From: Oscillospiraceae bacterium
GTDB lineage: Bacteria; Bacillota; Clostridia; Oscillospirales; Oscillospiraceae
Assembly: GCA_015068135.1 (NCBI GenBank)
Contig: SVLB01000006.1
Span: 1 to 64,000 of the forward strand
Direction of reading: 5' to 3'
DNA: 64,000 nt
Each line of letters begins with the position of its first letter. Position 1 is the first letter of the stretch. The notes beneath the pieces were generated by a model, which ran no database searches, was not told where the DNA came from, and was given only the letters and a program-made list of their open reading frames with translations. Of this stretch, positions 1 to 64,000 are shown piece after piece. A program made the position numbers and the translations under genes.

Positions 1-212
1 TTGGCAGCTTTCTGCTCCCGCAGGATCTGCAGCAATGTAGGTGTATCGTTCTTCTTATTTGCACGCTCCGGTTTTTGTGCATCCTCCGGAATGTACCAAG
101 TTTTGCCGATAAGTTTTGCGTCGGCAATTCTGCCGTGGGCACAGTAATTCCGCACACTTCGTTCAGAAAGTCCCCATTTTTCAGCCACTTTTACGACAGA
201 TATATATTCCAT
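1..212 (-). CDS. HTH-domain protein, N-terminal part only (probably Fic family)
   Basis: Partial gene that starts at 212 and runs off the left edge. About 70 residues are visible. They begin MEYISVVKVAEKWGLSERSV and form a MerR/excisionase-like helix-turn-helix, followed by WYIPEDAQKPERANKK and a helix LLQILREQKAAK. In clostridial proteins this kind of N-terminus often precedes a Fic (AMPylation) domain; that is inference, since the FIC motif would lie outside the window. The ATG has a GAGAGG ribosome site and a near-perfect promoter (TTGATA-17-TATAAT, 243-271). It is divergent from the GyrA-like gene at 401. Confidence 0.75.
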   Translation of the reverse strand, partial: MEYISVVKVAEKWGLSERSVRNYCAHGRIADAKLIGKTWYIPEDAQKPERANKKNDTPTLLQILREQKAA

Positions 213-242
213 AGTTACCTCTCGACTAGATTTCTTGCCATT

Positions 243-271
243 ATTATACCACATTACCGGCAAAATATCAA
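243..271 (-). promoter_or_regulatory. Sigma-A-type promoter for the leftward HTH gene
   Basis: On the minus strand TTGATA (271-266) is separated by 17 nt from TATAAT (248-243), about 30 nt upstream of the ATG at 212. Confidence 0.75.
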
Positions 272-318
272 CATCTTTTCTGTGATGTCATTTTTGAATA
301 TTGCCGTTAGTTTAAATG

Positions 319-344
319 CATATGGGGCGATTTTGCCCCATGTG
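319..344 (+). repeat. Intergenic hairpin repeat, copy 1
   Basis: CATATGGGGC-GATTTT-GCCCCATGTG forms a 10-bp hairpin with one G-T pair, followed by GTGGGCTATTATGTTT. It is the leftmost of the related hairpins in 319-13256. It lies between divergent genes, so it does not terminate a known upstream gene; it precedes the GyrA-like gene. Any terminator function is inferred. Confidence 0.7.
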
Positions 345-400
345 GTGGGCTATTATGTTTAAAGAACAAAAAACTAACACAGAAAGCGAGTTGATATATT

Positions 401-1594
401 ATGGCTGAAGCATTGAAAATGAAAGTAGATACTGCAGGAAGCGAGACCTTCGAAAGTTATAGCCTCCCCGATGCGCGGGATGGTTTAACACCCAGACAAC
501 GCAGAATCCTTTGGGTTATGTATTTACGCAAGTTATCTAGTAGATCTGACTACGAAAAAACAATGTGGACATTTTTGGATGCAGGTGGTCAGTACGGCCC
601 AGGAGAAGAAATGAATGATTGTTGGGGAGTTGGGGAATCCAATATCATCAATGACACGATTGTACAAATGACCCAACGCTATAATGCAGTGGCCTTGATT
701 GAGGCAGGTCGCGGTAACTTTGGCGGATACGGAGAGGAACCGGCATCCCCCCGATTCACGGAAATTAGAACAAGTTCTGTTACAGAAGATACCATGCTGA
801 AATATGTGAATCAAGCGACTGTGCGGCACAAAGAGGATGCTTACATCGTGGGAGGTAAAGTTCCTTTCGTATTGCCCTCTTGTATTCCCTGGGCTGTTGT
901 TTTAGGAACGGATACGATAGCGGATGGATTTGTAAGTAAAATTCCCCCGCATAACCTAGGCGAAGTGATCGACGCAATGGTAGCAATGATTCAAGATCCC
1001 AATATGCTTCCGGAACGAGTCATGGACTATATTCAAGGGCCTGACTTCATCACCGGCGGTATTATCACAAATAAGCGCGACTTGGCTGATATGTATCGAA
1101 AAGGACGCGGGCAGATTCGGATTCGGAGAAAAGCACAGGTGAAACCTCCAGAAGGAAGAAAAAGAAAGTCCACACTGATATTTAAAGAAGCTCTTGTCAC
1201 GGTGGCCGATGATCCGAAAGCAATTACAAATTGGATCAGTACGCTTGTATGGGAAAATATACTTCCTGGTATCGCAGATTTATATTTAATGGACTACGCT
1301 GAAATTGCCGTAGAACTGAAAGCTAGTGCCGATATCCTCAAGGTATTGGAATTGCTTTATCAAAAAACAGATCTTGAGACCGTTATCGATTATCATGCAA
1401 TTCTGCTTTCCGACAATGAACCTGCACGAATGTCACTGTACAACATTCTCTCGGATCATTTGGCATTCTATCGAGATTTCCTGCAAAAGAAAAATGGCGT
1501 AGCACCAACAAATGAAGAAATGTGTCAGGAACTGCTTGCAATTAAGAAAAAGTACGCAAAACCTAGAAGAACGGAAATCATTGATCTGGTATAA
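401..1594 (+). CDS. GyrA/ParC-like type IIA topoisomerase A-subunit homologue, catalytic tyrosine missing
   Basis: 397 residues, about half a normal GyrA. It keeps recognisable breakage-reunion landmarks: LPDARDGLTPRQRRIL (GyrA: LPDVRDGLKPVHRRVL) near 22-37, DTIVQMTQRY near 85-94, GRGNFG near 103-108, the IPPHNLGEVI motif near 185-194, and GRGQIRIRRKA near 235-245. At the active site GyrA has RYTE with the DNA-linking tyrosine; here it is RFTE, with F119 (codon TTC at 755-757). The conserved HPHGDS is CWGVGES. The C-terminal DNA-wrapping domain is absent. It therefore should not cleave DNA; a DNA-binding or partner-binding role is inferred. It heads the rightward island genes and has a weak ribosome site. 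Confidence 0.85.
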   Translation: MAEALKMKVDTAGSETFESYSLPDARDGLTPRQRRILWVMYLRKLSSRSDYEKTMWTFLDAGGQYGPGEEMNDCWGVGESNIINDTIVQMTQRYNAVALIEAGRGNFGGYGEEPASPRFTEIRTSSVTEDTMLKYVNQATVRHKEDAYIVGGKVPFVLPSCIPWAVVLGTDTIADGFVSKIPPHNLGEVIDAMVAMIQDPNMLPERVMDYIQGPDFITGGIITNKRDLADMYRKGRGQIRIRRKAQVKPPEGRKRKSTLIFKEALVTVADDPKAITNWISTLVWENILPGIADLYLMDYAEIAVELKASADILKVLELLYQKTDLETVIDYHAILLSDNEPARMSLYNILSDHLAFYRDFLQKKNGVAPTNEEMCQELLAIKKKYAKPRRTEIIDLV

Positions 1595-1603
1595 TATGAA
1601 ACT

Positions 1604-1635
1604 CACCGGATGGGGCGATTTTGCCCCGTCCGGTG
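1604..1635 (+). repeat. Intergenic hairpin repeat, copy 2 (terminator-like)
   Basis: CACCGGATGGGGC-GATTTT-GCCCCGTCCGGTG, a 13-bp stem with one T-G pair, followed by GGTTATTTTTATAG. The outer stem is CCGGA/TCCGG where other copies have CCCGA/TCGGG, so both arms changed together. It sits 9 nt after the stop of the GyrA-like gene and fits an intrinsic terminator. Confidence 0.85.
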
Positions 1636-1676
1636 GGTTATTTTTATAGTGGAAACAAATTAGGAGGAGTGTCATA

Positions 1677-2501
1677 ATGGCAAATAATTATGTGTACAGC
1701 AAAAGAAATGGCGATATTCCCGAAACAATGAACCTAGTGCTTGAGAAGCTTGCGCAAATAGCACTCGAAGATGCGCATAAGACAAGACAGTCTACAGGGT
1801 TCTTGGCTATCGACAAGTTAACAACTGGGCTAGCGGATGAAGACCTGGTTGTGATTGCAAGCCGTCCGGCAATGGGTAAAACGGCATTTGCGTTAGATAT
1901 TGCCAAACATCTAGCAAAAGAAATATCCAAAACAACAGTGCTATTTTCTTTAGAAATGTCTAAAGAACAGATTGTCCGTCGCTTACAAAGAGCAAGCGGA
2001 AACGAACACAATATAGAAGGCAACCTTGTAATCTGTGATGATCCATGGCTGACGGTGAAGAAGATTCATGATATTTGTGAGAGCGTTGAAAACCTCGGTG
2101 CTATAATCATTGACTATTTTAATTTACTTGACGATCTGGCATATCACACAAATATTAAAGACCGATTTAGCCGTGCATACAATTCTAAGTCGCGGGGCCT
2201 AAAGCTTCTAGCACGGGAATTAAGCGTGCCGGTTATTTGTACGGCGCAGTTGGGTCGGCAAGTAGATTGCCGAGAAGATAATCGACCTGTTTTTTCGGAT
2301 TTAAATAATTATGGTGCTTTGCAGCAGGATGCTGATCAGATTCTTTTACTATACCGGGATTGCTATTATAACTCGGAAACGCCGCTGGGTGATATCGCTG
2401 AATGTATTGTGGCGAAGAACAGACATGGAGATTGTGGCACAGTCCGATTGCTGTGGGACCCGGAAAAAGTAACATTTTCTGATGAGGAGGTAGTAGAATG
2501 A
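1677..2501 (+). CDS. DnaB-type helicase ATPase domain, no N-terminal domain
   Basis: 274 residues with only the RecA-fold ATPase half of replicative helicase DnaB (normally about 450). Walker A is SRPAMGKT (62-69), Walker B IIIDY (143-147). The DnaB segment RPVFSDLNNYGALQQDADQI (203-222) and AKNRHGDCGTVRLLW near the end match DnaB (RPxxSDLRESGxIEQDAD; AKxRNGPxGTVxLxF). The N-terminal primase-interacting and hexamer-stabilising domain is missing. It is likely an active ATPase with an altered role; helicase activity is not shown. Excellent AGGAGGAG ribosome site. Its last codons overlap the macrodomain gene (ATGA), so the two are probably translationally coupled. A second DnaB-like domain lies at the end of the gene at 4122. 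Confidence 0.88.
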   Translation: MANNYVYSKRNGDIPETMNLVLEKLAQIALEDAHKTRQSTGFLAIDKLTTGLADEDLVVIASRPAMGKTAFALDIAKHLAKEISKTTVLFSLEMSKEQIVRRLQRASGNEHNIEGNLVICDDPWLTVKKIHDICESVENLGAIIIDYFNLLDDLAYHTNIKDRFSRAYNSKSRGLKLLARELSVPVICTAQLGRQVDCREDNRPVFSDLNNYGALQQDADQILLLYRDCYYNSETPLGDIAECIVAKNRHGDCGTVRLLWDPEKVTFSDEEVVE

Positions 2502-3064
2502 AAATATACATCATCAACAGAGGTGAAGTACAGCTGCGCTATGTAAAACTATACTTTCATGGAGAATCGAATGTCGAGTGCGTAGCTGCGGAATTTGATG
2601 AATTTCTAAGGTCAAATCCGGTGCAGTGTATTGTTTCCCCTGCCAACGCCTTTGGGTTAATGGATGGCGGATATGATCTTGCCATTACCCATTATTTTGG
2701 AGATCAGCTGCAAAAACGGGTTCAGCAGCATATTATCGACCACTATTATGGGGAACAGCCTGTGGGAACAAGCTTTATGATTGACGCGGGAAAAGAGGGT
2801 CGTAAATTGATTCATACGCCAACCATGCGAACACCGCAGCCAATCAAAGATCCGCTGGTAATCTACCAATGCATGCGTGCGACACTGATGTGTGCATACG
2901 AGAATAATCTGGATAGCCTTTTAATTCCCTTGTTTGGCGGTGGCTGCGGAGAGGTGCATCCAAAGTTAATTGCAGAAATGATGTGGAAAGCGTATAACCA
3001 AATTCATAACCCACCGAAGAAACTGGACTGGGACTATGTAGAGGAACATGAAATCTGCTTATAG
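2498..3064 (+). CDS. Macrodomain (ADP-ribose-binding) protein
   Basis: 188 residues, overlapping the DnaB-like gene by 4 nt. Macrodomain signatures: IVSPANAFGLMDGGYDLAI near 46-64, matching the family's IVNAAN...GGGGVDxAI substrate loop, and IPLFGGGCGEVHP near 143-155, matching the phosphate-binding PxxxxGxxGxP loop. Macrodomains bind or remove ADP-ribose, or bind related NAD metabolites. Pairing with a DnaB-like ATPase suggests a link to DNA-associated ADP-ribose signalling; that is inference. No ADP-ribosyltransferase is seen beside it, so a toxin-antitoxin pair of the DarTG type is not supported. Confidence 0.75.
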   Translation: MKIYIINRGEVQLRYVKLYFHGESNVECVAAEFDEFLRSNPVQCIVSPANAFGLMDGGYDLAITHYFGDQLQKRVQQHIIDHYYGEQPVGTSFMIDAGKEGRKLIHTPTMRTPQPIKDPLVIYQCMRATLMCAYENNLDSLLIPLFGGGCGEVHPKLIAEMMWKAYNQIHNPPKKLDWDYVEEHEICL

Positions 3065-3070
3065 GAAAGA

Positions 3071-3106
3071 CCCACCGGATGGGACGAAAATGCCCCTTCC
3101 AGTGGG
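3071..3106 (+). repeat. Intergenic hairpin repeat, copy 3 (degenerate)
   Basis: CCCACCGGATGGGAC-GAAAAT-GCCCCTTCCAGTGGG, a stem with three mismatches, followed by TTATTATTTAAG. It begins 7 nt after the macrodomain stop codon and is terminator-like. Confidence 0.75.
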
Positions 3107-3157
3107 TTATTATTTAAGAAATAAAATCAGCCCAATATAGAAAGAAGGTTGCCTCCC

Positions 3158-4099
3158 ATGTTGTATCTTCAAAGTTTCAAATTCCCCAACGAGCGTGAAG
3201 AAGTTAGATTTTTATACCCTGATGACAGAGATCAAGTTAGTGGACCCTTTAAGGATTTTCGAGCGCGAAGCCACAAAGGTTCGCTATATCCCTTTGGCGT
3301 TCTGGAACGTAACCGTCTTGGTCGTGTAAGTTTTGACCGAATTACTATTTTCTGCGGTGGAAATGGGAGCGGTAAAACAACTGCGCTAAATGTAATTGCG
3401 GAAAAACTAGGTCTTAGAAGGGATAGTATGTTTAACAGCGGACGTTTCTTTCAAGAATATTTAGATCTGTGTGAATTCGATGCCGATCTTGGCACAGATC
3501 GTTATGTCCGAAAGAAATTAGGAAAGGATGTTGCACTATATCTCCCAAACGACAGCAGGATCATAGTCAGTGACGATGTGTTTGCACATTCTATGAAGCA
3601 ACGAAGAATCAATGACCATATTCATGGCGGAAGAGCCGACGCAGAAAAGGATTACAACGACTTGGTCATGAGTGGAGCAAATTTGCGTTCTTTGGAAGAC
3701 TATGAACGCTGGAAAGTACGAAACGAAGCGTTGCGCAACAAGTCTGCCTTTATGCAAAAACAATTAGATTCTGAGGTGCCGGAACAATCCAATGGTGAAA
3801 CGGCCATGATTTATTTTCTCCAGAGAATGGAAAATCCGGGCCTGTATCTATTGGACGAACCTGAAAACAGTCTTTCTCTGGAGAATCAAATGAAGCTTGT
3901 GGAGTATATAGAATCCTCAGCGCATTGGTTTAACTGCCAGTTTATCATTGCAACACATTCGCCGATTTTTCTGTCAATGAAAGGTGCAAGAATTTATGAC
4001 TTTGACGAAAATCCGGTAAAGACCAAAAAATGGACAGATGTAGAGAATGTCCAAATCTTATATGAATTTTTCAAAGCCCACGAAAACGAGTTTAATTGA
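3158..4099 (+). CDS. AAA/ABC-type ATPase
   Basis: 313 residues from the ATG at 3158, preferred over an upstream in-frame TTG because GAAGG lies 9 nt before the ATG. Walker A is GGNGSGKTT (near 67-75), a signature-like SNGE lies near 213, Walker B is LYLLDEPENSLS, and the H-loop is IATHSP. These are hallmarks of ABC-type, SMC/OLD-like ATPases without a membrane part. The Toprim nuclease domain of OLD proteins is absent. Stand-alone proteins of this shape are common in defence islands and phage-inducible loci, but no partner nuclease is adjacent. Its target is unknown. The next gene starts 22 nt later. Confidence 0.82.
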   Translation: MLYLQSFKFPNEREEVRFLYPDDRDQVSGPFKDFRARSHKGSLYPFGVLERNRLGRVSFDRITIFCGGNGSGKTTALNVIAEKLGLRRDSMFNSGRFFQEYLDLCEFDADLGTDRYVRKKLGKDVALYLPNDSRIIVSDDVFAHSMKQRRINDHIHGGRADAEKDYNDLVMSGANLRSLEDYERWKVRNEALRNKSAFMQKQLDSEVPEQSNGETAMIYFLQRMENPGLYLLDEPENSLSLENQMKLVEYIESSAHWFNCQFIIATHSPIFLSMKGARIYDFDENPVKTKKWTDVENVQILYEFFKAHENEFN

Positions 4100-4121
4100 T
4101 AACAGAAACGGAGGCTCTGAT

Positions 4122-6182
4122 ATGAACAGACAGATTGCCACTTACGGACTAACAAAACAGCAATTAATGCTTTTGGAGGCGGCGTTGCCAGAAGAATACG
4201 AATTGACAACAGCAGAGTGCGTGACAGACCTGATCGTTACCAATGCAGTTTGTAGTATCATAGATACATCTTCGTTGGATGACGAAGGCAGGCTCGTCTT
4301 GATTGCTTATGCCTTGGATGTAGGCGATCAGATGGACGGGACAATGGTTTGGTTAGGAGGCGTGGAGCCGCCTGCTCTATCATCCTTTGTTTGCTGTGAC
4401 AGCTTTTTGGACTTGCTGACAGAGCTGGATAGTATCCTGACTCGTGCGCAAGTCCGTTACGATACCATGCAGATGTACGGCAGCGAATATGCGTATCTTC
4501 CTAAACACGCCATTGAGGAGAGTATAGAGGCAGATATCAATACTGTGTTACATCGCAAGTACGGTACAAATCCGGATCCGTTGATTGTGAAACGTATGCG
4601 CCAGGAGCTAACAGCGCTGCGGGAAGTGGATGCATCGCAAAATGCGTTGCAGGATCTGGCTGCGGTCTATGAGTTATCACGCTGGCTGAAAGCGCAGAAC
4701 ATTCCATTCTTCGTTGAGCATGTAACAGCCAGTGGGCTGATCCCCTATCTTTTGGATATCACCCATACCAATCCATTGCCGCCCCATACATTCTGTCCGA
4801 AATGCAAACAACTGCATTGGCATCCTACTTACAAAGATGGTTTTGATATTCCGGCAGCGGTTTGCCCCGACTGTGGTACAGACCTCATCCGAGACGGCCA
4901 TGGTTTGGTCTGGCAGGAATTCTGCTGCGGTCCGATTCCTACATATGGTTTTTGGCTTCCGGCTTCAACGCAGGAGCAAATTAGCCGCTGGGTGGAAAAC
5001 CATTGGCGGAAACAGGATTGGGAAACAGCGTGGGGCGCTGTACAGCGAGAGAATAGTCGTATGGATGCCGGTCCGTGTTACTTTATTTTTGCGTTGGATG
5101 AGGCGGAAATCAACCCTGATTTTCATCACCGAACTGTAACGGCAGAACAAACTGGCGAACTGATCCGATTAGTGGGTTCCAAGTGGCAAAACTACGACGG
5201 CATTGGGATGCCCTATCCTAAGAATGCGGCGGAGGCGCTTGCGGTCTATGCGCTTATGAAGGACAGCGGGACGTGGAATGGCTACGCTGAAAAACTGCTC
5301 CATTGTGGACTTGGGGTATCTGATTTGATCTGCTGTCGGGAAGATATCTTTTATTATCTTCGTGACCACGGATTTGTAGAAAAAGATGCTATTCGGGGTA
5401 TGCATAGTGTCCGCAAAGGAAAAGGATTTCCTGTCATTACGGAAGAGATGCGAAATGCTCGCGATAAGTGGGTTTTGAAGCAGTGTGAAACCATCGATTA
5501 TCTGTCATCTAAGGCGGCAGATTTGGAAAGATTGTTATTTCAGATCCGTGGAGATTTTGCACCTCCAATTAATTATTACGATGGCTTAGATACCGGTATT
5601 GATGCACTGGATAACAGTATTTTAGGCATGGAATCCGGAGAAGTGATTCTTGTTGGAGGCCGACCTGCTATGGGAAAGACCAGCTTTGCAAGAGGCGTGG
5701 AAAGACATTTGACCGAGCAAGGAAAGCGGGTCTTCTATTTTGACTTCGTGCACGACGAAAAAGAGGCACATAAAGACTTTGCGGACTTTGAACGGGAACT
5801 GCGGGAAAGCGAGGCTGATTTTGCTGTCTTCGATCATTTTCAGTTTTTATCGGATTATGACGAAACGGATGAAACAGCGGAGGCATTTTTCAAAAGGATT
5901 AAGTCGTTGGCAACAGAGTTACAAATCCCCATCATGGTGCTGCTTCACTTGAACAAGAATCCGGAAACGCGCCCGGATCCCAGTCCCGTCACCACGGACA
6001 TCCCTCATGCGGAAACAATTCTGCCTTTTGTGGACACTGTGCTGCTTCTATATCGTCGGGCGTACTACGATCCCCTTGTGGACCGTAATACTGCTCGTTG
6101 CATCATCGACAAAGCTGCGCGCTGTCATTACAAGATCCTCTCGTTGCGGTGGGATGATGAGAATTACAGATTTACAGATTAA
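4122..6182 (+). CDS. Chimera: degenerate PolC-derived region fused to a DnaB-type ATPase
   Basis: 686 residues from the ATG at 4122 (GGAGG 7 nt upstream); in-frame extension to 4047 would overlap the ATPase gene. Residues about 125-270 follow the palm/zinc region of Gram-positive DNA polymerase PolC: LHRKYGTNPDPLIVKRMRQE, LIPYLLDITHTNPLPPH (PolC ITEVNPLPPHY), Cys pairs C225/C228 and C248/C251, GFDIP, and RDGHG (PolC KDGHDIPFETF). Residues 383-465 follow the PolC segment GNAQELI...GCRDDIMVYL...MESVRKGKG. The catalytic PDIDLNF stretch is absent, so no polymerase activity is expected. Residues 490-686 are a DnaB-like ATPase: GGRPAMGKTSF (512-522), FAVFDHFQFL, LLLYRRAYYD. The first 120 residues are unrecognised. 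Function unknown. Confidence 0.8.
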   Translation: MNRQIATYGLTKQQLMLLEAALPEEYELTTAECVTDLIVTNAVCSIIDTSSLDDEGRLVLIAYALDVGDQMDGTMVWLGGVEPPALSSFVCCDSFLDLLTELDSILTRAQVRYDTMQMYGSEYAYLPKHAIEESIEADINTVLHRKYGTNPDPLIVKRMRQELTALREVDASQNALQDLAAVYELSRWLKAQNIPFFVEHVTASGLIPYLLDITHTNPLPPHTFCPKCKQLHWHPTYKDGFDIPAAVCPDCGTDLIRDGHGLVWQEFCCGPIPTYGFWLPASTQEQISRWVENHWRKQDWETAWGAVQRENSRMDAGPCYFIFALDEAEINPDFHHRTVTAEQTGELIRLVGSKWQNYDGIGMPYPKNAAEALAVYALMKDSGTWNGYAEKLLHCGLGVSDLICCREDIFYYLRDHGFVEKDAIRGMHSVRKGKGFPVITEEMRNARDKWVLKQCETIDYLSSKAADLERLLFQIRGDFAPPINYYDGLDTGIDALDNSILGMESGEVILVGGRPAMGKTSFARGVERHLTEQGKRVFYFDFVHDEKEAHKDFADFERELRESEADFAVFDHFQFLSDYDETDETAEAFFKRIKSLATELQIPIMVLLHLNKNPETRPDPSPVTTDIPHAETILPFVDTVLLLYRRAYYDPLVDRNTARCIIDKAARCHYKILSLRWDDENYRFTD

Positions 6183-6194
6183 GGAGAAAGTATT

Positions 6195-6596
6195 ATGGAA
6201 GAAATGATTCATGAGTTGCTCAAACGGTGGGAACGAGCGGCCTGTAATGGTATGGGAAACGACTTTCCGAAAGAGGAGTATTTCCTGGAACTGACAAAAG
6301 AAACATTTAAACTACTCTCGTGCTTTGATGCTGCCCATACGATCACCAATCCCGTTGCTCGAATTTTGGTTCTCATGCAAGAATATGCGGTGTATTGTTT
6401 CATTTCTGATAAAGCGCATAGCATTGAGATGTGGTCCATCGTCTCAGGTATCCTGTATGACTTTTTGAATGGGTTTGAACAATGCAGTTCTATTTATCCC
6501 AAGTTAAGACTTGGTGATGAGTACAATGTAGATTTCTTTGATTTTGATACCAACAAACTATCTGACATGAAGATGAACGACGAACCACCGTTCTAA
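6195..6596 (+). CDS. Unknown protein, 133 residues
   Basis: Starts 12 nt after the PolC/DnaB chimera with a strong AAGGAGA site, so it is probably in the same transcript. Mostly helical and acidic, with LVLMQEYAVYCFISDKA in the middle and a C-terminal tail FFDFDTNKLSDMKMNDEPPF. I recognise no domain. The tail, with scattered acidic and aromatic residues, vaguely resembles binding tails of single-stranded DNA-binding proteins, but no OB fold is visible. No signal peptide or membrane segment. Confidence 0.7.
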   Translation: MEEMIHELLKRWERAACNGMGNDFPKEEYFLELTKETFKLLSCFDAAHTITNPVARILVLMQEYAVYCFISDKAHSIEMWSIVSGILYDFLNGFEQCSSIYPKLRLGDEYNVDFFDFDTNKLSDMKMNDEPPF

Positions 6597-6710
6597 AATA
6601 TAATTCTTGCAGACTTCTTGAGATGAGGGACCTAATACTATTTCGGTTGCCAATCATACCCGAAATATTGGACACTTAAAGTGTTATCCTGTATCCTGGG
6701 GTGATGTAAT

Positions 6711-9563
6711 ATGGATTATTTATCCGCATTAAATGAAAAACAATTGGAAGCCGTAATGGCAACGGAGGGGTATCTCCGGGTGATTGCCGGCGCAGGCAGT
6801 GGGAAAACTAAGCTGCTGGTAAGCCGGTATGCTTATCTTGTAAAGGAGTACGGCATTAATTCTGCCAACATCCTCTGCGTGACCTTCACCAACAAGGCTG
6901 CCGGAGAGATGAAGCGCCGTATCCGCAGCCTAATCGGCCAGGAGTACGACACGTCGTTAATCTGTACATACCACGGGTTCTGCGTTCGGGTGCTCCGGGA
7001 GGATATTGAGAAGATTTTCTATCCCAAGGAGTTCCAAATCATTGACAATGCCCAGCAAAAGGCAATCTTAGGGGACATCTATCAGAAATTCGAGCTGAAG
7101 CTGGACCATGCCAGCTTTGAGAAGATCATCAAGCAGATCGCATTCTTCAAAGCTAGGCATCGCGACTATGTGGCAAAGATGTGCTGCACCGATCATTGTC
7201 AGATCGTTCCAGAAATCGCAACCATGGACGATCAGATCATTGAAGAATTCCTGCAAAAGCAGAAGCAGATCTATGCTATGGACTTCCATGATCTGTTGTA
7301 CTTCGTGCTGGACATTTTTAACCGCTGTCCGGAGGTTTTGGAGAAATGGCAGGACCGGCTGAACTATATCCAGGTGGACGAGTTTCAGGACAGCTCCAAC
7401 ACGGAGATGGAGCTGGTGGACAGGCTGTCGGAAAAGCACAAGAATCTGATGATCGTAGGCGACCCGGATCAGAATATCTACGAATGGCGTGGCTCTGATG
7501 TGAAGTTGCTGGTGGATTTTGATAAAACCCACATTCCTACACAAACAGTCATTTTGAATCAAAACTACCGCTCCACACCGCAAATTCTTCGCTGTGCAAA
7601 CACGCTGATTGAAAAGAATGTGTTCCGGCTGAAAAAGGACTTGTTTACTAAAAGCGGTGACGGTGTGCAGGTATACCATTACCACGAGAAAAACGAGTAC
7701 GCAGAGGCAGACCGGATTATTGCCAATATCCATCAGATCCGCAAAGAGACCGGCTGTAATTATGCAGATTTTGCGGTTTTGTACCGTTCCGGTTTCCTCT
7801 CCCGGGTCATCGAAAAGAAGTTCACAGAGAACGGCGTTCCCTACGAGATTTTCGGCGGTGTGAAATTCTATCAGCGTATGGAGATCCAAGATGTTATGGC
7901 ATATTTGCGGCTGGTGGCTTTTGATGACGACATTTCCTTTAAACGGATTGTAAACAAGCCTCGCCGGAAATTTGGCAGGATCAAGCTCCAGAGGCTTCTG
8001 GCACTGCAGAAAGATGGTGTATCTCTATTCCAAACTCTGCAGGACAATTTGGACGACCCCACCTTTAAGGGAAGCGGTGCAAAAGAGTTTGCTGCTGTTA
8101 TTAACGCAGTGCGGCGGCTGCATCAAGCCATTCCCCTATCCGAGTGTGTAGAACGCATCTGCACAGACAGTGGATACGAAAAATACATCCGGGAGCTGGG
8201 CGACATGGAACGGTTTGAAAACCTGTCGGAATTCAAGCGAATCGCTTCGGAATATGAGAACAACTTTGGAGAACAAGTATCGCTGAAGGAGTTTATCAAT
8301 CAGATTTCCTTGCAATCGGAGGATGACAGCGAGGAAGCCTGTGATATGGTGAAGCTAATGACCATCCATGCGGCAAAGGGCTTGGAGTTCCCTTACGTAT
8401 TTATCATAGGCTTTTCAGAAGGTATCTTTCCCTCTGCCAAAACCATCGAGGAGCGGAAAAAGATGGGTTTGGAAGAGGAACGCAGGCTGTGCTATGTGGC
8501 GATCACCAGGGCAGAAAAAAGGCTGTTCTTGTTGGACAGTGAAGGATATACCCAAAACGGCAAACAAAAGCTCCCCTCCCGATTCCTGAAGGAGATCGGC
8601 GAGGAGAACTATATCCGTGTGGGTACTATCTCCAAGGAACTGCAGTATAATGCTGACCGTTATGCAGCCCAACTGTACGATGAGCCAGTAGTCACGCCAC
8701 CTAAGACCGCTGGAGCAAGAGTGACCCATCCGGCATTTGGTGAAGGCGAGATTTTGGGTTTTGGTCGAAATAATAACAGCTACCGGGTGAAATTTGATAA
8801 GCTGGCAAGCGAGCGGGAGATTTCCGTTGATTTCTTTAACAAGCCCCGGACATTACCTCAAATACCAGCACCTGCTCCGGAGAAACCTGCAGAAATACCG
8901 CGGCCGATAGAAGAAAAAGTAGAGACACCCGCGGAACAACTGCCCCACCCGGTGGAAGAAAAATCGCAGAAAGAGAAATCTGCCAATAATCCTTTGTATG
9001 GTTATGAGCAAGTAGATGCATTTAAGTTACAAACCAAGGAGTCCAGGCAATCCTCATCAGAAAAGAAAGAACCTGTGAACGAGCCGCAACAGCAGCCGAA
9101 CTTGGAAGATTACGATAATCTCTGGAAACGGGATGATGTGCCGAAAATCGGCTGGGTCTGCACCGGTGTTACAGATTTGGGTGAGCCTGTGGGCGTGTGT
9201 GAAATGTGCGGTCATCAGATCATTCGCTATGTCCACCATATGTATCACCCAAATTTCGGCAGTTTGGGGGTAGGCTGTATTTGCGCCGGCAAAATGGAGG
9301 GCAACATTGAACAGGCGAAGAAGCGGGAGCAGGATTTCAAGAGCAAAGAATCCCGGAAGGAAAACTTTAAGAACCGGCAATGGAAAACCTCTAAGAATTC
9401 CAACAGTTACTTAAAGATCAAGGATCACCTAGTAGTGTTGTATCATAACAAGAAATACGATACCTGGAAATATTCCTTGGACAATGTTTTCTGCCCGGAG
9501 ATTTACCCCACCCGGGAAGAAGCTATGGATGCGGCCTTTGAAGCTTTGGAAAAACTCCGATAA
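6711..9563 (+). CDS. UvrD/PcrA-type superfamily 1 helicase with Cys/His-rich C-terminal extension
   Basis: 950 residues. SF1A motifs: Walker A IAGAGSGKTKLL (near 24-35), motif Ia TFTNKAAGEM, Walker B VDEFQDSSNTE, motif III GDPDQNIYEWRG, motif IV NYRSTPQIL, motif V MTIHAAKGLEFPYVFI, motif VI YVAITRAEKRLFL. These predict a 3'-5' ATP-dependent DNA helicase. After a PcrA-like tail (HPAFGEGEILGF) comes a Pro/Glu-rich linker (about 725-800). A final domain carries C830-x2-C833, H835, HH842-843, H846 and C856-x-C858, probably metal-binding. Typical UvrD is about 720-750 residues, so the last 200 are an addition. Ribosome site GGGGTGATG. It follows the small unknown gene after 114 nt. Confidence 0.92.
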   Translation: MDYLSALNEKQLEAVMATEGYLRVIAGAGSGKTKLLVSRYAYLVKEYGINSANILCVTFTNKAAGEMKRRIRSLIGQEYDTSLICTYHGFCVRVLREDIEKIFYPKEFQIIDNAQQKAILGDIYQKFELKLDHASFEKIIKQIAFFKARHRDYVAKMCCTDHCQIVPEIATMDDQIIEEFLQKQKQIYAMDFHDLLYFVLDIFNRCPEVLEKWQDRLNYIQVDEFQDSSNTEMELVDRLSEKHKNLMIVGDPDQNIYEWRGSDVKLLVDFDKTHIPTQTVILNQNYRSTPQILRCANTLIEKNVFRLKKDLFTKSGDGVQVYHYHEKNEYAEADRIIANIHQIRKETGCNYADFAVLYRSGFLSRVIEKKFTENGVPYEIFGGVKFYQRMEIQDVMAYLRLVAFDDDISFKRIVNKPRRKFGRIKLQRLLALQKDGVSLFQTLQDNLDDPTFKGSGAKEFAAVINAVRRLHQAIPLSECVERICTDSGYEKYIRELGDMERFENLSEFKRIASEYENNFGEQVSLKEFINQISLQSEDDSEEACDMVKLMTIHAAKGLEFPYVFIIGFSEGIFPSAKTIEERKKMGLEEERRLCYVAITRAEKRLFLLDSEGYTQNGKQKLPSRFLKEIGEENYIRVGTISKELQYNADRYAAQLYDEPVVTPPKTAGARVTHPAFGEGEILGFGRNNNSYRVKFDKLASEREISVDFFNKPRTLPQIPAPAPEKPAEIPRPIEEKVETPAEQLPHPVEEKSQKEKSANNPLYGYEQVDAFKLQTKESRQSSSEKKEPVNEPQQQPNLEDYDNLWKRDDVPKIGWVCTGVTDLGEPVGVCEMCGHQIIRYVHHMYHPNFGSLGVGCICAGKMEGNIEQAKKREQDFKSKESRKENFKNRQWKTSKNSNSYLKIKDHLVVLYHNKKYDTWKYSLDNVFCPEIYPTREEAMDAAFEALEKLR

Positions 9564-9567
9564 CGAA

Positions 9568-9607
9568 ACACCACCTGATGGGGCGAAAATGCCCCGTCGG
9601 GTGGTGT
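9568..9607 (+). repeat. Intergenic hairpin repeat, copy 4 (terminator-like)
   Basis: ACACCACCTGATGGGGC-GAAAAT-GCCCCGTCGGGTGGTGT, a 17-bp stem with two T-G pairs, starting 5 nt after the helicase stop codon. A second small hairpin follows at 9622-9640 (GGAAGTG-AAAAA-CATTTCC). Confidence 0.85.
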
Positions 9608-9621
9608 ATCCTTAAAGCAGG

Positions 9622-9640
9622 AAGTGAAAAACATTTCCGC
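9622..9640 (+). repeat. Second leader hairpin, copy A
   Basis: GGAAGTG-AAAAA-CATTTCC, 7 bp with one G-T pair. It is conserved with 10752-10770 and 11620-11637, each time 14-17 nt after the large hairpin, and is followed by CCAGAAA. Here the promoter at 9655 lies downstream of it. Confidence 0.7.
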
Positions 9641-9654
9641 CAGAAAAGATTTGT

Positions 9655-9683
9655 TTGACAAAACATATCATTTGGTAGATAAT
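9655..9683 (+). promoter_or_regulatory. Sigma-A-type promoter of the 9710 gene
   Basis: TTGACA (9655-9660), 17-nt spacer, GATAAT (9678-9683), 26 nt before the start codon at 9710. Confidence 0.82.
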
Positions 9684-9709
9684 TAAATAAAAACGAAGGG
9701 ATATAAACT

Positions 9710-10081
9710 ATGGAACAATTTGATTACAATACATACAATGCGTTGGACGAACAGCTGAATGCATACTTTGCGTCTGTTGGCTTTGATGCAGAAGAGATGT
9801 GGGATATTCAATCGGAATTAGTAGGCTTATTCTTCGATTTTACGAATGTGGAGATCGAAGACTTTGCAGAAGCGAAAGCACTCATTCAACGGTTTGTGGA
9901 AAAGAGCAAAATCATCAAGGATGCCTTCTACTATCCTATTTCTCTGCAAGAATGCATTCAACTGTTGATGTTGATCGCGAATTATCCCGTTATTGAGGGA
10001 GATGAATATGAGGAGCTTATGAGCGAAGCGCATAAAGCAGTCTACATCTTCCACACTGCAACTAACCACGCTGGCGAATAA
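9710..10081 (+). CDS. Unknown acidic protein, 123 residues
   Basis: Begins MEQFDYNTYNALDEQLNAYF. All-helical and strongly acidic; no Cys and no membrane segment. It has its own strong promoter at 9655-9683 and an AAGGG ribosome site. A hairpin repeat lies on each side (9568 and 10093). I recognise no family. Small acidic proteins in islands are sometimes antitoxins, DNA mimics or anti-defence proteins, but nothing in the sequence decides this. Confidence 0.7.
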   Translation: MEQFDYNTYNALDEQLNAYFASVGFDAEEMWDIQSELVGLFFDFTNVEIEDFAEAKALIQRFVEKSKIIKDAFYYPISLQECIQLLMLIANYPVIEGDEYEELMSEAHKAVYIFHTATNHAGE

Positions 10082-10092
10082 TCAATCAACAA

Positions 10093-10124
10093 CACCCGAT
10101 GGGGCGAAAATGCCCCGTCGGGTG
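10093..10124 (+). repeat. Intergenic hairpin repeat, copy 5 (terminator-like)
   Basis: CACCCGATGGGGC-GAAAAT-GCCCCGTCGGGTG, 13-bp stem with one T-G pair, followed by GTGTTCCTTTTATG. It lies between convergent genes (9710 rightward, 10158 leftward), so a terminator role for the 9710 gene fits. Confidence 0.88.
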
Positions 10125-10157
10125 GTGTTCCTTTTATGTATTTTGCGTTGTATGCTA

Positions 10158-10667
10158 TCAGTACACAACATCATCTGTCTCGATAATTTGGTAAACTACA
10201 TTTTCCAAATTGGACTCTTCCACGATCTTCTTTTTAATAGGATCCGTACATATCGCCGGCTGCAGATAGATAACGGCCTTGTTATAGCGCAGATCCACAC
10301 GTCCCATTGGATAATGATTATATTTCTTCCCATGGGTGACTTCCGTTGAAAGGTTTTCCCATTCCTTCTTGTGGTGTTTCTTAGGAACTCCGGGTGGTTC
10401 CTTGATGTAAATCAAATTTCCGTCTACGACCCAAAAAACGCCTTGCATGCATCGATTTGTAATAAATACATCGCAGTTTATCGCACCACATAAATGATCG
10501 TTGGAAGAAAATGCACAGCGCTTGCAACACCAGTAACAGATATACGCTCCGTCTTCCCTGTTAGTTTTAGGGTGTGGGCAAAAGCGTATTTGCGGGATGC
10601 GGTATTGACGGCCACATTTTCCGCAGATGTAGGAAGATGTAGTTTGATTCGTTTCTTGCGAACTCAT
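10158..10667 (-). CDS. Unknown protein with Cys-rich zinc-ribbon N-terminus
   Basis: 169 residues, the only complete leftward gene of the island. The N-terminal half is Cys-rich: CGKCGRQYRIPQIRFCPH, then ICYWCCKRC, HLCGAINC, and RCMQGVFWV, which suggests one or two zinc ribbons. The C-terminal half (VVDGNLIYIKEPPGVPKK, RVDLRYNKAVIYLQPAIC) has no recognised fold. AAGGAGG ribosome site, 8 nt spacer. It sits between two direct copies of the hairpin repeat (10093 and 10705), which makes it look like an inserted cassette. Function unknown. Confidence 0.78.
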   Translation of the reverse strand: MSSQETNQTTSSYICGKCGRQYRIPQIRFCPHPKTNREDGAYICYWCCKRCAFSSNDHLCGAINCDVFITNRCMQGVFWVVDGNLIYIKEPPGVPKKHHKKEWENLSTEVTHGKKYNHYPMGRVDLRYNKAVIYLQPAICTDPIKKKIVEESNLENVVYQIIETDDVVY

Positions 10668-10704
10668 ATTGAATACCTCCTTTTCTTATGTCCTTAGACT
10701 ATCA

Positions 10705-10736
10705 CACCCGATGGGGCGAAAATGCCCCGTCGGGTG
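10705..10736 (+). repeat. Intergenic hairpin repeat, copy 6 (in a divergent gap)
   Basis: CACCCGATGGGGC-GAAAAT-GCCCCGTCGGGTG, identical in stem and loop to copy 5. It lies between the divergent starts at 10667 and 10792, so no upstream gene reads into it from the left. It therefore belongs to the leader or promoter region of the Spo0A-like gene rather than to a gene end. Confidence 0.88.
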
Positions 10737-10751
10737 GTGTATCTTTATGGC

Positions 10752-10770
10752 AGGAAATGAGAAACATTTC
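10752..10770 (+). repeat. Second leader hairpin, copy B
   Basis: GGAAATG-AGAAA-CATTTCC, a perfect 7-bp stem. The A-T pair here replaces the G-T pair of copy A. The ribosome site AAAGGAGAG of the Spo0A-like gene lies a few nt downstream. Confidence 0.75.
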
Positions 10771-10791
10771 CGCCAGAAAGGAGAGATACAT

Positions 10792-11565
10792 ATGAAAAAG
10801 CAAGTGTTGATCGCGGATGCAGATGAGCAGTTTCGTAATGAATTGGTAAAAGCTTTTGACGGCAACGAAGAATTTGAAGTAGTAGGAGTTGCGGTAGATG
10901 GCGAGGAGACTCAGAAAATGCTTCGAACAAAACGAGCAGACTATTTAGTAATGGATACGCTTATGCCTAAAATTGACGGATTGACCATTTTGGAGTATTT
11001 ACGCCACATGTGGCACCGTCCTAAAGTACTGGTAACATCTGAGTTTATCAGTAAATATGTGGCGGTAACAGCGATGCGTATGGGTGCGCAACAACTGCTA
11101 TATAAGCCCTGTGATGTTGATTTGATTATTAGGAACTTGCAGAGAATGGACAGGGGTGAAGCTGGCTGTCCCGTGGTTTTCCTTTGGAATGGTAAGCAAA
11201 ATTTAGAAACACTGGTGACGAGTATTCTTCATGAAATTGGTGTTCCTGCCAGCGTTAAAGGCTACTATTACTTGCGTGAGGCAATTATGATTGCTGCTAA
11301 TGATATGGATGTACTCAATGCTATGAACAATGTGCTGTATGCGGAAGTGGCAAACAGACTCCAGACTACAACAAAGAAGGTGGAGAGGGCAATCCGCGGT
11401 GCAATAGAAATTGCATGGGATCGAGGTGATTTGGATACTTTGCAACGTTTCTTTGGTTATACTGTTTCCAATACGAAAGGAAAACCAACCAACACGGAGT
11501 TTATTTCCCTCATTGCCGATCAAATCCGACTCTGGATGAAAGCAAATCCAGAGCAGTTAAAGTAA
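10792..11565 (+). CDS. Spo0A-like response regulator (receiver plus Spo0A C-terminal domain)
   Basis: 257 residues from the ATG at 10792 (AAAGGAGAG upstream). The receiver (1-119) keeps phospho-acceptor D55 (YLVMDTLMPKIDG), T82 and K105 (LYKP). The acidic pair DD of Spo0A is ADAD here, so one of the two residues is changed. Residues 142-250 match the Spo0A DNA-binding domain closely: SILHEIGVPASVKGYYYLRE, LYAEVANRLQTTTKKVERAI, IEIAWDRGDLDTL, FGYTVSNTKGKPTNTEFI. Spo0A is the master sporulation regulator; the island context and the neighbouring receiver-less relative suggest this is an accessory paralogue, but a genome search is needed to exclude that it is the only spo0A. Confidence 0.85.
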   Translation: MKKQVLIADADEQFRNELVKAFDGNEEFEVVGVAVDGEETQKMLRTKRADYLVMDTLMPKIDGLTILEYLRHMWHRPKVLVTSEFISKYVAVTAMRMGAQQLLYKPCDVDLIIRNLQRMDRGEAGCPVVFLWNGKQNLETLVTSILHEIGVPASVKGYYYLREAIMIAANDMDVLNAMNNVLYAEVANRLQTTTKKVERAIRGAIEIAWDRGDLDTLQRFFGYTVSNTKGKPTNTEFISLIADQIRLWMKANPEQLK

Positions 11566-11571
11566 CTGACA

Positions 11572-11603
11572 CACCCGATGGGGCGAAATTACCCCATCGG
11601 GTG
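11572..11603 (+). repeat. Intergenic hairpin repeat, copy 7
   Basis: CACCCGATGGGG-CGAAATTA-CCCCATCGGGTG, a perfect 12-bp stem; the usual T-G pair is a T-A pair here. It starts 6 nt after the stop codon of the Spo0A-like gene. Confidence 0.85.
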
Positions 11604-11619
11604 GTGTATCCTTATGGTA

Positions 11620-11637
11620 GGAAGTGAAAAACATTTC
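11620..11637 (+). repeat. Second leader hairpin, copy C
   Basis: GAAGTG-AAAAA-CATTTC, directly upstream of CCAGAAAGGAG, the ribosome site of the short ORF at 11658. Confidence 0.65.
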
Positions 11638-11657
11638 ATCCAGAAAGGAGAAAACAT

Positions 11658-11723
11658 GTGAAATATAAGGTTTTGTTTGCAAATGAAGATAGATTGTTTA
11701 CATTTCTCAAATATATGATATGA
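11658..11723 (+). pseudogene. 21-codon remnant of a receiver domain (or leader peptide)
   Basis: GTG start with a good AAAGGAG ribosome site, then KYKVLFANEDRLFTFLKYMI and TGA. This lines up with the first 21 residues of the Spo0A-like regulator (KKQVLIADADEQFRNELVKAF). The rest of the receiver is gone; the tandem-domain gene begins 35 nt later. Either a decayed receiver start or a short leader ORF now used to couple translation. Confidence 0.6.
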
Positions 11724-11758
11724 TAAAAATAAAGATTTTATCCTGGCAGGAGAAAGAT

Positions 11759-12526
11759 ATGAAAGCAAAGAGAGAAAGAATTACAAACTGGGTAATTTCG
11801 AAAGCAGTTCATGATATTGGTATTCCTGCTAATATCACAGGTTACTACTATATGATCGAAGCAGTGAAAATTGCGGTGGATAATGAAACTGCCGTATCCG
11901 GTATAACAAATAACATTTATGCGACTGTGGCAGAACGGTTTTGTACCACCGCAAGGCGTGTCAGTGATTCGATTGCCCGTGCAATTGCCATTGGCTGGGA
12001 ACGCGCCGAATTGTATACCTTGGATAGCTATTTTGGGCATGATGCCTATAACGCTATCGCAATGCCTGCCAGTGAGGAATGTATACGTATTTTGGCAGAG
12101 CGTGTCCGTCTGACCTGCGAGAAGACTGATGTGGAAACAGTGTTTTCAAAGCATGCAATAGCAAGTAGTAACGTAAAGAATCAGGATCTGGCAACACGAG
12201 TATTAAATGAGTTGGCCGTTCCTGCCCATTTGAAAGGTTTTCACTATTTGGCAGATGCAATTGCCCTTGCTATAGATGATATAGATATAGTTTTCTCTTA
12301 CTCGTTAAGCAAGGTTCTGTATCAGATCATTGCAGATCGATATAATACAACTCCCGGTCGGGTTGAATATGCGATTCGATATGCTATTGAAGCCTGCTGG
12401 GACTTGGGCGATCTTGACGCTTTGAAGAGTTGGTTTGAATACACAGTGAGTCCATGGAAAGGCAAACCTTCTAACGGTGAGTTCATTGCTATGATTGCGG
12501 ATACGATCCGACGGAGGCTTGATTGA
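11759..12526 (+). CDS. Tandem Spo0A-type DNA-binding domains, no receiver
   Basis: 255 residues from the ATG at 11759 (CAGGAGA 6 nt upstream); an in-frame start at 11720 is less likely because its ATG overlaps the receiver remnant and has no ribosome site. Two Spo0A C-terminal domains lie in a row. Domain 1 (about 10-120): AVHDIGIPANITGYYYMIEA, FCTTARRVSDSIARAIAIGW. Domain 2 (about 143-255): VLNELAVPAHLKGFHYLADA, YNTTPGRVEYAIRYAIEACW, EYTVSPWKGKPSNGEFIAMI. Domain 2 keeps the recognition-helix pattern RVExAIRxAIE; domain 1 has lost several of these positions. Spo0A normally dimerises on its 0A box after phosphorylation, so a fused pair may act as a phosphorylation-independent regulator. That role is inferred. 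Confidence 0.82.
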   Translation: MKAKRERITNWVISKAVHDIGIPANITGYYYMIEAVKIAVDNETAVSGITNNIYATVAERFCTTARRVSDSIARAIAIGWERAELYTLDSYFGHDAYNAIAMPASEECIRILAERVRLTCEKTDVETVFSKHAIASSNVKNQDLATRVLNELAVPAHLKGFHYLADAIALAIDDIDIVFSYSLSKVLYQIIADRYNTTPGRVEYAIRYAIEACWDLGDLDALKSWFEYTVSPWKGKPSNGEFIAMIADTIRRRLD

Positions 12527-12541
12527 TGTTAGATTCTACAA

Positions 12542-12578
12542 ACACCCGATGGGGCAGAAATGCCACATCTGATGGTGT
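12542..12578 (+). repeat. Intergenic hairpin repeat, copy 8 (degenerate)
   Basis: ACACCCGATGGGGC-AGAAAT-GCCACATCTGATGGTGT with three mismatches, 15 nt after the stop of the tandem-domain gene. A decayed second-hairpin segment (GCAGGAAGTAACC) follows at about 12588. Confidence 0.75.
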
Positions 12579-12623
12579 ATCCTTAAAGCAGGAAGTAACC
12601 TTATATCGACAGAAGGAATGTGG

Positions 12624-12652
12624 TTGATTTTCCAGCGCAGAAAATATATAAT
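12624..12652 (+). promoter_or_regulatory. Sigma-A-type promoter of the Sel1 gene
   Basis: TTGATT (12624-12629), 17-nt spacer, TATAAT (12647-12652), 33 nt before the ATG at 12686. Confidence 0.8.
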
Positions 12653-12685
12653 TTAGATAATAACTAATCTACAGGAGGTATACAT

Positions 12686-13189
12686 ATGACAGTTTATGAT
12701 TTAATACAGGATGAACTATGGTGCCAGATCTTTAGAAATTCAGAAGATTTTTTGTTGAGTGAGGCAAAAAATGAGAATGCAGATGCTATGCTGTTGCTGG
12801 CTATGTACTATAATTTTAGTGATTACCGCGACTATGAGAAGGCAATAGAATGGTATCAAAAAGCAGCGGATGCCGGTTGTGCAGATGGATACTACCATCT
12901 TGCTGAGCTCTATATTGACCATTACAGAGATCACGATAAATCAATGGAATATTATCAAAAGGCTGTTGATATGGGCTCCGCAAATGCAATGTTCGAAATG
13001 GGCCGCCGTTATTACAAGGGATTTCTCGTACCTGAGGACGAAAAGAAGGCATGGGCGCTTTTCGAGCAAGCAGCTCATTTAGGTCATGGCGAAGCTTGGC
13101 TGTGGCTGTCTGAACACGAGAAGGATGCTGAAAAGGCGCTCCAATACGCACATGAGGCATGCTACAAGTGTCTTGAGAATCAATGGTAA
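12686..13189 (+). CDS. Sel1-like repeat protein
   Basis: 167 residues with three Sel1/TPR-like repeats: DAMLLLAMYYNFSDYRDYEK-AIEWYQKAADAG, DGYYHLAELYIDHYRDHDKS-MEYYQKAVDMG, and NAMFEMGRRYYKGFLVPEDE-KKAWALFEQAAHLG. Sel1 repeats are protein-binding scaffolds, often in signalling. No signal peptide, so cytoplasmic. Strong promoter at 12624 and a near-consensus AGGAGG ribosome site. It shares the hairpin-bounded layout of its neighbours; its partner is unknown. Confidence 0.88.
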   Translation: MTVYDLIQDELWCQIFRNSEDFLLSEAKNENADAMLLLAMYYNFSDYRDYEKAIEWYQKAADAGCADGYYHLAELYIDHYRDHDKSMEYYQKAVDMGSANAMFEMGRRYYKGFLVPEDEKKAWALFEQAAHLGHGEAWLWLSEHEKDAEKALQYAHEACYKCLENQW

Positions 13190-13220
13190 TCTCCAATTTA
13201 GAGCAAACAATAGTTACAAT

Positions 13221-13256
13221 AACACCCGATGGGGCAGAAATGCCACATCGGGTGTT
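13221..13256 (+). repeat. Intergenic hairpin repeat, copy 9
   Basis: AACACCCGATG pairs perfectly with CATCGGGTGTT (11 bp), with an inner GGC/GCC and an AGAAAT loop. Outer pairs differ from the other copies but remain complementary. It lies between the Sel1 and WYL genes. Confidence 0.85.
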
Positions 13257-13301
13257 GTAATATGGTGTCAAACATGATACACTAAACATGAGGTGATTGA
13301 A

Positions 13302-14342
13302 ATGGCACAAACTGCACCGGCAAAGAAAATGCTCATTATGAACATCCTGGATATCCTGAAGCGATACACAGACGAGGAACATAAGCTGAGTCAAAAGCAG
13401 ATCATGGATATTCTCTGGTCTGACTATGATATGGCTGCTGATCGCAAAACCGTTGCCCGGAATCTGTCAAACCTGATGGCGGCCGGTTACCCCATTGAAT
13501 GCAGGGATGATGTGGCACGCACCTACATTAACAAACAGGGCAAGAAAGAAACCAGCTATATTCTCTCTGACTTCTACCTGGAGCGAGACTTTACAGATGC
13601 CGAGCTGCGGCTGCTGATCGATAGCTTGCTGTTCTCCAAGCACATCCCCTATAGCCAGTGCAAAGAGCTTGTGGAAAAGTTGGAGGGCTTGAGTAACCGA
13701 TACTTCAAGTCCAGAGTGCGGTTTATCTCCACCATGGAGGAAACGAAGCCCAAGAATCCTCAGTTGTTTTACACCATTGAGATCATAGACGAAGCGATTG
13801 CCGCCGGCAAGCAGGTTGCCTTTACCTACAACGAGTACGGCACCGACAAAAAGCTGCACCCCAAGCGTGACCGGGAATACATCGTCAATCCCTATCAGAT
13901 GGCAGCTACCAACGGTCGGTATTACCTGATCGGCAATTATGATAAATACAACAACCTTGCCAATTACCGCATGGACCGGATCACTAACATCCGTCTGCTG
14001 GATACACCGATAAAGCCCAAGGAACAAGTGGAAGGTGGAAAGAACTTTTCGCTTCCCAAGCATATGGCAGAGCATCTGTATATGTTCAGCGGAGAAAGTG
14101 TTCCCGTGACCTTCCGGATGAACAAGGATATTTTAAACGATGTGATTGATTGGTTTGGATCGAATATTATCTTCTCTGATGAAACTGAAGGTGAGGTAAC
14201 TGCACGTGTTACCGTGAATAAGAGAGCGATGCGCTATTGGGCTCGACAGTACTGTGGTACCGTCAAACTCTTATCTCCTCCCGACTTGGTCGAAACAGTC
14301 AAATCCGACCTGCAATGGGCTTTGGAACAGTATGAGGTATGA
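13302..14342 (+). CDS. WYL-domain transcription regulator
   Basis: 346 residues from the ATG at 13302; GAGGTGATT lies just upstream, and an in-frame GTG at 13293 would fall inside that site. N-terminal winged helix-turn-helix (about 10-75): LSQKQIMDILWSDY, DRKTVARNLSNLMAAGYPIE. WYL domain (about 150-245) with VAFTYNEYG and NPYQMAATNGRYYLIGNYDK, and a C-terminal WCX part (about 250-345). WYL regulators sense nucleic acids or small ligands and often control phage-defence or DNA-damage genes. It may repress genes of this island; no operator was identified. The next gene begins 2 nt after its stop. Confidence 0.9.
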   Translation: MAQTAPAKKMLIMNILDILKRYTDEEHKLSQKQIMDILWSDYDMAADRKTVARNLSNLMAAGYPIECRDDVARTYINKQGKKETSYILSDFYLERDFTDAELRLLIDSLLFSKHIPYSQCKELVEKLEGLSNRYFKSRVRFISTMEETKPKNPQLFYTIEIIDEAIAAGKQVAFTYNEYGTDKKLHPKRDREYIVNPYQMAATNGRYYLIGNYDKYNNLANYRMDRITNIRLLDTPIKPKEQVEGGKNFSLPKHMAEHLYMFSGESVPVTFRMNKDILNDVIDWFGSNIIFSDETEGEVTARVTVNKRAMRYWARQYCGTVKLLSPPDLVETVKSDLQWALEQYEV

Positions 14343-14344
14343 AA

Positions 14345-15169
14345 ATGAAAAAAGAAGCTAATGCAACTGTATTTGTACAGTATGAAACTCGCACTGCGTT
14401 TTCTGTCCCCGAAGGGGTTGAGGTCATTGGCAAAAAGGCATTCTACAAATGCAAGGAATTAAAGAGGATCGTACTCCCGTCAACCCTTCGCATCATTGAA
14501 GAAAAAGCATTCGAGGGTTGCTCTGGGCTGGAAGAAATAGAGATTCCCGAAACTGTTACACAAATCGGTGCGCGGGCCTTTTATGGTTGTAAGCAGTTGA
14601 AGCAAATCAAGATTCCTGGCGGAGTAACCAAAATTGAAAAATCCGTATTTGAAAACTGTTCAAGTTTGGAAACAGTAGATTTGCCCGACTCTGTTAATCA
14701 AATCCACGACCGGGCATTTATGATGTGTGAAAAGCTACACAGCATTAATATCCCAAATACATTGATTATGGTCGGCGATATGGCGTTTAAGAGATGCACA
14801 GAGTTTGATCATTTTCCGTTTTGTAAGGATCTTGAAAGCGTGGGCATGGAAGCTTTTTTGTGTTGCAGAAATCTAAAGGACATTTGTTTTTCCAATAAGC
14901 TAAAACACTTGGGTACACATGTCTTTTCCGGTTGTTGCCGCTTGCAGCGTGCCACGATTGCCGGAACCATAGATAAAATTCCAGCCTTTGCATTTTCGGG
15001 TTGTGCAGATTTGGTTGATGTAAAAATTCCGGATAGTGTGAAAAGCATTGAATTCCGTGCATTTGATAGATGCAAAAAGTTAGCAACCATAAATCGTCCA
15101 CGCTCTTTGGAAAGAATAGATTCAACGGCTTTTGATGAAACCGGCATCAAGCGGAGTGACCTGTTATAA
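14345..15169 (+). CDS. BspA-type leucine-rich-repeat protein, cytoplasmic
   Basis: 274 residues with about nine LRR_5 (Treponema/BspA) repeats of 23 residues, for example KAFYKCKELKRIVLPSTLRI, EEIEIPETVTQIGARAFYGC and DVKIPDSVKSIEFRAFDRC. Such domains usually mediate protein binding. Most BspA proteins are secreted, but this one has no signal peptide and no anchor, so it is probably cytoplasmic. Start chosen at the second ATG because GAGGT lies 6 nt upstream; the first ATG (14339) overlaps the WYL stop. The two genes are probably translationally coupled. Confidence 0.85.
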   Translation: MKKEANATVFVQYETRTAFSVPEGVEVIGKKAFYKCKELKRIVLPSTLRIIEEKAFEGCSGLEEIEIPETVTQIGARAFYGCKQLKQIKIPGGVTKIEKSVFENCSSLETVDLPDSVNQIHDRAFMMCEKLHSINIPNTLIMVGDMAFKRCTEFDHFPFCKDLESVGMEAFLCCRNLKDICFSNKLKHLGTHVFSGCCRLQRATIAGTIDKIPAFAFSGCADLVDVKIPDSVKSIEFRAFDRCKKLATINRPRSLERIDSTAFDETGIKRSDLL

Positions 15170-15191
15170 CACTAACCGTCACTAACAGTAA

Positions 15192-15284
15192 AAGTGCCTC
15201 CATGTTCGCATATTGACACCTAATGATTTAGCACAGGCTGTAAAAGATGATTTGCAGAACGCGCTCAATAACTACCAAGCTTAA
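15192..15284 (+). pseudogene. 3' fragment of a second WYL-regulator gene
   Basis: In one frame the last codons read HVRILTPNDLAQAVKDDLQ, then NALNNYQA and TAA. They line up with the C-terminus of the intact WYL protein upstream (TVKLLSPPDLVETVKSDLQ, then WALEQYEV). In-frame stop at 15189-15191 and no start, so only a decayed C-terminal end remains. It suggests duplication of a WYL gene, then loss, or recombination between two relatives. Confidence 0.7.
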
Positions 15285-15290
15285 ACAAAA

Positions 15291-15644
15291 ATGTTTTGTC
15301 AATTGGGAGAAACAAAGAAGTTGTCTGTTACACGGAAAGATGTGACAGGAGACCCTCACTTTTGCGTCTTGGATTGCTGCCAGGTTATTCAGTACATGCC
15401 CGAATATGCAGCAGAATGCTTTGTCGAGGACGAAAGCAAAGACTTGATTTTTACCGCCTCCCAGTATGCGGTCAGAATTTTTCTGGAGAATCTTCGCAGT
15501 CATTGGCATTTTGATGAGTACCAACCCGTTCTTACCGACGAAATGGGATTCTGTGATGATGAGCGCGCCTACCCCTATAATGTTGAAACCGGTGACCTGT
15601 CTGACTTGCAAAAACTTGCCCAGTACCGCGCCTCCTGGGATTGA
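15291..15644 (+). CDS. Unknown protein, 117 residues
   Basis: Begins MFCQLGETKKLSVTRKDVTG and includes CQVIQYMPEYAAECFVED, IRIF-like helix AVRIFLENLRSHWHF and ETGDLSDLQKLAQYRASWD. No clear ribosome site precedes the ATG and the start lies right after the WYL remnant, so the 5' end may have been reshaped by recombination. No domain recognised. It could be a truncated relic rather than a working gene. Confidence 0.5.
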   Translation: MFCQLGETKKLSVTRKDVTGDPHFCVLDCCQVIQYMPEYAAECFVEDESKDLIFTASQYAVRIFLENLRSHWHFDEYQPVLTDEMGFCDDERAYPYNVETGDLSDLQKLAQYRASWD

Positions 15645-15695
15645 GTTCGCTAATAAAACACTCATAAACGAAAAAACAAAAGTGTGGTGTAAAAA

Positions 15696-16883
15696 ATGCT
15701 CCATATACTGGAAGAAATTTTGAGCAACAGCAGTTCTGGAATCAAGAATAATGAAAGCACTTTTTTGTCTGTCATTGGCAGAAGCTATGATGAAGACTTG
15801 ATTTCCCGAATAGTTGCATATTGCCTTGCAAAGGACACATCCCTTATTAAAAAGTTGATTGAACGCTATGTTCACAAACATTTGAATGACCAAGCACTTA
15901 TTGATATTTCATCGATCAAAGATGTATTGGTTAGCCCGGAAAAGGCGATGGGCTTAGGTCGAGCTGATATTTTTGTGAGTCTAACAGATGCAAATAATCA
16001 AATGATTACCCTCACAATCGAAAATAAAATATATAGCTATGAGCACATGACCGGAGACCAATATCAGACACAGGTATACTATGATTGGGTAACACAACAA
16101 CCCATGTATGCAGATGCAATTAATATTTTCTACTACTTGAGGCCGGATTATAATTACTCTGTTGCGCAATGTGCGGCTTTTGAGAATCTGTCTTATATTG
16201 ATGTGCTTGGAATGCTTAGTGCTTGCGATGATGTCATTATTCGAGATTTTGCAACCCATATTAATTATGCACTGAGAGGTGATACTATGACTTTCGACCC
16301 TGTAGAAAAACTTTTGCTGAACAATTACAAAGCCTTTGAAGAAAAGCGGGCTGAGGCTACAAAGAAGGTAAAAGCATACCAAGACATGCTTATACAGAAA
16401 ATCGTTGATAGATTAGATCTGGTAATCGTTGATTGGCGAAAACTGCAACTAGAAGGTAAACCGGATTTTCTCTGTGAGAAAGAGCATTACGGTGCTGGTA
16501 TAGGCTCTTATCGGCTTTACAAAGAAAACTGGTATAAAGAAAATGAGCACTATTTTTATGTGGAAATAAAGTTTGAGTTCGGCTGTATGGATCAGATATC
16601 CTTTCAATGCACCTTGCGTGATGACGAAAAAGGAAAGCATGATCATAGCGTTCCCAAGTTCCTTTATAACAATCCCGATATCAAAATTGCAGAAATAGAC
16701 GGAAAGTATCGTGTGATAGAAAAGCAACCTTTTTTTGTCGAGGACTGGGGTTCGCCTGCTTGGGAAACACAGTTTGTTGAGGCGGCAGTACAGTATTTGA
16801 AGTCGTATATGGTGCGTATGGATCAGGTGTTTGCAGAATATCAGAATTTCAAAACAACTGAAATGCAAAAAAACAACACTTAG
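15696..16883 (+). CDS. PD-(D/E)XK-type nuclease-like protein
   Basis: 395 residues. Near 89-125 it shows the layout of a PD-(D/E)XK core: GRADIFVSL (acidic residue), then ITLTIENKIYSYEH (E-x-K), then QYQTQVYYDW. This is the pattern of the PDDEXK_4 group, where a GExRxDI motif is followed by IENKI and QLxxY. The C-terminal part (from about 235) has mixed alpha/beta content and no recognised domain. A restriction-like or defence nuclease is likely; specificity is unknown. The ribosome site is weak. Followed 13 nt later by the gene at 16897, probably co-transcribed. Confidence 0.72.
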   Translation: MLHILEEILSNSSSGIKNNESTFLSVIGRSYDEDLISRIVAYCLAKDTSLIKKLIERYVHKHLNDQALIDISSIKDVLVSPEKAMGLGRADIFVSLTDANNQMITLTIENKIYSYEHMTGDQYQTQVYYDWVTQQPMYADAINIFYYLRPDYNYSVAQCAAFENLSYIDVLGMLSACDDVIIRDFATHINYALRGDTMTFDPVEKLLLNNYKAFEEKRAEATKKVKAYQDMLIQKIVDRLDLVIVDWRKLQLEGKPDFLCEKEHYGAGIGSYRLYKENWYKENEHYFYVEIKFEFGCMDQISFQCTLRDDEKGKHDHSVPKFLYNNPDIKIAEIDGKYRVIEKQPFFVEDWGSPAWETQFVEAAVQYLKSYMVRMDQVFAEYQNFKTTEMQKNNT

Positions 16884-16896
16884 GAGAATGATCATT

Positions 16897-17460
16897 ATGC
16901 AAGAATATATTTGGATTCTGTGCGAAGAATTAGATCCGACGGAAAGCTTTGATGAAACAAGAGCAAAGAATATTTGGACATTTAATGATTTTGAGGCAGC
17001 AAAGACCGCTCTGCGGCAGCTGATGCGCACCAGAGCCTGCACAGAAAACAAGGTCTTTGACGGAAAAGGCGGGATCCGTGGCTTGACAGAACGGATTCAG
17101 GAAGCAATTAGCTGGGGAGAAAGCGATCTGGAACATGACGGTCGTGCAATTTTGAAGGGCTTGCACGATATGTTTATAGAGGGAAAACCATTTCCGGCAG
17201 AGCACGATGAAGGAATTGGCTGGTCGGCTTTTGGGTTCGATTGCTGTTACGATCTAGACGCCTATGGTGAATACTATTTCTCTGTAAGTGGTGATGGTGG
17301 CGGTATTGATCCCAGAATCTACATCAACACCTTCCAAATGGATGATCCGGAAAAAACATATATCTGCCGTTTGGACTGCAAATTTGACGAATGGGATGAC
17401 GAAGACAACGGCTTCTGGGCTGTTACATTAAAGCGCGCAACATTAAACCAGTTTCCTTAA
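16897..17460 (+). CDS. Unknown acidic protein next to the nuclease
   Basis: 187 residues from the ATG at 16897 (TAGGAGA 9 nt upstream; the ATG at 16888 touches the ribosome site). Starts MQEYIWILCEELDPTESFDE. Rich in Asp, Glu, Gly and aromatics: DGRAILKGLHDMFIEGKPFP, YYFSVSGDGGGIDPRIYINT, DEWDDEDNGFWAVTLKRA. No domain recognised. Adjacency to the nuclease suggests a partner or immunity role, with no direct proof. Confidence 0.75.
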   Translation: MQEYIWILCEELDPTESFDETRAKNIWTFNDFEAAKTALRQLMRTRACTENKVFDGKGGIRGLTERIQEAISWGESDLEHDGRAILKGLHDMFIEGKPFPAEHDEGIGWSAFGFDCCYDLDAYGEYYFSVSGDGGGIDPRIYINTFQMDDPEKTYICRLDCKFDEWDDEDNGFWAVTLKRATLNQFP

Positions 17461-17493
17461 TCGCGACAACTTGATGTTGATGCCCAACTTTTA

Positions 17494-17533
17494 CCCCATC
17501 GGGGATGGTAGAATGAAACCATTGCCGATGGGG
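17494..17533 (+). terminator. Terminator hairpin at the island's right end
   Basis: CCCCATCGGGGATGGT pairs with ACCATTGCCGATGGGG (16 positions, 2 mismatches), followed by CACTTTTTCC. It shares CCCCATCGGG with the island repeat and may be a distant relative. Confidence 0.75.
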
Positions 17534-17654
17534 CACTTTTTCCGCATAGCTAATGATATTGTTGAATTACCGCAAATTAAAGGAGGTAATTCAAAATACA
17601 CTTGCATTTATCCCAGCGCGGGTATGCTGTATTTAAAAAGTTTTCATAATTATC

Positions 17655-17683
17655 TTGAGAAACGGGGCGTACTGTGTTATAAT
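17655..17683 (+). promoter_or_regulatory. Sigma-A-type promoter of ychF
   Basis: TTGAGA (17655-17660), 17-nt spacer, TATAAT (17678-17683), 35 nt before the ychF ATG. The stretch 17461-17718 holds this promoter and the terminator but no convincing gene. Confidence 0.82.
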
Positions 17684-17718
17684 TGCTTGAAATACAGCTT
17701 GAAGGAGCATGAGATAAT

Positions 17719-18816
17719 ATGAAATTAGGTATCGTAGGACTGCCCAATGTGGGCAAATCCACTTTGTTCAATGCCATTACCAATGCCGGTGTACCTGCCG
17801 ACAACTACGCCTTCTGCACCATCGATCCCAATGTGGGTGTAGTTTCCGTTCCCGATGAGCGACTTTCCTGGCTGTCCGATTTCTACAGCCCCAAGAAGAC
17901 CACCCCTGCGGTGATCGAGTTTGTGGATATTGCCGGTCTTGTGAAGGGTGCTTCCAAGGGTGAAGGCCTGGGCAACAAGTTCTTGAGCAATATCCGCACC
18001 ACCGACGCCATCGTCCATGTGGTGCGCTGTTTCGAAGATTCCAACGTCACCCATGTGGAGGGCAGTACCGATCCTCTGCGTGATATTGACATCATCAACA
18101 TGGAGCTTGTGATGGCCGACATTGAAATGGTGGAGCGGCGCATCGACAAGGCGCAAAAGGCCTGCAAGGGCGGCGACAAGAAGTTTGTCCATGAAGTGGA
18201 TCTGTTTACCGAACTGCTGGCTCATCTGAACGAGGGCAAGCTGGCCCGCACCTTCGACTGCTCTGACGATGACAGGGCACTGATCGCCACCTCCGATCTT
18301 CTGACCCTGAAAAAGACCATTTATGTGGGCAATCTGGCAGAAAACGAGATCAACGAGCCGGAAAACAACCGCCACTACATGGCGGTCAAGTCCCTGGCTC
18401 AGGAGGAGGGCAGTCAGCTGCTCCCCATTTGTGCCAAACTGGAAGCTGACATCGCCGAGCTGGACGATCCTGATGAGAAGGCCATGTTCATGGAGGAGCT
18501 GGGGGTCACCGAAAGCGGCTTGGACAAGCTCATCCGCAGCTCCTACGCCTTGCTGGGCCTGATCTCCTTCCTGACTGCCGGTACGGACGAATGCCGCGCC
18601 TGGACCATTAAGAACGGTACCAAGGCTCCTCAGGCTGCCGGTAAGATCCACACCGACTTTGAGCGCGGCTTTATCCGTGCCGAGGTCATTGCCTTCCAGG
18701 ATATGAAGGAATGCGGCACCATGGCAAACGCCAAGGCCCTGGGCAAGGTCCGCAGTGAGGGAAAGGAATACGTCATGAAGGACGGCGATATCGTCAACTT
18801 CCTGTTTAATGTGTGA
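17719..18816 (+). CDS. ychF: Redox-regulated ATPase/GTPase YchF
   Basis: 365 residues, full length. An Obg-family P-loop NTPase associated with ribosomes and stress responses. G1 is GLPNVGKSTLFNA (7-19), G3 DIAGLVKGASKGEGLGNKFL, and the C-terminal TGS domain ends GKVRSEGKEYVMKDGDIVNF. YchF proteins prefer ATP because the NKxD G4 motif is altered; here the expected region reads YVGNLAENE. GAAGGAG ribosome site. It is the first core gene after the island and marks a clear change to more GC-rich codon use. Confidence 0.97.
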   Translation: MKLGIVGLPNVGKSTLFNAITNAGVPADNYAFCTIDPNVGVVSVPDERLSWLSDFYSPKKTTPAVIEFVDIAGLVKGASKGEGLGNKFLSNIRTTDAIVHVVRCFEDSNVTHVEGSTDPLRDIDIINMELVMADIEMVERRIDKAQKACKGGDKKFVHEVDLFTELLAHLNEGKLARTFDCSDDDRALIATSDLLTLKKTIYVGNLAENEINEPENNRHYMAVKSLAQEEGSQLLPICAKLEADIAELDDPDEKAMFMEELGVTESGLDKLIRSSYALLGLISFLTAGTDECRAWTIKNGTKAPQAAGKIHTDFERGFIRAEVIAFQDMKECGTMANAKALGKVRSEGKEYVMKDGDIVNFLFNV

Positions 18817-19700
18817 TGAAACAAAAATTTCGGGGCATTGGTGCCCTTCTCCTGGCGACCCTCATTTGGGGCAGTACCTTTGTGGCCCAAAGTGCGGGTA
18901 TGGACCTGATCGGTCCCTTTACCTTCCAGGCAGTACGCTGCTTTTTGGCGGTACTGGTCCTGGTCCCGGCGACCCTTTTCTTTGAGCGAAAAGATCTTGG
19001 CAATTTCATTGCCCGATGGAAGGACCCTCAGCTTTGGAAAGCAGGACTCCTCTGCGGCGGTGCGCTGTTTATAGCCGCTGGACTTCAGCAGGTGGGGCTT
19101 GTGTATACCGATGCGGGAAAAGCCGGTTTTATCACCGCTCTATACATCGTCATCGTTCCCCTGATCGCTATTTTCCTGGGCAGAAAGCCTACTGTACTTA
19201 CTGTCATTTCTATTGTGATCGCCGTTGCCGGTATGTATCTTCTGTGCTGTGCCGGTGCAAGCGGCATTCAATTGGGAGATGTGTTGCTTCTTCTGTGCGC
19301 GTTTGCCTTCGCGGTCCAGATCACCTTGATCGACCGGTATGTGGACAAAGTGGACAGTCTGCGGCTCAACTGCATTCAGGCTTTGGTCACCGCGGTGTTG
19401 TCCGGGCTGTTCATGCCCTTTGAGACGGTGGATATGGGACTGATCCTGCAGTGCTGGCTTCCCATCTGCTATGCCGGCATCGGCTCTATGGGCATTGCCT
19501 ACACCCTGCAGATCGTAGGTCAGCGGCATTTGGATCCCACCCCCGCTTCCCTGCTCATGAGTTTGGAATCGGTATTCGCTGTGGTATTCGGCGCACTGCT
19601 GCTGAATGAAACCATGACATTCTGGGAGGCTTGCGGCTGTGTACTGGTTTTTTCCGCTGTGATCCTGTCACAGATCCCAACAAAACGAACTGCTTGTTAA
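18816..19700 (+). CDS. EamA/DMT-family transporter
   Basis: 294 residues with about ten hydrophobic segments in two EamA halves: LLATLIWGSTFVAQSAGMD and TFQAVRCFLAVLVLVPATLF in the first, and SLLMSLESVFAVVFGALLL in the second. The drug/metabolite transporter superfamily exports small metabolites or amino acids; the substrate cannot be told. Its ATG overlaps the ychF stop (TGATG), so it is translationally coupled. An in-frame GTG three bases earlier is an alternative start. Confidence 0.92.
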   Translation: MKQKFRGIGALLLATLIWGSTFVAQSAGMDLIGPFTFQAVRCFLAVLVLVPATLFFERKDLGNFIARWKDPQLWKAGLLCGGALFIAAGLQQVGLVYTDAGKAGFITALYIVIVPLIAIFLGRKPTVLTVISIVIAVAGMYLLCCAGASGIQLGDVLLLLCAFAFAVQITLIDRYVDKVDSLRLNCIQALVTAVLSGLFMPFETVDMGLILQCWLPICYAGIGSMGIAYTLQIVGQRHLDPTPASLLMSLESVFAVVFGALLLNETMTFWEACGCVLVFSAVILSQIPTKRTAC

Positions 19701-19726
19701 TTGTACGCCATAAAGGAGGAATTATC

Positions 19727-20953
19727 ATGCGACCTTTGGAAGGATTGAAAGTAATCGAAATGGGTGTATATGTTGCCGCACCCGGTGTTACCCGTCTTTT
19801 CGCCGACTGGGGTGCGGAAGTCATTAAGATTGAAGCTCCCACAGGAGACAACGCCCGGATCGGCGGTTATTCCATCCATTTGCCTGCAAGGCCGGATTGC
19901 AATCCCACCTTTTCCCTCCCCAACTCCGGTAAAAAGCTGATCAGCCTGAATCTGAAGACCCCTGAGGGGATGGAAGTTATGGAAAAGCTTTTGGCCGATG
20001 CGGACATTTTTATCAGCAACAACCGATACGGCGGTCTGTCCCGGCTGGGCCTGGACTACGAAAGTCTGCACGCACGGTATCCCCGTCTTATCTGTGGGTA
20101 TGTAAACGGCTACGGATTTGAAGGTCCGGACAAAGACCGCCCCGGATTTGATATGACCAGCTTTTGGGCAACCAGCGGCATTCTCAACGCCATGCGCGAT
20201 CCGGAAAATCCCCCTCGTTTCCCGCCCCCCGGTGTTGGCGACACCGCCACTTCGGGTATGCTGGCGGCAGGTGTTTTGGCGGCAGTGATCAAACGGTATT
20301 CTACCGGTGAGGGATCCAAGGTAACCACCTCTTTGATGGCCACGGGCATTTGGTGCAATTATTCCCACGTCACCGCAGGTCAGGACCGGAAGCTTCCCGA
20401 TACGCAGGAGCCCTTCCGCACCCCGTATCCTTTCAAGCAGTGGAAAAATCCCTTCTATCATGTATACCGATGCAAGGGAGAACGGCTGTTCTTCCTTTTG
20501 GGTGGATCCTACGGAAAATTACCGCTTACATTGGAAGCCTTGGGACTTGACGATCTGGTCGGTGATCCCAGATATGCCAACCATGCAGCCATGCAGAAAA
20601 ACAGCGACTACTTATATGACCGCATGATCGAAAAATTCCTGGAAAAGACCGCAGAGGAATGGAGCGAGATCCTTCAGCCCCTGGACATCTCCTTTGAGAT
20701 CCTTTCTACCAACTGTGATGTTTCCAAAAGCGAGCAGGCTTGGGCCAACGGTTATCTGACCCATATGGAATTCCCCGACGGAAACTCCTATATCGCCCCC
20801 AACACACCCGTGGATTTCTCCGATTGCGAGAAGGCCCAAAGCCGTCATGTTGGTGGGATTGGCTGTGATACCCGGCAGGTTTTGGCCCAGCTGGGCTACA
20901 CACCGGAGCAGATCCAGGAGCTTTTGGGCCGGGGCGCTGCAATAGAAAAGTAA
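19727..20953 (+). CDS. Class III (CaiB/BaiF) CoA-transferase
   Basis: 408 residues from the ATG at 19727 (AAAGGAGGA upstream). Family features: LEGLKVIEMGVYVAAPGVTR, LFADWGAEVIKIEAPTGD, LNLKTPEGMEVMEKLLADAD, and the catalytic Asp in PGFDMTSFWATSG. These enzymes move CoA between organic acids through an acyl-aspartate intermediate. In gut Clostridia relatives act on hydroxy acids, bile acids or carnitine; the neighbours give no hint here. An upstream in-frame extension to 19631 overlaps the transporter gene and is rejected. Confidence 0.92.
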   Translation: MRPLEGLKVIEMGVYVAAPGVTRLFADWGAEVIKIEAPTGDNARIGGYSIHLPARPDCNPTFSLPNSGKKLISLNLKTPEGMEVMEKLLADADIFISNNRYGGLSRLGLDYESLHARYPRLICGYVNGYGFEGPDKDRPGFDMTSFWATSGILNAMRDPENPPRFPPPGVGDTATSGMLAAGVLAAVIKRYSTGEGSKVTTSLMATGIWCNYSHVTAGQDRKLPDTQEPFRTPYPFKQWKNPFYHVYRCKGERLFFLLGGSYGKLPLTLEALGLDDLVGDPRYANHAAMQKNSDYLYDRMIEKFLEKTAEEWSEILQPLDISFEILSTNCDVSKSEQAWANGYLTHMEFPDGNSYIAPNTPVDFSDCEKAQSRHVGGIGCDTRQVLAQLGYTPEQIQELLGRGAAIEK

Positions 20954-20968
20954 TTCAGCCAATATACA

Positions 20969-21017
20969 AATAATCGCACAAAGTTTGCAAAGCAGATGCA
21001 AAATTTGTGCGATTATT
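20969..21017. terminator. Bidirectional terminator between convergent genes
   Basis: AATAATCGCACAAA and TTTGTGCGATTATT form a 14-bp outer stem with an inner TTTGC/GCAAA pairing, and A/T tracts on both sides. It serves the CoA-transferase and the leftward pepD. Confidence 0.85.
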
Positions 21018-21045
21018 ATTATTCTCTTAAACTTGTGTCACAGCA

Positions 21046-22488
21046 TTACAATGCCTTCAGTACTTCCAAAAGGAAGTTCCAGGTGCGTTCCGTGGAGTCG
21101 ATCTCCAAAGCCTCCCGGCTGGTGTGGATATCGTGCATATTGGGTCCGATGGACACGCAGTCCAGGCCCGGAAGCTTTTCACTGAGCAAGCCGCATTCCA
21201 GCCCCGCATGGATGGCTACCACCTGGGGAGCCGTGCCGTACATCCGGGTATAGATATCCACCATGGTATCCCGCAGAGGAGAGTTTTTCCGGTACTCCCA
21301 GGCAGGATAATCGCCCCGCTCTTCCGTAGTGGCACCGTAAAACTCCGCCACCTGGCGAAGCTTTTCCAGCAGTTCCTTTTTTTCCTGCTCCACAGAGCTT
21401 CTCACCGCAAAGGTCAGCTCCAAATTATCGGACAGCCGGGCAATGCCCAGGTTCAGGCTGGTCTGCACCAAGCCCTCAATATCCTGGCTCCAGGTCTGCA
21501 CGCCATTGGGAACAGAATTGAGCAGTGCGATCACCTTGGCAGAGTCCTCTGTAGAAAGGGCATTGCCTCCAAAGGCCTCCACATCGTCACCCCGGACGAC
21601 AGCCTCCGGCTCGTCGTATTCCTTGCGGATACGCTCCTGCAAAGCGGCGGCAACATCATTGATCCGCTCGATATACATTCCCAAAGCAACCAGGGTCACC
21701 GTGCAGGAACGGGGAATGGCATTATCCTTGGCACCGCCCTCCAGCTTGGTGATGCACACGGGCATCAGCTTTTGGACCTCTCCCAAAAACTCCCCCATGA
21801 CCTTATTGGCATTGGCTCGGTTTTTGTGGATCTCCACACCGGAGTGACCGCCCTGAAGACCTTCCACAGTCAGCTTTACGCAAGGGCCGTAGACCGCCCG
21901 GCGGGAGATGGGAAGACGGATAGCGCTTCTGCAACCCCCTGCGCAGGAAACTGTGAATACGCCCTCATCCTCAGAGTCAATATTGATCATAGTTCGGCCC
22001 TTCAAAGAAGACAGATCGATCCCGGTGGCGCCGTCCATGCCGGTTTCTTCATCCACAGTCAGGATCACTTCCAACGGCGGATGAGGAATGGTCGTATCCT
22101 CCAAAAGCGCCATGGCAAAGGCAACCGCTATGCCGTCATCACCGCCCAGGGTCGTCCCCTTGGCAAAAACCACCTTGCCGTCATGGGCAATATCCAGTCC
22201 ATCTGTCTGCAGATCCAAAGAACAGCTTTCGTCCTTTTCGCAGACCATGTCCAAATGCCCCTGAAGGATCACCGGAGCGCGGTCTTCATAGCCCCGGGAG
22301 GCCTTACCGAATAACAGCACATTATTCAGTGCATCCTGCACAAATTGGATGCCCTGGCTTTTGGCCCAGGAAACCACGTAATCGCTGATGGCCTTGGTGT
22401 TGCCGGAGCCGTGGGGAATGGCGCACAGCTTTTCAAAATGCGCCCAAACCCTTTCGGGGGCAAGACCTGCCAATTTTACTGCTTCCAT
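21046..22488 (-). CDS. pepD: Aminoacyl-histidine dipeptidase (M20C)
   Basis: 480 residues, full length. Zinc dipeptidase acting on Xaa-His and other dipeptides. Metal and catalytic motifs in order: QGHLDMVCEK (His and Asp), GTTLGGDDGIAVA (bridging Asp), TVDEETGMDGA (catalytic Glu plus metal Glu), IDSEDEG (Asp), QGGHSGVEI in the lid domain, and a C-terminal AIHAGLECGLL with the last His. Cytoplasmic. The gene starts 12 nt downstream of the lipoprotein gene, so it probably sits in one leftward operon with it. Confidence 0.95.
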   Translation of the reverse strand: MEAVKLAGLAPERVWAHFEKLCAIPHGSGNTKAISDYVVSWAKSQGIQFVQDALNNVLLFGKASRGYEDRAPVILQGHLDMVCEKDESCSLDLQTDGLDIAHDGKVVFAKGTTLGGDDGIAVAFAMALLEDTTIPHPPLEVILTVDEETGMDGATGIDLSSLKGRTMINIDSEDEGVFTVSCAGGCRSAIRLPISRRAVYGPCVKLTVEGLQGGHSGVEIHKNRANANKVMGEFLGEVQKLMPVCITKLEGGAKDNAIPRSCTVTLVALGMYIERINDVAAALQERIRKEYDEPEAVVRGDDVEAFGGNALSTEDSAKVIALLNSVPNGVQTWSQDIEGLVQTSLNLGIARLSDNLELTFAVRSSVEQEKKELLEKLRQVAEFYGATTEERGDYPAWEYRKNSPLRDTMVDIYTRMYGTAPQVVAIHAGLECGLLSEKLPGLDCVSIGPNMHDIHTSREALEIDSTERTWNFLLEVLKAL

Positions 22489-22499
22489 TTTTTGTCTCC

Positions 22500-24236
22500 T
22501 TAAATCATAGGTTCTTCCAAATACTGTTCCCAGGGAAGCGCCTGCTCATGCTTTTTCAGTCCATAGGCTTCCCGGATACCCTCGCACACCATGATCAGCT
22601 TCTTTTGAAGCACCGGGCTTTGGAACAGCTCTGCATTGTCCGGAAGCATGGCATGGTAGAAGATCCGGGCACGGTCCTCTGTGGGAAAGGCCATGGCCCG
22701 CTTATCGGTAAAATAGCGCTCCTGGCCTATCAGATAGGTATCGTCCCGCTGGGCAGAGACCGCATAGTCGTAATCATAGGAAAAGCCATTGGGGTTTTCG
22801 TCATTCCAGTATTCCAGGTCCCGGCTGTTGCCCAAAATATGTGTGTCCACCGCCCAGCCGAAGCCGGTCAGAAAGGCCTCCTGCATATCCGCAGACAGGG
22901 TGATTGCCACATGGCAGTCCCGATCATGCCAGAATTGGGCAAAGGTCTGCCCGTCCTGAATATTCTTTACCAGATCCACACAGAATTTACCGTTTTGCAC
23001 CGTATCGGAAATAAATCCCTCCGGAAGCAGCGGCAGTACCTTCTCCAGATCATCGAGCATAGTGTTGATCACATCCACCCGATATTCCCGGTCCACCGCA
23101 ACTGTGCCGTCACTGCAGATCTCATCATACACATGGACAGAAAGGCCGTACTGCTCTTCCAAGGCTCTTGCCCGGGTCTTGCACTGTTCCAGTCCTTCCT
23201 GATCAGGGGTCTGATCGGTATAATAGGGAATTTGAATGGTTTCTTTGGCGGTCAGCTCTGTGTCGGCGGTAAGATCCCAGCGGTAGAGGGTGTTATCAGC
23301 CAGGATCCAAACCTGATCCTCAACCGGAGCGATCCAGGGATCCCTCACAGGAAGCGTTGCCTGGGCTGTCAGCTTACCGTCCTCCAGGGAGTAATGGCAA
23401 AGGCTGCCCTCCTTCCAAAGAAGCAGGCCTTCCATTCCGGGAGTCACGATTGCCTGGGACAGATCGCAATCCAGCGCCCAAAGCACCTGCCCGGACTTTT
23501 GCATTAGGGTCACTTTTACACCGTCTTCCGTACCCGTAGTCAAAATCCGGTCACCGTAAACCGCCACAGCGCGAAGGGTCTGATCGTCATAGACGGTCCG
23601 CCCGTCGTCGGTAGCGATCACCAAACTATCCTCCTCTGCTGTCAGGAGCAAGGTCTCTCCACCAGCCTGAATCGGATGCAGTTCTTCATAGGTATGCTCC
23701 CGCAGCAGTCGTGTCAGGCCCGTGGACATGTCCAGGGCGAAGACCTTTCCGGGGGTGCAGTAATAGATCTGTTTTCCCTGGGGATCTATTACGGGCTGTC
23801 CCTGGATGTCTCCCGGCAGCTTCCAGCTGATCCCCTGGGGAATCCCGTAGGTATAAGTAAGCAAAGTGGTATCGGACTGGGCGCAGGCAAAGCCCTCCTC
23901 CCAGCCGGTCAGCACGGAGAACACATCCTTACAGGAGCCGGTGATCAAACCGGTTTCCGGGTCCATCAGCCACAGAACCCCGGAGGCCTCCAAAAGGGCA
24001 ACACCGTCCTTATAAGGGTAAACCTCCCCAAAGCTTCCGATGCCCCACACGCTCAGATCATATCCGGTCACGCCGGGCTGAGGCTGTTCTGTCATAAGTG
24101 CCACACCGTCGGGCAAGTCTGTCCCGGTAGCTTCGGTGGTTTCTGTAGGTACGGTGGCTGTGGGTTCCGGCGCAGTCTCTTTTGCGCAGGCCGCAAGCAT
24201 CAGCACTGCCAAAATCAGGGGTAACAGTCGTTTCAT
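22500..24236 (-). CDS. Large lipoprotein of unknown function
   Basis: 578 residues from the ATG at 24236 (AAGGAGG 8 nt upstream). Signal peptide and lipobox LMLAAC, then a Thr/Pro/Glu linker (KETAPEPTATVPTETTEAT). The middle (about 45-320) is beta-rich with propeller-like strands (TGLTRLLREHTYEELHPIQA, VYGDRILTTGTEDGVKVTLM). The C-terminal 230 residues (YGLSVHVYDEICSD, ILGNSRDLEYWNDENPNGF) look like an extracellular putative metallopeptidase-like fold, but I see no HExxH motif. Surface-anchored; role unknown. Confidence 0.85.
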   Translation of the reverse strand: MKRLLPLILAVLMLAACAKETAPEPTATVPTETTEATGTDLPDGVALMTEQPQPGVTGYDLSVWGIGSFGEVYPYKDGVALLEASGVLWLMDPETGLITGSCKDVFSVLTGWEEGFACAQSDTTLLTYTYGIPQGISWKLPGDIQGQPVIDPQGKQIYYCTPGKVFALDMSTGLTRLLREHTYEELHPIQAGGETLLLTAEEDSLVIATDDGRTVYDDQTLRAVAVYGDRILTTGTEDGVKVTLMQKSGQVLWALDCDLSQAIVTPGMEGLLLWKEGSLCHYSLEDGKLTAQATLPVRDPWIAPVEDQVWILADNTLYRWDLTADTELTAKETIQIPYYTDQTPDQEGLEQCKTRARALEEQYGLSVHVYDEICSDGTVAVDREYRVDVINTMLDDLEKVLPLLPEGFISDTVQNGKFCVDLVKNIQDGQTFAQFWHDRDCHVAITLSADMQEAFLTGFGWAVDTHILGNSRDLEYWNDENPNGFSYDYDYAVSAQRDDTYLIGQERYFTDKRAMAFPTEDRARIFYHAMLPDNAELFQSPVLQKKLIMVCEGIREAYGLKKHEQALPWEQYLEEPMI

Positions 24237-24238
24237 AA

Positions 24239-24418
24239 TCACTGCCTCCTTGCCAAAGTGTAATCATCGCCCTGGCGGTAATATGGGCATCGGCTATGCT
24301 GTTTGGATACGAAGAAACGGTAGACCTCGTCTTCGTCCAGATCCATTGTACAGAAGTATTCCTCATACTCCTCGTCATAATCGTAATGCCAGCAAGTTTC
24401 GCAAAGGCTATCCATCAT
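24239..24418 (-). CDS. Small Cys-rich DUF6472-type protein
   Basis: 59 residues: MMDSLCETCWHYDYDEEYEE, then YFCTMDLDEDEVYRFFVSK, HSRCPYYRQGDDYTLARRQ. Four Cys residues (CxxC, C, C) suggest a metal site. This closely fits a short family widespread in Clostridia that I recall as DUF6472; function unknown. The start is one base after the stop of the DUF1643 gene and 2 nt before the lipoprotein gene, so the three are probably one operon. Longer in-frame starts upstream lie within the DUF1643 gene. Confidence 0.8.
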   Translation of the reverse strand: MMDSLCETCWHYDYDEEYEEYFCTMDLDEDEVYRFFVSKQHSRCPYYRQGDDYTLARRQ

Positions 24419-24419
24419 A

Positions 24420-25031
24420 TCACAACCTGTCCAAATAGCCCTCCACATCAAAGGGCTTTAGTTTTTCATCCTTGCGCAGATACAGCGGATGGTGGGGATG
24501 TCCTTTTTTGCTGATGGCACCGGCACAATACCAGCCGGCGCCCAGTTCCTGCCCCACCTGAAGCATATCCCGTAAACACATGGGAAGGTAGTCCCGCTTT
24601 TCAATGATCGTACCCCAGGCCGCCCAAACCGCCGGTTTCGGAGAAATGGAAAGCACATATCGGAAGGCTTCCAGGTTCTCCCGGTGCAAGATAGGATTGC
24701 AGTTTTTTTCCATTGTATCCGGGTCAGTCGCCCGTTGGGCATAGACATTGAACATGATAAAGCTGTCAAAGCCGTTCCCCAAAGCGATCCGCTCCACGGA
24801 TTTGAGGGTGTTGTCCAGATCGCCGGGCTGGGCTGTGGAGGGATTGATCCCAATGCAGATCAGAGGATTCTTCCCCCGGGTACCAAGGATGTACCGGTAT
24901 TCTGAGTAAAAATTGGGGGCATAGAGCCATTTTTCAATATCATACTGATCATTGGGAGTATTGGCTGCCTTCAGAGCCTCCTGAAACGTCACCAAGGACA
25001 GCTCCGCTGTGGTTGAACCGGGTATATGCAT
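24420..25031 (-). CDS. DUF1643 protein
   Basis: 203 residues. Diagnostic stretch YRYILGTRGKNPLICIGINP, followed by STAQPGDLDNTLKSVERIA, GFDSFIMFNVYAQRATDP and a C-terminal KKGHPHHPLYLRKD. DUF1643 proteins are cytoplasmic, of unknown biochemical role, with a Rossmann-like look. The first residues overlap nothing; it begins 2 nt after the stop of the membrane protein gene, within the same leftward run. Confidence 0.88.
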   Translation of the reverse strand: MHIPGSTTAELSLVTFQEALKAANTPNDQYDIEKWLYAPNFYSEYRYILGTRGKNPLICIGINPSTAQPGDLDNTLKSVERIALGNGFDSFIMFNVYAQRATDPDTMEKNCNPILHRENLEAFRYVLSISPKPAVWAAWGTIIEKRDYLPMCLRDMLQVGQELGAGWYCAGAISKKGHPHHPLYLRKDEKLKPFDVEGYLDRL

Positions 25032-25033
25032 GT

Positions 25034-25603
25034 TTACACCTCCACCGGGGGAAACCAGCAGCTGTTTTGGGGATCAAAAAACGGACAGTCCTGCTGCTCC
25101 CTCCCTGTTTGGCGAAGCCAGTTATAAAAAGCCTTGTCCATAAAAGGATACACGCCCACCATGGACGATTGCAGGGTCACGGTCTTGCCGTCATCCATGT
25201 GCAGTTCAATGAGAACATTTCCCATGCCGGTATATAGCTGCTGTCCCTGGATCTGTTTGTATTCATAGGTAATGCTTCGTCTGCCAAAACGGCTGACCAA
25301 AAAAGAATCCGCGTCATAATAGATGCCAAAGGTCAGGTAATAGGTCAAAAGTCCCGCAGCCACTACAGCCAGCAAAGCCCCAGCCCCAAACAGGACCCAG
25401 CCCTGGCTCTTGACCGTGAACATCGCCGCAGCACCCAAGACCCCGATCACCACACCGATGGTGGCATAGCGCTTGGCAGGCTTGACCTTCAGGCCGGAGC
25501 GATGCTGCTTTTTTCCGCGAAAAAGCTTACCCAACCCCTTGTCCGCCAGGTAGCAAAGTCCCAAAACGACGCCGATCAATATAAAAAACGCAATATATTC
25601 CAT
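25034..25603 (-). CDS. Unknown membrane protein
   Basis: 189 residues. Three hydrophobic segments: YIAFFILIGVVLGLCYLA at the start, ATIGVVIGVLGAAAMFTV near 47-64, and VLFGAGALLAVVAAGLLTYY near 70-89. A soluble C-terminal part follows with beta strands (DSFLVSRFGRRSITYEYKQI, VLIELHMDDGKTVTLQSS), which resembles small PH-like domains of other clostridial membrane proteins. No enzyme motif. It stands between the cyclo-ligase gene (15 nt) and DUF1643 (2 nt). Confidence 0.8.
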   Translation of the reverse strand: MEYIAFFILIGVVLGLCYLADKGLGKLFRGKKQHRSGLKVKPAKRYATIGVVIGVLGAAAMFTVKSQGWVLFGAGALLAVVAAGLLTYYLTFGIYYDADSFLVSRFGRRSITYEYKQIQGQQLYTGMGNVLIELHMDDGKTVTLQSSMVGVYPFMDKAFYNWLRQTGREQQDCPFFDPQNSCWFPPVEV

Positions 25604-25618
25604 AGCTTATGCTCCCGG

Positions 25619-26152
25619 TCAGGCCCACAGAACCAAGTCCACGGGGATGTCAAATTCCTCGGTTTCCAGCCGGTCCATTACCTGAAAATCGTAGCACAGC
25701 GCCACCGTGGGATGGTTGGGCTCTGAAGCCAAAAACTTATCATAAAAGCCACCGCCATAGCCGATCCGATGTCCCTGGGGATCAAAAGCCATTCCGGGCA
25801 TCAGCACCAATGCCTCGGGATCCCCTGCCACCGGTCCGTCTGCAATGGGTTCCGGGATGCCTGCATAGCCCAAGCTCACCTGGGACAGATCTTCCATGTA
25901 AATAAAGCGCATTTCCTCTCCGTAGACCTTGGGGACGGCCACACGCTTTCCGTCCTCCAGTGCCTTTTGGAGCATGGGGACGGTACGTACTTCCTGATTA
26001 TAGGGCAAGTAGCCATAGAGGGTCTTTGCCTGGCGGTATTGCTCCGATGCAAAAAACAGTTCGGCAAGTGCCTGGCTTTTGGATTCGATCTCCTGGGCCG
26101 TCATGGCACGCTTGCGTTCCCGGATCTGTCTGCGCAATTCTTTTTTATCCAT
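25619..26152 (-). CDS. 5-formyltetrahydrofolate cyclo-ligase
   Basis: 177 residues, normal length. Converts 5-formyl-THF to 5,10-methenyl-THF with ATP in one-carbon metabolism. N-terminal RRQIRERKRAM, substrate region YLPYNQEVRT, and the ATP/Mg signature PGMAFDPQGHRIGYGGGFYD near the C-terminus. It overlaps the end of the XRE regulator gene by 8 nt, which indicates co-transcription. Confidence 0.95.
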   Translation of the reverse strand: MDKKELRRQIRERKRAMTAQEIESKSQALAELFFASEQYRQAKTLYGYLPYNQEVRTVPMLQKALEDGKRVAVPKVYGEEMRFIYMEDLSQVSLGYAGIPEPIADGPVAGDPEALVLMPGMAFDPQGHRIGYGGGFYDKFLASEPNHPTVALCYDFQVMDRLETEEFDIPVDLVLWA

Positions 26153-26795
26153 TTTCTTCTCCCTTCGTGACCTTCCGGAACATCCGGAACCAAAGGATCA
26201 CCGCCGCCTGACCGGGAATTCCTAAAAGAAACAGCTTCCAGAAATTCCAGCCGGTAAGCACCAAAACCGACATATAAATACTCAGAAGGCTACCCCAAAC
26301 GATCATGCTGATCAACACCTGATTCCAGCGAAAATCGCCCCAGGCAGAGCAAAGACTCAATAAAACGATAGCATTCACAGGAACCGCGTAGAAAAAGGCC
26401 AGCCAGGATCGGCTTACATCCAAGGAAGAAAACACAACAAAGGCAAGAAGCGCCACAAACCACACCAAAAGGCTGGAAAGGGCTAAAATGATGCGCTTGT
26501 CTGCTTTCCGTTTCAGGGTCTTTTCCACCGCTTTTTCCATGACTCTTTGCACAGGTCCGGAATTGGCGGGCAATGCATTGGGATCCACCAGCAGGTCATT
26601 TACCGTAACGCCAAACAGCTCGGCAAGCTGCACCAGGGTGGGAAGATCCGGTGCGGACTCCCCTCTTTCCCATTTGGAAACTGCCTTGTCTGAATAATTC
26701 AATTTTTCTGCCAACCCCATTTGGGTCAGACCCTCACGCTTGCGGTATGCCACAATATTCGCGCCGAGATTTTGCTTGAGCTGCTCGTCGTTCAT
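26145..26795 (-). CDS. XRE-family regulator with membrane-spanning C-terminus
   Basis: 216 residues from the ATG at 26795 (TTGGAGG 6 nt upstream); a longer start at 26813 lacks this spacing. N-terminal Cro/CI helix-turn-helix: LGANIVAYRKREGLTQMGLA, EKLNYSDKAVSKWERGESAP. Then about four hydrophobic segments (IILALSSLLVWFVALLAFVV, LAFFYAVPVNAIVLLSLCSA, VLISMIVWGSLLSIYMSVLV, LFLLGIPGQAAVILWF). Membrane-tethered regulators of this design are common in Clostridia. Promoter at 26825-26853. Confidence 0.9.
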   Translation of the reverse strand: MNDEQLKQNLGANIVAYRKREGLTQMGLAEKLNYSDKAVSKWERGESAPDLPTLVQLAELFGVTVNDLLVDPNALPANSGPVQRVMEKAVEKTLKRKADKRIILALSSLLVWFVALLAFVVFSSLDVSRSWLAFFYAVPVNAIVLLSLCSAWGDFRWNQVLISMIVWGSLLSIYMSVLVLTGWNFWKLFLLGIPGQAAVILWFRMFRKVTKGEENG

Positions 26796-26824
26796 ATTCC
26801 GCCTCCAAAACAATATTTGGAATC

Positions 26825-26853
26825 ATTATAGCATAGAAATATGAATTTTTCAA
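26825..26853 (-). promoter_or_regulatory. Sigma-A-type promoter of the XRE gene
   Basis: On the minus strand TTGAAA (26853-26848), 17-nt spacer, TATAAT (26830-26825), about 30 nt before the start codon. Confidence 0.8.
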
Positions 26854-26865
26854 CCATAACAATAG

Positions 26866-26958
26866 CCTCCCTCTGCTGAGCAATGTCGTTACGTTTGTCT
26901 GTCATCCGGTGGATCACTGTACAGACATAACTTGGAGGCATTGCTCAGCAGAGGGAGG
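26866..26958. repeat. 93-bp inverted repeat with perfect 20-bp arms
   Basis: CCTCCCTCTGCTGAGCAATG (26866-26885) is exactly complementary to 26939-26958. The 53-bp centre holds a partial inner pairing (GTTACGTTTGTCTGT with ACAGACATAAC). TTCTTCGTTTTT follows on the right. Either a very strong terminator/processing stem for the leftward CBS gene or a MITE-like element between two leftward genes. Confidence 0.85.
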
Positions 26959-26971
26959 TTCTTCGTTTTTA

Positions 26972-27385
26972 TCAGTCTTCCGGGAATAATAGCTCGGAGC
27001 AGTATTTGATGATGGCACCCCGGGTAATGATGCCGATAAAGGCTGCCTTGTCGTCCACTACAGGGACAAAATTCTGGTTGCTGGCTCTTTGGATCAGGTC
27101 ACGCATATTGGTGGTGACCTTTACGGGAACATGGTCCTTACGGCGGTTGATCTCCATGATCTTCCGGGCTTCTGCCTGGCGCATATCCATATAGCACATA
27201 TTCTTCAGTGCCCACAGCAGATCGCCTTCCGTGACTGTGCCCCGGTATTCCCCCCGGCGGCTCAGGATCGGAAGGGCCGTATAGCCCGCACTTTCCATTT
27301 TTTCCAGGGCCTGCCGGATGGTATAGTCATCGTAAACGAAGGCGCACATGGCCTTCGGAGTCAGGAAAAACAGTATGTTATTCAT
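26972..27385 (-). CDS. Protein of two CBS domains
   Basis: 137 residues: CBS 1 (about 8-60: MCAFVYDDYTIRQALEKMES, GYTALPILSRRGEYRGTVTE, GDLLWAL) and CBS 2 (about 75-130: VKVTTNMRDLIQRASNQNFV, PVVDDKAAFIGIITRGAII). CBS pairs bind adenine nucleotides and act as energy or signal sensors. Stand-alone, so its client protein is unknown. AAGGAGCGACC precedes the ATG, and a TATAAT box lies about 55 nt upstream. Confidence 0.93.
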   Translation of the reverse strand: MNNILFFLTPKAMCAFVYDDYTIRQALEKMESAGYTALPILSRRGEYRGTVTEGDLLWALKNMCYMDMRQAEARKIMEINRRKDHVPVKVTTNMRDLIQRASNQNFVPVVDDKAAFIGIITRGAIIKYCSELLFPED

Positions 27386-27538
27386 GGTCGCTCCTTTTTG
27401 GGATTAACTGGACATTACTTTCTCTGTCCACTAACATTATAGCATAAGAATCCTAAAAAGAGGATGAAAAATATTGAAATTTTCAAATTTTTATGCACAA
27501 AAAATCCAGGTAAACTTTGTGCAGAATGTATAGGTGTA

Positions 27539-27561
27539 GAATTCTACCTGAGGTAGAATTC
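27539..27561. repeat. Perfect 23-nt palindrome
   Basis: GAATTCTACCT-G-AGGTAGAATTC, two 11-nt arms around one base, flanked by ATAGGT (27530-27535) and ACCTAT further out. A possible operator or small hairpin in the gap between the divergent CBS and hemolysin III genes. Confidence 0.8.
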
Positions 27562-27631
27562 CCCCTCTCCTTCCCGAATACCTATCAAACTGCTCGGTAG
27601 GGTGTAAAAATTTCCATCTTGTGTTATGCTG

Positions 27632-27912
27632 TAAGCCGAGGGGAATCGAACCCCGACAGCCCCACAGCGGCTCTTTTGTTTGCATTTTTCCTTATCCTCC
27701 TCGGCTTGCGCCAGCAAGCCTTCGTCGTCTGCGCAAACATCCAAAGCAAAACTTCTCGCTGTGGGGTGCTGCGCAGTTTTCGGAGAGCCGCTTTTCGGCA
27801 AGACAAGAAAAATCACGAAGGGAATACCCATTGGTATTTTCGAGGGATTTTCCGCAGTATTGGCGGAAATCGGCCTCCGAAAACCTATCGGTGTTCAATT
27901 CCCCTCGGCTTA
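27632..27912. mobile_element. MITE-like 281-bp element with terminal inverted repeats
   Basis: TAAGCCGAGGGGAATCGAAC at the left end (27632-27651) is repeated inverted at the right end (27893-27912) with one mismatch. No transposase inside; the ORFs crossing it in several frames look fortuitous. The right end abuts the AAAGGAGG ribosome site of the hemolysin III gene. With 27386-27631 it fills the 540-base gap between genes. No target-site duplication beyond TA is visible. Confidence 0.7.
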
Positions 27913-27927
27913 AAGGAGGTTGCCCCC

Positions 27928-28602
27928 ATGAAAAAACGAACAAAACTTGCCGACCGGATCCTTCCCGATTACTGTAAAGGGGAAGAGATCATGAACACCG
28001 TCACCCATATTGCAGGAGGCGGCATTGCCATTGCGGTACTGGTACTGTGTGTGATCCGTGCGGCCATAAACGGTACGGCTTTAGCCATCGTTGGTTGCAG
28101 TATTTATGGATTCTCTATGGTAGCACTGTATACCGTTTCCAGCGTATATCACGGACTGAAGCGCAGTAAAGCCAAAAAGGTCATGCAGGTCATTGACCAC
28201 TGCACCATTTACATTCTCATTGCAGGGACTTACACTGCCGTCCTGGCCTGCGGCATTATCCCCATTGACCCTGTCATGGGTTGGAGCCTTTTGGGCGCGC
28301 AATGGCTCCTGGGGTGCGGAGCCGCTGCGCTGACTGCCATCGACCTGAATAAATATCGCTACGTTTCCATGACCATGTATATCTGCATGGGCTGGTCCGT
28401 GGTGATCTGCATTCCTCAGGTTTTGCAGGCAATGTCCGGGGCCGGATTTGGCTTTTTGCTGGCTGGAGGGATTGCCTATACCTTGGGTGCAGTGCTCTAC
28501 GGCATAGGAAACAAAAAGGCCTGGTTTCACAGTGTATTTCACATTTTCGTGATGCTGGGAAGCGGGCTGCAGTTTATTGCCATTTATTGTTACGGGATCT
28601 AA
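27928..28602 (+). CDS. Hemolysin III / YqfA-type membrane protein
   Basis: 224 residues from the ATG at 27928 (AAGGAGG 8 nt upstream); an in-frame extension to 27619 runs through the MITE-like element and is rejected. Seven hydrophobic segments and the family motifs SSVYHG, DHCTIYILIAGTYT and HSVFHIFVMLGS, the His/Asp set thought to bind zinc in the PAQR/hemolysin III superfamily. Cytoplasmic membrane. Despite the name, hemolysis is not established for most members. Confidence 0.93.
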   Translation: MKKRTKLADRILPDYCKGEEIMNTVTHIAGGGIAIAVLVLCVIRAAINGTALAIVGCSIYGFSMVALYTVSSVYHGLKRSKAKKVMQVIDHCTIYILIAGTYTAVLACGIIPIDPVMGWSLLGAQWLLGCGAAALTAIDLNKYRYVSMTMYICMGWSVVICIPQVLQAMSGAGFGFLLAGGIAYTLGAVLYGIGNKKAWFHSVFHIFVMLGSGLQFIAIYCYGI

Positions 28603-28622
28603 TTTTCATGACAGCGTAAAGA

Positions 28623-28647
28623 GGCGCTGCCCGGGGTGGGCAGCGCC
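28623..28647. terminator. Hairpin terminator between convergent genes
   Basis: GGCGCTGCCC-GGGGT-GGGCAGCGCC, perfect 10-bp stem, between the hemolysin III stop and the leftward surface-protein stop. Confidence 0.85.
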
Positions 28648-28662
28648 AAAGTTTATATAGGA

Positions 28663-31600
28663 TCAGTTTTCAGGAGCAGTCCAGTTCAGAAGCTCGGTGA
28701 AGCCCCAGTTGGAAACAACGGTCTTCTCCTCATCGGTGAGCATCTGCTGAATCGCCAGGATCTGCGCATCGGAGTAGTCGCCCAGCTTCTCATTGATCAT
28801 GCCCAGCATGGACTTCATGGAGTAGCTGACCGTGGTGGACTTGAGCTCCTCCCCTGCCTTCAGGGTCAGGAAGCCTTCCACATTCACGTTCACATCACCA
28901 TAGTTGACAATATCAAAGTTTCCGATCAGCAGGGAGAATTCCTTATTGCCGTCGTAATCCTTCATGGTCACGTTTCTGGTAACCACATTGTCAGAGCCTT
29001 CCAGGTACATCCGGATGCCGAAGCCATCCAAATTGGCCTGAACCTTCTCGTCGCCCACAAAGCGGAGCTTGTAGCCAAAGCCCTTGTTGCCGGTACGCAG
29101 GGTCAGCTTGGTAACGCCAACATAGAAGCGGTGGAAGGAATACGCGCCGTCTTCCACAACGGTCAGGTAGCGATAGACATTGCCGCTGGTAGAAACGCTT
29201 CTGACAGACTCTGCAACGCTGCCCTTGCTCTCGGCAGACAGCTTCAGGGTGCCGTAGCCGCTTGCGCACTCGTAATCGTTGGTCTTGGTGTCCATGCCGT
29301 AAAGGGTCACGCCCTCAGCAATGGTCACGGAGCCGGTAATGCTGTGACCGGCCAGGTCAATATAGACATTCTTGGCAACGGTAACATCCTGAGCGATATC
29401 CTGCAGAAGCTTCACGTACTCGCCCTCAGCGCAGGCTTCCAGGGCCTTATCCAGGCTCAGGTAGGCGCGCAGGCCGTCATAGGAGCTGATCTGGCAGACA
29501 GCAGTGGGAGCAGTTGCCTCCAAGGAGGAGTACAGAACGCTCTGAACACCGGGAGCGGCGGTCTTCTTGTAGAAGCCGACAACCTGACCGCTAATGTTGT
29601 TGTTTATACTGGTGTATGCGCGCCAGTCAGTCTTATTGTAAACGCCAAGGTAACGGTCGCTTGTACCGTCGGTGCTCTTCAGGTGGTCATTTAAAACTGT
29701 CCAGTACCGCTCGGTATTTCCAATGCGCATGCCATTGTTATCCTTGATACTGTGCAAATACTTACCACCAACTGTAATAGCGTACTCAGTAACATCTCCA
29801 TTGGTTACGGGAGTAATTGTAAAGCCATAGTTAGAGGTATCACCCTCCGCCGGTGTTGCAGTATCATTGGCAACGGTAACTTCAATAGCCAAAGGCGCAC
29901 CCTTAGAATTGCGTTTATCCGAATCAGTAGGCATTGCATAGACCGTTCCATCGGATGCTGTCATGGTGATCATGATCTCATCAGCAGAAGTGATGTTGGC
30001 AAATTCGATCTTAGTCCAGCTGATGATATCGGGGCCGATGTCTTCGTAGGTGTAAACAGGGTACAGGGTGATATTGGCAGTGGGCTGGTAGGCGGTGCCG
30101 GGTACCATATACGCGGGAGCCTCGTCGGTCATTTCAATGAGGGATTCCGCCCAACCCAGGAACGTATAGCCCTCGGCAGCGGTCAGCTCAGGCAGAACGA
30201 TGCCCTCACCGTAGACATAGTAAGCATTGTCGATGGGAGCGACACCCTCAGGCACTGCAAAGGAAACCGTGTAAAGGGAGAGCTGCTCCGTATAGGTGTC
30301 GCCGCAGGCAGGACACACATAGGTGGTAAAGCCAGCCTGACCGGGAGTGGGAGCGGTCACGGTAGCCTCATGATCATGGCCCAAGGCCTTCTCAACAGTA
30401 CCGCTCTCTACGATTGCACCGCAATCAGCGCAAACGGTATCGCCGGTATAGCCGTCTTCGGTGCAGGTAGCAGCCTTGACGTTCTCAAGCTTTGTGTTGG
30501 TATGGGTGCAAGCGCCCTCCTCCACGGGGACCAGGGCGAGATTGTGCAGCTGAGTGCCGGCATACCAGGCAAAATAACCACTGGACGCAGCTTTATTCAA
30601 AGAGAGCACACGGGACGGCGTGTCTTCGATGGCAAGGGTCACAGTGCCGTCATCATTTACGGTCAGAAGCAGCTTATCTGCCTGGGCCTCATCTACCAAT
30701 GTACCGGAGTTATCGCTGGTCCAAGCCAGATACTTGCCGTTATCATCGGTCACATAGTAGGTGCAATCGTCATTCATCTGCAGGGTGAATTTCTTTGCAG
30801 GATCTGCAACAGCGCTGGAAACGACTTCAGGAAGTACTGTCAGCCCGGAGTCTTCGCAAAGATATCTGGGCTTCGTATCCAGCACATTGGTCATGTACTG
30901 ATAGTTACCGGAATCGCGGATCGTCGCAATGTAGTAAATACCGGAGTAGTCCACAGGGGCATCACCGCAGCGGGTACAGACCTTATTCACGTAATCGTGA
31001 CCCAGGGCAGGGATGGTCTCACGGCTTACGGTTTCCTGGCAGTCAGCGCAGGTAACGGTGGTGGAGCCGTCATTGGTACAAGTAGCATCTACCGTTTCAG
31101 TGGTAGTGTTGGCATGGGCACACTCTTCAATATCGCCGGAATCATCCGCTTCTACGGGAATAAGGAAAAGATTGTTGCTCTGCCCACTTCCATACCATGC
31201 AAAATACTTGTTTGAAGCTGTGCTATTCAAGGCAAGGATACGAGCTTTATCAGAAGTAATCTTAAACTGAACTGCCCCTTCCGAACCAATGGGTTCCACA
31301 GTGATCTTCTTTGCGCTGTTAGCATCCGTGCCAAAAGCACCGGAGTTGCCGCTACTGTGAGTAAGATACTTCCCATCAAAATCGGTGACATAGTAGCTGC
31401 CATCTGCATTCTTTGTCAGAGTAAAAGTCTTGTTCTCTGCAACAGCATCTGCCGCAATGGACTCAGGAAGCTTAGTCAGACCGGAATCTTCTTCCTGATA
31501 ACGCTGGGTAGAACCGGAAGTAAGGGTATTGGTCATGTACATATAATTGCCGGAACTACGCTTAGCGGCAATGTAGTAGGTGCCGGAGTAATCCTCTGCG

Positions 31601-31689
31601 GCAGTTGCGGTCATGGCAACGCCGGACAGAAGACCCAGGCACATGACCAGTGCCAGGAGCAAGGATACGCTGCGCTTGAGTGTTTTCAT
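28663..31689 (-). CDS. Large secreted repeat protein
   Basis: 1008 residues from the ATG at 31689 (GGAG upstream). Signal peptide KTLKRSVSLLLALVMCLGLL ending ATAAE. Two similar modules start DYSGTYYIAAKRSSGNYMYM and DYSGIYYIATIRDSGNYQYM. Between and after them are Cys/His modules (TCADCQETVSRETIPALGHD, VCADCGAIVESGTVEKALGH, YVCPACGDTY), of the type frequent in gut Firmicutes surface proteins. Then a bacterial-repeat-like part (VSFAVPEGVAPIDNAYYVYG) and a C-terminal beta-rich region. No LPxTG motif or SLH domain at the end, so release or non-covalent attachment is likely. Ligand unknown. Confidence 0.9.
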   Translation of the reverse strand: MKTLKRSVSLLLALVMCLGLLSGVAMTATAAEDYSGTYYIAAKRSSGNYMYMTNTLTSGSTQRYQEEDSGLTKLPESIAADAVAENKTFTLTKNADGSYYVTDFDGKYLTHSSGNSGAFGTDANSAKKITVEPIGSEGAVQFKITSDKARILALNSTASNKYFAWYGSGQSNNLFLIPVEADDSGDIEECAHANTTTETVDATCTNDGSTTVTCADCQETVSRETIPALGHDYVNKVCTRCGDAPVDYSGIYYIATIRDSGNYQYMTNVLDTKPRYLCEDSGLTVLPEVVSSAVADPAKKFTLQMNDDCTYYVTDDNGKYLAWTSDNSGTLVDEAQADKLLLTVNDDGTVTLAIEDTPSRVLSLNKAASSGYFAWYAGTQLHNLALVPVEEGACTHTNTKLENVKAATCTEDGYTGDTVCADCGAIVESGTVEKALGHDHEATVTAPTPGQAGFTTYVCPACGDTYTEQLSLYTVSFAVPEGVAPIDNAYYVYGEGIVLPELTAAEGYTFLGWAESLIEMTDEAPAYMVPGTAYQPTANITLYPVYTYEDIGPDIISWTKIEFANITSADEIMITMTASDGTVYAMPTDSDKRNSKGAPLAIEVTVANDTATPAEGDTSNYGFTITPVTNGDVTEYAITVGGKYLHSIKDNNGMRIGNTERYWTVLNDHLKSTDGTSDRYLGVYNKTDWRAYTSINNNISGQVVGFYKKTAAPGVQSVLYSSLEATAPTAVCQISSYDGLRAYLSLDKALEACAEGEYVKLLQDIAQDVTVAKNVYIDLAGHSITGSVTIAEGVTLYGMDTKTNDYECASGYGTLKLSAESKGSVAESVRSVSTSGNVYRYLTVVEDGAYSFHRFYVGVTKLTLRTGNKGFGYKLRFVGDEKVQANLDGFGIRMYLEGSDNVVTRNVTMKDYDGNKEFSLLIGNFDIVNYGDVNVNVEGFLTLKAGEELKSTTVSYSMKSMLGMINEKLGDYSDAQILAIQQMLTDEEKTVVSNWGFTELLNWTAPEN

Positions 31690-31900
31690 AAAGAGCATCT
31701 CCAATCCTATATTTTGTATTCTTTTTCCAGTATACTACTACATGTTGATAAAAGCAAGTGCCACAGACCATATTTTTGCATTTTTCTTAATTATTTCTGA
31801 AAAATTTCCTGGTTACAAGAATCCCTCTGCTTTTCCGGCAGTAAAATCCAGTTTATCATCGCCTTCCCCAGGAGGAAGGCTATTGCGCAGCAAATTGCTG

Positions 31901-31930
31901 TTGCAAATTCCCATGCTCTTATATTATAAT
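31901..31930 (+). promoter_or_regulatory. Promoter of the TIM-barrel gene
   Basis: TTGCAA (31901-31906), 18-nt spacer, TATAAT (31925-31930), 25 nt before the ATG. A small stem GCCTTCC/GGAAGGC lies just upstream (31861-31880). Confidence 0.65.
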
Positions 31931-31955
31931 AAGGCAAACGGAAGGAGTGACGATT

Positions 31956-32798
31956 ATGTGGAACAGAAAACTGTGCGTGAACATTACCGAGGCAGATCCC
32001 ATGCCCCTGGAGCAGCAGTTGGAGGCTGTAAAGTATGCCGGGTTTGACGGATTCTTTGTGGTCTGGCAGAAGGATATCGATATGGAAAGCCTCTGTCAAA
32101 AGGCAAAGGAGCTGGAACTGGATTTTCAGTCCCTCCATGCTCCCTGGGGAAAATGCCGTGCCATGTGGCGAGAGGATGAGGCCGCCGCCCGGGAGGCTGT
32201 GGCAGAGCTTATGACCTGCGTGGAGATCTGCGCCCAATACCGGATCCCTATTTTGGTGGTCCATGCCATCATCGGCTTTGCGGAGCCTCCCGCTACCGAC
32301 ATGGGGATCCCCCGGTTTGATCAGGTGGTAAACCTTGCTGAGGAAAAAGGTGTACAGATCGCCTTAGAAAATACTGAGGGCGAGGATTATTTGCAGCTTC
32401 TTTTGGCGCATTACAAGGGCCGAAGCTCCGTGGGCTTCTGCTGGGATACAGGACATGAGCTGTGCTATAACCACTCTCAGGATCTTTTGGCCCTCTATGG
32501 GGATCAGCTGATCTGCACCCATCTGAACGACAATTTGGGCATCAAGGATTTTTCCGGTCAGATCTCTGTAACGGACGATCTGCATCTTCTGCCCTTTGAC
32601 GGGGTGGCAAACTGGCAGGATATTGCCATGCGCCTGAACCGCCACCATTACAGCGGTCCTTTGACCTTTGAACTGAAGATCCACAACAAGCACGGAAGAC
32701 CGGAAAACGCCCCTTATGCACAAATGGGATACGAGGCCTTCCTGGTGGAGGCTTATAAGCGGGCTTGTCGGGTTGCATATCTGTGTATGGGTAAATAA
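31956..32798 (+). CDS. Sugar-phosphate isomerase/epimerase-like TIM barrel protein
   Basis: 280 residues from the ATG at 31956 (GAAGGAG upstream; a GTG at 31947 is too close to that site). Xylose-isomerase-like (AP_endonuc_2) barrel: AVKYAGFDGFFVVW, LDFQSLHAPW, ILVVHA, QIALENTEGEDYL with the metal-binding Glu, VGFCWDTGHE with Asp and His, ICTHLNDN, and LTFELKIHN with the last Glu. The metal site looks complete. The family acts on inositols, sugars or hydroxypyruvate; the substrate is unknown. Confidence 0.9.
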   Translation: MWNRKLCVNITEADPMPLEQQLEAVKYAGFDGFFVVWQKDIDMESLCQKAKELELDFQSLHAPWGKCRAMWREDEAAAREAVAELMTCVEICAQYRIPILVVHAIIGFAEPPATDMGIPRFDQVVNLAEEKGVQIALENTEGEDYLQLLLAHYKGRSSVGFCWDTGHELCYNHSQDLLALYGDQLICTHLNDNLGIKDFSGQISVTDDLHLLPFDGVANWQDIAMRLNRHHYSGPLTFELKIHNKHGRPENAPYAQMGYEAFLVEAYKRACRVAYLCMGK

Positions 32799-32804
32799 TC
32801 CCCA

Positions 32805-32833
32805 TTGTATTTTTCTGATATTATTGTTATACT
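32805..32833 (+). promoter_or_regulatory. Promoter of the serine dehydratase gene
   Basis: TTGTAT (32805-32810), 17-nt spacer, TATACT (32828-32833), 32 nt before the ATG at 32866. Confidence 0.7.
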
Positions 32834-32865
32834 GATGGCATAGAAACAAATCGGAGGTTTTAACC

Positions 32866-34077
32866 ATGAAATCTATCCGCGAACTGTATAAGGTCGGAAA
32901 AGGTCCCTCCTCCTCTCACACCATGGGACCGGAACGGGCCGCAAAGCTTTTCCGCGAGCGGTATCCTCAGGCTGATGCCTTCCGGGTCATTCTCTACGGC
33001 TCATTGAGCAAGACCGGTGTAGGCCATGGCACAGATCGGGTGATCCGGGAGGTCCTGTCTCCCCTGCCCACTGAAATTGCGTTTTCCCAGGAGGTTTTGG
33101 AGAACTCTCACCCCAACACCATGGATTTTATCGCCCTGAAGGAGAATACTGAATTGGGGCGTCTCCGGGTGGAATCCATCGGCGGCGGTGACATCCGCTA
33201 TCCCGGTCAAAGCGCATCGGACTCTCCGGATATTTACCCAGAAAACTCCTTTGCCGAGATCGCCGATTTCTGTAAATGGCGGTATATCGAAAAGCTCAGC
33301 GATTATGTGGAGCTGAACGAGGGTGAGGAGATCTGGGACTTCTTAATGGAGATCTGGCAGATCATGAAGCAATCCATTGCCGACGGACTGGCCGCAGAAG
33401 GTATTCTTCCCGGCGGTCTGAAGGTCCAGCGCAAGGCCAAATATCTCCACGAGCATTTCCGGGAGAATCTTGCCTCCGGCATGCTGGAATTTAAGCAAAT
33501 CGCCGCCTATGCCTATGCGGTCGCCGAGCAAAACGCGGACAACGGCACCATCGTCACCGCCCCCACCTGCGGTGCCTGCGGTGTACTGCCGGCAGTTCTG
33601 AAATATGCCCAGGACACCAAGGGCTTTTCTGATGAGCAGATCATCCGGGGTCTTGCCACCGCCGGTATCATCGGCAGTCTTACCAAACGCAATGCCTCCA
33701 TCTCCGGTGCGGAGGCCGGCTGTCAGGCGGAGATCGGAACTGCCTGCTCCATGGCCGCCGCCGCGCTGGCTGAGCTTTACAATCAGAATCTGGATCAGGT
33801 GGAATACGCCGCAGAGGTAGCTATGGAGCACCACCTGGGTCTGACCTGTGACCCCATTTGCGGTCTTGTGCAGATCCCCTGCATTGAGCGCAACGCGGTA
33901 GCTGCTATGCGGGCCATGAATGCCTGCAATCTCAGCTACTTCCTCACCGGTTCCCGGAATATCAGCTATGACATGGTCTGCCGTGCCATGCTGGAAACGG
34001 GAACCAGCCTGAATCACCGTTTCCGCGAGACCAGCGAAGGCGGTCTTGCCAAAATCTACGCAAGAAAGAGAACGTAA
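32866..34077 (+). CDS. L-serine ammonia-lyase, single chain, iron-sulfur type
   Basis: 403 residues. Deaminates L-serine to pyruvate and ammonia with a [4Fe-4S] cluster. N-terminal beta domain: YKVGKGPSSSHTMGPERAA, substrate-related SSSHT. C-terminal alpha domain: TAPTCGACGVLPAVL, GAEAGCQAEIGTACSMAA and CDPICGLVQIPCIERNA, which hold the cluster cysteines. Alpha and beta parts are fused, as in E. coli SdaA, not split as in Bacillus. Ribosome site GGAGG. The next gene follows 3 nt later; glyA lies close by, so serine catabolism and glycine production are grouped. Confidence 0.95.
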   Translation: MKSIRELYKVGKGPSSSHTMGPERAAKLFRERYPQADAFRVILYGSLSKTGVGHGTDRVIREVLSPLPTEIAFSQEVLENSHPNTMDFIALKENTELGRLRVESIGGGDIRYPGQSASDSPDIYPENSFAEIADFCKWRYIEKLSDYVELNEGEEIWDFLMEIWQIMKQSIADGLAAEGILPGGLKVQRKAKYLHEHFRENLASGMLEFKQIAAYAYAVAEQNADNGTIVTAPTCGACGVLPAVLKYAQDTKGFSDEQIIRGLATAGIIGSLTKRNASISGAEAGCQAEIGTACSMAAAALAELYNQNLDQVEYAAEVAMEHHLGLTCDPICGLVQIPCIERNAVAAMRAMNACNLSYFLTGSRNISYDMVCRAMLETGTSLNHRFRETSEGGLAKIYARKRT

Positions 34078-34080
34078 GCA

Positions 34081-34854
34081 ATGGAAAACATTAAAAGCAA
34101 GCTGGGCTTTATCTGCGATATGGACGGCGTGATCTATCACGGCAACAAGATCCTCGACGGGGTTGCGGACTTTGTGAACTGGATGCAGGACAACAACAAA
34201 AAATTCGTGTTTCTTACCAACAGCGCCGAACGGACGCCCCAGGAGCTGAGTATGAAGCTGGCCCGGATGGGTCTGCAGGTATCGGCAGACCATTTTTACA
34301 CCAGTGCCATGGCAACAGCGGAATTTCTCCACAGCCAAAAGCCGGATTGCACCGCCTATGTGATCGGCGAGGCTGCGCTGACCAAGGCCCTATACGACCA
34401 TGGGATCTATATGAACGATGTAAACCCCGACTATGTGATCGTGGGAGAAACCAGTACCTACAGCTTTGAAAAGATCACCAAGGCCATCAACCTGGTCCTC
34501 AAGGGTGCCAAGCTCATCGGTACCAACCCGGACATCACCGGTCCTGTGGAAAACGGCATTTACCCTGCCACAGGAGCCCTGATCTCCCCTATCGAGATCG
34601 CCACCGGCAAAAAGGCCTATTTTGTGGGCAAGCCCAACCCTTTGATGCTCCGTCACGGTCTGCGCAAGCTTAACTGCCATTCCCAGGATATCGCTTTCAT
34701 CGGTGACCGGATGGATACGGACATTATCGCCGGTATTGAATCCAATGTAGATACAGTGCTGGTACTGTCCGGTGTGACCTCCATGGAAGATATCGACCAA
34801 TTCCCTTACCGCCCCAAGTATATCGCAAAGGGTGTGGGGGATCTGATCCGTTAA
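34081..34854 (+). CDS. HAD-IIA (NagD/AraL-like) phosphatase
   Basis: 257 residues. HAD motif I ICDMDGVIYHG (Asp nucleophile and acid/base Asp), motif II FLTNSAERTPQEL, motif III Lys in FVGKPNPLML, motif IV FIGDRMDTDIIAG. The cap between motifs II and III marks subclass IIA. Likely a sugar-phosphate or nucleotide phosphatase that clears damaged or excess metabolites. It begins 3 nt after the serine dehydratase stop, so it is probably in the same operon, although no clear ribosome site is seen beyond the end of that gene. Confidence 0.93.
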   Translation: MENIKSKLGFICDMDGVIYHGNKILDGVADFVNWMQDNNKKFVFLTNSAERTPQELSMKLARMGLQVSADHFYTSAMATAEFLHSQKPDCTAYVIGEAALTKALYDHGIYMNDVNPDYVIVGETSTYSFEKITKAINLVLKGAKLIGTNPDITGPVENGIYPATGALISPIEIATGKKAYFVGKPNPLMLRHGLRKLNCHSQDIAFIGDRMDTDIIAGIESNVDTVLVLSGVTSMEDIDQFPYRPKYIAKGVGDLIR

Positions 34855-34859
34855 AATAA

Positions 34860-34892
34860 GCCGTTATGAACGCATTTTGCGTTCATAACGGC
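34860..34892. terminator. Bidirectional terminator
   Basis: GCCGTTATGAACGCA-TTT-TGCGTTCATAACGGC, a perfect 15-bp stem, between the phosphatase gene and the convergent glyA. Confidence 0.9.
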
Positions 34893-34899
34893 TTTCCAT

Positions 34900-36153
34900 T
34901 TATCGATACAACGGATACTTTTCACAAATCTGCGCCACGGTGGCTCTGACTTCGGCTTTGGTGCCTTCAAAGTCACGGGCAGTCATGGCGATGCACTTTG
35001 CGATCTGCTTCATCTCCTGGGCGCCCAGGCCACGGGTGGTGGCTGCGGGGGTGCCGATCCGGACGCCGCTGGTAACAGAGGGCTTCTCCGGGTCGCCGGG
35101 AATCGCATTCTTATTAAGGGTGATGTGGTTTTCGTCACAGCGCTGCTGCAGCTCCTTGCCGGTAATATGCATAGGCCGCAGATCCGCCAGCATCAGATGG
35201 TTATCGGTACCGCCGGTGACCAGGTCGAAGCCCTCTTCCAAAAGGGCCTGGGCCATGACCTTGGCGTTGGCAACTACATTGTGGGCATAGTCCTTGAAGG
35301 AATCCTGGGCGGCTTCCTTCAGGCAGATGGCCTTGGCGGCGATCACATGCTCCAAAGGACCGCCCTGGGTGCCGGGGAACACAGCGGAGTTGATCTTCTT
35401 GGCAAACTCCTCACGCCCCAGGATCAGGCCGCCACGGGGGCCTCTGAGAGTCTTGTGGGTGGTAGTGGTAACGATATCCGCATAGGGAACGGGGCTTTGG
35501 TGGGCGCCACCGGCCACAAGACCGGCAATATGGGCCATATCCACCATAAATACCGCACCGACTTCATGGGCAATGTCCGCAAAAATGGAAAAATCAATGG
35601 CACGGGGGTATGCGGAAGCACCGGCAATGATCAGCTTGGGATTACATTTTTTGGCCATATCCCGGATCTGATCGTAATCGATCAGGCCTGTTTCATGATT
35701 GACATCGTAGCTGACCACATTGTAATACTTACCGGAAATATTGGCAGGGCTGCCGTGGGACAGATGTCCACCGTTAGCCAGGGACATTCCCATCATGGTA
35801 TCACCGGGCTGCAGGATCGCCAGCTCCACTGCCATATTGGCCTGGGCGCCGGAGTGAGGCTGCACATTGGCAAATTCCGCACCGAACAGATCCTTGGCTC
35901 TCTGGATACAAAGACTCTCCAGTTCGTCTACAAACTGGCAACCGCCGTAGTAGCGCTTTCCGGGCAATCCCTCAGCATACTTATTGGTGAGAATGGAGCC
36001 CATGGCGGCGATCACCGCAGGAGAAGCGAAGTTCTCAGAAGCGATCAGCTCGATGCCGTCCTGCTGACGGACAAGCTCTCGCTGCATCATGGCAGATACT
36101 TCCGGGTCAAAGCTTTCCACAAAGCCAATGGAGTCGATGGGGCGTGAATACAT
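34900..36153 (-). CDS. glyA: Serine hydroxymethyltransferase
   Basis: 417 residues, full length. PLP enzyme interconverting serine plus THF with glycine plus 5,10-methylene-THF. Key features: [40 protein letters not shown], and the PLP Lys in [15 protein letters not shown]. Homodimer, cytoplasmic. The long leader holds a tandem glycine riboswitch (36248-36412) and a terminator (36195-36223), so glycine controls its transcription. The promoter is at 36437-36464. Confidence 0.98.
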
Positions 36154-36194
36154 AGGAAATTCCTTCTTTCATTTTGGTTTTCCCAAATAAAAAC

Positions 36195-36223
36195 GGACAG
36201 CTCTACTATAAATAGAGCTGCCC
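36195..36223 (-). terminator. Riboswitch expression-platform terminator of glyA
   Basis: On the minus strand GGGCAGCTCTA-TTTATAG-TAGAGCTGTCC with a T run after it. GAGCTGC, just 3' of the second aptamer (36250-36244), can pair with GCAGCTC in the terminator's 5' arm and form an antiterminator. Confidence 0.82.
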
Positions 36224-36247
36224 ATATACCTATCATATAGCTTGCAG

Positions 36248-36412
36248 CTCCGTCCTTTTGCCTGAGAGATTCGGCTTTCGCCTTGCACCTTCGGCACACA
36301 ATTAAATGTGATTCTCCGGAGAGTCCTCCACCCTTCAGTCCTACCTGCGTTCGCAGATACCTGAGACTGTTAATCCTTCGGTGGGCCATGGGCCACTTTC
36401 CTGAAGGGTTTC
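36248..36412 (-). ncRNA. Tandem glycine riboswitch
   Basis: Read on the minus strand: aptamer 1 is closed by CCCTTCAG/CTGAAGGG (36408-36401 with 36338-36331) and contains CCGAAGGATTAACAGTCTCAGG. Aptamer 2 (about 36333-36249) has GGACTCTCCGGAGA, GTGCCGAAGGTGCAAGGC, ATCTCTCAGGCAAAAGGACG. These are the hallmark CCGAAG and CTCAGGxAAAAGGAC elements of the gcvT/glycine class. It lies between the promoter and glyA. Whether glycine turns glyA on or off cannot be decided by eye. Confidence 0.93.
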
Positions 36413-36436
36413 ATAGGTTTATTTGGTTATGTATAC

Positions 36437-36464
36437 AGTATACACAATTTTTCGCATTTGTCAA
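36437..36464 (-). promoter_or_regulatory. Promoter of the riboswitch-glyA transcript
   Basis: On the minus strand TTGACA (36464-36459), 16-nt spacer, TATACT (36442-36437). Confidence 0.8.
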
Positions 36465-36568
36465 CGGATATTCGGCATCAAATTTTGTAACAGTTTTTTC
36501 CGCTTTTGTCTTTCCCTGTAAGTCAAAATATGATATGATAAAATATCATACGAAAAAGGAGAATATAT

Positions 36569-37723
36569 ATGCTTCTGATCAAAAACGGTTACATCAAAAC
36601 CATGGCCGGTCCTGACCTGGAACAGGGCTGTGTCCTCGTGGATGACAACGGTAAGATCGCCGCTGTAGGCACAGAAATTGCCGCCCCGGAAGGCGCTTCC
36701 GTCATAGATGCCCAGGGCAGACTGGTGACTCCCGGCTGTGTGGAAGCCCACTGCCATATCGGCCTGCACAATGAATCTTTACGCTGGGAAGGTGCTGACT
36801 ACAACGAGTCTTCCGATCCCATCACCCCCCAGATGCGTGCCATCGACTCCATTAACCCCATGGATGGCTATTTCGCCGATGCCATCCGGGGCGGTGTTAC
36901 CTCCGCCTGCGCAGGTCCCGGCAGCGCCAACGTGGTAGGCGGTACCTTCGCCGCTTTCAAGCTTTACGGAAAACGCATTGACAAGATGATCATCAAAGAG
37001 CCCATCGGCATGAAGTGCGCCTTCGGTGAAAATCCCAAAAACTCCTTCGGTCAGAGCGCCAAGAAGGCACCCAAGACCCGTATGGCCGTAGCCGCCCTTT
37101 TGCGGGAGCTTCTGTTCAAGGCCCGGGAATACCAGCAGCAAAAGGATGCCGGCAAGGAACCCAAGTTCGATATGAAGCTGGAGGCCATGCTCCCCGTTAT
37201 GCGCAAGCAGATCCCCCTGAAGTGCCATGTCCACAGAGCCGATGACATTCTCACCGCTATCCGCATTGCCAAGGAGTTTGATGTTAAGCTGACCCTGGAT
37301 CACTGCACAGAGGGCCATCTCATCGCCCAGGAGCTGGCAGAGGAAGGCTATACCGCCTTCTGCGGGCCCACCCTCTCCAGCAAGTCCAAGCCGGAGCTTC
37401 GCAATAAGAGCTTCGAGACCGCCGGTGTACTTCACAAGGCCGGTGTTCCCATCTGCATCGTTACCGACGCACCTGTGATCACCCTGGAGAATCTGCCCAT
37501 GTGCGCAGGACTGGCGGTTGCCGCGGGTCTTCCCTACGAGGAAGGCTGGAGAGCCATCACCATTAACCCTGCGGTTGCCACCGGTATTGCTGACCGGGTA
37601 GGCTCTCTGGAGGTTGGCAAGGATGCTGACCTGGTAATCTGGACCGCCGATCCCCTCACAGCTGTCGGTGCCCATGCCGCCGTTACCCTGATCGACGGCA
37701 AGGTGGTCTACGAGGATCAATAA
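36569..37723 (+). CDS. Imidazolonepropionase-like amidohydrolase, copy 1
   Basis: 384 residues, full amidohydrolase fold. Metal motif VEAHCHIG (HxH), CHVHRADD, TLDHCTEG and the catalytic Asp in VTDAPV; N- and C-terminal beta sandwich parts (LIKNGYIKTMAGPDLEQGCV; GSLEVGKDADLVIWTADPL). The usual carbamylated-Lys region is GENPKN. Hydrolyses C-N bonds, perhaps of a cyclic amide or peptide-like compound; substrate unknown. Good AAAAGGAG ribosome site. Followed 11 nt later by a close paralogue, so the pair is a tandem duplication. Confidence 0.92.
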   Translation: MLLIKNGYIKTMAGPDLEQGCVLVDDNGKIAAVGTEIAAPEGASVIDAQGRLVTPGCVEAHCHIGLHNESLRWEGADYNESSDPITPQMRAIDSINPMDGYFADAIRGGVTSACAGPGSANVVGGTFAAFKLYGKRIDKMIIKEPIGMKCAFGENPKNSFGQSAKKAPKTRMAVAALLRELLFKAREYQQQKDAGKEPKFDMKLEAMLPVMRKQIPLKCHVHRADDILTAIRIAKEFDVKLTLDHCTEGHLIAQELAEEGYTAFCGPTLSSKSKPELRNKSFETAGVLHKAGVPICIVTDAPVITLENLPMCAGLAVAAGLPYEEGWRAITINPAVATGIADRVGSLEVGKDADLVIWTADPLTAVGAHAAVTLIDGKVVYEDQ

Positions 37724-37734
37724 GGAGGATCGCT

Positions 37735-38886
37735 ATGCTTTTGATCAAAAACGGACATATCAAGCCCATGGTCGGGGAAGACCTGGAAAACGGCTGTATT
37801 CTCATAGATGATGCCGGAAAGATCGCCGCTGTGGGGAAGGATATTACAGCCCCCGAGGGCGCAACCGTCATCGATGCTCAGGGTCGTTTGGTAACCCCCG
37901 GCTGTGTAGAAGCCCATTGCCACATCGGTCTGCGTCAGACCTCCCTGGGTTGGGAAGGCTCTGAGATCAACGAGTCCTCCGATCCTATTACCCCCCATAT
38001 GCGCGCCATTGACGGCTTTGATCCCATCAACGAATTTCTTTCCGATGCCATTCGGGGCGGTGTTACCTGCGGTTGTGCCGGTCCCGGCAGTGCCAATGTG
38101 GTAGGCGGCACCTTTACCGCTGTGAAGTTCTGGGGTGATCGGATCGACAAAATGGTTATCAAAGAAGAAGTAGCCATGAAATGCGCCCTGGGTGAAAACC
38201 CCAAAAATGTCTACGGACAAAAAAAGAAAGCCCCCAAGACCCGTATGGGCTCCGCCGCGCTGTTCCGGGAGCTTTTGTTCAAGGCCCGGGAGTATCAGCA
38301 GCAGAAGGATGCGGGCAAAGAGCCGAAGTTTGATATGAAGCTGGAGGCTATGCTCCCCGTTATGCGCAGGCAAATGCCCCTCAAATGCCACGCACACAGA
38401 GCGGACGATATTTTTACATCCATTCGCATCGCCAAGGAGTTTGATTTGAAGCTGACCCTGGATCACTGCACTGAGGGTATGCTGATCGCTGACGAGCTGG
38501 CCCAGGAGCCCTACCCTGCCCTGGTCGGTCCCTTTTGGGGCCCTCGCAGCAAACCGGAGCTGAAGAACAAATCCCATGCCACTGCCGCTGCTTTGCATAA
38601 GGCCGGTGTGAAGGTGGCGATCATCACCGATGCCCCGGTGATCCCCCCGGAAAAGCTTGCCTTCTGTGCCGGTCTTGCAGTGACAGAGGGTCTGCCCTAT
38701 GAGGAGGGCTGGAAGGCCATCACCATTAATCCCGCCGAGATCGTCGGCATCGCCGATCGGGTGGGCTCGTTGGAGGTCGGCAAGGATGGTGACGTGGTCA
38801 TTTGGACTGCCGATCCCTTGCGCAATGTCGCCGCAGAGGCATACATGACCCTCATCGACGGGAACGTCGTTTATCAGGCTGAATAA
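37735..38886 (+). CDS. Imidazolonepropionase-like amidohydrolase, copy 2
   Basis: 383 residues, aligned almost end to end with the preceding gene: LIKNGHIKPMVGEDLENGC, VEAHCHIG, CHAHRADDI, TLDHCTEG, ITDAPVI, VGSLEVGKDGDVVIWTADPL. All metal residues are kept, so both copies should be active. The differences cluster in the active-site lids (LRQTSLGWEGSEINESSD against LHNESLRWEGADYNESSD), which could separate substrates. AAGGAGG site before the ATG; co-transcribed with copy 1. Confidence 0.92.
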   Translation: MLLIKNGHIKPMVGEDLENGCILIDDAGKIAAVGKDITAPEGATVIDAQGRLVTPGCVEAHCHIGLRQTSLGWEGSEINESSDPITPHMRAIDGFDPINEFLSDAIRGGVTCGCAGPGSANVVGGTFTAVKFWGDRIDKMVIKEEVAMKCALGENPKNVYGQKKKAPKTRMGSAALFRELLFKAREYQQQKDAGKEPKFDMKLEAMLPVMRRQMPLKCHAHRADDIFTSIRIAKEFDLKLTLDHCTEGMLIADELAQEPYPALVGPFWGPRSKPELKNKSHATAAALHKAGVKVAIITDAPVIPPEKLAFCAGLAVTEGLPYEEGWKAITINPAEIVGIADRVGSLEVGKDGDVVIWTADPLRNVAAEAYMTLIDGNVVYQAE

Positions 38887-38921
38887 CGTATTTTCGCTGT
38901 GGGGACACCCCTCCGGGGCGT

Positions 38922-38953
38922 AAAAAAATCGGCACATAAGTGCCGATTTTTTT
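38922..38953. terminator. Bidirectional terminator after the amidohydrolase pair
   Basis: AAAAAAATCGGCAC-ATAA-GTGCCGATTTTTTT, a perfect stem with A and T tracts on both sides; serves the convergent M50 peptidase gene too. Confidence 0.93.
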
Positions 38954-38991
38954 GACTAGATGGGCTTTTATGGCAGTGACTATATACGTTA

Positions 38992-40128
38992 TTACACAAC
39001 GTTTGTCCGGTCTCGGGCAATTTGCATCAGTTCACGTTCCGCCGTCATTTCGCAGGGGTAGGGGTAGGATCTTTCACTTTCCGAAAAGCATTTACGGTAC
39101 TTTCTTGCTGTATCCCGGTCTTTTTCATACAAAAGCGCCCATGCATACTGGGTTCTTAACACACTGGGATGCTTCGACATAGCTTTTTCAAAACGCCGCT
39201 GTGTCTTGTCCCGCAAAGCAAGAAGCTTTTTATCATCACATGCACCGATCAGTTCGCAATAGATCCGGTCGCAGGTCATCATGCTTCTGTGCAGACCCAC
39301 GATCCCCGCATCCATGTGCAACAGCTTTTCCATAAGGGCATCTGCTTCTAAAAAACGGTGCTCATCCATGAGCCGACTGCAGGCAAAGACCCCCAAGGTG
39401 GCTGTAATACTGTTGCGCATAGCCTCATCATCGGGAACCGTGAACCATTCTTCGGGCATATCCTTGATCCGAACCCCTTGGCAGATCTTGCCGTTGGCCT
39501 GAAGCTGGATCCACCAGGCACGCATAGCCTGAGGGTTACGGCTCAGGGAAATGGCATTGTAGCCATCGTTATCCACAAAACCCATACGCATGGGAATGCC
39601 GTTGGTCAGTGCATAGGCAAAGCCGATGACCGCAGACATCAGAAGAAACTCAGAAACAAACAGCATCCAGGGCAGGACCAAAAACACCAGAAGGCATATC
39701 AGTGCCACTGTAAAATTCAGGATCGAACCGCCCAAATTGTACAGTGCTACCGGGATCTTGCCGTTTTTCATGGCAGGGGGCAGCATCAGGCATTGCCCGC
39801 CGGTGCCCGTCAGGGTCAGGTGCTTCAGGCGCAAACGCCCCTCCACCTTTACCAGCATCAGTCGTCCTACCCGGAAGGAGCAGAACCGGTATCCGGTCAG
39901 AAGTCCAAATAACAGATGTCCAAGCTCATGGATCACCGTATGAGCAAGCATGGCAATCGCCATGCTCACCAACAGGATCCCAATGTGCAGTACAAACGTG
40001 GAAAATTCAGCCCCTGCCATGTGCAGACCCAGTTGGTCTGCCGCCAGGTAGCCGCAGAGGGCACCGCAAGTCACATAAAAGCAGATGAGCACCAGCAAAT
40101 ACCAGGGAAAGCCTTCTCTTTTTTTCAC
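38992..40128 (-). CDS. M50-family membrane metallopeptidase
   Basis: 378 residues. Zinc motif HELGH at 67-71 inside a membrane segment, and a C-terminal metal motif DNDGYNAI in place of the usual LDGG/NPDG. About five hydrophobic segments (LLVLICFYVTCGALCGYLAA, FVLHIGILLVSMAIAMLAHT, VALICLLVFLVLPWMLFVSE, LLMSAVIGFAYALTNGIPM). From about residue 215 on there is a soluble helical, TPR-like region. Site-2-protease-type enzymes cut membrane-bound regulators. It lies 4 nt after the stop of tex, so it is in one leftward operon. Confidence 0.88.
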   Translation of the reverse strand: MKKREGFPWYLLVLICFYVTCGALCGYLAADQLGLHMAGAEFSTFVLHIGILLVSMAIAMLAHTVIHELGHLLFGLLTGYRFCSFRVGRLMLVKVEGRLRLKHLTLTGTGGQCLMLPPAMKNGKIPVALYNLGGSILNFTVALICLLVFLVLPWMLFVSEFLLMSAVIGFAYALTNGIPMRMGFVDNDGYNAISLSRNPQAMRAWWIQLQANGKICQGVRIKDMPEEWFTVPDDEAMRNSITATLGVFACSRLMDEHRFLEADALMEKLLHMDAGIVGLHRSMMTCDRIYCELIGACDDKKLLALRDKTQRRFEKAMSKHPSVLRTQYAWALLYEKDRDTARKYRKCFSESERSYPYPCEMTAERELMQIARDRTNVV

Positions 40129-40132
40129 GGGA

Positions 40133-42304
40133 TCACCCTTCCGGAATATTTTTCATAGTCAGACCGATGCGCTTGCGCTTTTCGTCCACTTCCAGAACGC
40201 ACACCTTTACGATATCGCCCACCTGGACCACTTCGGAGGGGTGGCGCACCTTATGCTTTGCCACCTGAGAGATATGGACCAGTCCGTCCTGATGGACACC
40301 GATGTCCACAAATACACCGAAGTCGATCACATTGCGCACCGTGCCGGACAGCACCATTCCGGGCTTGAGATCCTTCATCTCCAGCACATCCGTCCGCAAA
40401 ATAGGCGCAGGCAGATCCTCTCTGGGGTCCCGACCGGGCTTCATCAGCTCCTTGGCAACGTCCTGCAGGGTGGGAACACCCACACCGCACTGCTGAGCCA
40501 GCGCTTCCGCGCCCAATTCTTCGATCTTTTGGGCAAGCTCGGAAAGCTTGCCGCCGGCAATATCGGCTTTCGAATAACCGCACAGCTCCAAAAGCTTTTT
40601 GGCGGCATCATAGGACTCCGGATGGACACCGGTATTGTCCAAAATTTCCTTGCTCTCCGGCACACGGAGGAAGCCTGCGCACTGCTGGAAGGCCTTAGGT
40701 CCCAGCTTGGGAACTTTCTTCAGCTGGCTGCGGCTGGTAAAGGCACCGTTCTCCTCCCGGTATGCCACCACATTTTTGGCAGTGGTGCCATTAAGACCGG
40801 AAACCTGCTGCAAAAGGCTCACAGAAGCAGTATTCAGATCCACGCCCACAGCATTGACGCAGTCCTCCACCACGCCGCCCAAAGCCTCATCCAGCCGCTT
40901 TTGGGGCATATCGTGCTGGTACTGACCCACGCCGATGGCTTTGGGATCGATCTTAACAAGCTCTGCCAACGGATCCTGGAGCCGACGGGCAATGGACACG
41001 GCACTGCGCAGATTCACATCGTAATCCGGGAACTCCTCTGCCGCCAGCTTGGAGGCGGAATACACAGAAGCACCGGCTTCATTGACGATCATATAGCTCA
41101 CACCGGGAAGGTTTTTCAGCATCTCCACAGTCATGGCTTCCGTCTCCCGGGAGGCGGTGCCGTTACCGATGGCAATATGCACCACACCATGCTTGCGGAT
41201 CATACCGGAGAGGATGTGGATAGCCTCCTCCTTTTTCCGCTGAGAAAAGGTGGGATACACCACATTGGTATCCAGCACTCTGCCTGTGCTGTCCACCACA
41301 GCCACCTTACAGCCGTTGCGGTATCCCGGGTCCAGCCCCATGGTCACGAAGCCCTTGACAGGTCTTGCCATCAAAAGAGGCTTCAGATTCAATGCAAAGT
41401 TAGAAATGGCAGATTCTGCCGCCCGGTCCGTCAGGGTATTGCGCAGTTCCCGCTCCGCACTGGGGGCAATGAGCCGATTGTAGGCATCCTCTGCAGCGGC
41501 ACGGACAAAGCTCGACACATACATGGTGGGCTTCAGCGCGCCTCTGCACACCAACGCCTGGCCGGTCACACCGGGAAGCAACGCCTCCACCTTCAAAAAG
41601 CCTTCCTTTTCGCCCCGGTTAATGGCCAGGATCTGATGATTCTGCAAACGGGATACCGGGGTCTTAAATTCGTAATACAGCTGATAGACGCTTTCTGCCT
41701 CGGGGTCAGTGGCGCAAACCGTCACAATAGCTTCCTTCTCCATTTTCTCGCGGAGGGCCTTGCGGATGGAAGCATCATCGGAGATCATTTCTGCAATGAT
41801 ATCAGAAGCGCCAGCCAGGGCATCTTCCAGGGTTTCCACACCCTTTTCCGGGTCAATATAGTCCTGAGCCAGCACATTGGGATCCTGCCCGTCCTGCTCA
41901 TAGATAGCAAGAGCCAGGGGCTCGAGCCCCTTTTCCTTGGCAACGGTGGCACGGGTGCGGCGCTTTTGCTTGTAGGGGCGGTACAGATCCTCCACCTCTG
42001 CCAGGGTTGCGGCGGACAGAATGGCCTGCTCCAGTTCTTCCGTCAGCTTGTCCTGACCGGAGATGGAGCGGATCACCTCGTCCTTCCGCTCTGCCAGATT
42101 CCGCAGATACTGCAGACGGGTCTCCAGGTTGCGAAGGGTGGTATCGTCCATGGCTCCGTGCATTTCCTTGCGGTAACGGGCAATGAAGGGAATGGTGTTG
42201 CCCTCATCCAGAAGGGCCACCACGTTATCAATATATTCCTGCTTTTGGCCCAGCTCCTGGGCAAGCATTTCATTGATGGAAAGCATAGCATTCTCCTTGT
42301 TCAT
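40133..42304 (-). CDS. tex: Tex-family RNA-binding transcription accessory protein
   Basis: 723 residues, full length. Order: helical Tex N-terminus (MLSINEMLAQELGQKQEYID; NTIPFIARYRKEMHGAMDD), YqgF-like domain (FVTMGLDPGYRNGCKVAVVD), helix-hairpin-helix pairs (DLNTASVSLLQQVSGLNGT) and a C-terminal S1 domain (GTVRNVIDFGVFVDIGVHQD, GLVHISQV). Cytoplasmic nucleic-acid-binding factor affecting transcription. Its start region is a slightly odd long N-terminal extension (MNKENA). Divergent from the kinase-like gene. Confidence 0.97.
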   Translation of the reverse strand: MNKENAMLSINEMLAQELGQKQEYIDNVVALLDEGNTIPFIARYRKEMHGAMDDTTLRNLETRLQYLRNLAERKDEVIRSISGQDKLTEELEQAILSAATLAEVEDLYRPYKQKRRTRATVAKEKGLEPLALAIYEQDGQDPNVLAQDYIDPEKGVETLEDALAGASDIIAEMISDDASIRKALREKMEKEAIVTVCATDPEAESVYQLYYEFKTPVSRLQNHQILAINRGEKEGFLKVEALLPGVTGQALVCRGALKPTMYVSSFVRAAAEDAYNRLIAPSAERELRNTLTDRAAESAISNFALNLKPLLMARPVKGFVTMGLDPGYRNGCKVAVVDSTGRVLDTNVVYPTFSQRKKEEAIHILSGMIRKHGVVHIAIGNGTASRETEAMTVEMLKNLPGVSYMIVNEAGASVYSASKLAAEEFPDYDVNLRSAVSIARRLQDPLAELVKIDPKAIGVGQYQHDMPQKRLDEALGGVVEDCVNAVGVDLNTASVSLLQQVSGLNGTTAKNVVAYREENGAFTSRSQLKKVPKLGPKAFQQCAGFLRVPESKEILDNTGVHPESYDAAKKLLELCGYSKADIAGGKLSELAQKIEELGAEALAQQCGVGVPTLQDVAKELMKPGRDPREDLPAPILRTDVLEMKDLKPGMVLSGTVRNVIDFGVFVDIGVHQDGLVHISQVAKHKVRHPSEVVQVGDIVKVCVLEVDEKRKRIGLTMKNIPEG

Positions 42305-42388
42305 AAGATATGCTCAGTATACCACATTCCGCCAAAAATGGCAACGAAACATTTTTTACAGGCACTCAGTATTCCTACACAAAAAGAT

Positions 42389-42417
42389 TTGACAAGCAGA
42401 TAATCTATTAGTATAAT
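42389..42417 (+). promoter_or_regulatory. Consensus promoter of the cytidylate-kinase-like gene
   Basis: TTGACA (42389-42394), exactly 17 nt, TATAAT (42412-42417), 33 nt before the ATG at 42451. Both boxes match consensus. Confidence 0.9.
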
Positions 42418-42450
42418 ATAACTAGAAAACCATTGTGAGGAGGCATCTTT

Positions 42451-43065
42451 ATGGAAAAGAAAATCATCACCATCAGCCGTCAGTTTGGCAGCGGTGGCCG
42501 TACCGTCGGTCATCAGGTCGCCGAGAAATTGGGCATTCCCTTTTATGATAAGGAGCTGGTGGATCAGATCGCTCTGGAGTCCGGTTTCTCCGCCAAGTTT
42601 GTGGAAGAACACGGTGAACACTCCCCCGGCAAGAGTCTCCTTTCCTACGCCTTTGCCCCCCAGGGCATTCCCGGCGTGATGAACGGCCTTTCCACTGCAG
42701 ATTTTCTGTGGAACATCCAGTGCAATGTGATCCTGCAGCTGGCAGAAAAGGGCCCCTGCGTGATCGTAGGCCGGAATGCTGACTATATTCTGAAGGATCG
42801 GGAGGATACTCTCCACATCTTTGTCCATGCGGACAAGGAATTCCGGGCAGACCGCATCGTCCGTCTGTACGGCGAATCGGAAAAGAGCCCCCAGTCCCGT
42901 TTGAACGAAAAGGATAAGCGCCGTAAGGTCAATTATCAACATTATACCGGCCGCACCTGGGGCGATGCCAAGAATTATGACGTCACCTTCAACACCGGTA
43001 TGCTGGGTGTGGATTATGTATCCGATATCATCGTAGACATGGTCAGACGGAGCCAGGAAAAGTAA
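42451..43065 (+). CDS. Cytidylate-kinase-like protein
   Basis: 204 residues. P-loop variant ISRQFGSGGRTVGHQVAEKL, the form found in the clostridial cytidylate-kinase-like family, then PFYDKELVDQIA and VIVGRNADYILKDR; the lid VHADKEFRADRIVRLYG and KRRKVNYQHYTGRTWGDAKN follow. It differs from true Cmk by the SGG loop and the C-terminal half, so the phosphate acceptor is uncertain. Monocistronic with a consensus promoter and its own terminator, which suggests a high constitutive level. Confidence 0.9.
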   Translation: MEKKIITISRQFGSGGRTVGHQVAEKLGIPFYDKELVDQIALESGFSAKFVEEHGEHSPGKSLLSYAFAPQGIPGVMNGLSTADFLWNIQCNVILQLAEKGPCVIVGRNADYILKDREDTLHIFVHADKEFRADRIVRLYGESEKSPQSRLNEKDKRRKVNYQHYTGRTWGDAKNYDVTFNTGMLGVDYVSDIIVDMVRRSQEK

Positions 43066-43077
43066 TACATATTTCAT

Positions 43078-43116
43078 AAAGGCTGGGGTCAGGCGCATTT
43101 CCTGACCCCAGCCTTT
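43078..43116. terminator. Strong bidirectional terminator
   Basis: AAAGGCTGGGGTCAGG-CGCATTT-CCTGACCCCAGCCTTT, a perfect 16-bp stem between convergent genes. Confidence 0.92.
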
Positions 43117-43131
43117 ATGATAAGATCTGAA

Positions 43132-44274
43132 TTATTCTTTTTCATCCGCAATGTGGATATTCACACCGTTGACTTCCACATTTTCATCGGCGCAAATCAA
43201 TATGTACTTCACGCCTCCAATGATCCGGGTTTCGATCAGGTCGCTGCGCTCGGGATTGACCTTGATGGACACATCCGGGGTATTGATCTCGAAACGCTTG
43301 TTATTGATGATATTCTTAGGGTGAAGCTGGGCTTCCGCGCCAAAGACCTCATCAAATTCCACACTGAATTTGGAAAGATTCTTATCCGGCACCGCACAGG
43401 TAGCCAAGGCATCCTTGATCTGCTCCTTGGAGATCAAAAGAGGCTCCGGTACACGGCTTTCTTTATGCATATCGATGGCCTGGCGCAGCTGGTCATGGAC
43501 GGTCTGCACCACCTCCAAGTCGCAGGAATCCTCCAAACTGGTGGTCAAAAGTGCCTCAAAAGACTTTTTTTGCTCCACTGCAGCCATAGGCGCCTTGCAT
43601 TTGAATAGTGCATCCACCACTGCCTCGTGATTGTCCTTAGGGCTATGGGTATAGAACAGCGCATTATAAATGTTCGTTGCCCGGTTATCGAAGGCCGGGA
43701 ACAAAAAGCCCAGCTCCGGGGCGCCTGCCACATTGGCAACCCCTCCGTCATGGAAGGCCTTTTCCTGGGGATCGTAGCGCAGGGTGGGCTTGGTCAGCTT
43801 TACAGGACAAATGGCGCACAAAATGTAAGTAAAGGTCTCGCTGGAGGCATCGGCCTGGGTTTCATCGTCCCGACTCTTGAAGGGCACATCGTATACATCG
43901 CAGCCCAACAAGATCAGATAATTGTCATCAAAATGGACAGAGTCCATGATCTTTCGGTACAGAGCTTCCCGGGCTTCCCCATCCTGAAGCTTGGAATTGC
44001 GAAGCTGCATAAGCAGCTTATGCTCTTCGCTGTCCGCCACCTGGGAGGTCTTAAAGGTGATGTCAATGAGATTCTTTCCCAAAGAGCCGGAAAGGACCCG
44101 TTTCAGTGTGGCAAAATACTTTTCGCCCTCGTTTTCGGGCATGGTACCGGTTCCCTGGGAGAATTCAGAAATGATCTCCTTTTGGGTATTGATATAGCAC
44201 CCATAGATGGTCGTAATATTACTGCGGTCCCGGCGCACTCTGCGCCGCAGCTCGCCAATTTCTTTCTCGTTCAT
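43132..44274 (-). CDS. DUF4317 protein
   Basis: 380 residues. Begins MNEKEIGELRRRVRRDRSNI and contains IYGCYINTQKEIISEFSQGT and DDNYLILLGCDVYDVPFKSRD, which are typical of the clostridial DUF4317 family. Acidic, cytoplasmic, no membrane segment; function unknown. It is the last gene of a tight leftward run, 6 nt after the pgsA stop. Confidence 0.9.
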   Translation of the reverse strand: MNEKEIGELRRRVRRDRSNITTIYGCYINTQKEIISEFSQGTGTMPENEGEKYFATLKRVLSGSLGKNLIDITFKTSQVADSEEHKLLMQLRNSKLQDGEAREALYRKIMDSVHFDDNYLILLGCDVYDVPFKSRDDETQADASSETFTYILCAICPVKLTKPTLRYDPQEKAFHDGGVANVAGAPELGFLFPAFDNRATNIYNALFYTHSPKDNHEAVVDALFKCKAPMAAVEQKKSFEALLTTSLEDSCDLEVVQTVHDQLRQAIDMHKESRVPEPLLISKEQIKDALATCAVPDKNLSKFSVEFDEVFGAEAQLHPKNIINNKRFEINTPDVSIKVNPERSDLIETRIIGGVKYILICADENVEVNGVNIHIADEKE

Positions 44275-44280
44275 AGGTGT

Positions 44281-44823
44281 TTACGCCTCGTCGTCCCAAA
44301 GGCAGTTCCAGTTCTGAATGAAGTACTCAATACCGGAATATACCGTGGTGACCACTGTCACACCAACAACGATCCAGTTGGTGATCTCCACCTGGGGAAA
44401 TACGATCATCACGCAAAGGCCCACCATGGTGCTGGCGGTCTTGACCTTGCCGCTCCAACCGGCAGCAATGACCTTACCCTTACCCACAGCCACCAGGCGC
44501 AGGCCGGTCACCGCAAACTCACGGGTCAAAACGATCATCAGCGCCCAGGCAGGAAAAATGCCCCACTCACAGAAAATCACCATAGCCGCAATGGTCAGAA
44601 GCTTATCTGCCAGGGGGTCCAGGAATTTACCGAAGTCACTGACCTGGTTATATTTCCGGGCAATATGACCGTCAACATAGTCGGTAATGCTGGCAATGAT
44701 GAACACTGCCAAAGACGTATATCTGAGGACCAGGTTCGTGCCGAAATCGCTCAGGTACATAAGAAGCATAAACAGTGGGATAAATACCACACGGGCCAAG
44801 GTGATCTTACTTGCAGTTGTCAT
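44281..44823 (-). CDS. pgsA: CDP-diacylglycerol-glycerol-3-phosphate 3-phosphatidyltransferase
   Basis: 180 residues. Commits CDP-diacylglycerol to phosphatidylglycerol synthesis in the membrane. CDP-alcohol phosphotransferase signature complete: D48-x2-D51-G-x2-A-R-x8-G65-x3-D69-x3-D73 (DYVDGHIARKYNQVSDFGKF then LDPLADK). Five to six hydrophobic segments. Start overlaps the rimO stop (ATGA), so translation is coupled. Confidence 0.95.
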   Translation of the reverse strand: MTTASKITLARVVFIPLFMLLMYLSDFGTNLVLRYTSLAVFIIASITDYVDGHIARKYNQVSDFGKFLDPLADKLLTIAAMVIFCEWGIFPAWALMIVLTREFAVTGLRLVAVGKGKVIAAGWSGKVKTASTMVGLCVMIVFPQVEITNWIVVGVTVVTTVYSGIEYFIQNWNCLWDDEA

Positions 44824-46154
44824 ACAGATTCCTCCACAATATAGCCGGTGAGATCGCCCTCGATCAAACCGTCAATAGTCAGCTTTACAAAGCTGCCCTC
44901 GCTCAGGGCTTCTTCCGATGCGATCCACACCCGGCCGTCAATTTCCGGGGAGTCCGCAAAGGTGCGTCCATAGAACTGTTCATATTCCGGGTCAAAGCCG
45001 TCCACCAAAACATCGACGGTCTTGCCGATCCAGGAATTGCTGTAATCATCCATAATGGACGACTGGATGGTCTCCACCATCCGGGCCCGTTCCAGGGCCA
45101 CTTCTTCCTCCACATGGGGCATATCATAAGCCGGGGTTCCCTCCTCCGGGGAGAACGGAAATGCGCCCACACGCTCCAGGCGCTGTTCCTTCAGGAAGCG
45201 GCACAGCTCCTCAAATTCCTCCTCCCCTTCTCCGGGAAGGCCGGTGATCACACTGGTGCGCAGTACAAGGCCGGGAATCCGGCTGCGCAGAGTCCGGAAA
45301 AGATTTCTCAGGAACGCTCCGTCACCCCGGCGGTTCATAAGCTTCAGGATCTTACTGTTACAGTGCTGGATGGGAATATCCAGGTATTTTACGATCTTCG
45401 GCTCTGTGGCCATAACTTCAATAAAGTCATCGTCGATCTCATCGGGATAGACATAGTGGACACGGATCCACCGGAAGCCTTCGATTTTGCAAAGCTCCCT
45501 TAAAAGATCGGGCAAAAGTCTTTTATGTCCCGGAAGGTCCGTGCCGTAGCGGCTGGTATCCTGGGCCACCACGATCAGTTCCTTCACGCCGCCGGCAGCC
45601 AGGAGCCTTGCCTCATAAAGCACATCGTCCATACTGCGGCTGCGGAATTTGCCCCGCAAATAGGGAATGATACAGTAGGAACAGCGGTTATCACAGCCCT
45701 CGGCGATCTTCAGGTAGGCATAATGCTCCGGTGTGGTCAGGATCCGTCCGGTCTCCTCCTCGGGGGCATCGATGGATCCAAAATCCGCAATGGATTTTCC
45801 ATCCAGCAACGCCTCGATGGCTTCCACCACCCGGGTATAGCTTCCGGTACCCAATACGCCGTCCACCTCCGGCAGTTCCCGGAAGATCTCCTCCTGATAC
45901 CGTTGGGATAGGCAGCCGGTGACCAGGATCTTTCCTACCTGCCCCTCTGCCTTCAGACCCGCTGTGAGCAGGATATGGTCGATGGCCTCTGCCTTGGCAG
46001 AGTCAATGAAGCCGCAGGTGTTGATCACCACCACATCACTGCCGGCAAGCCCGGACAGCACCGTATGCCCAGCCTCCTGCACCCGGTACATCATCCGTTC
46101 GCAGTCTACCTGGTTTTTGGCACAGCCCAGGGATATAAAACCGATATTTGCCAT
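44820..46154 (-). CDS. rimO: Ribosomal protein uS12 methylthiotransferase
   Basis: 444 residues. Radical-SAM enzyme adding a methylthio group to an Asp of ribosomal protein S12. UPF0004 domain with Cys in ISLGCAKNQVDCE, VVINTCGFIDSAK and VTGCLSQRY; radical SAM motif EGCDNRCSYCIIPYLRG (Cx3CxxC) near 145-160; a C-terminal TRAM domain ends in DGLIEGDLTGYIVEE. The substrate-distinguishing features fit RimO rather than MiaB (TRAM with ESV end; CIIPYLRGKFRSR). It shares one base with the recX stop. Confidence 0.96.
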   Translation of the reverse strand: MANIGFISLGCAKNQVDCERMMYRVQEAGHTVLSGLAGSDVVVINTCGFIDSAKAEAIDHILLTAGLKAEGQVGKILVTGCLSQRYQEEIFRELPEVDGVLGTGSYTRVVEAIEALLDGKSIADFGSIDAPEEETGRILTTPEHYAYLKIAEGCDNRCSYCIIPYLRGKFRSRSMDDVLYEARLLAAGGVKELIVVAQDTSRYGTDLPGHKRLLPDLLRELCKIEGFRWIRVHYVYPDEIDDDFIEVMATEPKIVKYLDIPIQHCNSKILKLMNRRGDGAFLRNLFRTLRSRIPGLVLRTSVITGLPGEGEEEFEELCRFLKEQRLERVGAFPFSPEEGTPAYDMPHVEEEVALERARMVETIQSSIMDDYSNSWIGKTVDVLVDGFDPEYEQFYGRTFADSPEIDGRVWIASEEALSEGSFVKLTIDGLIEGDLTGYIVEESV

Positions 46155-46780
46155 TAAACATCCTCCAGCAAATCGTTATCTACACAAAGCCGCTGTAATA
46201 CGCGGCGGATATTGCCATAGCTGTGACCACGGCGAATCAGGGCATCGATGGCTTTTTTTACAGCCCGCTCGTCCTCAGGATCCGTAAGCCGTTGGCGCAA
46301 AAAGCTTTCGATGGCATCCTCCTGGTCGGGATAGTCAGAAAGAGCATCCTCCCAATATTCCTTGGGAACACGCTTTTCGTACAGCGCCTGCTTGGCTCTG
46401 GCCTTTCCGTAGCCCTTGCGGATACAATGCTCCACCACACTTTGTGCGGTTTTGGCATCGTCCACCAAGGACATTTCCGAAAGCCATGCAACGGCATCCC
46501 GGGCCTGGGCAGGATCCTCCCCTTTTTGGATCAGACGGTGCTCCAGATCCCGCTTGGCAACATTGGATGCGGAAATGATCCGCACTGCCCGCATTTTTGC
46601 GGACATGGCACCGGCGGCGGTATGCAGACTCTCCAGCTCTTCATCGCCCAGTTCCTTCCCAGGGTAGAGAAGAAAATCCTGGACTGTCTGCCGGTACAGC
46701 CGCAAAACACTGCCGTCTTCCAAGGTAACCTTATATCTGCCTACCCGGTCCGGGCTTGCAGATACAGACTCAATCCTCAT
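46154..46780 (-). CDS. recX: RecA regulator RecX
   Basis: 208 residues. Inhibits or tunes RecA filaments. Helical repeats: [39 protein letters not shown], and [20 protein letters not shown], the characteristic three-helix tandem repeats. N-terminal extension of beta type ([20 protein letters not shown]) as in many clostridial RecX. Overlaps the end of recA by 11 nt, which supports co-transcription with its target. Confidence 0.92.
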
Positions 46781-47873
46781 CGTCGAAATCGTCGGCGCTT
46801 ACGGCAATGGGCCGCTCTGCCGCCTTGGCAGCGGGCTTGGCGGTATGCTGGGCCTTGCTCATGCACTCACGCACCTGGGCCTCTACAGTCTCCGCGATCT
46901 CAGGATTTTCCTGGAGGAAGGCCTTTACGCTGTCCTTGCCCTGGCCAATGCGCTCCTCGCCCATGCTGAACCAGCTGCCGCTCTTTTGCACCACATCGTA
47001 CTGCACAGCCAGGTCCACCAACTCGCCCCACTTGCTGATGCCCTCTCCGTACATAATGTCGAAGTAGGCTTCCCGGAAGGGAGGGGCCACTTTATTCTTG
47101 ACGACCTTAACACGGGTCTTATTGCCGACCACCTCGCCGCCTTCTTTGATAGCTTCCACTCTGCGCACATCCAAGCGGACAGAGGAGTAGAACTTCAAGG
47201 CATTGCCGCCGGTGGTGGTTTCGGGGTTTCCGTACATGACGCCGATCTTCATACGCAGCTGATTAATAAAGATGACCACACAATTGGTCTTGGCGATGGT
47301 GCCTGCCAGCTTCCGCAGAGCCTGGCTCATGAGTCTTGCCTGCAAGCCTACGAAGGTATCACCCATTTCGCCCTCAATTTCCTGCTTGGGCACCAGGGCG
47401 GCAACGGAGTCCACAACTACCGCATCCACCGCGCCGGAGCGCACCAATGCATCGGTGATCTCCAACGCCTGCTCACCGGTATCGGGCTGGGAAACCAGCA
47501 TATTGTCCGTATCCACGCCCAAAGCGGCGGCATACACAGGATCCAAAGCGTGCTCAGCATCCACGAAGGCCACCTCACCGCCCATTTTCTGAGCCTGCGC
47601 CAAAATATGCAGTGCCAAAGTGGTTTTACCGGAGGATTCCGGTCCGTAGATCTCAATAATACGGCCCTTGGGGACACCGCCAATGCCCAAAGCCGCATCC
47701 AAAGCCAGGGAGCCGGTGGGAATGGCATCCACATTCATATCCGGGCGGTCGCCCAGGCGCATGACTGTACCCTTACCGAAATTCTTTTCGATCTGAGACA
47801 GTGCGGTCTGCAATGCCTTTTTCTTATCCGCCGCGGGGGTAGGTGCCTCATAAGCTGTCTTTTTCGTCGCCAT
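46770..47873 (-). CDS. recA: Recombinase RecA
   Basis: 367 residues, full length. ATP-dependent strand exchange and LexA-type repressor co-protease. Walker [10 protein letters not shown] (near 77-85), Walker [11 protein letters not shown]2 loop region [17 protein letters not shown], and an acidic C-terminus (DDFDDED). It begins 2 nt after the prmC stop and overlaps recX. It lies deep in a ten-gene run rather than as a stand-alone SOS gene; no LexA box was looked for beyond visual scan and none is obvious. Confidence 0.99.
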
Positions 47874-47875
47874 AA

Positions 47876-48745
47876 TTATTCCTCCCTAAGCTGTGCCAGC
47901 ACAGCCCTTTCTCTGTCATTAAAATCGTTTACGCGCTCCAAAACCTTGTAGCCGTTTTCTGCCAGGATCCGGCAGACATCATCCCCCTGCCCTGCGCCAA
48001 ATTCAAAGCACAGATAGCCGCCGGGCTTCAGGGCCGCGGCATACTTTTGGGCAATACTGCGGTAGAAGACCAGGCCGTCGTCGCCGCCGTGGAGGGCCAA
48101 ATGGGGCTCATAATCCTTTACACTGCTGTCCAGCTCTCCCATTTCCTTGGTGGTGATATAGGGAGGGTTGGATACGATCATATCAAATTTACCCAAAAAG
48201 GGCATGGGAGCCGCCAAAGCATCTGCCCGGACACAGCTGACCCGTCCGCCCAGCTTATGGGTAGTCACATTCTTTTTGGCAACCGCCAAAGCCTGAGGGG
48301 ATACATCCGCCAAAGTGACCTTGGCATCCTTTACCCTGTCGGCAATGGCCAGCCCAATACAGCCGGAGCCGGTGCAAAGGTCCAGGATCCTGGGGCTTGC
48401 CCCCAAAAACAGGGCCTTGTGGATCGCCAGCTGGGTCACGGCACAGGTATCATCCCGGGGGATCAGCACATTGGGATCCACATACAGCTTCAGTCCGTAA
48501 AACTCCCATTCCCCAAGGATATAGGCCAGGGGTTCCTGCTTCAGCACCCGTTCCACACATTCTGAAAGGGTTTGGCAGGCCTTATCCCCCGCATACAGTT
48601 CTCCCCGGGTGATCACCGCATGGGGCTCCACCTGGGCGGCATATGCCACCAATTCCCGGGCTAACGTGCTTGCGGTTTGGGCATCCTCCCGGGTCATGAT
48701 CGCCCGTCTTGCTTCCAGGTACAGATCTGACAGCTTTTTTACCAC
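47876..48745 (-). CDS. prmC: Release-factor glutamine methyltransferase
   Basis: 289 residues. Methylates Gln of the GGQ motif in RF1/RF2 using SAM. N-terminal helical domain, then SAM motif [19 protein letters not shown] and the substrate motif [13 protein letters not shown] (NPPY). Its first 7 nt overlap the DUF1385 gene. Together with rimO it gives the operon a translation-quality flavour. Confidence 0.95.
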
Positions 48746-49728
48746 TTGTCCTCTCCCTCCGTTTCCGGAAGCACTGCCTTCAACGCCTCAATACCCACTT
48801 CGATCATGGAGTCGTCAGGCTCATTGGTGGTAATGTTCTGCAGCCACAGACCGGGAGCCATGAGGATCCGGGTAAACCAATTGTCATGGCGGCCCAAAAA
48901 GCGGTTGATCTCATAGGTGACGCAGACGACCAGGGGCAGCAGAAGCAGCTTAAAGAGGATCATGATCAGCTTATACAGGAAGCTGCCCTTCATTGCCGCC
49001 AACCCGGGAGCCAGCTCCAAAAGCAAGCTCGATGCGGCAGAGAATACCAGTATGGACAAAACCACTACGACCAGCAAAAAGCTGGTGCCGCAGCGGGGGT
49101 GCTTTCGGGTCTGCTTGCGGACATTTTCCACAGTCAGCTCTAAGCCCGCTTCATAGCAGCGGATGGTTTTATGCTCCGCGCCGTGGTAAGCAAAGACCCG
49201 CTTCATCTCGGACATTCTGGAGGCCAGATACATATAGCCGATGAGGATCACAATGCGCACACCGCCTTCCAGCAAATGGAGCAAAAACACATTGGGGATC
49301 AGTTCATCAAAGAAGCTGCTCACCAGCATAGGAATCAGGAAAAACAGGCCGATGGACATGAGCAGTCCCAATGCCACGGCAATGCCAATAACTGCCTTTT
49401 GGAAAGCCGCGCTTCCCAGTTTCTTTTCCAGCCATGCGTCAAATTTGGACTGCTTCTCCGGTTCTGCATTCTCATCCGGAGACAGGTCCGCAGAGCGCAT
49501 GATGGCTTTGGTACCCAGTACCTGGGAATCAAAGAAGTTGATGGCGCCCCGGATAAAGGGCCAGGTCAGAGGGTTCTTTTTGGAACGGAACTTTCGGTCG
49601 GAAACCTCCACCTTCAGACCGTCCTTGCTGCGGACCACAATGGCATCTTTTTTGGGGCCACGCATCATAATGCCCTCGATCAGAGCCTGTCCGCCAATGG
49701 ACGTTTTGAATTTTTCGTTTGTTCTCAT
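48739..49728 (-). CDS. DUF1385 membrane protein
   Basis: 329 residues. Begins with the family's TSIGGQALIEGIMMRGPKKD; four to five hydrophobic segments follow (AVIGIAVALGLLMSIGLFFL, VVVLSILVFSAASSLL, LIMILFKLLLLPLVVCVTYE). Contains YHGAEHKTIRCYEAGLEL and RHPRCGTSFLL, conserved in the family and possibly metal-binding. Often found beside prmC in Firmicutes, as here. Function not established. Confidence 0.93.
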   Translation of the reverse strand: MRTNEKFKTSIGGQALIEGIMMRGPKKDAIVVRSKDGLKVEVSDRKFRSKKNPLTWPFIRGAINFFDSQVLGTKAIMRSADLSPDENAEPEKQSKFDAWLEKKLGSAAFQKAVIGIAVALGLLMSIGLFFLIPMLVSSFFDELIPNVFLLHLLEGGVRIVILIGYMYLASRMSEMKRVFAYHGAEHKTIRCYEAGLELTVENVRKQTRKHPRCGTSFLLVVVVLSILVFSAASSLLLELAPGLAAMKGSFLYKLIMILFKLLLLPLVVCVTYEINRFLGRHDNWFTRILMAPGLWLQNITTNEPDDSMIEVGIEALKAVLPETEGEDKW

Positions 49729-49740
49729 TTTATTACCTTC

Positions 49741-51150
49741 TTATTGGGACACAGGGATCCGGATAGTCACCAAGGTGCCACCACCCTGGGCATTTTCCAG
49801 AATCAGCTCACCACCGTGCATCTGCACGATCTCGTCGCACACCGCAAGTCCGATACCGGAGCCACGGGCTTTGGAGCTGCCCTTGTAGAATTTCTTTTTT
49901 ACCAGTGGGATCTCGTCCTCTGGAATGCCGGGGCCGTAATCCCGTATTCTCACGACCACATGCTCCCCTTCCAGGGCAATGGCGGCATCGATCTTTCCAC
50001 CCTTTCCGCCATGCTTGGCGGCATTGTCCAGGATATTGAGGAACACCTGCCGCATCCGTTTGGGATCGCAGGAGATTTCCGGAATGTCATCGTCATTTTC
50101 CATGTAATGAAGCTTCACACCGTCCTGGGAAAGACGGTTGCCGTACATAAATACGGTATCTTCAAACTCGCCGCGGATATCCACCACATCCACATTCAGG
50201 GTCATCCGTCCGTCCTGGATCCGGGTGAAATCCAAAAGATCCAGCACCATTTCCGTAAGGCGCCCTGCCTCCTTGTGGATGATCTTCACGCCCCGGGCTA
50301 CACCCTCGTCCAGAGTCTCGCCGCCTAAAATGGTCTCGCTCCAGCCGGTAATGGCGGTCAGTGGGGTACGCAGTTCATGAGACAGCGAGGAAATGAAGTC
50401 CGTCTGCATCTTTTCGTTCTGACTGATCTTCAGGGACATCTCATTGATGGCATCCACCAGCTGTCCCATCTCGTCATCATGTCGCTTTTCGATTTGAATG
50501 CCATAAGAGCCACTGGTGATCTTTTTCGCCTTTTCCACCACCTGGGTCAGTGGCACCAGGATATAGCGCATATAGTAGTTACCGCTGATGACCACGATCG
50601 CCAGTATCACAAGCAGAACACTTACCGCAATAAGTCCCACCTGCAGGACCTGGCGGTCCATCACTGCCGTGGAGGTCACATAGCGCAATACGCCAATGAC
50701 CTCACCGTTACTGTAGCGCATGGGGCTGGATACCGCCATAATCCGTTCCCCGGTTTGGGGGTTGGTGCCTACAAAGGTGGTGATCTTTTGGGTCTTCATA
50801 GAACGGGAGATATCCGATGTTGTGGGCGACTGCCCTGCCCATGGGCCGTAGGAGGATGCCACGATCCTGCCCTGGGCGTTGATAAATTGCAATTCGATCC
50901 GGTCCTTCTCATCAAAGCTTTGGGCATAGTTGATACAGGACTGGTAATAGGCATTATAGCTTTGATTCAAATAGTCCGCGAAAAACTCCGTGGTGGTCCG
51001 GGCCCGATAACTCAGATCCGACTCCATGGCCGAGTAGTAATACTCGGCAAATACCCCGGTCACCGCCAGTACACACACCAGCCCCAGTGCGCAAACAACG
51101 CTTACTGTATTGATGAGCCAGCGCCGGCGCAAACTTTTGGACTTCTTCAC
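49741..51150 (-). CDS. Sensor histidine kinase
   Basis: 469 residues. N-terminal TM helix (VSVVCALGLVCVLAVTGVFA), an extracytoplasmic sensor of about 130 residues, second TM (VGLIAVSVLLVILAIVVISG), HAMP, phospho-acceptor His in SSLSHELRTPLTAI, N box LNILDNAAKHGGKGG, G1 IRDYGPGIPE and G2 GIGLAVCDEI. A complete membrane kinase. Partner of the OmpR-type regulator 22 nt upstream. The signal is unknown; the lipoprotein that starts the operon may take part in sensing. Confidence 0.95.
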   Translation of the reverse strand: MKKSKSLRRRWLINTVSVVCALGLVCVLAVTGVFAEYYYSAMESDLSYRARTTTEFFADYLNQSYNAYYQSCINYAQSFDEKDRIELQFINAQGRIVASSYGPWAGQSPTTSDISRSMKTQKITTFVGTNPQTGERIMAVSSPMRYSNGEVIGVLRYVTSTAVMDRQVLQVGLIAVSVLLVILAIVVISGNYYMRYILVPLTQVVEKAKKITSGSYGIQIEKRHDDEMGQLVDAINEMSLKISQNEKMQTDFISSLSHELRTPLTAITGWSETILGGETLDEGVARGVKIIHKEAGRLTEMVLDLLDFTRIQDGRMTLNVDVVDIRGEFEDTVFMYGNRLSQDGVKLHYMENDDDIPEISCDPKRMRQVFLNILDNAAKHGGKGGKIDAAIALEGEHVVVRIRDYGPGIPEDEIPLVKKKFYKGSSKARGSGIGLAVCDEIVQMHGGELILENAQGGGTLVTIRIPVSQ

Positions 51151-51172
51151 GAACTACTCACTTTCCGGGCGG

Positions 51173-51859
51173 TCAGGCGCCCCACTTGTAGCCAAAGCCC
51201 CAAACGGTGGTGATGTAGGTGGGGTTGGCTGTATCGTCTTCGATCTTGATACGCAGACGGCGGATATTCACATCCACGATCTTCAGTTCTCCTTCGTAAT
51301 CCCTGCCCCATACCGCAGAGAGGATGTCCTCTCGGGAAAGGGCTCTGCCGGGATTCTGCATAAACAGCTTCAAAATGGAGTACTCCACCTGGGTCAGACG
51401 GATCCGGTTGCCTGCCTTTTCCAGGGTATGATTCCGGGTATTCATCACAAAGGGGCCCTGCTTCAAAAGCTCCAGGTCCGCCATGGTGTCGCCGCCGATC
51501 CGGCGGTACAGCGCATCGATCCGGGCTGTCAGCTCCGCAGGAGAAAAGGGCTTGGTCACATAGTCATCGGCACCGGTCATGAGGCCCGTGATCTTATCCA
51601 TCTCCTGGGTCCGGGCAGTGAGCATAATAATGCCCATTTGCTTACTGGTCGCCCGGATGCGGCGGCAGACCTCAAAGCCGTCAATATCCGGCAGCATAAT
51701 GTCCAGGATCGCTACCCGGATATCCGGGTTCTCCCGGATCCGGTCCAATGCCTCCTGTCCGGTACCTGCCTCAATGGCTTCGTAGCCTGCCCGGGTCAGA
51801 TTAATGACCACAAAGGAACGGATATTAACCTCGTCTTCCAAAATCAATACTTTTTTCAT
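51173..51859 (-). CDS. OmpR/PhoB-family response regulator
   Basis: 228 residues. Receiver with acidic pair (ILEDEVN), phospho-acceptor Asp in VAILDIMLPDIDG, Thr in IIMLTA, Lys in YVTKPFSP. C-terminal winged helix: LTQVEYSILKLFMQNPGRAL and VDVNIRRLRIKIEDD. Pairs with the histidine kinase downstream. Its start lies one base after the lipoprotein stop. Confidence 0.96.
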   Translation of the reverse strand: MKKVLILEDEVNIRSFVVINLTRAGYEAIEAGTGQEALDRIRENPDIRVAILDIMLPDIDGFEVCRRIRATSKQMGIIMLTARTQEMDKITGLMTGADDYVTKPFSPAELTARIDALYRRIGGDTMADLELLKQGPFVMNTRNHTLEKAGNRIRLTQVEYSILKLFMQNPGRALSREDILSAVWGRDYEGELKIVDVNIRRLRIKIEDDTANPTYITTVWGFGYKWGA

Positions 51860-51860
51860 A

Positions 51861-53183
51861 TTATGTCTCTCCTGTTTTCCACTCCTGATGGATCAGATGG
51901 AACGCATTGGCAACAGACTGGCTGTCGATTCCGTACTGAGCCGCCTTGCCGGTAAGGCTCAGAGAATAAACCGCTGAATCTGTTTGATAGATAATGCATC
52001 GGTCCGCCGCGGCACCCTGCTGCTGGCGGTCCTGACCGGTAAAGGTGAATACGGTCATGACCTGCTGGGCCGTTTTGCCCGTATCATCCCACACATAGAA
52101 AGAATAGGCTGTGCCGTCCTGCACCGCTGTCATCCGGTAAGCCAGAGAGCTGTCCAGTTCCAAATACCAGCCACCCACAAAATTGTGGTAGGTATAGACC
52201 TTGTCCACCTCGCCGCCCTCACCGGTCATAGCATACCAGCGGATCATATACTGATCGTCCGCCAGCCTCGCTTCCGGTACCGGGCGCATCCCGATCAGAT
52301 GGGGCAGCTCGATCACACCGTCACTGTCGATATCATCGGCATACACATAGTAGTTTCGCAAAGTCTTTACACTGGTGCCGGACTCATTGGAGACGGTCAC
52401 ATTGGTCAGCACCCCATCCACGACCGCATACACATCGGTGATCAGCGCCGCATCGTCGTTGGTGGTGGAGGCAATATAGACCGCAGGCTCTCCGCCGTGA
52501 AGCTTACCTGCCAGGATGCGCTTCAGTTTATCTGCAGATTCGGACATTTCCAGTTCTACAGACCGGTTCACACTGCCGTTTTCCACGCCGTACAGCTCTA
52601 CGATCCCGCGGTCTGCCTCGGTGGTTCCGGGACGGATCACAAACAGCTCGCTGTAGCTGTCCTCATCCAGACTCACCGGCAGGAATTTGTAGTAATTGGC
52701 GGTAAACAGCTGTTCTGCCTGACCGCCGGAGAAGGTATACACAGAAAGGGATCGCAATACCTGGTCACTGACCCGGCGGCCTACTACCATTTCCAGTCCG
52801 GGTTTGGCATCCATCTGCACATATTCCACCTGTTCGAAGGAAGAACCGCTGCTTTCGATGGTATCCGTATGGATGTAGTGGGAATCCTGCCGGTCAAAGA
52901 TCAGGATCTGAAGGGGCGCGTTGGCATCGCCCTTGGTATAGACCAGATATTCCTGCTGTCCGTCCCCATCCAGGTCTGCCATCTGCACCGACTGGCGGCG
53001 CTCCCCTGCCAGAGGGGCGCTGTATTCCAGTCCTTCCATCGCCTTGTCGATGGAAGCCTGCAGGTCATAGAAGGATTCCGACCGTTTGGGAAGCTGGTAC
53101 ATCCGATCCACAGTTTCCATGGAGCAGGCGCAAAGGGTTGCCATGAGTCCAAGGACAAACCATATCCATTTCAGTTTTCTCAT
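51861..53183 (-). CDS. Lipoprotein of unknown function, first gene of the kinase-recA run
   Basis: 440 residues. Signal peptide and lipobox LMATLCAC. VCBS/FG-GAP-like strand VQMADLDGDGQQEYLVYT near the N-terminus suggests a beta-propeller surface domain; further similar segments include YVYADDIDSDGVIELPHLIG. Anchored outside. Position ahead of a two-component pair suggests a sensory or envelope role. A TATACT box lies about 30 nt upstream of the start. Confidence 0.88.
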   Translation of the reverse strand: MRKLKWIWFVLGLMATLCACSMETVDRMYQLPKRSESFYDLQASIDKAMEGLEYSAPLAGERRQSVQMADLDGDGQQEYLVYTKGDANAPLQILIFDRQDSHYIHTDTIESSGSSFEQVEYVQMDAKPGLEMVVGRRVSDQVLRSLSVYTFSGGQAEQLFTANYYKFLPVSLDEDSYSELFVIRPGTTEADRGIVELYGVENGSVNRSVELEMSESADKLKRILAGKLHGGEPAVYIASTTNDDAALITDVYAVVDGVLTNVTVSNESGTSVKTLRNYYVYADDIDSDGVIELPHLIGMRPVPEARLADDQYMIRWYAMTGEGGEVDKVYTYHNFVGGWYLELDSSLAYRMTAVQDGTAYSFYVWDDTGKTAQQVMTVFTFTGQDRQQQGAAADRCIIYQTDSAVYSLSLTGKAAQYGIDSQSVANAFHLIHQEWKTGET

Positions 53184-53232
53184 GTCAACACCCCCACTCG
53201 TTAGTATAACACATTTGTTTCAAAAAGGAAAG

Positions 53233-56200
53233 CTATTTTACAACAACATTTTCCTGCCCCAGCATATTTTTCAGTTCCCCGATCATCCGGGGATCGGCAA
53301 TGCTTCTGGCTCCTCTGCGGCATTTGGTATCTGCAAAATACAGCACCACGGACTGCTCTCCGGGGAACATATTGATCACCGCTTTCACCTTGGGATACAA
53401 GGGGCTGTTCTCCGAAGGCAAGCGCAGATAGATCACTTCCTCCGCCTTGGGCTCGGGCAGCTTTTCCGCCTTCTCCTCTTTGGTATAGTCCTTCAGATGG
53501 CGGACCCGGTTAACGATCAGTTGCGGTTCTTTCTCATCCCGCAATGACACCTTTCCGATGACCACAACCGGAATATTCTCCCGGAGCAGGTCGCCATACT
53601 CGGCAATGATCTTGGAAAAGGCCAGCATTTCAATAGAGCCCGTATCGTCCTCCAATGTAACATAGGCCATCATGGTGTTGTTCCGGGTGGTCTTCATTTT
53701 TGCCGTCTGGACCACACCGGCAATGCTCACGATCTGCTCATCCTGATAGGCAGATTCCCCATCCATCAGTTCCCCGATGGGTACTACACGGGTCTTTTTC
53801 AGAAGCTCCCGATAGTCATCCATAGGGTGACCGGAAATATAAATTCCGGTGGTCTCCTTTTCCATGAGCATCAATTCGCCCCGTTCCAGCTCCGGAAGAC
53901 TTGGAATGGGAATGGCAGTGGCTTTCTCCTCCTCCGGGTCCAGCAGAGAGAACAGTCCCATTTGGCCTTCCAGATTCCGTTTCCGGGAACCGGCAATGGT
54001 ATCCATCATGGTATCATACACAGCCAAAAGCTCACTTCTGTGATGACCGAAGCAGTCCAGCGCGCCGCATTTGATGAAGTTTTCCACAGCACGCTTGTTC
54101 AGCTCTCCCTCGCCCATACGGGTAATAAAATCCTCCAGGGAGCGGAAATGGCCCCCCTCTTCCCGTTTTTGCACGATCCGGTTGATGAGGGCGATGCCCA
54201 CATTCTTCACAGCGCCCAGGCCAAAGCGAATGGACTTGTCCTCCACCGCAAAGCTGGAAAAAGAATGGTTGATATCAGGCGGCAGTACCGCAATACCCAG
54301 TTCCTTACACTCGGTGATGTAGCCGGATATCTTGACAGCGGAATCCAGCACAGAGGTCATCAGGGCCGCCATGTACTCACGGGGATAATGGCATTTTAAG
54401 TATGCCGTCTGATAGGAAACCACCGCATAGCAAACCGCATGGGCCTTATTGAAGGCATAGTTGGCAAAGTCTACGATCTCGTCATAAATGGACTGAGCCG
54501 CAGTCTCCGACACTCCCTTTGCCATGGCACCGGGGATCCCCTGGTTGGGATCACCGTAGACAAAGACCTTGCGTTCTTCCTCAATGACCTTCATTTTCTT
54601 TTTGGAAATGGCTCTGCGGATATTGTCCGCCTGGCCCATGGTGTAGCCGCCCAAGCTCCGGAAGATCTCAATCACCTGCTCCTGATAGACGATACAGCCA
54701 TAGGTAACCTGCAAAATCGGCTCCAAATGCGGGGTCTTATAGGTGATCTTTTTCGGATCCAGCTTGTTGGCAATGAATTTGGGAATGGAGTCCATAGGGC
54801 CCGGGCGGTAGAGGGCCACAATAGCCGTCATGTCTTCAATGGATGTGGGCTTCATTTTCAGGCACACATCGGTAATGCCCGCCGATTCCAGCTGAAATAC
54901 GCCCTGGGTCTGTCCCTGGGCCAGCATGGCAAAGGTCTCAGGGTCATTATCCGGAACCTGATCGATGGAAAAGGACGGATCCTTACGGCGGATCTGGGCC
55001 TGGGCATCTTCAATGACCGTCAGGTTTCTCAGACCCAAAAAGTCCATTTTCAGAAGACCCAGCTCCTCAATGGTGGTCATGGTATACTGGGTCACAATGG
55101 TATCGTCATTGCGGGAAAGGGGTACGTAGCTGCATACAGGATCGGCAGTGATCACCACACCGGCGGCATGGGTGGAGGTGTTTCTGGGCATTCCCTCCAG
55201 GCTCATAGCTGTGTCGATAAGCTTTTTCACCCGCTCGTCGGCATCATACATCTCCTTCAGCTTAGGGGATACCTGCAGTGCCTCCTGCAAGGTGATATGC
55301 AGAGGCATGGTAGGCACCAGCTTTGCCACAACATCCGTTTCCCCATAAGAAAAGTTCAGCGCACGCCCCACATCCCGGATGGCACCTCTGGCCGCCATGG
55401 TACCGAAGGTGGCGATCTGCGCCACATGGTCGGCACCGTATTTTTTCATGACATATTCGATGACCTCACCTCTGCGCTCCTGGCAGAAGTCCGTATCGAA
55501 GTCGGGCATGCTCACACGCTCAGGATTCAAAAAGCGCTCGAAAATGAGGCTGTATTTCATGGGATCCACTTCCGTGATGTGCATACAGTAGGCGACAATG
55601 GACGCCGCACCGGAGCCACGTCCCGGTCCTACCGGGATCCCGGATTCCTTGGCATAGCGAATAAAATCCCATACGATCAGGTAGTAGTTCACATAGCCCA
55701 TGCGGCTGATCACGCCGATCTCGTATTCCAGCCGCTCCAAATAGCTCTCCGGAGGATCCGCATACCGCTCCCGGAAGCCATCCATACACAGCTTACGGAA
55801 GTATTCCTCATTGGTATAGCCCTCAGGCACAGGAAAGGAGGGCAAATGGTACTCATTAAAAACAAATTCCACATTGCACCGCTGGGCGATCTTTGCCGTG
55901 TTTTCCAAAGCCTCCGGGCAATTGGGGAACAGTGCGGAAAGCTCAGCTTCGCTTTTCAGATAAAATTCCTCTGTCTGGAAGCGCATCCGGTTGGGGTCAT
56001 CCACAGTCTTGCCGGTCTGTACGCAAAGCAATACGTCCTGCATCACCGCGTCTTCCTTACGCAGATAGTGGGCATCGTTGGTGACCACCAGGGGGATCCC
56101 CGTCTCCCGGGAGAGCCGCATGAGTCCCTGATTCACAGAAGTCTGTTCCGGGATCCCGTGATCCTGAAGCTCCAAATAGAAGTCCTCCGGTCCAAAGATC

Positions 56201-56688
56201 CGGGACAGCTCCAAGGCAGATGCCTTGGCATTGTCATAGTCATTTTCCATGAGCCGCTGGGGGATGACGCCCGCCAGGCAGGCAGAGGTGGCGATCAAGC
56301 CTTCGTGATACTGCTCCAACAGAGCCAGATCCACCCTGGGCTTACCGTAAAAGCCCCGAATAAAGGCCTGGGAGACCATATAGCATAGGTTCTCATAGCC
56401 GGTACGGTTTTTGCAAAGAAGCACCAAATGGTAGGCATCGCTGTCGATGCCGTGGGTCTTATCCTCCATGCGCCGGGGCGCTACATAGACCTCACAGCCG
56501 ATGATCGGCTTGATGCCCGCGGCCTTGGCGGCTTTATAAAAATCGATACAGCCATACATGACTCCGTGGTCCGTAATGGCGATGGCCTCCTGCTCCAGTT
56601 CCTTGACCCGGTCCATCATGGATTTGATCCGGCAGGCACCGTCCAGAAGGCTGTATTCTGTATGTACATGTAAATGAACAAAGCTCAT
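53233..56688 (-). CDS. dnaE: DNA polymerase III alpha subunit DnaE
   Basis: 1151 residues. Order: PHP domain (FVHLHVHTEYSLLDGACRIK), polymerase palm with GPGRGSGAASIVAYC and catalytic Asp residues in MPDFDTDFCQERRGE, third Asp region LLKMDFLGLRNLTV, helix-hairpin-helix, and OB fold (QIVSIAGVVQTAKMKTTRNN). Full length and with intact catalytic residues, in contrast to the PolC-derived island protein. It shares one base with the whiA stop. Confidence 0.98.
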   Translation of the reverse strand: MSFVHLHVHTEYSLLDGACRIKSMMDRVKELEQEAIAITDHGVMYGCIDFYKAAKAAGIKPIIGCEVYVAPRRMEDKTHGIDSDAYHLVLLCKNRTGYENLCYMVSQAFIRGFYGKPRVDLALLEQYHEGLIATSACLAGVIPQRLMENDYDNAKASALELSRIFGPEDFYLELQDHGIPEQTSVNQGLMRLSRETGIPLVVTNDAHYLRKEDAVMQDVLLCVQTGKTVDDPNRMRFQTEEFYLKSEAELSALFPNCPEALENTAKIAQRCNVEFVFNEYHLPSFPVPEGYTNEEYFRKLCMDGFRERYADPPESYLERLEYEIGVISRMGYVNYYLIVWDFIRYAKESGIPVGPGRGSGAASIVAYCMHITEVDPMKYSLIFERFLNPERVSMPDFDTDFCQERRGEVIEYVMKKYGADHVAQIATFGTMAARGAIRDVGRALNFSYGETDVVAKLVPTMPLHITLQEALQVSPKLKEMYDADERVKKLIDTAMSLEGMPRNTSTHAAGVVITADPVCSYVPLSRNDDTIVTQYTMTTIEELGLLKMDFLGLRNLTVIEDAQAQIRRKDPSFSIDQVPDNDPETFAMLAQGQTQGVFQLESAGITDVCLKMKPTSIEDMTAIVALYRPGPMDSIPKFIANKLDPKKITYKTPHLEPILQVTYGCIVYQEQVIEIFRSLGGYTMGQADNIRRAISKKKMKVIEEERKVFVYGDPNQGIPGAMAKGVSETAAQSIYDEIVDFANYAFNKAHAVCYAVVSYQTAYLKCHYPREYMAALMTSVLDSAVKISGYITECKELGIAVLPPDINHSFSSFAVEDKSIRFGLGAVKNVGIALINRIVQKREEGGHFRSLEDFITRMGEGELNKRAVENFIKCGALDCFGHHRSELLAVYDTMMDTIAGSRKRNLEGQMGLFSLLDPEEEKATAIPIPSLPELERGELMLMEKETTGIYISGHPMDDYRELLKKTRVVPIGELMDGESAYQDEQIVSIAGVVQTAKMKTTRNNTMMAYVTLEDDTGSIEMLAFSKIIAEYGDLLRENIPVVVIGKVSLRDEKEPQLIVNRVRHLKDYTKEEKAEKLPEPKAEEVIYLRLPSENSPLYPKVKAVINMFPGEQSVVLYFADTKCRRGARSIADPRMIGELKNMLGQENVVVK

Positions 56689-57599
56689 TATCGTTCCTCC
56701 TGGGACAGTTCTACCAGTTTTTTCAGACGGTGGTTCATAGCAGGCTTGGAGATAGGCGGTTCCATCATAGCCGCCAATTCCGTTAAGGACGCTTCAGGAT
56801 TGGCTTCCCGGGCCTTTGCCGCCTGCAGCAGCTTGACGGGCAAGCTGTCAAACATACCTTTTGTCCGCAGCTGACGGATGGCGGAAAGCTGCTCCTGGGC
56901 CGCCTCCACCACCTTAGAGGTATTGGCCTCATCGCAGTTACAGCGGCGGTTGACTTTATTATTCAATTCTTTTTCCAGCTTTGCTTCCATCATGCCCATG
57001 GCCGCCACGGGGGCGCCCAAGAAGGCCAGAAAGTCGCAGATCAGGTCGCACTGCTTGATATATAGCACCTGGCTGCCGCTCCGGGATGCCGTTTTAGGCG
57101 CAAAGCCCATGATCTCCTGGATCAATGCATACCCCTCCCGGGCCACGCTGTGGTGGGAGGTGGCAAATTCCATATGATAGTTCTTTTCCGGGTCTGTTAC
57201 AGAGCCGCCAGCCAAAAATGCACCCCGAAGGAACGCCGTCTTACAGCATTCCTCCTCCAAAACCGCCAGGTTGATGTGCAGGCTCACCGTGTTGTCCGGG
57301 TCAAAGCCGCAGCAGGACATGATCTTCAGAAGCTTTTCCTCCTCCCAAATGGAGAAGCTCAGCTTTCCCGGGGCCTGCAGACTGGGGTAGCTGTCAAAAT
57401 CCACTCCGAAGCCCTTTTTGAACAGCTTGGGAAGGAACATGGCAAACTCCCGGCTCTCCGTGGTGATTCGAATGCCGTCAGCACCGAAGCTGCCGGAAAA
57501 CAGCAAGATCCCAAAGCACTGTGCCACAGCGCAGCAATGCCTTTGGGGCATCAGCTTGCAGATCTCCGCCTTGGCCTTTGCCGCAAATGAGATCGCCAT
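56688..57599 (-). CDS. whiA: DNA-binding protein WhiA
   Basis: 303 residues from the ATG at 57599 (GGGAGG upstream); a TTG two codons earlier is possible. N-terminal degenerate LAGLIDADG part: FSGSFGADGIRITTES, FLRGAFLAGGSVTDPEKNYH. C-terminal helix-turn-helix: LTELAAMMEPPISKPAMNHR. WhiA affects cell division and chromosome segregation in Gram-positives. It directly precedes dnaE; the usual yvcJ-yvcK partners are absent from this window. Confidence 0.95.
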   Translation of the reverse strand: MAISFAAKAKAEICKLMPQRHCCAVAQCFGILLFSGSFGADGIRITTESREFAMFLPKLFKKGFGVDFDSYPSLQAPGKLSFSIWEEEKLLKIMSCCGFDPDNTVSLHINLAVLEEECCKTAFLRGAFLAGGSVTDPEKNYHMEFATSHHSVAREGYALIQEIMGFAPKTASRSGSQVLYIKQCDLICDFLAFLGAPVAAMGMMEAKLEKELNNKVNRRCNCDEANTSKVVEAAQEQLSAIRQLRTKGMFDSLPVKLLQAAKAREANPEASLTELAAMMEPPISKPAMNHRLKKLVELSQEER

Positions 57600-57642
57600 C
57601 CACAATTCCTCCCCTCATATTTTGGTTTGCCTCACTGTCTTT

Positions 57643-57671
57643 GAAATTGACAATAGAAAATTGTCAATTTC
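57643..57671. terminator. Small hairpin between murB and whiA
   Basis: GAAATTGACAAT-AGAAA-ATTGTCAATTTC, a perfect 12-bp stem. Tail not rich in T, so the terminator role for murB is only likely. Confidence 0.6.
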
Positions 57672-57678
57672 CCCTTAT

Positions 57679-58587
57679 TTACCAAATGCGCACTTCCGGT
57701 TCCAGTTGGATACCGGAGTTTTCTTTTACCTTTTGTGCCACGTCGGTCAGCAGCTGCTTTACCTGCCGGGAAGTGGCGTTGCCCAAATTCACCGCAAAGC
57801 CTGCGTGTTTTTCCGAGATGGCCGCATCCCCCACCCGGTAGCCCTTCAGGCCTGCCTGATCAATGAGTGCGGCGGCATAGCCGCCCACGGGGCGCTTGAA
57901 GGCCGAGCCGGCAGAAGGCTTATCCAGTGGCTGAGAAGCACTGCGTTTTGCCATCAGCTCCTGCATTTTCCCCCGGACTTCCTCTACAGGCTTGGGTTCC
58001 AGGCAGAATACCGCGCTGACCACAATGCCGCCGCTTTCTTCCAGGCAGCTGTGGCGATAGGAAAATTCCATTTCTTCACAAGTAAGGGTCTGAAGTGTTC
58101 CGTCAGGCAGCATCACATCCACGCTTTCGCAGATCTGACAGATCTCACCGCCATAGGCACCGGCATTCATATACACACCGCCGCCCACTGTGCCGGGAAT
58201 GCCATGGGCAAACTCCATGCCCCCCAGGCCCTGGTTGGCAGCAAACACCGCACACCGGGCCATGGTCACGCCGGCTGCCACCCGGATCCGGTTTCCGTCC
58301 AGACGCTCCATTCCGTCCAGGCAGTCCTTCAGGCACACGGTCAATCCCGGAAGGCCTTCGTCCGGGGCCAGGATATTGGTTCCTGCACCTAAGATAGCAG
58401 GTTTTACGTCCAACAAAGCGGACGTTTTTAATAATCGGGAAAGTTCCTCGGGATTCTTGGGAAATGCCATGACCTCAGCAGCACCGCCAATGCGGAAAGA
58501 GGTATGCCTGGACATGGGTTCATTGAAACGCAGGGAAATTTCAGGAAGCAAAGTTGAGATTTTTGACTGAAAAGCAGTGTTTTCCAC
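57679..58587 (-). CDS. murB: UDP-N-acetylenolpyruvoylglucosamine reductase
   Basis: 302 residues, GTG start with GGAGG 8 nt upstream. FAD enzyme of peptidoglycan precursor synthesis. FAD-binding parts NTFRIGG-like TSFRIGGAAEV, AILGAGTNILAPDEGL and GIPGTVGGGVYMNAGAYGGE; catalytic Ser-containing RHSCLEES region and C-terminal PSAGSAFKRPVGGYAAALID. Type IIb layout, as in most Firmicutes. Promoter: TTGCAT-17-TATACT just upstream. Confidence 0.97.
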   Translation of the reverse strand: MENTAFQSKISTLLPEISLRFNEPMSRHTSFRIGGAAEVMAFPKNPEELSRLLKTSALLDVKPAILGAGTNILAPDEGLPGLTVCLKDCLDGMERLDGNRIRVAAGVTMARCAVFAANQGLGGMEFAHGIPGTVGGGVYMNAGAYGGEICQICESVDVMLPDGTLQTLTCEEMEFSYRHSCLEESGGIVVSAVFCLEPKPVEEVRGKMQELMAKRSASQPLDKPSAGSAFKRPVGGYAAALIDQAGLKGYRVGDAAISEKHAGFAVNLGNATSRQVKQLLTDVAQKVKENSGIQLEPEVRIW

Positions 58588-58690
58588 AATAAACGCCTCC
58601 GGGTGTATGATTGGTTACAGTATACCATATTCCATGAGAATATGCAATTATCACAATTTGAAATTTGTGTAACTTTTTTCAAAGAAATAG

Positions 58691-58712
58691 GGGTGGCTTG
58701 CAGGCCACCCCT
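58691..58712 (-). terminator. Terminator of the polyferredoxin gene
   Basis: GGGGTGGC-TTGCAG-GCCACCCC, 8-bp GC stem; on the minus strand followed by TATTTCTTTG. Confidence 0.8.
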
Positions 58713-58729
58713 TTTCGGTAAGTACGGTA

Positions 58730-59116
58730 TTACTTTTCCACAATCTCCAGGATCTCCATGGGACATGCCTTGACACAGATGCCGCAGGCAATGCACTTGG
58801 AGGCGGGGTTCTCGGGCTTGAGGACCATGACCTTCATGGGGCAGGCCTCCACGCAAGCACCACAGGAAACGCACAGCTTCTTATTGATCATGTACACGCC
58901 GGTCTTGGGATTCTGGGTGATGGCGCCATGCTCACAAGCCTTCATGCACTTGCCGCACTGGATGCAGGTTATAGGCTTGGCACCGTTACCCTTGGCAACG
59001 ATCTGAATGCAGCTGTAATCCGGATGGAACTCCTTGTAAAAGGCCTTGGAGCAAGCCTGCACACATTCCAGGCAAGCCATACACTCCGTACCTTTTTTAA
59101 CCATAAGCTTCTTCAT
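58730..59116 (-). CDS. Polyferredoxin, four [4Fe-4S] motifs
   Basis: 128 residues from the ATG at 59116 (AGGGGA upstream); a start at 59149 overlaps no better signal. Four CxxCxxCxxxC motifs: CMACLECVQACS, CIQCGKCMKACE, CVSCGACVEACP, CIACGICVKACP. Small electron carrier or electron-transfer subunit (HycB/NapF-like), cytoplasmic, fitting an anaerobe. Monocistronic; promoter at 59153-59181. The redox partner is not in the window. Confidence 0.93.
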   Translation of the reverse strand: MKKLMVKKGTECMACLECVQACSKAFYKEFHPDYSCIQIVAKGNGAKPITCIQCGKCMKACEHGAITQNPKTGVYMINKKLCVSCGACVEACPMKVMVLKPENPASKCIACGICVKACPMEILEIVEK

Positions 59117-59152
59117 AAGAAAAGATTCCCCTTTTCGTTTTATTTCCATTCT

Positions 59153-59181
59153 ATTATACAGGAAGTATAGAAAAATAGCAA
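59153..59181 (-). promoter_or_regulatory. Promoter of the polyferredoxin gene
   Basis: On the minus strand TTGCTA (59181-59176), 17-nt spacer, TATAAT (59158-59153). Confidence 0.75.
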
Positions 59182-59273
59182 TGCCTAATTTCTATTTTCA
59201 TTAATAAATTTCCTGCTTATTTTCTTTCAAACGGGAAATACTATAGCAGAACATCAGTTCTAAGGAGGATTTT

Positions 59274-59579
59274 ATGAAACGTATCACACTTGTGGCACTG
59301 GTTCTTGCCCTTTGCACAGGGCTGTGTGCCTGCAACCGTACCAAGGATCCCAAGCCCGAAGCCACCAAGGCTCCCACCCAGGCTCCCACGGTCATGCCCA
59401 CTGTCATGCCTACGATTTTACCCACCATGGAGCCTAACATTCCCGATCCTACTGTGGATTCCCACTCCACCCGTCCCGAGGACAATACGGAAGATACCAC
59501 CGGGGATCACACCGGCACAACAGACACCACCGGTCAGTCCGGCAGTGGCCTGGTCCAGCCCCGCAGACAGCGCAGATAA
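59274..59579 (+). CDS. Small Thr/Pro-rich lipoprotein
   Basis: 101 residues. Signal peptide and lipobox TGLCAC, then a low-complexity tail of PT/AP repeats (EATKAPTQAPTVMPTVMPTI) and an Asp/Thr-rich stretch, ending QPRRQRR. No folded domain visible; probably an extended, surface-tethered linker protein. TAAGGAGGA ribosome site. Confidence 0.82.
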   Translation: MKRITLVALVLALCTGLCACNRTKDPKPEATKAPTQAPTVMPTVMPTILPTMEPNIPDPTVDSHSTRPEDNTEDTTGDHTGTTDTTGQSGSGLVQPRRQRR

Positions 59580-59587
59580 TCAAAACA

Positions 59588-59652
59588 CAGCGGAGCCGAA
59601 GGTTCTATCCCAGGGCGCAATGCCATGGAGGATCCTTCGACTCCGCTTTATG
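59588..59652 (+). terminator. Terminator-like inverted repeat after the small lipoprotein
   Basis: AGCGGAGCCGAAGG pairs with CCTTCGACTCCGCT, one mismatch, with extra GTTC/GGATCC pairing inside, then TTATGCTCT. The GCGGAGTCGAAGG motif looks like a dispersed repeat rather than a simple terminator; copy number cannot be seen from one window. Confidence 0.7.
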
Positions 59653-59684
59653 CTCTCAGAATACCGGAATGCTGTTTTACGGCA

Positions 59685-60563
59685 TTATAAAACGGTAATG
59701 TACCGTGTCAGGTTCTTTTTCATCCTTTGAACCGCATTGACCGCACAGTCCAGCCAGGTATCGTCCACATTCATGGAATCCTCCCAGGCGGCAAGGACAT
59801 ATTTTCCCACACTGGCAATGGCACCGTTGCCAAGCCGGTCAAAGCCACCACTGCAGGCACTGGCACTGGCGTTGGGATAGTCTGCCCCGTCCAGGATCAA
59901 AAACATTTGCTTATACTTGCTTCGCAGATTCCCCAGGCTTCCGGCAGAGGATGCCCCGGCTACACCGCCAAGCTGAGAATAGCCGCTCTTTTCCAGCAGC
60001 TTCTGCCCATGACGGCTCACAAGATCCGCAACCGCCGTATGGACCAGCCGTCCGCCGGTGAGCAGGTCCTGCACTTCCGAAGCTGTTTTATTGGCAGTGC
60101 GAAGAACCACAAACAGATCCTTCCCCAATTCCTTCAGGTAGGGTAAGTAAGGCGTAATACCGTCGGAGCCAATATAGGCACCGGTGATCAGGCCGTCAAA
60201 ATACCAGGGACATTCCCGGGCAAAAAACTGCTGTGCATAAAACTCCCCATCCATACGGGACAGTCCCTGGGGAATATCCATGACCACATAGTAGCCCAAG
60301 GTTTTTGCCCGGTCTGTTAAGGAGGCCAAAAGGGTCAGGCCATCGGTCCCCAATGCTGCCAGCTGTCCAAAATGGAACCGCACCGCAGGAATGCTCCCGC
60401 GCAGCGCCTCCATCAGCTCCATGCACATTCGGTAATAGCCCCGAAGCACAGACCCTTCCTGGGAAAGCAGGTCTTCAGGGATCCAGTTACTGCATACACA
60501 CAGATCCAACAAAAGAGGGTTTTTGGTTTTGCGGATCTTTTCCCGGAGTTTGTCAATGGCCAT
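59685..60563 (-). CDS. PyrF-like (OMP decarboxylase family) protein without the catalytic lysine
   Basis: 292 residues from the ATG at 60563 (GGAGG upstream). Starts MAIDKLREKIRKTKNPLLLD and follows class-2 orotidine-5'-phosphate decarboxylase: FHFGQLAALGTDGLTLLASL, GAYIGSDGITPYLPYL, GKDLFVVLRTANKTASEVQD, LLTGGRLVHTAVADLV. The catalytic DAKRGD block is DIPQGL here (96-101), so Lys is lost, as is the substrate GLDP (LDLCVC). Decarboxylase activity is not expected. It may bind a nucleotide or ribose-phosphate as a regulator. Promoter at 60592-60619. Confidence 0.75.
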   Translation of the reverse strand: MAIDKLREKIRKTKNPLLLDLCVCSNWIPEDLLSQEGSVLRGYYRMCMELMEALRGSIPAVRFHFGQLAALGTDGLTLLASLTDRAKTLGYYVVMDIPQGLSRMDGEFYAQQFFARECPWYFDGLITGAYIGSDGITPYLPYLKELGKDLFVVLRTANKTASEVQDLLTGGRLVHTAVADLVSRHGQKLLEKSGYSQLGGVAGASSAGSLGNLRSKYKQMFLILDGADYPNASASACSGGFDRLGNGAIASVGKYVLAAWEDSMNVDDTWLDCAVNAVQRMKKNLTRYITVL

Positions 60564-60591
60564 GATCGTACCTCCACCGCTTTTTTCGTTT

Positions 60592-60619
60592 ATTATACCA
60601 CAAATTTTGGCGGTTGCAA
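60592..60619 (-). promoter_or_regulatory. Promoter of the PyrF-like gene
   Basis: On the minus strand TTGCAA (60619-60614), 16-nt spacer, TATAAT (60597-60592). Confidence 0.72.
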
Positions 60620-60682
60620 ATGGTTTTTCCAACTTTTCAGTCCATCAATCGGGGCATACTAACATCGGAAGGAGGGATAAAC

Positions 60683-60862
60683 ATGCATTTGAAAGGGATC
60701 GCACTGACTTTGGGTATTGGCGCTGCCGCCGGCGCTGTGGCGATCATGATGATGCCCGGCAATAACCCCACAAGAAAACTGGCACAAAAGGCCGCCCACA
60801 AGGTAGAAAACGCCGCAAGCAAGCTTAGCTGTAAGCTGTGCGGAGATATGGATTATTTGTAA
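60683..60862 (+). CDS. Small membrane protein, 59 residues
   Basis: MHLKGIALTLGIGAAAGAVA then IMMMPGNNP; one N-terminal membrane segment, followed by an amphipathic basic helix (TRKLAQKAAHKVENAASKLS) and a CKLC pair. Layout like YtxH-type proteins. GGAAGGAGG ribosome site. Function unknown. Confidence 0.75.
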   Translation: MHLKGIALTLGIGAAAGAVAIMMMPGNNPTRKLAQKAAHKVENAASKLSCKLCGDMDYL

Positions 60863-60899
60863 GCAGGCATCCGTGTCGTATCATTGCTGCAAAAAATTC

Positions 60900-61085
60900 G
60901 TAGGGTGGGGGCAAGCCCCCACCCAAACGTACACTTTTGGCGATACAAGATAGTAGATACGACATATAAGATATTGGAGATAGTGAGGATACAAGATATC
61001 TTCAGTATCTTACTATCGCACTATCTCCAATATCTAATTTCCAGTATCTACTCAGTAATCCCGGTGGGGCAAGCCCCCACCCTAC
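60900..61085. mobile_element. MITE-like 186-bp inverted-repeat element
   Basis: Both ends carry GTAGGGTGGGGGC in inverted orientation, each followed by its own GCCCCCACC palindrome (60900-60924 and 61063-61085). Inside, AGATATTGGAGATAGTG (60969-60985) pairs perfectly with 61019-61035, and AGTAGATAC/GTATCTACT further out. No coding potential. It lies just after the small membrane protein and before the ClpC-like stop codon. Confidence 0.8.
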
Positions 61086-61098
61086 ATTACATATTTTT

Positions 61099-63378
61099 TT
61101 ATTGGGCAGTAACCCGGATCTCGTCGTTTTCCACGGCGATGTGCAAAGCGGAGATAGGATTCTCGAAAGAATCGATGATCCGCTCGGAGATGGGATCTTC
61201 CAGGTCTCTTTGGATGGTCCTTCGGAGGTTTCTGGCACCGTAGGTCATGGAATAGGCCTTTTTCACCAGGTAATCCCGGACAGATGCATCCCAGGTAAGG
61301 GTCAGTTCCCGGTTTTCCATACTCTGCCGAAGCTCTTCCAGCATAATATCGCAGATACCCAGGAAATTCTCCTCGGTCAGGTGGTTGAAGGTGATGATCT
61401 CATCCACACGGTTGATAAATTCAGGACGCAAAAACTCCTTCAGGGCCGCCATGGTCTTTTCCCGGACCATATCGTTGCCGCTCCGTCCAAAGCCCAGGCC
61501 CCCTACCCTGCCCTCAGAGCCGGCATTGGAGGTCATAACGATCACGGTGTTTTCAAAGTTTACCGTCCTTCCCTGGGCATCGGTGATCCGTCCGTCGTCG
61601 AGCACCTGCAAAAGGACATTGAGCACATCCGGATGAGCCTTTTCGATCTCATCGAACAGCACCACACTGTAGGGTCGTCTGCGGATCTTCTCCGTAAGCT
61701 GCCCGGCCTCGTCATAGCCCACATAGCCGGGAGGCGAGCCAATCAGCTTGGAGACCGTATGCTTTTCCATATACTCGGACATATCCAAACGGATCAAGGA
61801 ATCCACGGAGTCAAACAGGTCGTTTGCAAGGCATTTGACCAGCTCCGTCTTACCTACACCGGTGGGGCCCACGAAAATAAAGGATACGGGCCGCTTCTTG
61901 GGGCTGATGCCCACACGGCTTCTGCGGATAGCCTTGGCTACTGCATCCACCGCCTCATCCTGACCCACGATATGGGTCTTGAGCCGGTCTGCCAGACCCT
62001 TGATCTGCGTATACTCCTGGGCCTTGATCTTGGATGCGGGGATCTTGGTCCATAGTTCAATGATCCTTGCCAGGTTTTCCATAGTCACCTGAGGCAAAGG
62101 CTTTTTATCCAGCTCCTCGATCCGCTGGGCAAGGACACACAGCTTACTGCGGATGGTAGCCAAGCGCTCATAATGCTCATTTTCTGTATCTTCCGTGAGC
62201 ATTTTCAGTTCCAGCTCGTAATCATCCCGCTCTTTTTTCAGTTCTGCCAGCTCGGAAAGCTCCTTGCACCGCAGATTCACATCGGAGCAGGCCTCGTCCA
62301 AAAGGTCGATGGCCTTATCCGGCAAAAACCGATCGGTAATATACCGCTCGGAGAGCATCACACACTGTCTTGCGATCTCGGGTGAGATCTGCACGCTGTG
62401 GTACTGGGCATAGGTCTTGGCAATGCCCTGCATGATCTGACAGGCCTCCTCCAGGGTAGGCTCCGCCACGGATACGGGCTGGAACCGACGCTCTAATGCC
62501 GCATCCTTTTCGATATGCTTGCGGTATTCATTAAAGGTGGTGGCACCGATCACCTGGATCTCACCACGGGACAGAGCAGGCTTCAGGATGTTGGCCGCGT
62601 TCATAGAGCCCTCGGCATCACCGGCGCCCACCAGGTTATGCACCTCGTCGATCACCAGGATGATATTGCCGCAGGTCTTGATCTCGGTGATCAGGCTCTT
62701 CATACGGCTTTCAAACTGACCGCGGAACTGGGTTCCTGCCACCAAAGCCGTCAGGTCCAGCAAAAAGACTTCCTTATCCCGCAGCTTATAAGGCACATCC
62801 CCGGCGGCGATCCGCTGGGCAAGACCCTCGGCAATGGCAGTCTTACCTACACCGGGCTCACCGATGAGGCAGGGGTTGTTCTTCTGTCGGCGGTTCAGGA
62901 TCTGGATCACACGCTCGGTCTCCACATCCCTGCCGATCACTTTGTCAAGCTTGCCTTCCTTGGCTCTGCCGGTGAGGTCCATGCAGTAGCTGTCCAGGAA
63001 TTTATGCTTGGAATTCTTCTTTTTGGGCTGGTCGGTCTGCTCCTGCTCCTTCTTCGGGGCAGGATGTTCCCCCTTAGCGGGCAGATTCCCTCCAAATAGC
63101 TGATTCAGAAGGGGGAAGGTCGCAGTCTGAGAGTCCATATCGTCAGGATCCTGGGTCTGCTCCAGCTGACCGAACATATTGCTCATTTCATCGGTGAGGT
63201 TTTCCAGATCTTCCTCGGAAAAGCCGGTCTGCTTGATAGCCTCATCGATTTGGGGAATGCCAAGGCTTCGGGCGCATTTGAGGCAATAGCCCTCCTGCAT
63301 GGTAACGCCGTTTTCTACCTTGGCAATAAAAACTACGGCGATGTTTTTCTTACATTTCGTACAAAGCTTGGGTTGCAT
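61099..63378 (-). CDS. ClpC-like AAA+ unfoldase with zinc-finger N-terminus
   Basis: 759 residues from the ATG at 63378 (CGGAGTG 8 nt upstream). N-terminus has C6-x2-C9 and C32-x2-C35 ([28 protein letters not shown]), a McsA/UvrB-associated-type zinc finger, in place of the double Clp-N repeat of ClpC. D1 Walker [14 protein letters not shown], Walker [14 protein letters not shown]2 Walker [13 protein letters not shown], Walker [14 protein letters not shown]. The GGLGFG loop in D2 fits ClpP docking. Likely unfolds substrates for ClpP. It begins 31 nt after the truA stop. Confidence 0.92.
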
Positions 63379-63409
63379 AGGGTTCACTCCGTTTCAAATA
63401 GCAAAGGGA

Positions 63410-64000
63410 TCAGGGTTCCGGGCATTCAAAGCATTCAATGCCGTCATCGTACCACAGATGGGTCATATACAAGCCGCCGGCAGGAACAGTCGGTCCCGCG
63501 GCAGTACGGTTTCCGGATTCCAAAATAGCACCGATCTCCTCCGGGGCGATCTTGCCCTCGGCGGCATAGACCACAGTCCCAGCCATGGCCCGGGCCATAT
63601 TGTAAAGGAAGCCGTTGGCGCATACCTTCAGTTCAATGATATTGCCGCGACGTTCCACGTTATAATAGTATACAGTCCGCACCGTGGATTTTACATCCGT
63701 TCCCACAGATCGCACAGCCGCAAAATCGTGGGTCCCCACAAACTGGGAGGCCGCCGCCTGCATGATTTTTTCATCCAGGTGCTTGGGGTAAAACCAGGCA
63801 CGGTTGACCATGAACGGATCCTTGATCCGGGAATTATAAATGGTATAGGTATACTCCTTCCGGGCGCAGGAGCCAATGGCATTGAAGTTTTCATGGACCT
63901 CAAAGGCCTTGGTCACCACGATATCCACAGGAAGGTGGGTATTGAGGGCATAGGGCAGCCGCTCCACAGGAATGGTTGCCTCGGTCTTAAAATTGGCCAC
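63410..64000 (-). CDS. truA: tRNA pseudouridine synthase A, C-terminal part
   Basis: Partial: the 5' end runs off the right edge. The visible 196 residues match the second half of TruA: NFKTEATIPVERLPYALN, KEYTYTIYNSRIKDPF, FVGTHDFAAVRSVGTDVKST, VRTVYYYNVERRGNIIELKV, NGFLYNMARAMAGTVV. The catalytic Asp (in RTDAGVHA) would lie just outside. Modifies U38-40 of the tRNA anticodon arm. Confidence 0.93.
   Translation of the reverse strand: MANFKTEATIPVERLPYALNTHLPVDIVVTKAFEVHENFNAIGSCARKEYTYTIYNSRIKDPFMVNRAWFYPKHLDEKIMQAAASQFVGTHDFAAVRSVGTDVKSTVRTVYYYNVERRGNIIELKVCANGFLYNMARAMAGTVVYAAEGKIAPEEIGAILESGNRTAAGPTVPAGGLYMTHLWYDDGIECFECPEP

What the first reader, a model, noticed from the sequence alone, without database searches (positions are those of the whole stretch)
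401..9563. Candidate undescribed system built from repurposed replication proteins
Within 9 kb there are a GyrA-like protein with no catalytic Tyr, a DnaB ATPase with no N-terminal domain, a macrodomain protein coupled to it, a PolC remnant fused to a second DnaB ATPase, an AAA ATPase and a UvrD-like helicase with an added metal-binding tail. ATPase motifs are intact while the chemistry of DNA cleavage and synthesis is lost. Selection seems to have kept binding and motor functions. Two hypotheses: a fork- or clamp-sensing defence device, or the replication/segregation module of a now-integrated element. WYL regulator and PD-(D/E)XK nuclease nearby lean toward defence.
Basis: partly seen in the sequence, partly recalled or inferred. 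Interest (0 to 1): 0.88.

Follow-up and report, generated by a model that had tools for sequence, protein, structure and literature searches.

The report
Dead gyrase and polymerase copies island
A stretch of foreign-looking DNA in a bacterium carries copies of two essential DNA-handling machines, gyrase and the main DNA polymerase, that lack their catalytic residues yet are kept by selection beside DNA motor proteins, and they likely act as baits or sensors in a predicted anti-virus island.

Summary
In a low-GC island (window 1-17.7 kb) the GyrA-like protein has Tyr->Phe and lacks HPHGD, C-gate and wrapping domain; a PolC remnant without the catalytic Asp pair is fused to a DnaB ATPase; beside them lie a DnaB ATPase, a macrodomain, an AAA ATPase and a PcrA-like helicase. 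The genes recur, but as modules: L022 keeps five of six in order (PolC unfused, DnaB split), divergent from a Fic gene and beside Gabija; G052 keeps GyrA-lite, L023 keeps PolC and a truncated UvrD, both with the WYL gene. PolC paralogues without PDID lie beside WYL relatives in two further genomes; a tree needs at least two changes of catalytic state. dN/dS is 0.12-0.18, so these are not debris. Between window and L022 the GyrA-lite core (48-70% DNA identity) and PolC (39-83%) diverge, while Fic start, DnaB and macro stay at 82-96% and UvrD at 78-93%. Some synteny breaks lie at a hairpin repeated nine times. Best reading (0.4): a WYL-linked, probably defensive island using replisome cores without catalytic residues as baits or sensors. 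Function is inferred; four literature searches found nothing like it.

The parts
3..263 (-). start of an HTH_17 + Fic protein, cut by the contig end; the full-length relative in L022 has HPFQDGNGRVGR and an SNHIEG motif of the auto-inhibitory type (recalled)
401..1594 (+). GyrA-lite, 397 aa: DNA gate, tower and coil stem of GyrA; Tyr->Phe, HPHGD lost, C-gate and CTD missing
1677..2501 (+). DnaB RecA-type ATPase domain alone, 274 aa, Walker motifs and SLEM (catalytic Glu) kept
2498..3064 (+). macrodomain protein, 188 aa, start overlaps the stop of the DnaB gene
3149..4099 (+). ABC/SMC-type AAA ATPase (AAA_15/AAA_21), 316 aa; an LRR-type gene (by eye) is at this place in L022
4122..6182 (+). 686-aa fusion: alpha/beta N-domain (1-122), PolC palm/fingers remnant without PDID (124-485), DnaB ATPase without the catalytic-Glu motif (from about 482)
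6195..6596 (+). 133-aa orphan protein, no Pfam or PHROG match
6711..9563 (+). PcrA/UvrD-type helicase with about 250-aa tail carrying a CxxC
10789..12526 (+). two Spo0A_C proteins (10789-11565 with receiver; 11720-12526 with two Spo0A_C stretches)
13293..14342 (+). WYL regulator, present in every related locus compared here (split in L023)
15696..16883 (+). PD-(D/E)XK protein (PDDEXK_4; weak PADLOC PDC-S26)
316..345 (+). hairpin repeat copy 1, approximate ends
1598..1640 (+). hairpin repeat copy 2, between GyrA-lite and DnaB
3066..3111 (+). hairpin repeat copy 3, between macro and AAA; the gene after it differs in L022
9565..9608 (+). hairpin repeat copy 4, after UvrD
10088..10131 (+). hairpin repeat copy 5
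10704..10738 (+). hairpin repeat copy 6, before a Spo0A-like gene
11567..11606 (+). hairpin repeat copy 7
12540..12575 (+). hairpin repeat copy 8
13219..13258 (+). hairpin repeat copy 9, just upstream of WYL; also there in L022, L023, G052

Best explanation
A WYL-linked genomic island carries cores of GyrA and PolC that lack the catalytic residues, next to proteins of DNA motor families, and these cores likely serve as baits or sensors for factors that attack or take over the host replication machinery, predicted to trigger partner effectors. Shown: the catalytic residues are gone, the proteins are under purifying selection, the genes recur as modules in related bacteria, and the GyrA and PolC parts differ between two syntenic loci far more than their neighbours. 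Inferred: a phage or rival-element protein, or an abnormal DNA structure, that normally engages the gyrase DNA gate or the polymerase core binds the copy instead; the DnaB-type, AAA and UvrD motors and the Fic or PD-(D/E)XK proteins would act on DNA or on gyrase once that happens; the WYL protein would control expression, perhaps by sensing single-stranded nucleic acid as some WYL proteins do.
For: Loss of chemistry: HPHGD in 0 of 34 GyrA-lite rows aligned and the Arg-Tyr pair broken in 30 of 34; PDID lost in 9 of 9 PolC remnants aligned but kept in 36 of 36 further PolC homologues P0205-P0240 and in 2 of 2 host PolC. Selection: dN/dS 0.12-0.15 for GyrA-lite in three pairs, 0.18 for PolC L022-L023; two further PolC pairs were saturated. 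Recurrence: the tree needs 3 changes of catalytic state, 2 forced by starred branches; the G391 copy groups with PolC of its own host family, 98/94. WYL link: GyrA-lite in 2 of 400 family genomes, both with this WYL within 13 kb, while WYL itself is in 13 of 400; L022 and L023 also carry it. Variability: between window and L022, GyrA-lite core 48-70% and PolC 39-83% DNA identity, against 82-93% in the Fic start and leader, 85-96% in DnaB and macro, 78-93% in UvrD. The GyrA N-arm (its GyrB contact is recalled) and the PolC part beyond about residue 1299 are missing or changed while the DNA-handling cores stay, which fits bait or sensor better than poison. Defence company: GajA-GajB pair and Fic in L022. 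WYL regulators sit with defence systems (PMC9122601, passages); ssDNA triggers PafBC (PMC11804915, title and abstract start); Fic proteins AMPylate GyrB or topo IV (PMC7479194 and PMC13327609, abstract starts; PMC10886550, passages).
Against: No function was tested and no binding partner is known. PADLOC gives no match for GyrA-lite and only weak ones for PolC-DnaB, AAA and PD-(D/E)XK. The six genes are not obligatory partners. Four of 34 GyrA-lite rows keep Arg-Tyr. The mosaic has raised dS as well as dN, so it shows allele exchange, not positive selection, and rests on one pair of loci. WYL is interrupted in G391 and G011 and split in L023, and DnaB is split in L022, so some copies may be decaying. 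Branches of G145, G391 and P0204 are long and their places unsure. Only 4 of 13 WYL genomes show a dead replisome paralogue near WYL, and flanks were cut at contig ends for some. Loss of the N-arm does not prove that GyrB is not bound.
Confidence: 0.4

Rival explanations
1. Dominant-negative replication brake: when WYL is induced by DNA damage or infection, the dead GyrA and PolC cores and the N-domain-less DnaB ATPase join or block real forks and stop replication of host or invader.
For: Altered copies of three fork proteins in one island; a WYL activator responds to ssDNA (PMC11804915, title and abstract start); the Fic gene beside it belongs to a family of which some members halt replication through gyrase or topo IV (PMC7479194, abstract start; PMC10886550, passages).
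Against: A normal GyrA N-arm, the C-gate and the PolC part beyond about residue 1299 are missing, so subunit poisoning is not the obvious design; a poison should not need allele exchange.
Confidence: 0.25
2. Replication, segregation or copy-control module of an integrative element: the proteins bind the element's own DNA and recruit host machines.
For: Tyrosine integrases lie beside island relatives in L023, G307 and G145; an 85% identical integrase elsewhere in L022's genome sits by genes that look relaxase-like by eye; a tRNA-Met flanks L023.
Against: Catalytic residues of polymerase and topoisomerase are gone; no Rep or relaxase among the 19 island proteins scanned; GyrA-lite plus WYL alone persists in G052; no close relative seen in the phage, plasmid and viral searches made.
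Confidence: 0.15
3. Target protection against gyrase or polymerase poisons (antibiotics, toxins): the copies titrate the poison or shield the DNA gate.
For: The retained regions are classical drug and toxin target cores (recalled); proteins that protect gyrase are reviewed in PMC10886550 (passages).
Against: HPHGD and its surroundings are replaced; UvrD, macro and Fic have no place in this reading.
Confidence: 0.1
4. Decaying fragments of replication genes in a rearranging island, without function.
For: Several genes are split or truncated in relatives.
Against: dN/dS 0.04-0.18 in all nine unsaturated pairs and no stops in the compared copies; the C-gate-less form is shared by the 21 family rows.
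Confidence: 0.05

Closest known systems
DNA gyrase / topoisomerase IV subunit A
   Same: same fold, winged-helix DNA gate, tower and coil stem
   Different: no catalytic Tyr, no HPHGD, no C-gate, no CTD, N-arm gone or changed
PolC-type DNA polymerase III
   Different: no catalytic Asp pair; exonuclease, PHP, OB and tail absent; other N-domain; fused to a DnaB ATPase
BrxR/CapW-type WYL regulators of defence islands
   Same: WYL gene with variable, partly defensive cargo (BrxR from passages of PMC9122601; CapW recalled)
   Different: this WYL protein matched no NCBIfam model and in PADLOC CRISPR-associated WYL models plus a weak Cas3c match; DNA targets unknown
Gabija (GajA-GajB)
   Same: UvrD-type helicase and an ABC-type ATPase in one island; a GajA-GajB pair lies next door in L022
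   Different: the window AAA has no OLD-TOPRIM match and is not next to the UvrD gene
Fic modules acting on gyrase
   Same: Fic gene with full catalytic motif divergent from GyrA-lite in L022
   Different: HTH-Fic with an internal motif of the inhibitory type; a separate antitoxin was not searched for; target unknown

Membership tests
DNA gyrase / topo IV subunit A | catalytic Arg-Tyr pair | tested here: not met
   Arg-Phe in the window; broken in 30 of 34 rows
DNA gyrase / topo IV subunit A | C-gate and C-terminal wrapping domain | tested here: not met
   absent; NCBIfam TIGR01063 205 bits against cut-off 877
PolC polymerase | catalytic Asp pair PDID | tested here: not met
   lost in 9 of 9 remnants, kept in 36 of 36 further homologues
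replicative DnaB helicase | N-terminal domain plus RecA domain | tested here: not met
   only DnaB_C in both window proteins; TIGR00665 below its cut-off in both
Gabija | GajA with OLD-like TOPRIM next to GajB | tested here: not met
   window AAA has no PF20469 match; L022 has a separate pair
WYL-linked defence island | WYL regulator with variable cargo of defence type | tested here: met
   WYL in one island with GajA-GajB and Fic (L022), PDDEXK_4 (window, G171)
WYL-linked defence island | WYL binds the island promoter and phage protection is measurable | not testable with these tools
   needs bench work
integrative element replication module | Rep, relaxase or integrase in the same unit | tested here: inconclusive
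   integrases beside relatives; none among the 19 window proteins scanned, but the left end is a contig end; nearest own-genome relatives of the L023 integrase lie on other contigs
integron-type cassette array | IntI integrase and attC sites | tested here: inconclusive
   hairpin repeats at some module borders; IntI was not searched for by its own model
Fic AMPylase | HPFx[D/E]GNGRxxR motif | tested here: met
   HPFQDGNGRVGR in L022; the window copy is cut off before it

The most novel reading that the evidence does not exclude
Bacterial immunity by replisome mimicry: WYL-linked mobile islands repeatedly capture PolC and GyrA, strip their catalysis, keep the DNA-handling core as an interchangeable bait, and couple it to conserved motors and a Fic or nuclease effector, a bacterial parallel to the integrated decoys of plant immune receptors.
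Probability: 0.25. Interest if true: 0.92.

Novelty: categorically new. Interest (0 to 1): 0.74.

Why it matters
Copies of gyrase and of the main replicative polymerase without catalytic residues, kept by selection in one island, match no system model in PADLOC beyond weak ATPase hits, and four paper searches returned none that describes them. If they are baits, replication proteins would join the list of guarded cellular hubs; if they are brakes, they would be new tools to stop replication forks. Either way the variable GyrA and PolC modules give a handle on what attacks those proteins in these bacteria.

Tried and rejected
Considered and set aside. (a) Known phage, plasmid or viral module: tblastn of GyrA-lite matched 143 phage and 169 plasmid records, all under 60% identity; the 20 rows listed each time are 30-35% identical and, where annotated, are mostly gyrA. 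PolC-DnaB matched 37 plasmid records, none covering 80%; it was not run against phages, only P0204 and the macrodomain were (best 41% to Gifsy-1). The viral-contig scan with the PolC family matched 58 stretches, none a relative. (b) The N-domain (1-125) as a module shared with other proteins: 58 hits among candidates of about 377-1200 aa; 57 were already in the list and P0241 has a DnaB_C domain. No PDB sequence match. (c) Hairpin as a wider repeat: in G000, 7 island places but also 2 others match at 0-1 mismatch (the 2 others do not continue as the same hairpin by eye). 20 of 400 family genomes match the relaxed pattern against 11 (my count of the rows) that match its backwards control, so outside the island it is not clearly above chance. 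Two viral contigs matched and were not looked into, nor were most single matches. A hairpin with this core stands upstream of WYL in 6 of 15 loci, by eye. They may be ordinary two-way terminators; I claim no site-specific recombination. (d) Rfam, gathering thresholds: no family at the hairpins. (e) G391-type PolC in 320 family genomes: none, but G391 was not in that draw, so this says nothing. (f) Order-wide GyrA search: threshold too lax, 289 of 325 genomes passed. Of the matches listed, only G000 and G052 score as GyrA-lite; G589 and G506 have short open frames (428, 463 aa) and were not checked. (g) In one search the rows hostDnaB and hostGyrA were read on the wrong strand and are disregarded; GyrA was redone, host DnaB was not. 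One search's Spo0A next to GyrA-lite in G052 was not shown to be the host gene.

Rows chosen or dropped: A5 holds 33 of the 120 GyrA-like proteins listed (613 found), chosen by hand for closeness and full length; A4 holds 42 PolC-family proteins chosen. Of the 120 listed, 67 have HPHGD and 53 do not; some of the 53 look like other GyrA variants or fragments. One search uses BLAST blocks of 90 bases or more and assumes independent ends. One search used 31 sequences picked by hand.
Full report
OBSERVATION. The window is the left 64 kb of contig C30 of a 2.4 Mb, 79-contig genome, 82.6% complete. In 2-kb steps, bases 1 to 18,000 have 42-47% GC and the rest 49-56%. The six genes of the finding are at the stated places and match the stated families.

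GYRA-LITE. Aligned with the host's own GyrA, the 397-aa protein keeps the DNA gate, tower and both helices of the coil stem. It lacks about 95 aa of C-gate between those helices, the C-terminal domain and a normal N-arm; HPHGD is replaced and the catalytic Tyr is Phe. The model (pLDDT 81.6, pTM 0.84) superposes on GyrA/ParC with TM about 0.82. In the 34 rows aligned, HPHGD is in 0, Phe replaces Tyr in 23, and the Arg-Tyr pair is broken in 30; P0028, P0046, P0049 and P0053 keep it. All 67 of the 120 listed proteins that have HPHGD also have RYTE.

RELATED LOCI. A scan of genome contigs (84,980 species genomes) with the PolC family gave two loci, both MAGs named Oscillospiraceae from goat cecum and roe deer rectum. 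L022 has Fic(-), GyrA-lite, DnaB (split), macro, an LRR-type gene (by eye), PolC without DnaB, UvrD, two Spo0A-like genes and WYL, with GajA-GajB beyond Fic. L023 has a tRNA-Met, PolC, a truncated UvrD run into a Spo0A-like end, a split WYL and a tyrosine integrase. In 400 family genomes GyrA-lite (E <= 1e-52) occurs in the own genome and in G052 only; in G052 it is followed directly by WYL.

WYL ISLANDS. WYL relatives (E <= 1e-70) occur in 13 of 400 family genomes, mostly in stretches of lower GC with varied cargo: integrases (G307, G145), AAA-M41 (G391; similar AAA in G228, G019, G011 by eye), AAA with AAA_lid_6 (G303, G307, G385), PDDEXK_4 (G171), and PolC paralogues without PDID in G145 and G391. 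In G391 the Asp pair and the third Asp are all Glu. With the window and G052, 4 of the 13 genomes have a dead replisome paralogue by this WYL; some flanks end at contig ends.

RECURRENCE. A tree of 31 PolC sequences needs 3 changes of catalytic state, at least 2 on starred branches; the program adds that three changes may be one gain and two losses. G391 groups with PolC of its own host family (98/94). G145, G391 and P0204 have long branches, and the program warns that the join of G145 with the window family may be false.

SELECTION AND MOSAIC. dN/dS: GyrA-lite 0.12-0.15, PolC 0.18 (L022-L023), macro 0.06, UvrD 0.04, WYL 0.05-0.08; two PolC pairs saturated. Along window against L022, DNA identity is 82-93% from the Fic start to about base 450, falls to 48-70% in GyrA-lite from about 450 to 1400, and is 85-96% through the GyrA-lite end, DnaB and macro; PolC is 39-83%, UvrD 78-93%. 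So the GyrA-lite core and PolC are exchanged pieces between conserved ones. dS rises with dN, so this is recombination rather than proven positive selection. Against G052, GyrA-lite is evenly 63-81%.

HAIRPIN. A 30-45 nt hairpin (core ATGGGGC..GCCCCAT or GT, outer stem variable) occurs nine times, mostly at gene borders. At 0-1 mismatch the core pattern has 7 places in the island and 2 elsewhere in the genome. Synteny-block ends fall within 10 nt of a hairpin in 6 of 30 distinct cases where 3.0% of the island is covered (P 0.00025; 0.0035 at 30 nt); 24 of 30 do not. G052 joins GyrA-lite to WYL at the hairpin, and L022 joins a Spo0A-like gene to WYL there. A two-way terminator that doubles as a recombination substrate would explain it. 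In other family genomes the relaxed pattern is not clearly above its control (20 against 11 of 400).

MECHANISM. Catalytic residues are removed while DNA-handling cores are kept; a normal GyrA N-arm and most of the rest of PolC are absent; the cores differ between loci while motors and macro hardly do; the company is partly defensive. This fits bait or sensor better than poison, replication module or debris. What binds the baits, what the effector is (Fic, PD-(D/E)XK and UvrD are candidates) and what WYL senses are inferred. Literature seen: passages of PMC9122601 and PMC10886550; abstract starts of PMC11804915 and PMC10693628, PMC7479194 and PMC13327609. Searches returned no paper on dead GyrA or PolC paralogues by title and abstract start; most subscription papers and all bioRxiv preprints are outside that library.

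VERDICT. A real, selected and recurrent assembly of unknown function. It is a set of exchangeable modules around a WYL gene, not a fixed six-gene system.

Noticed in passing
window 316-13258, nine places: Hairpin with conserved core and variable outer stem, mostly at gene borders; a leader after it is also repeated (9565, 10698, 11565).
   Followed up: partly
window 15195-15291: About 97 bases resemble the 3' end of the WYL gene of G052, so a WYL 3' end seems to lie beyond the inserted LRR gene.
   Followed up: no
L069/L070 (G052), GyrA-lite: The GyrA-lite frame is open about 108 aa upstream of the usual start; P0004 shares about 67 aa of it.
   Followed up: no
L023:11448-11843: UvrD start runs in frame into the end of a Spo0A-like gene, a clean deletion joint.
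   Followed up: no
G391 and G011 WYL genes: Each has a single in-frame TGA; decay or assembly error not resolved.
   Followed up: no
L092 (G303) and L095 (G171): By eye, 855/835-aa and 506/454-aa proteins that look like the Pnkp-Hen1 RNA repair pair lie close to the WYL gene (not scanned against families).
   Followed up: no
window left end; L022 right end; G052 C17 end: All three GyrA-lite islands lie at or near contig ends, as if flanked by repeats that break assembly.
   Followed up: no
L065, L066 (viral contigs): One exact hairpin-core match each, not looked into.
   Followed up: no
window 36240-36329 (-): Glycine riboswitch (Rfam RF00504), outside the island.
   Followed up: no
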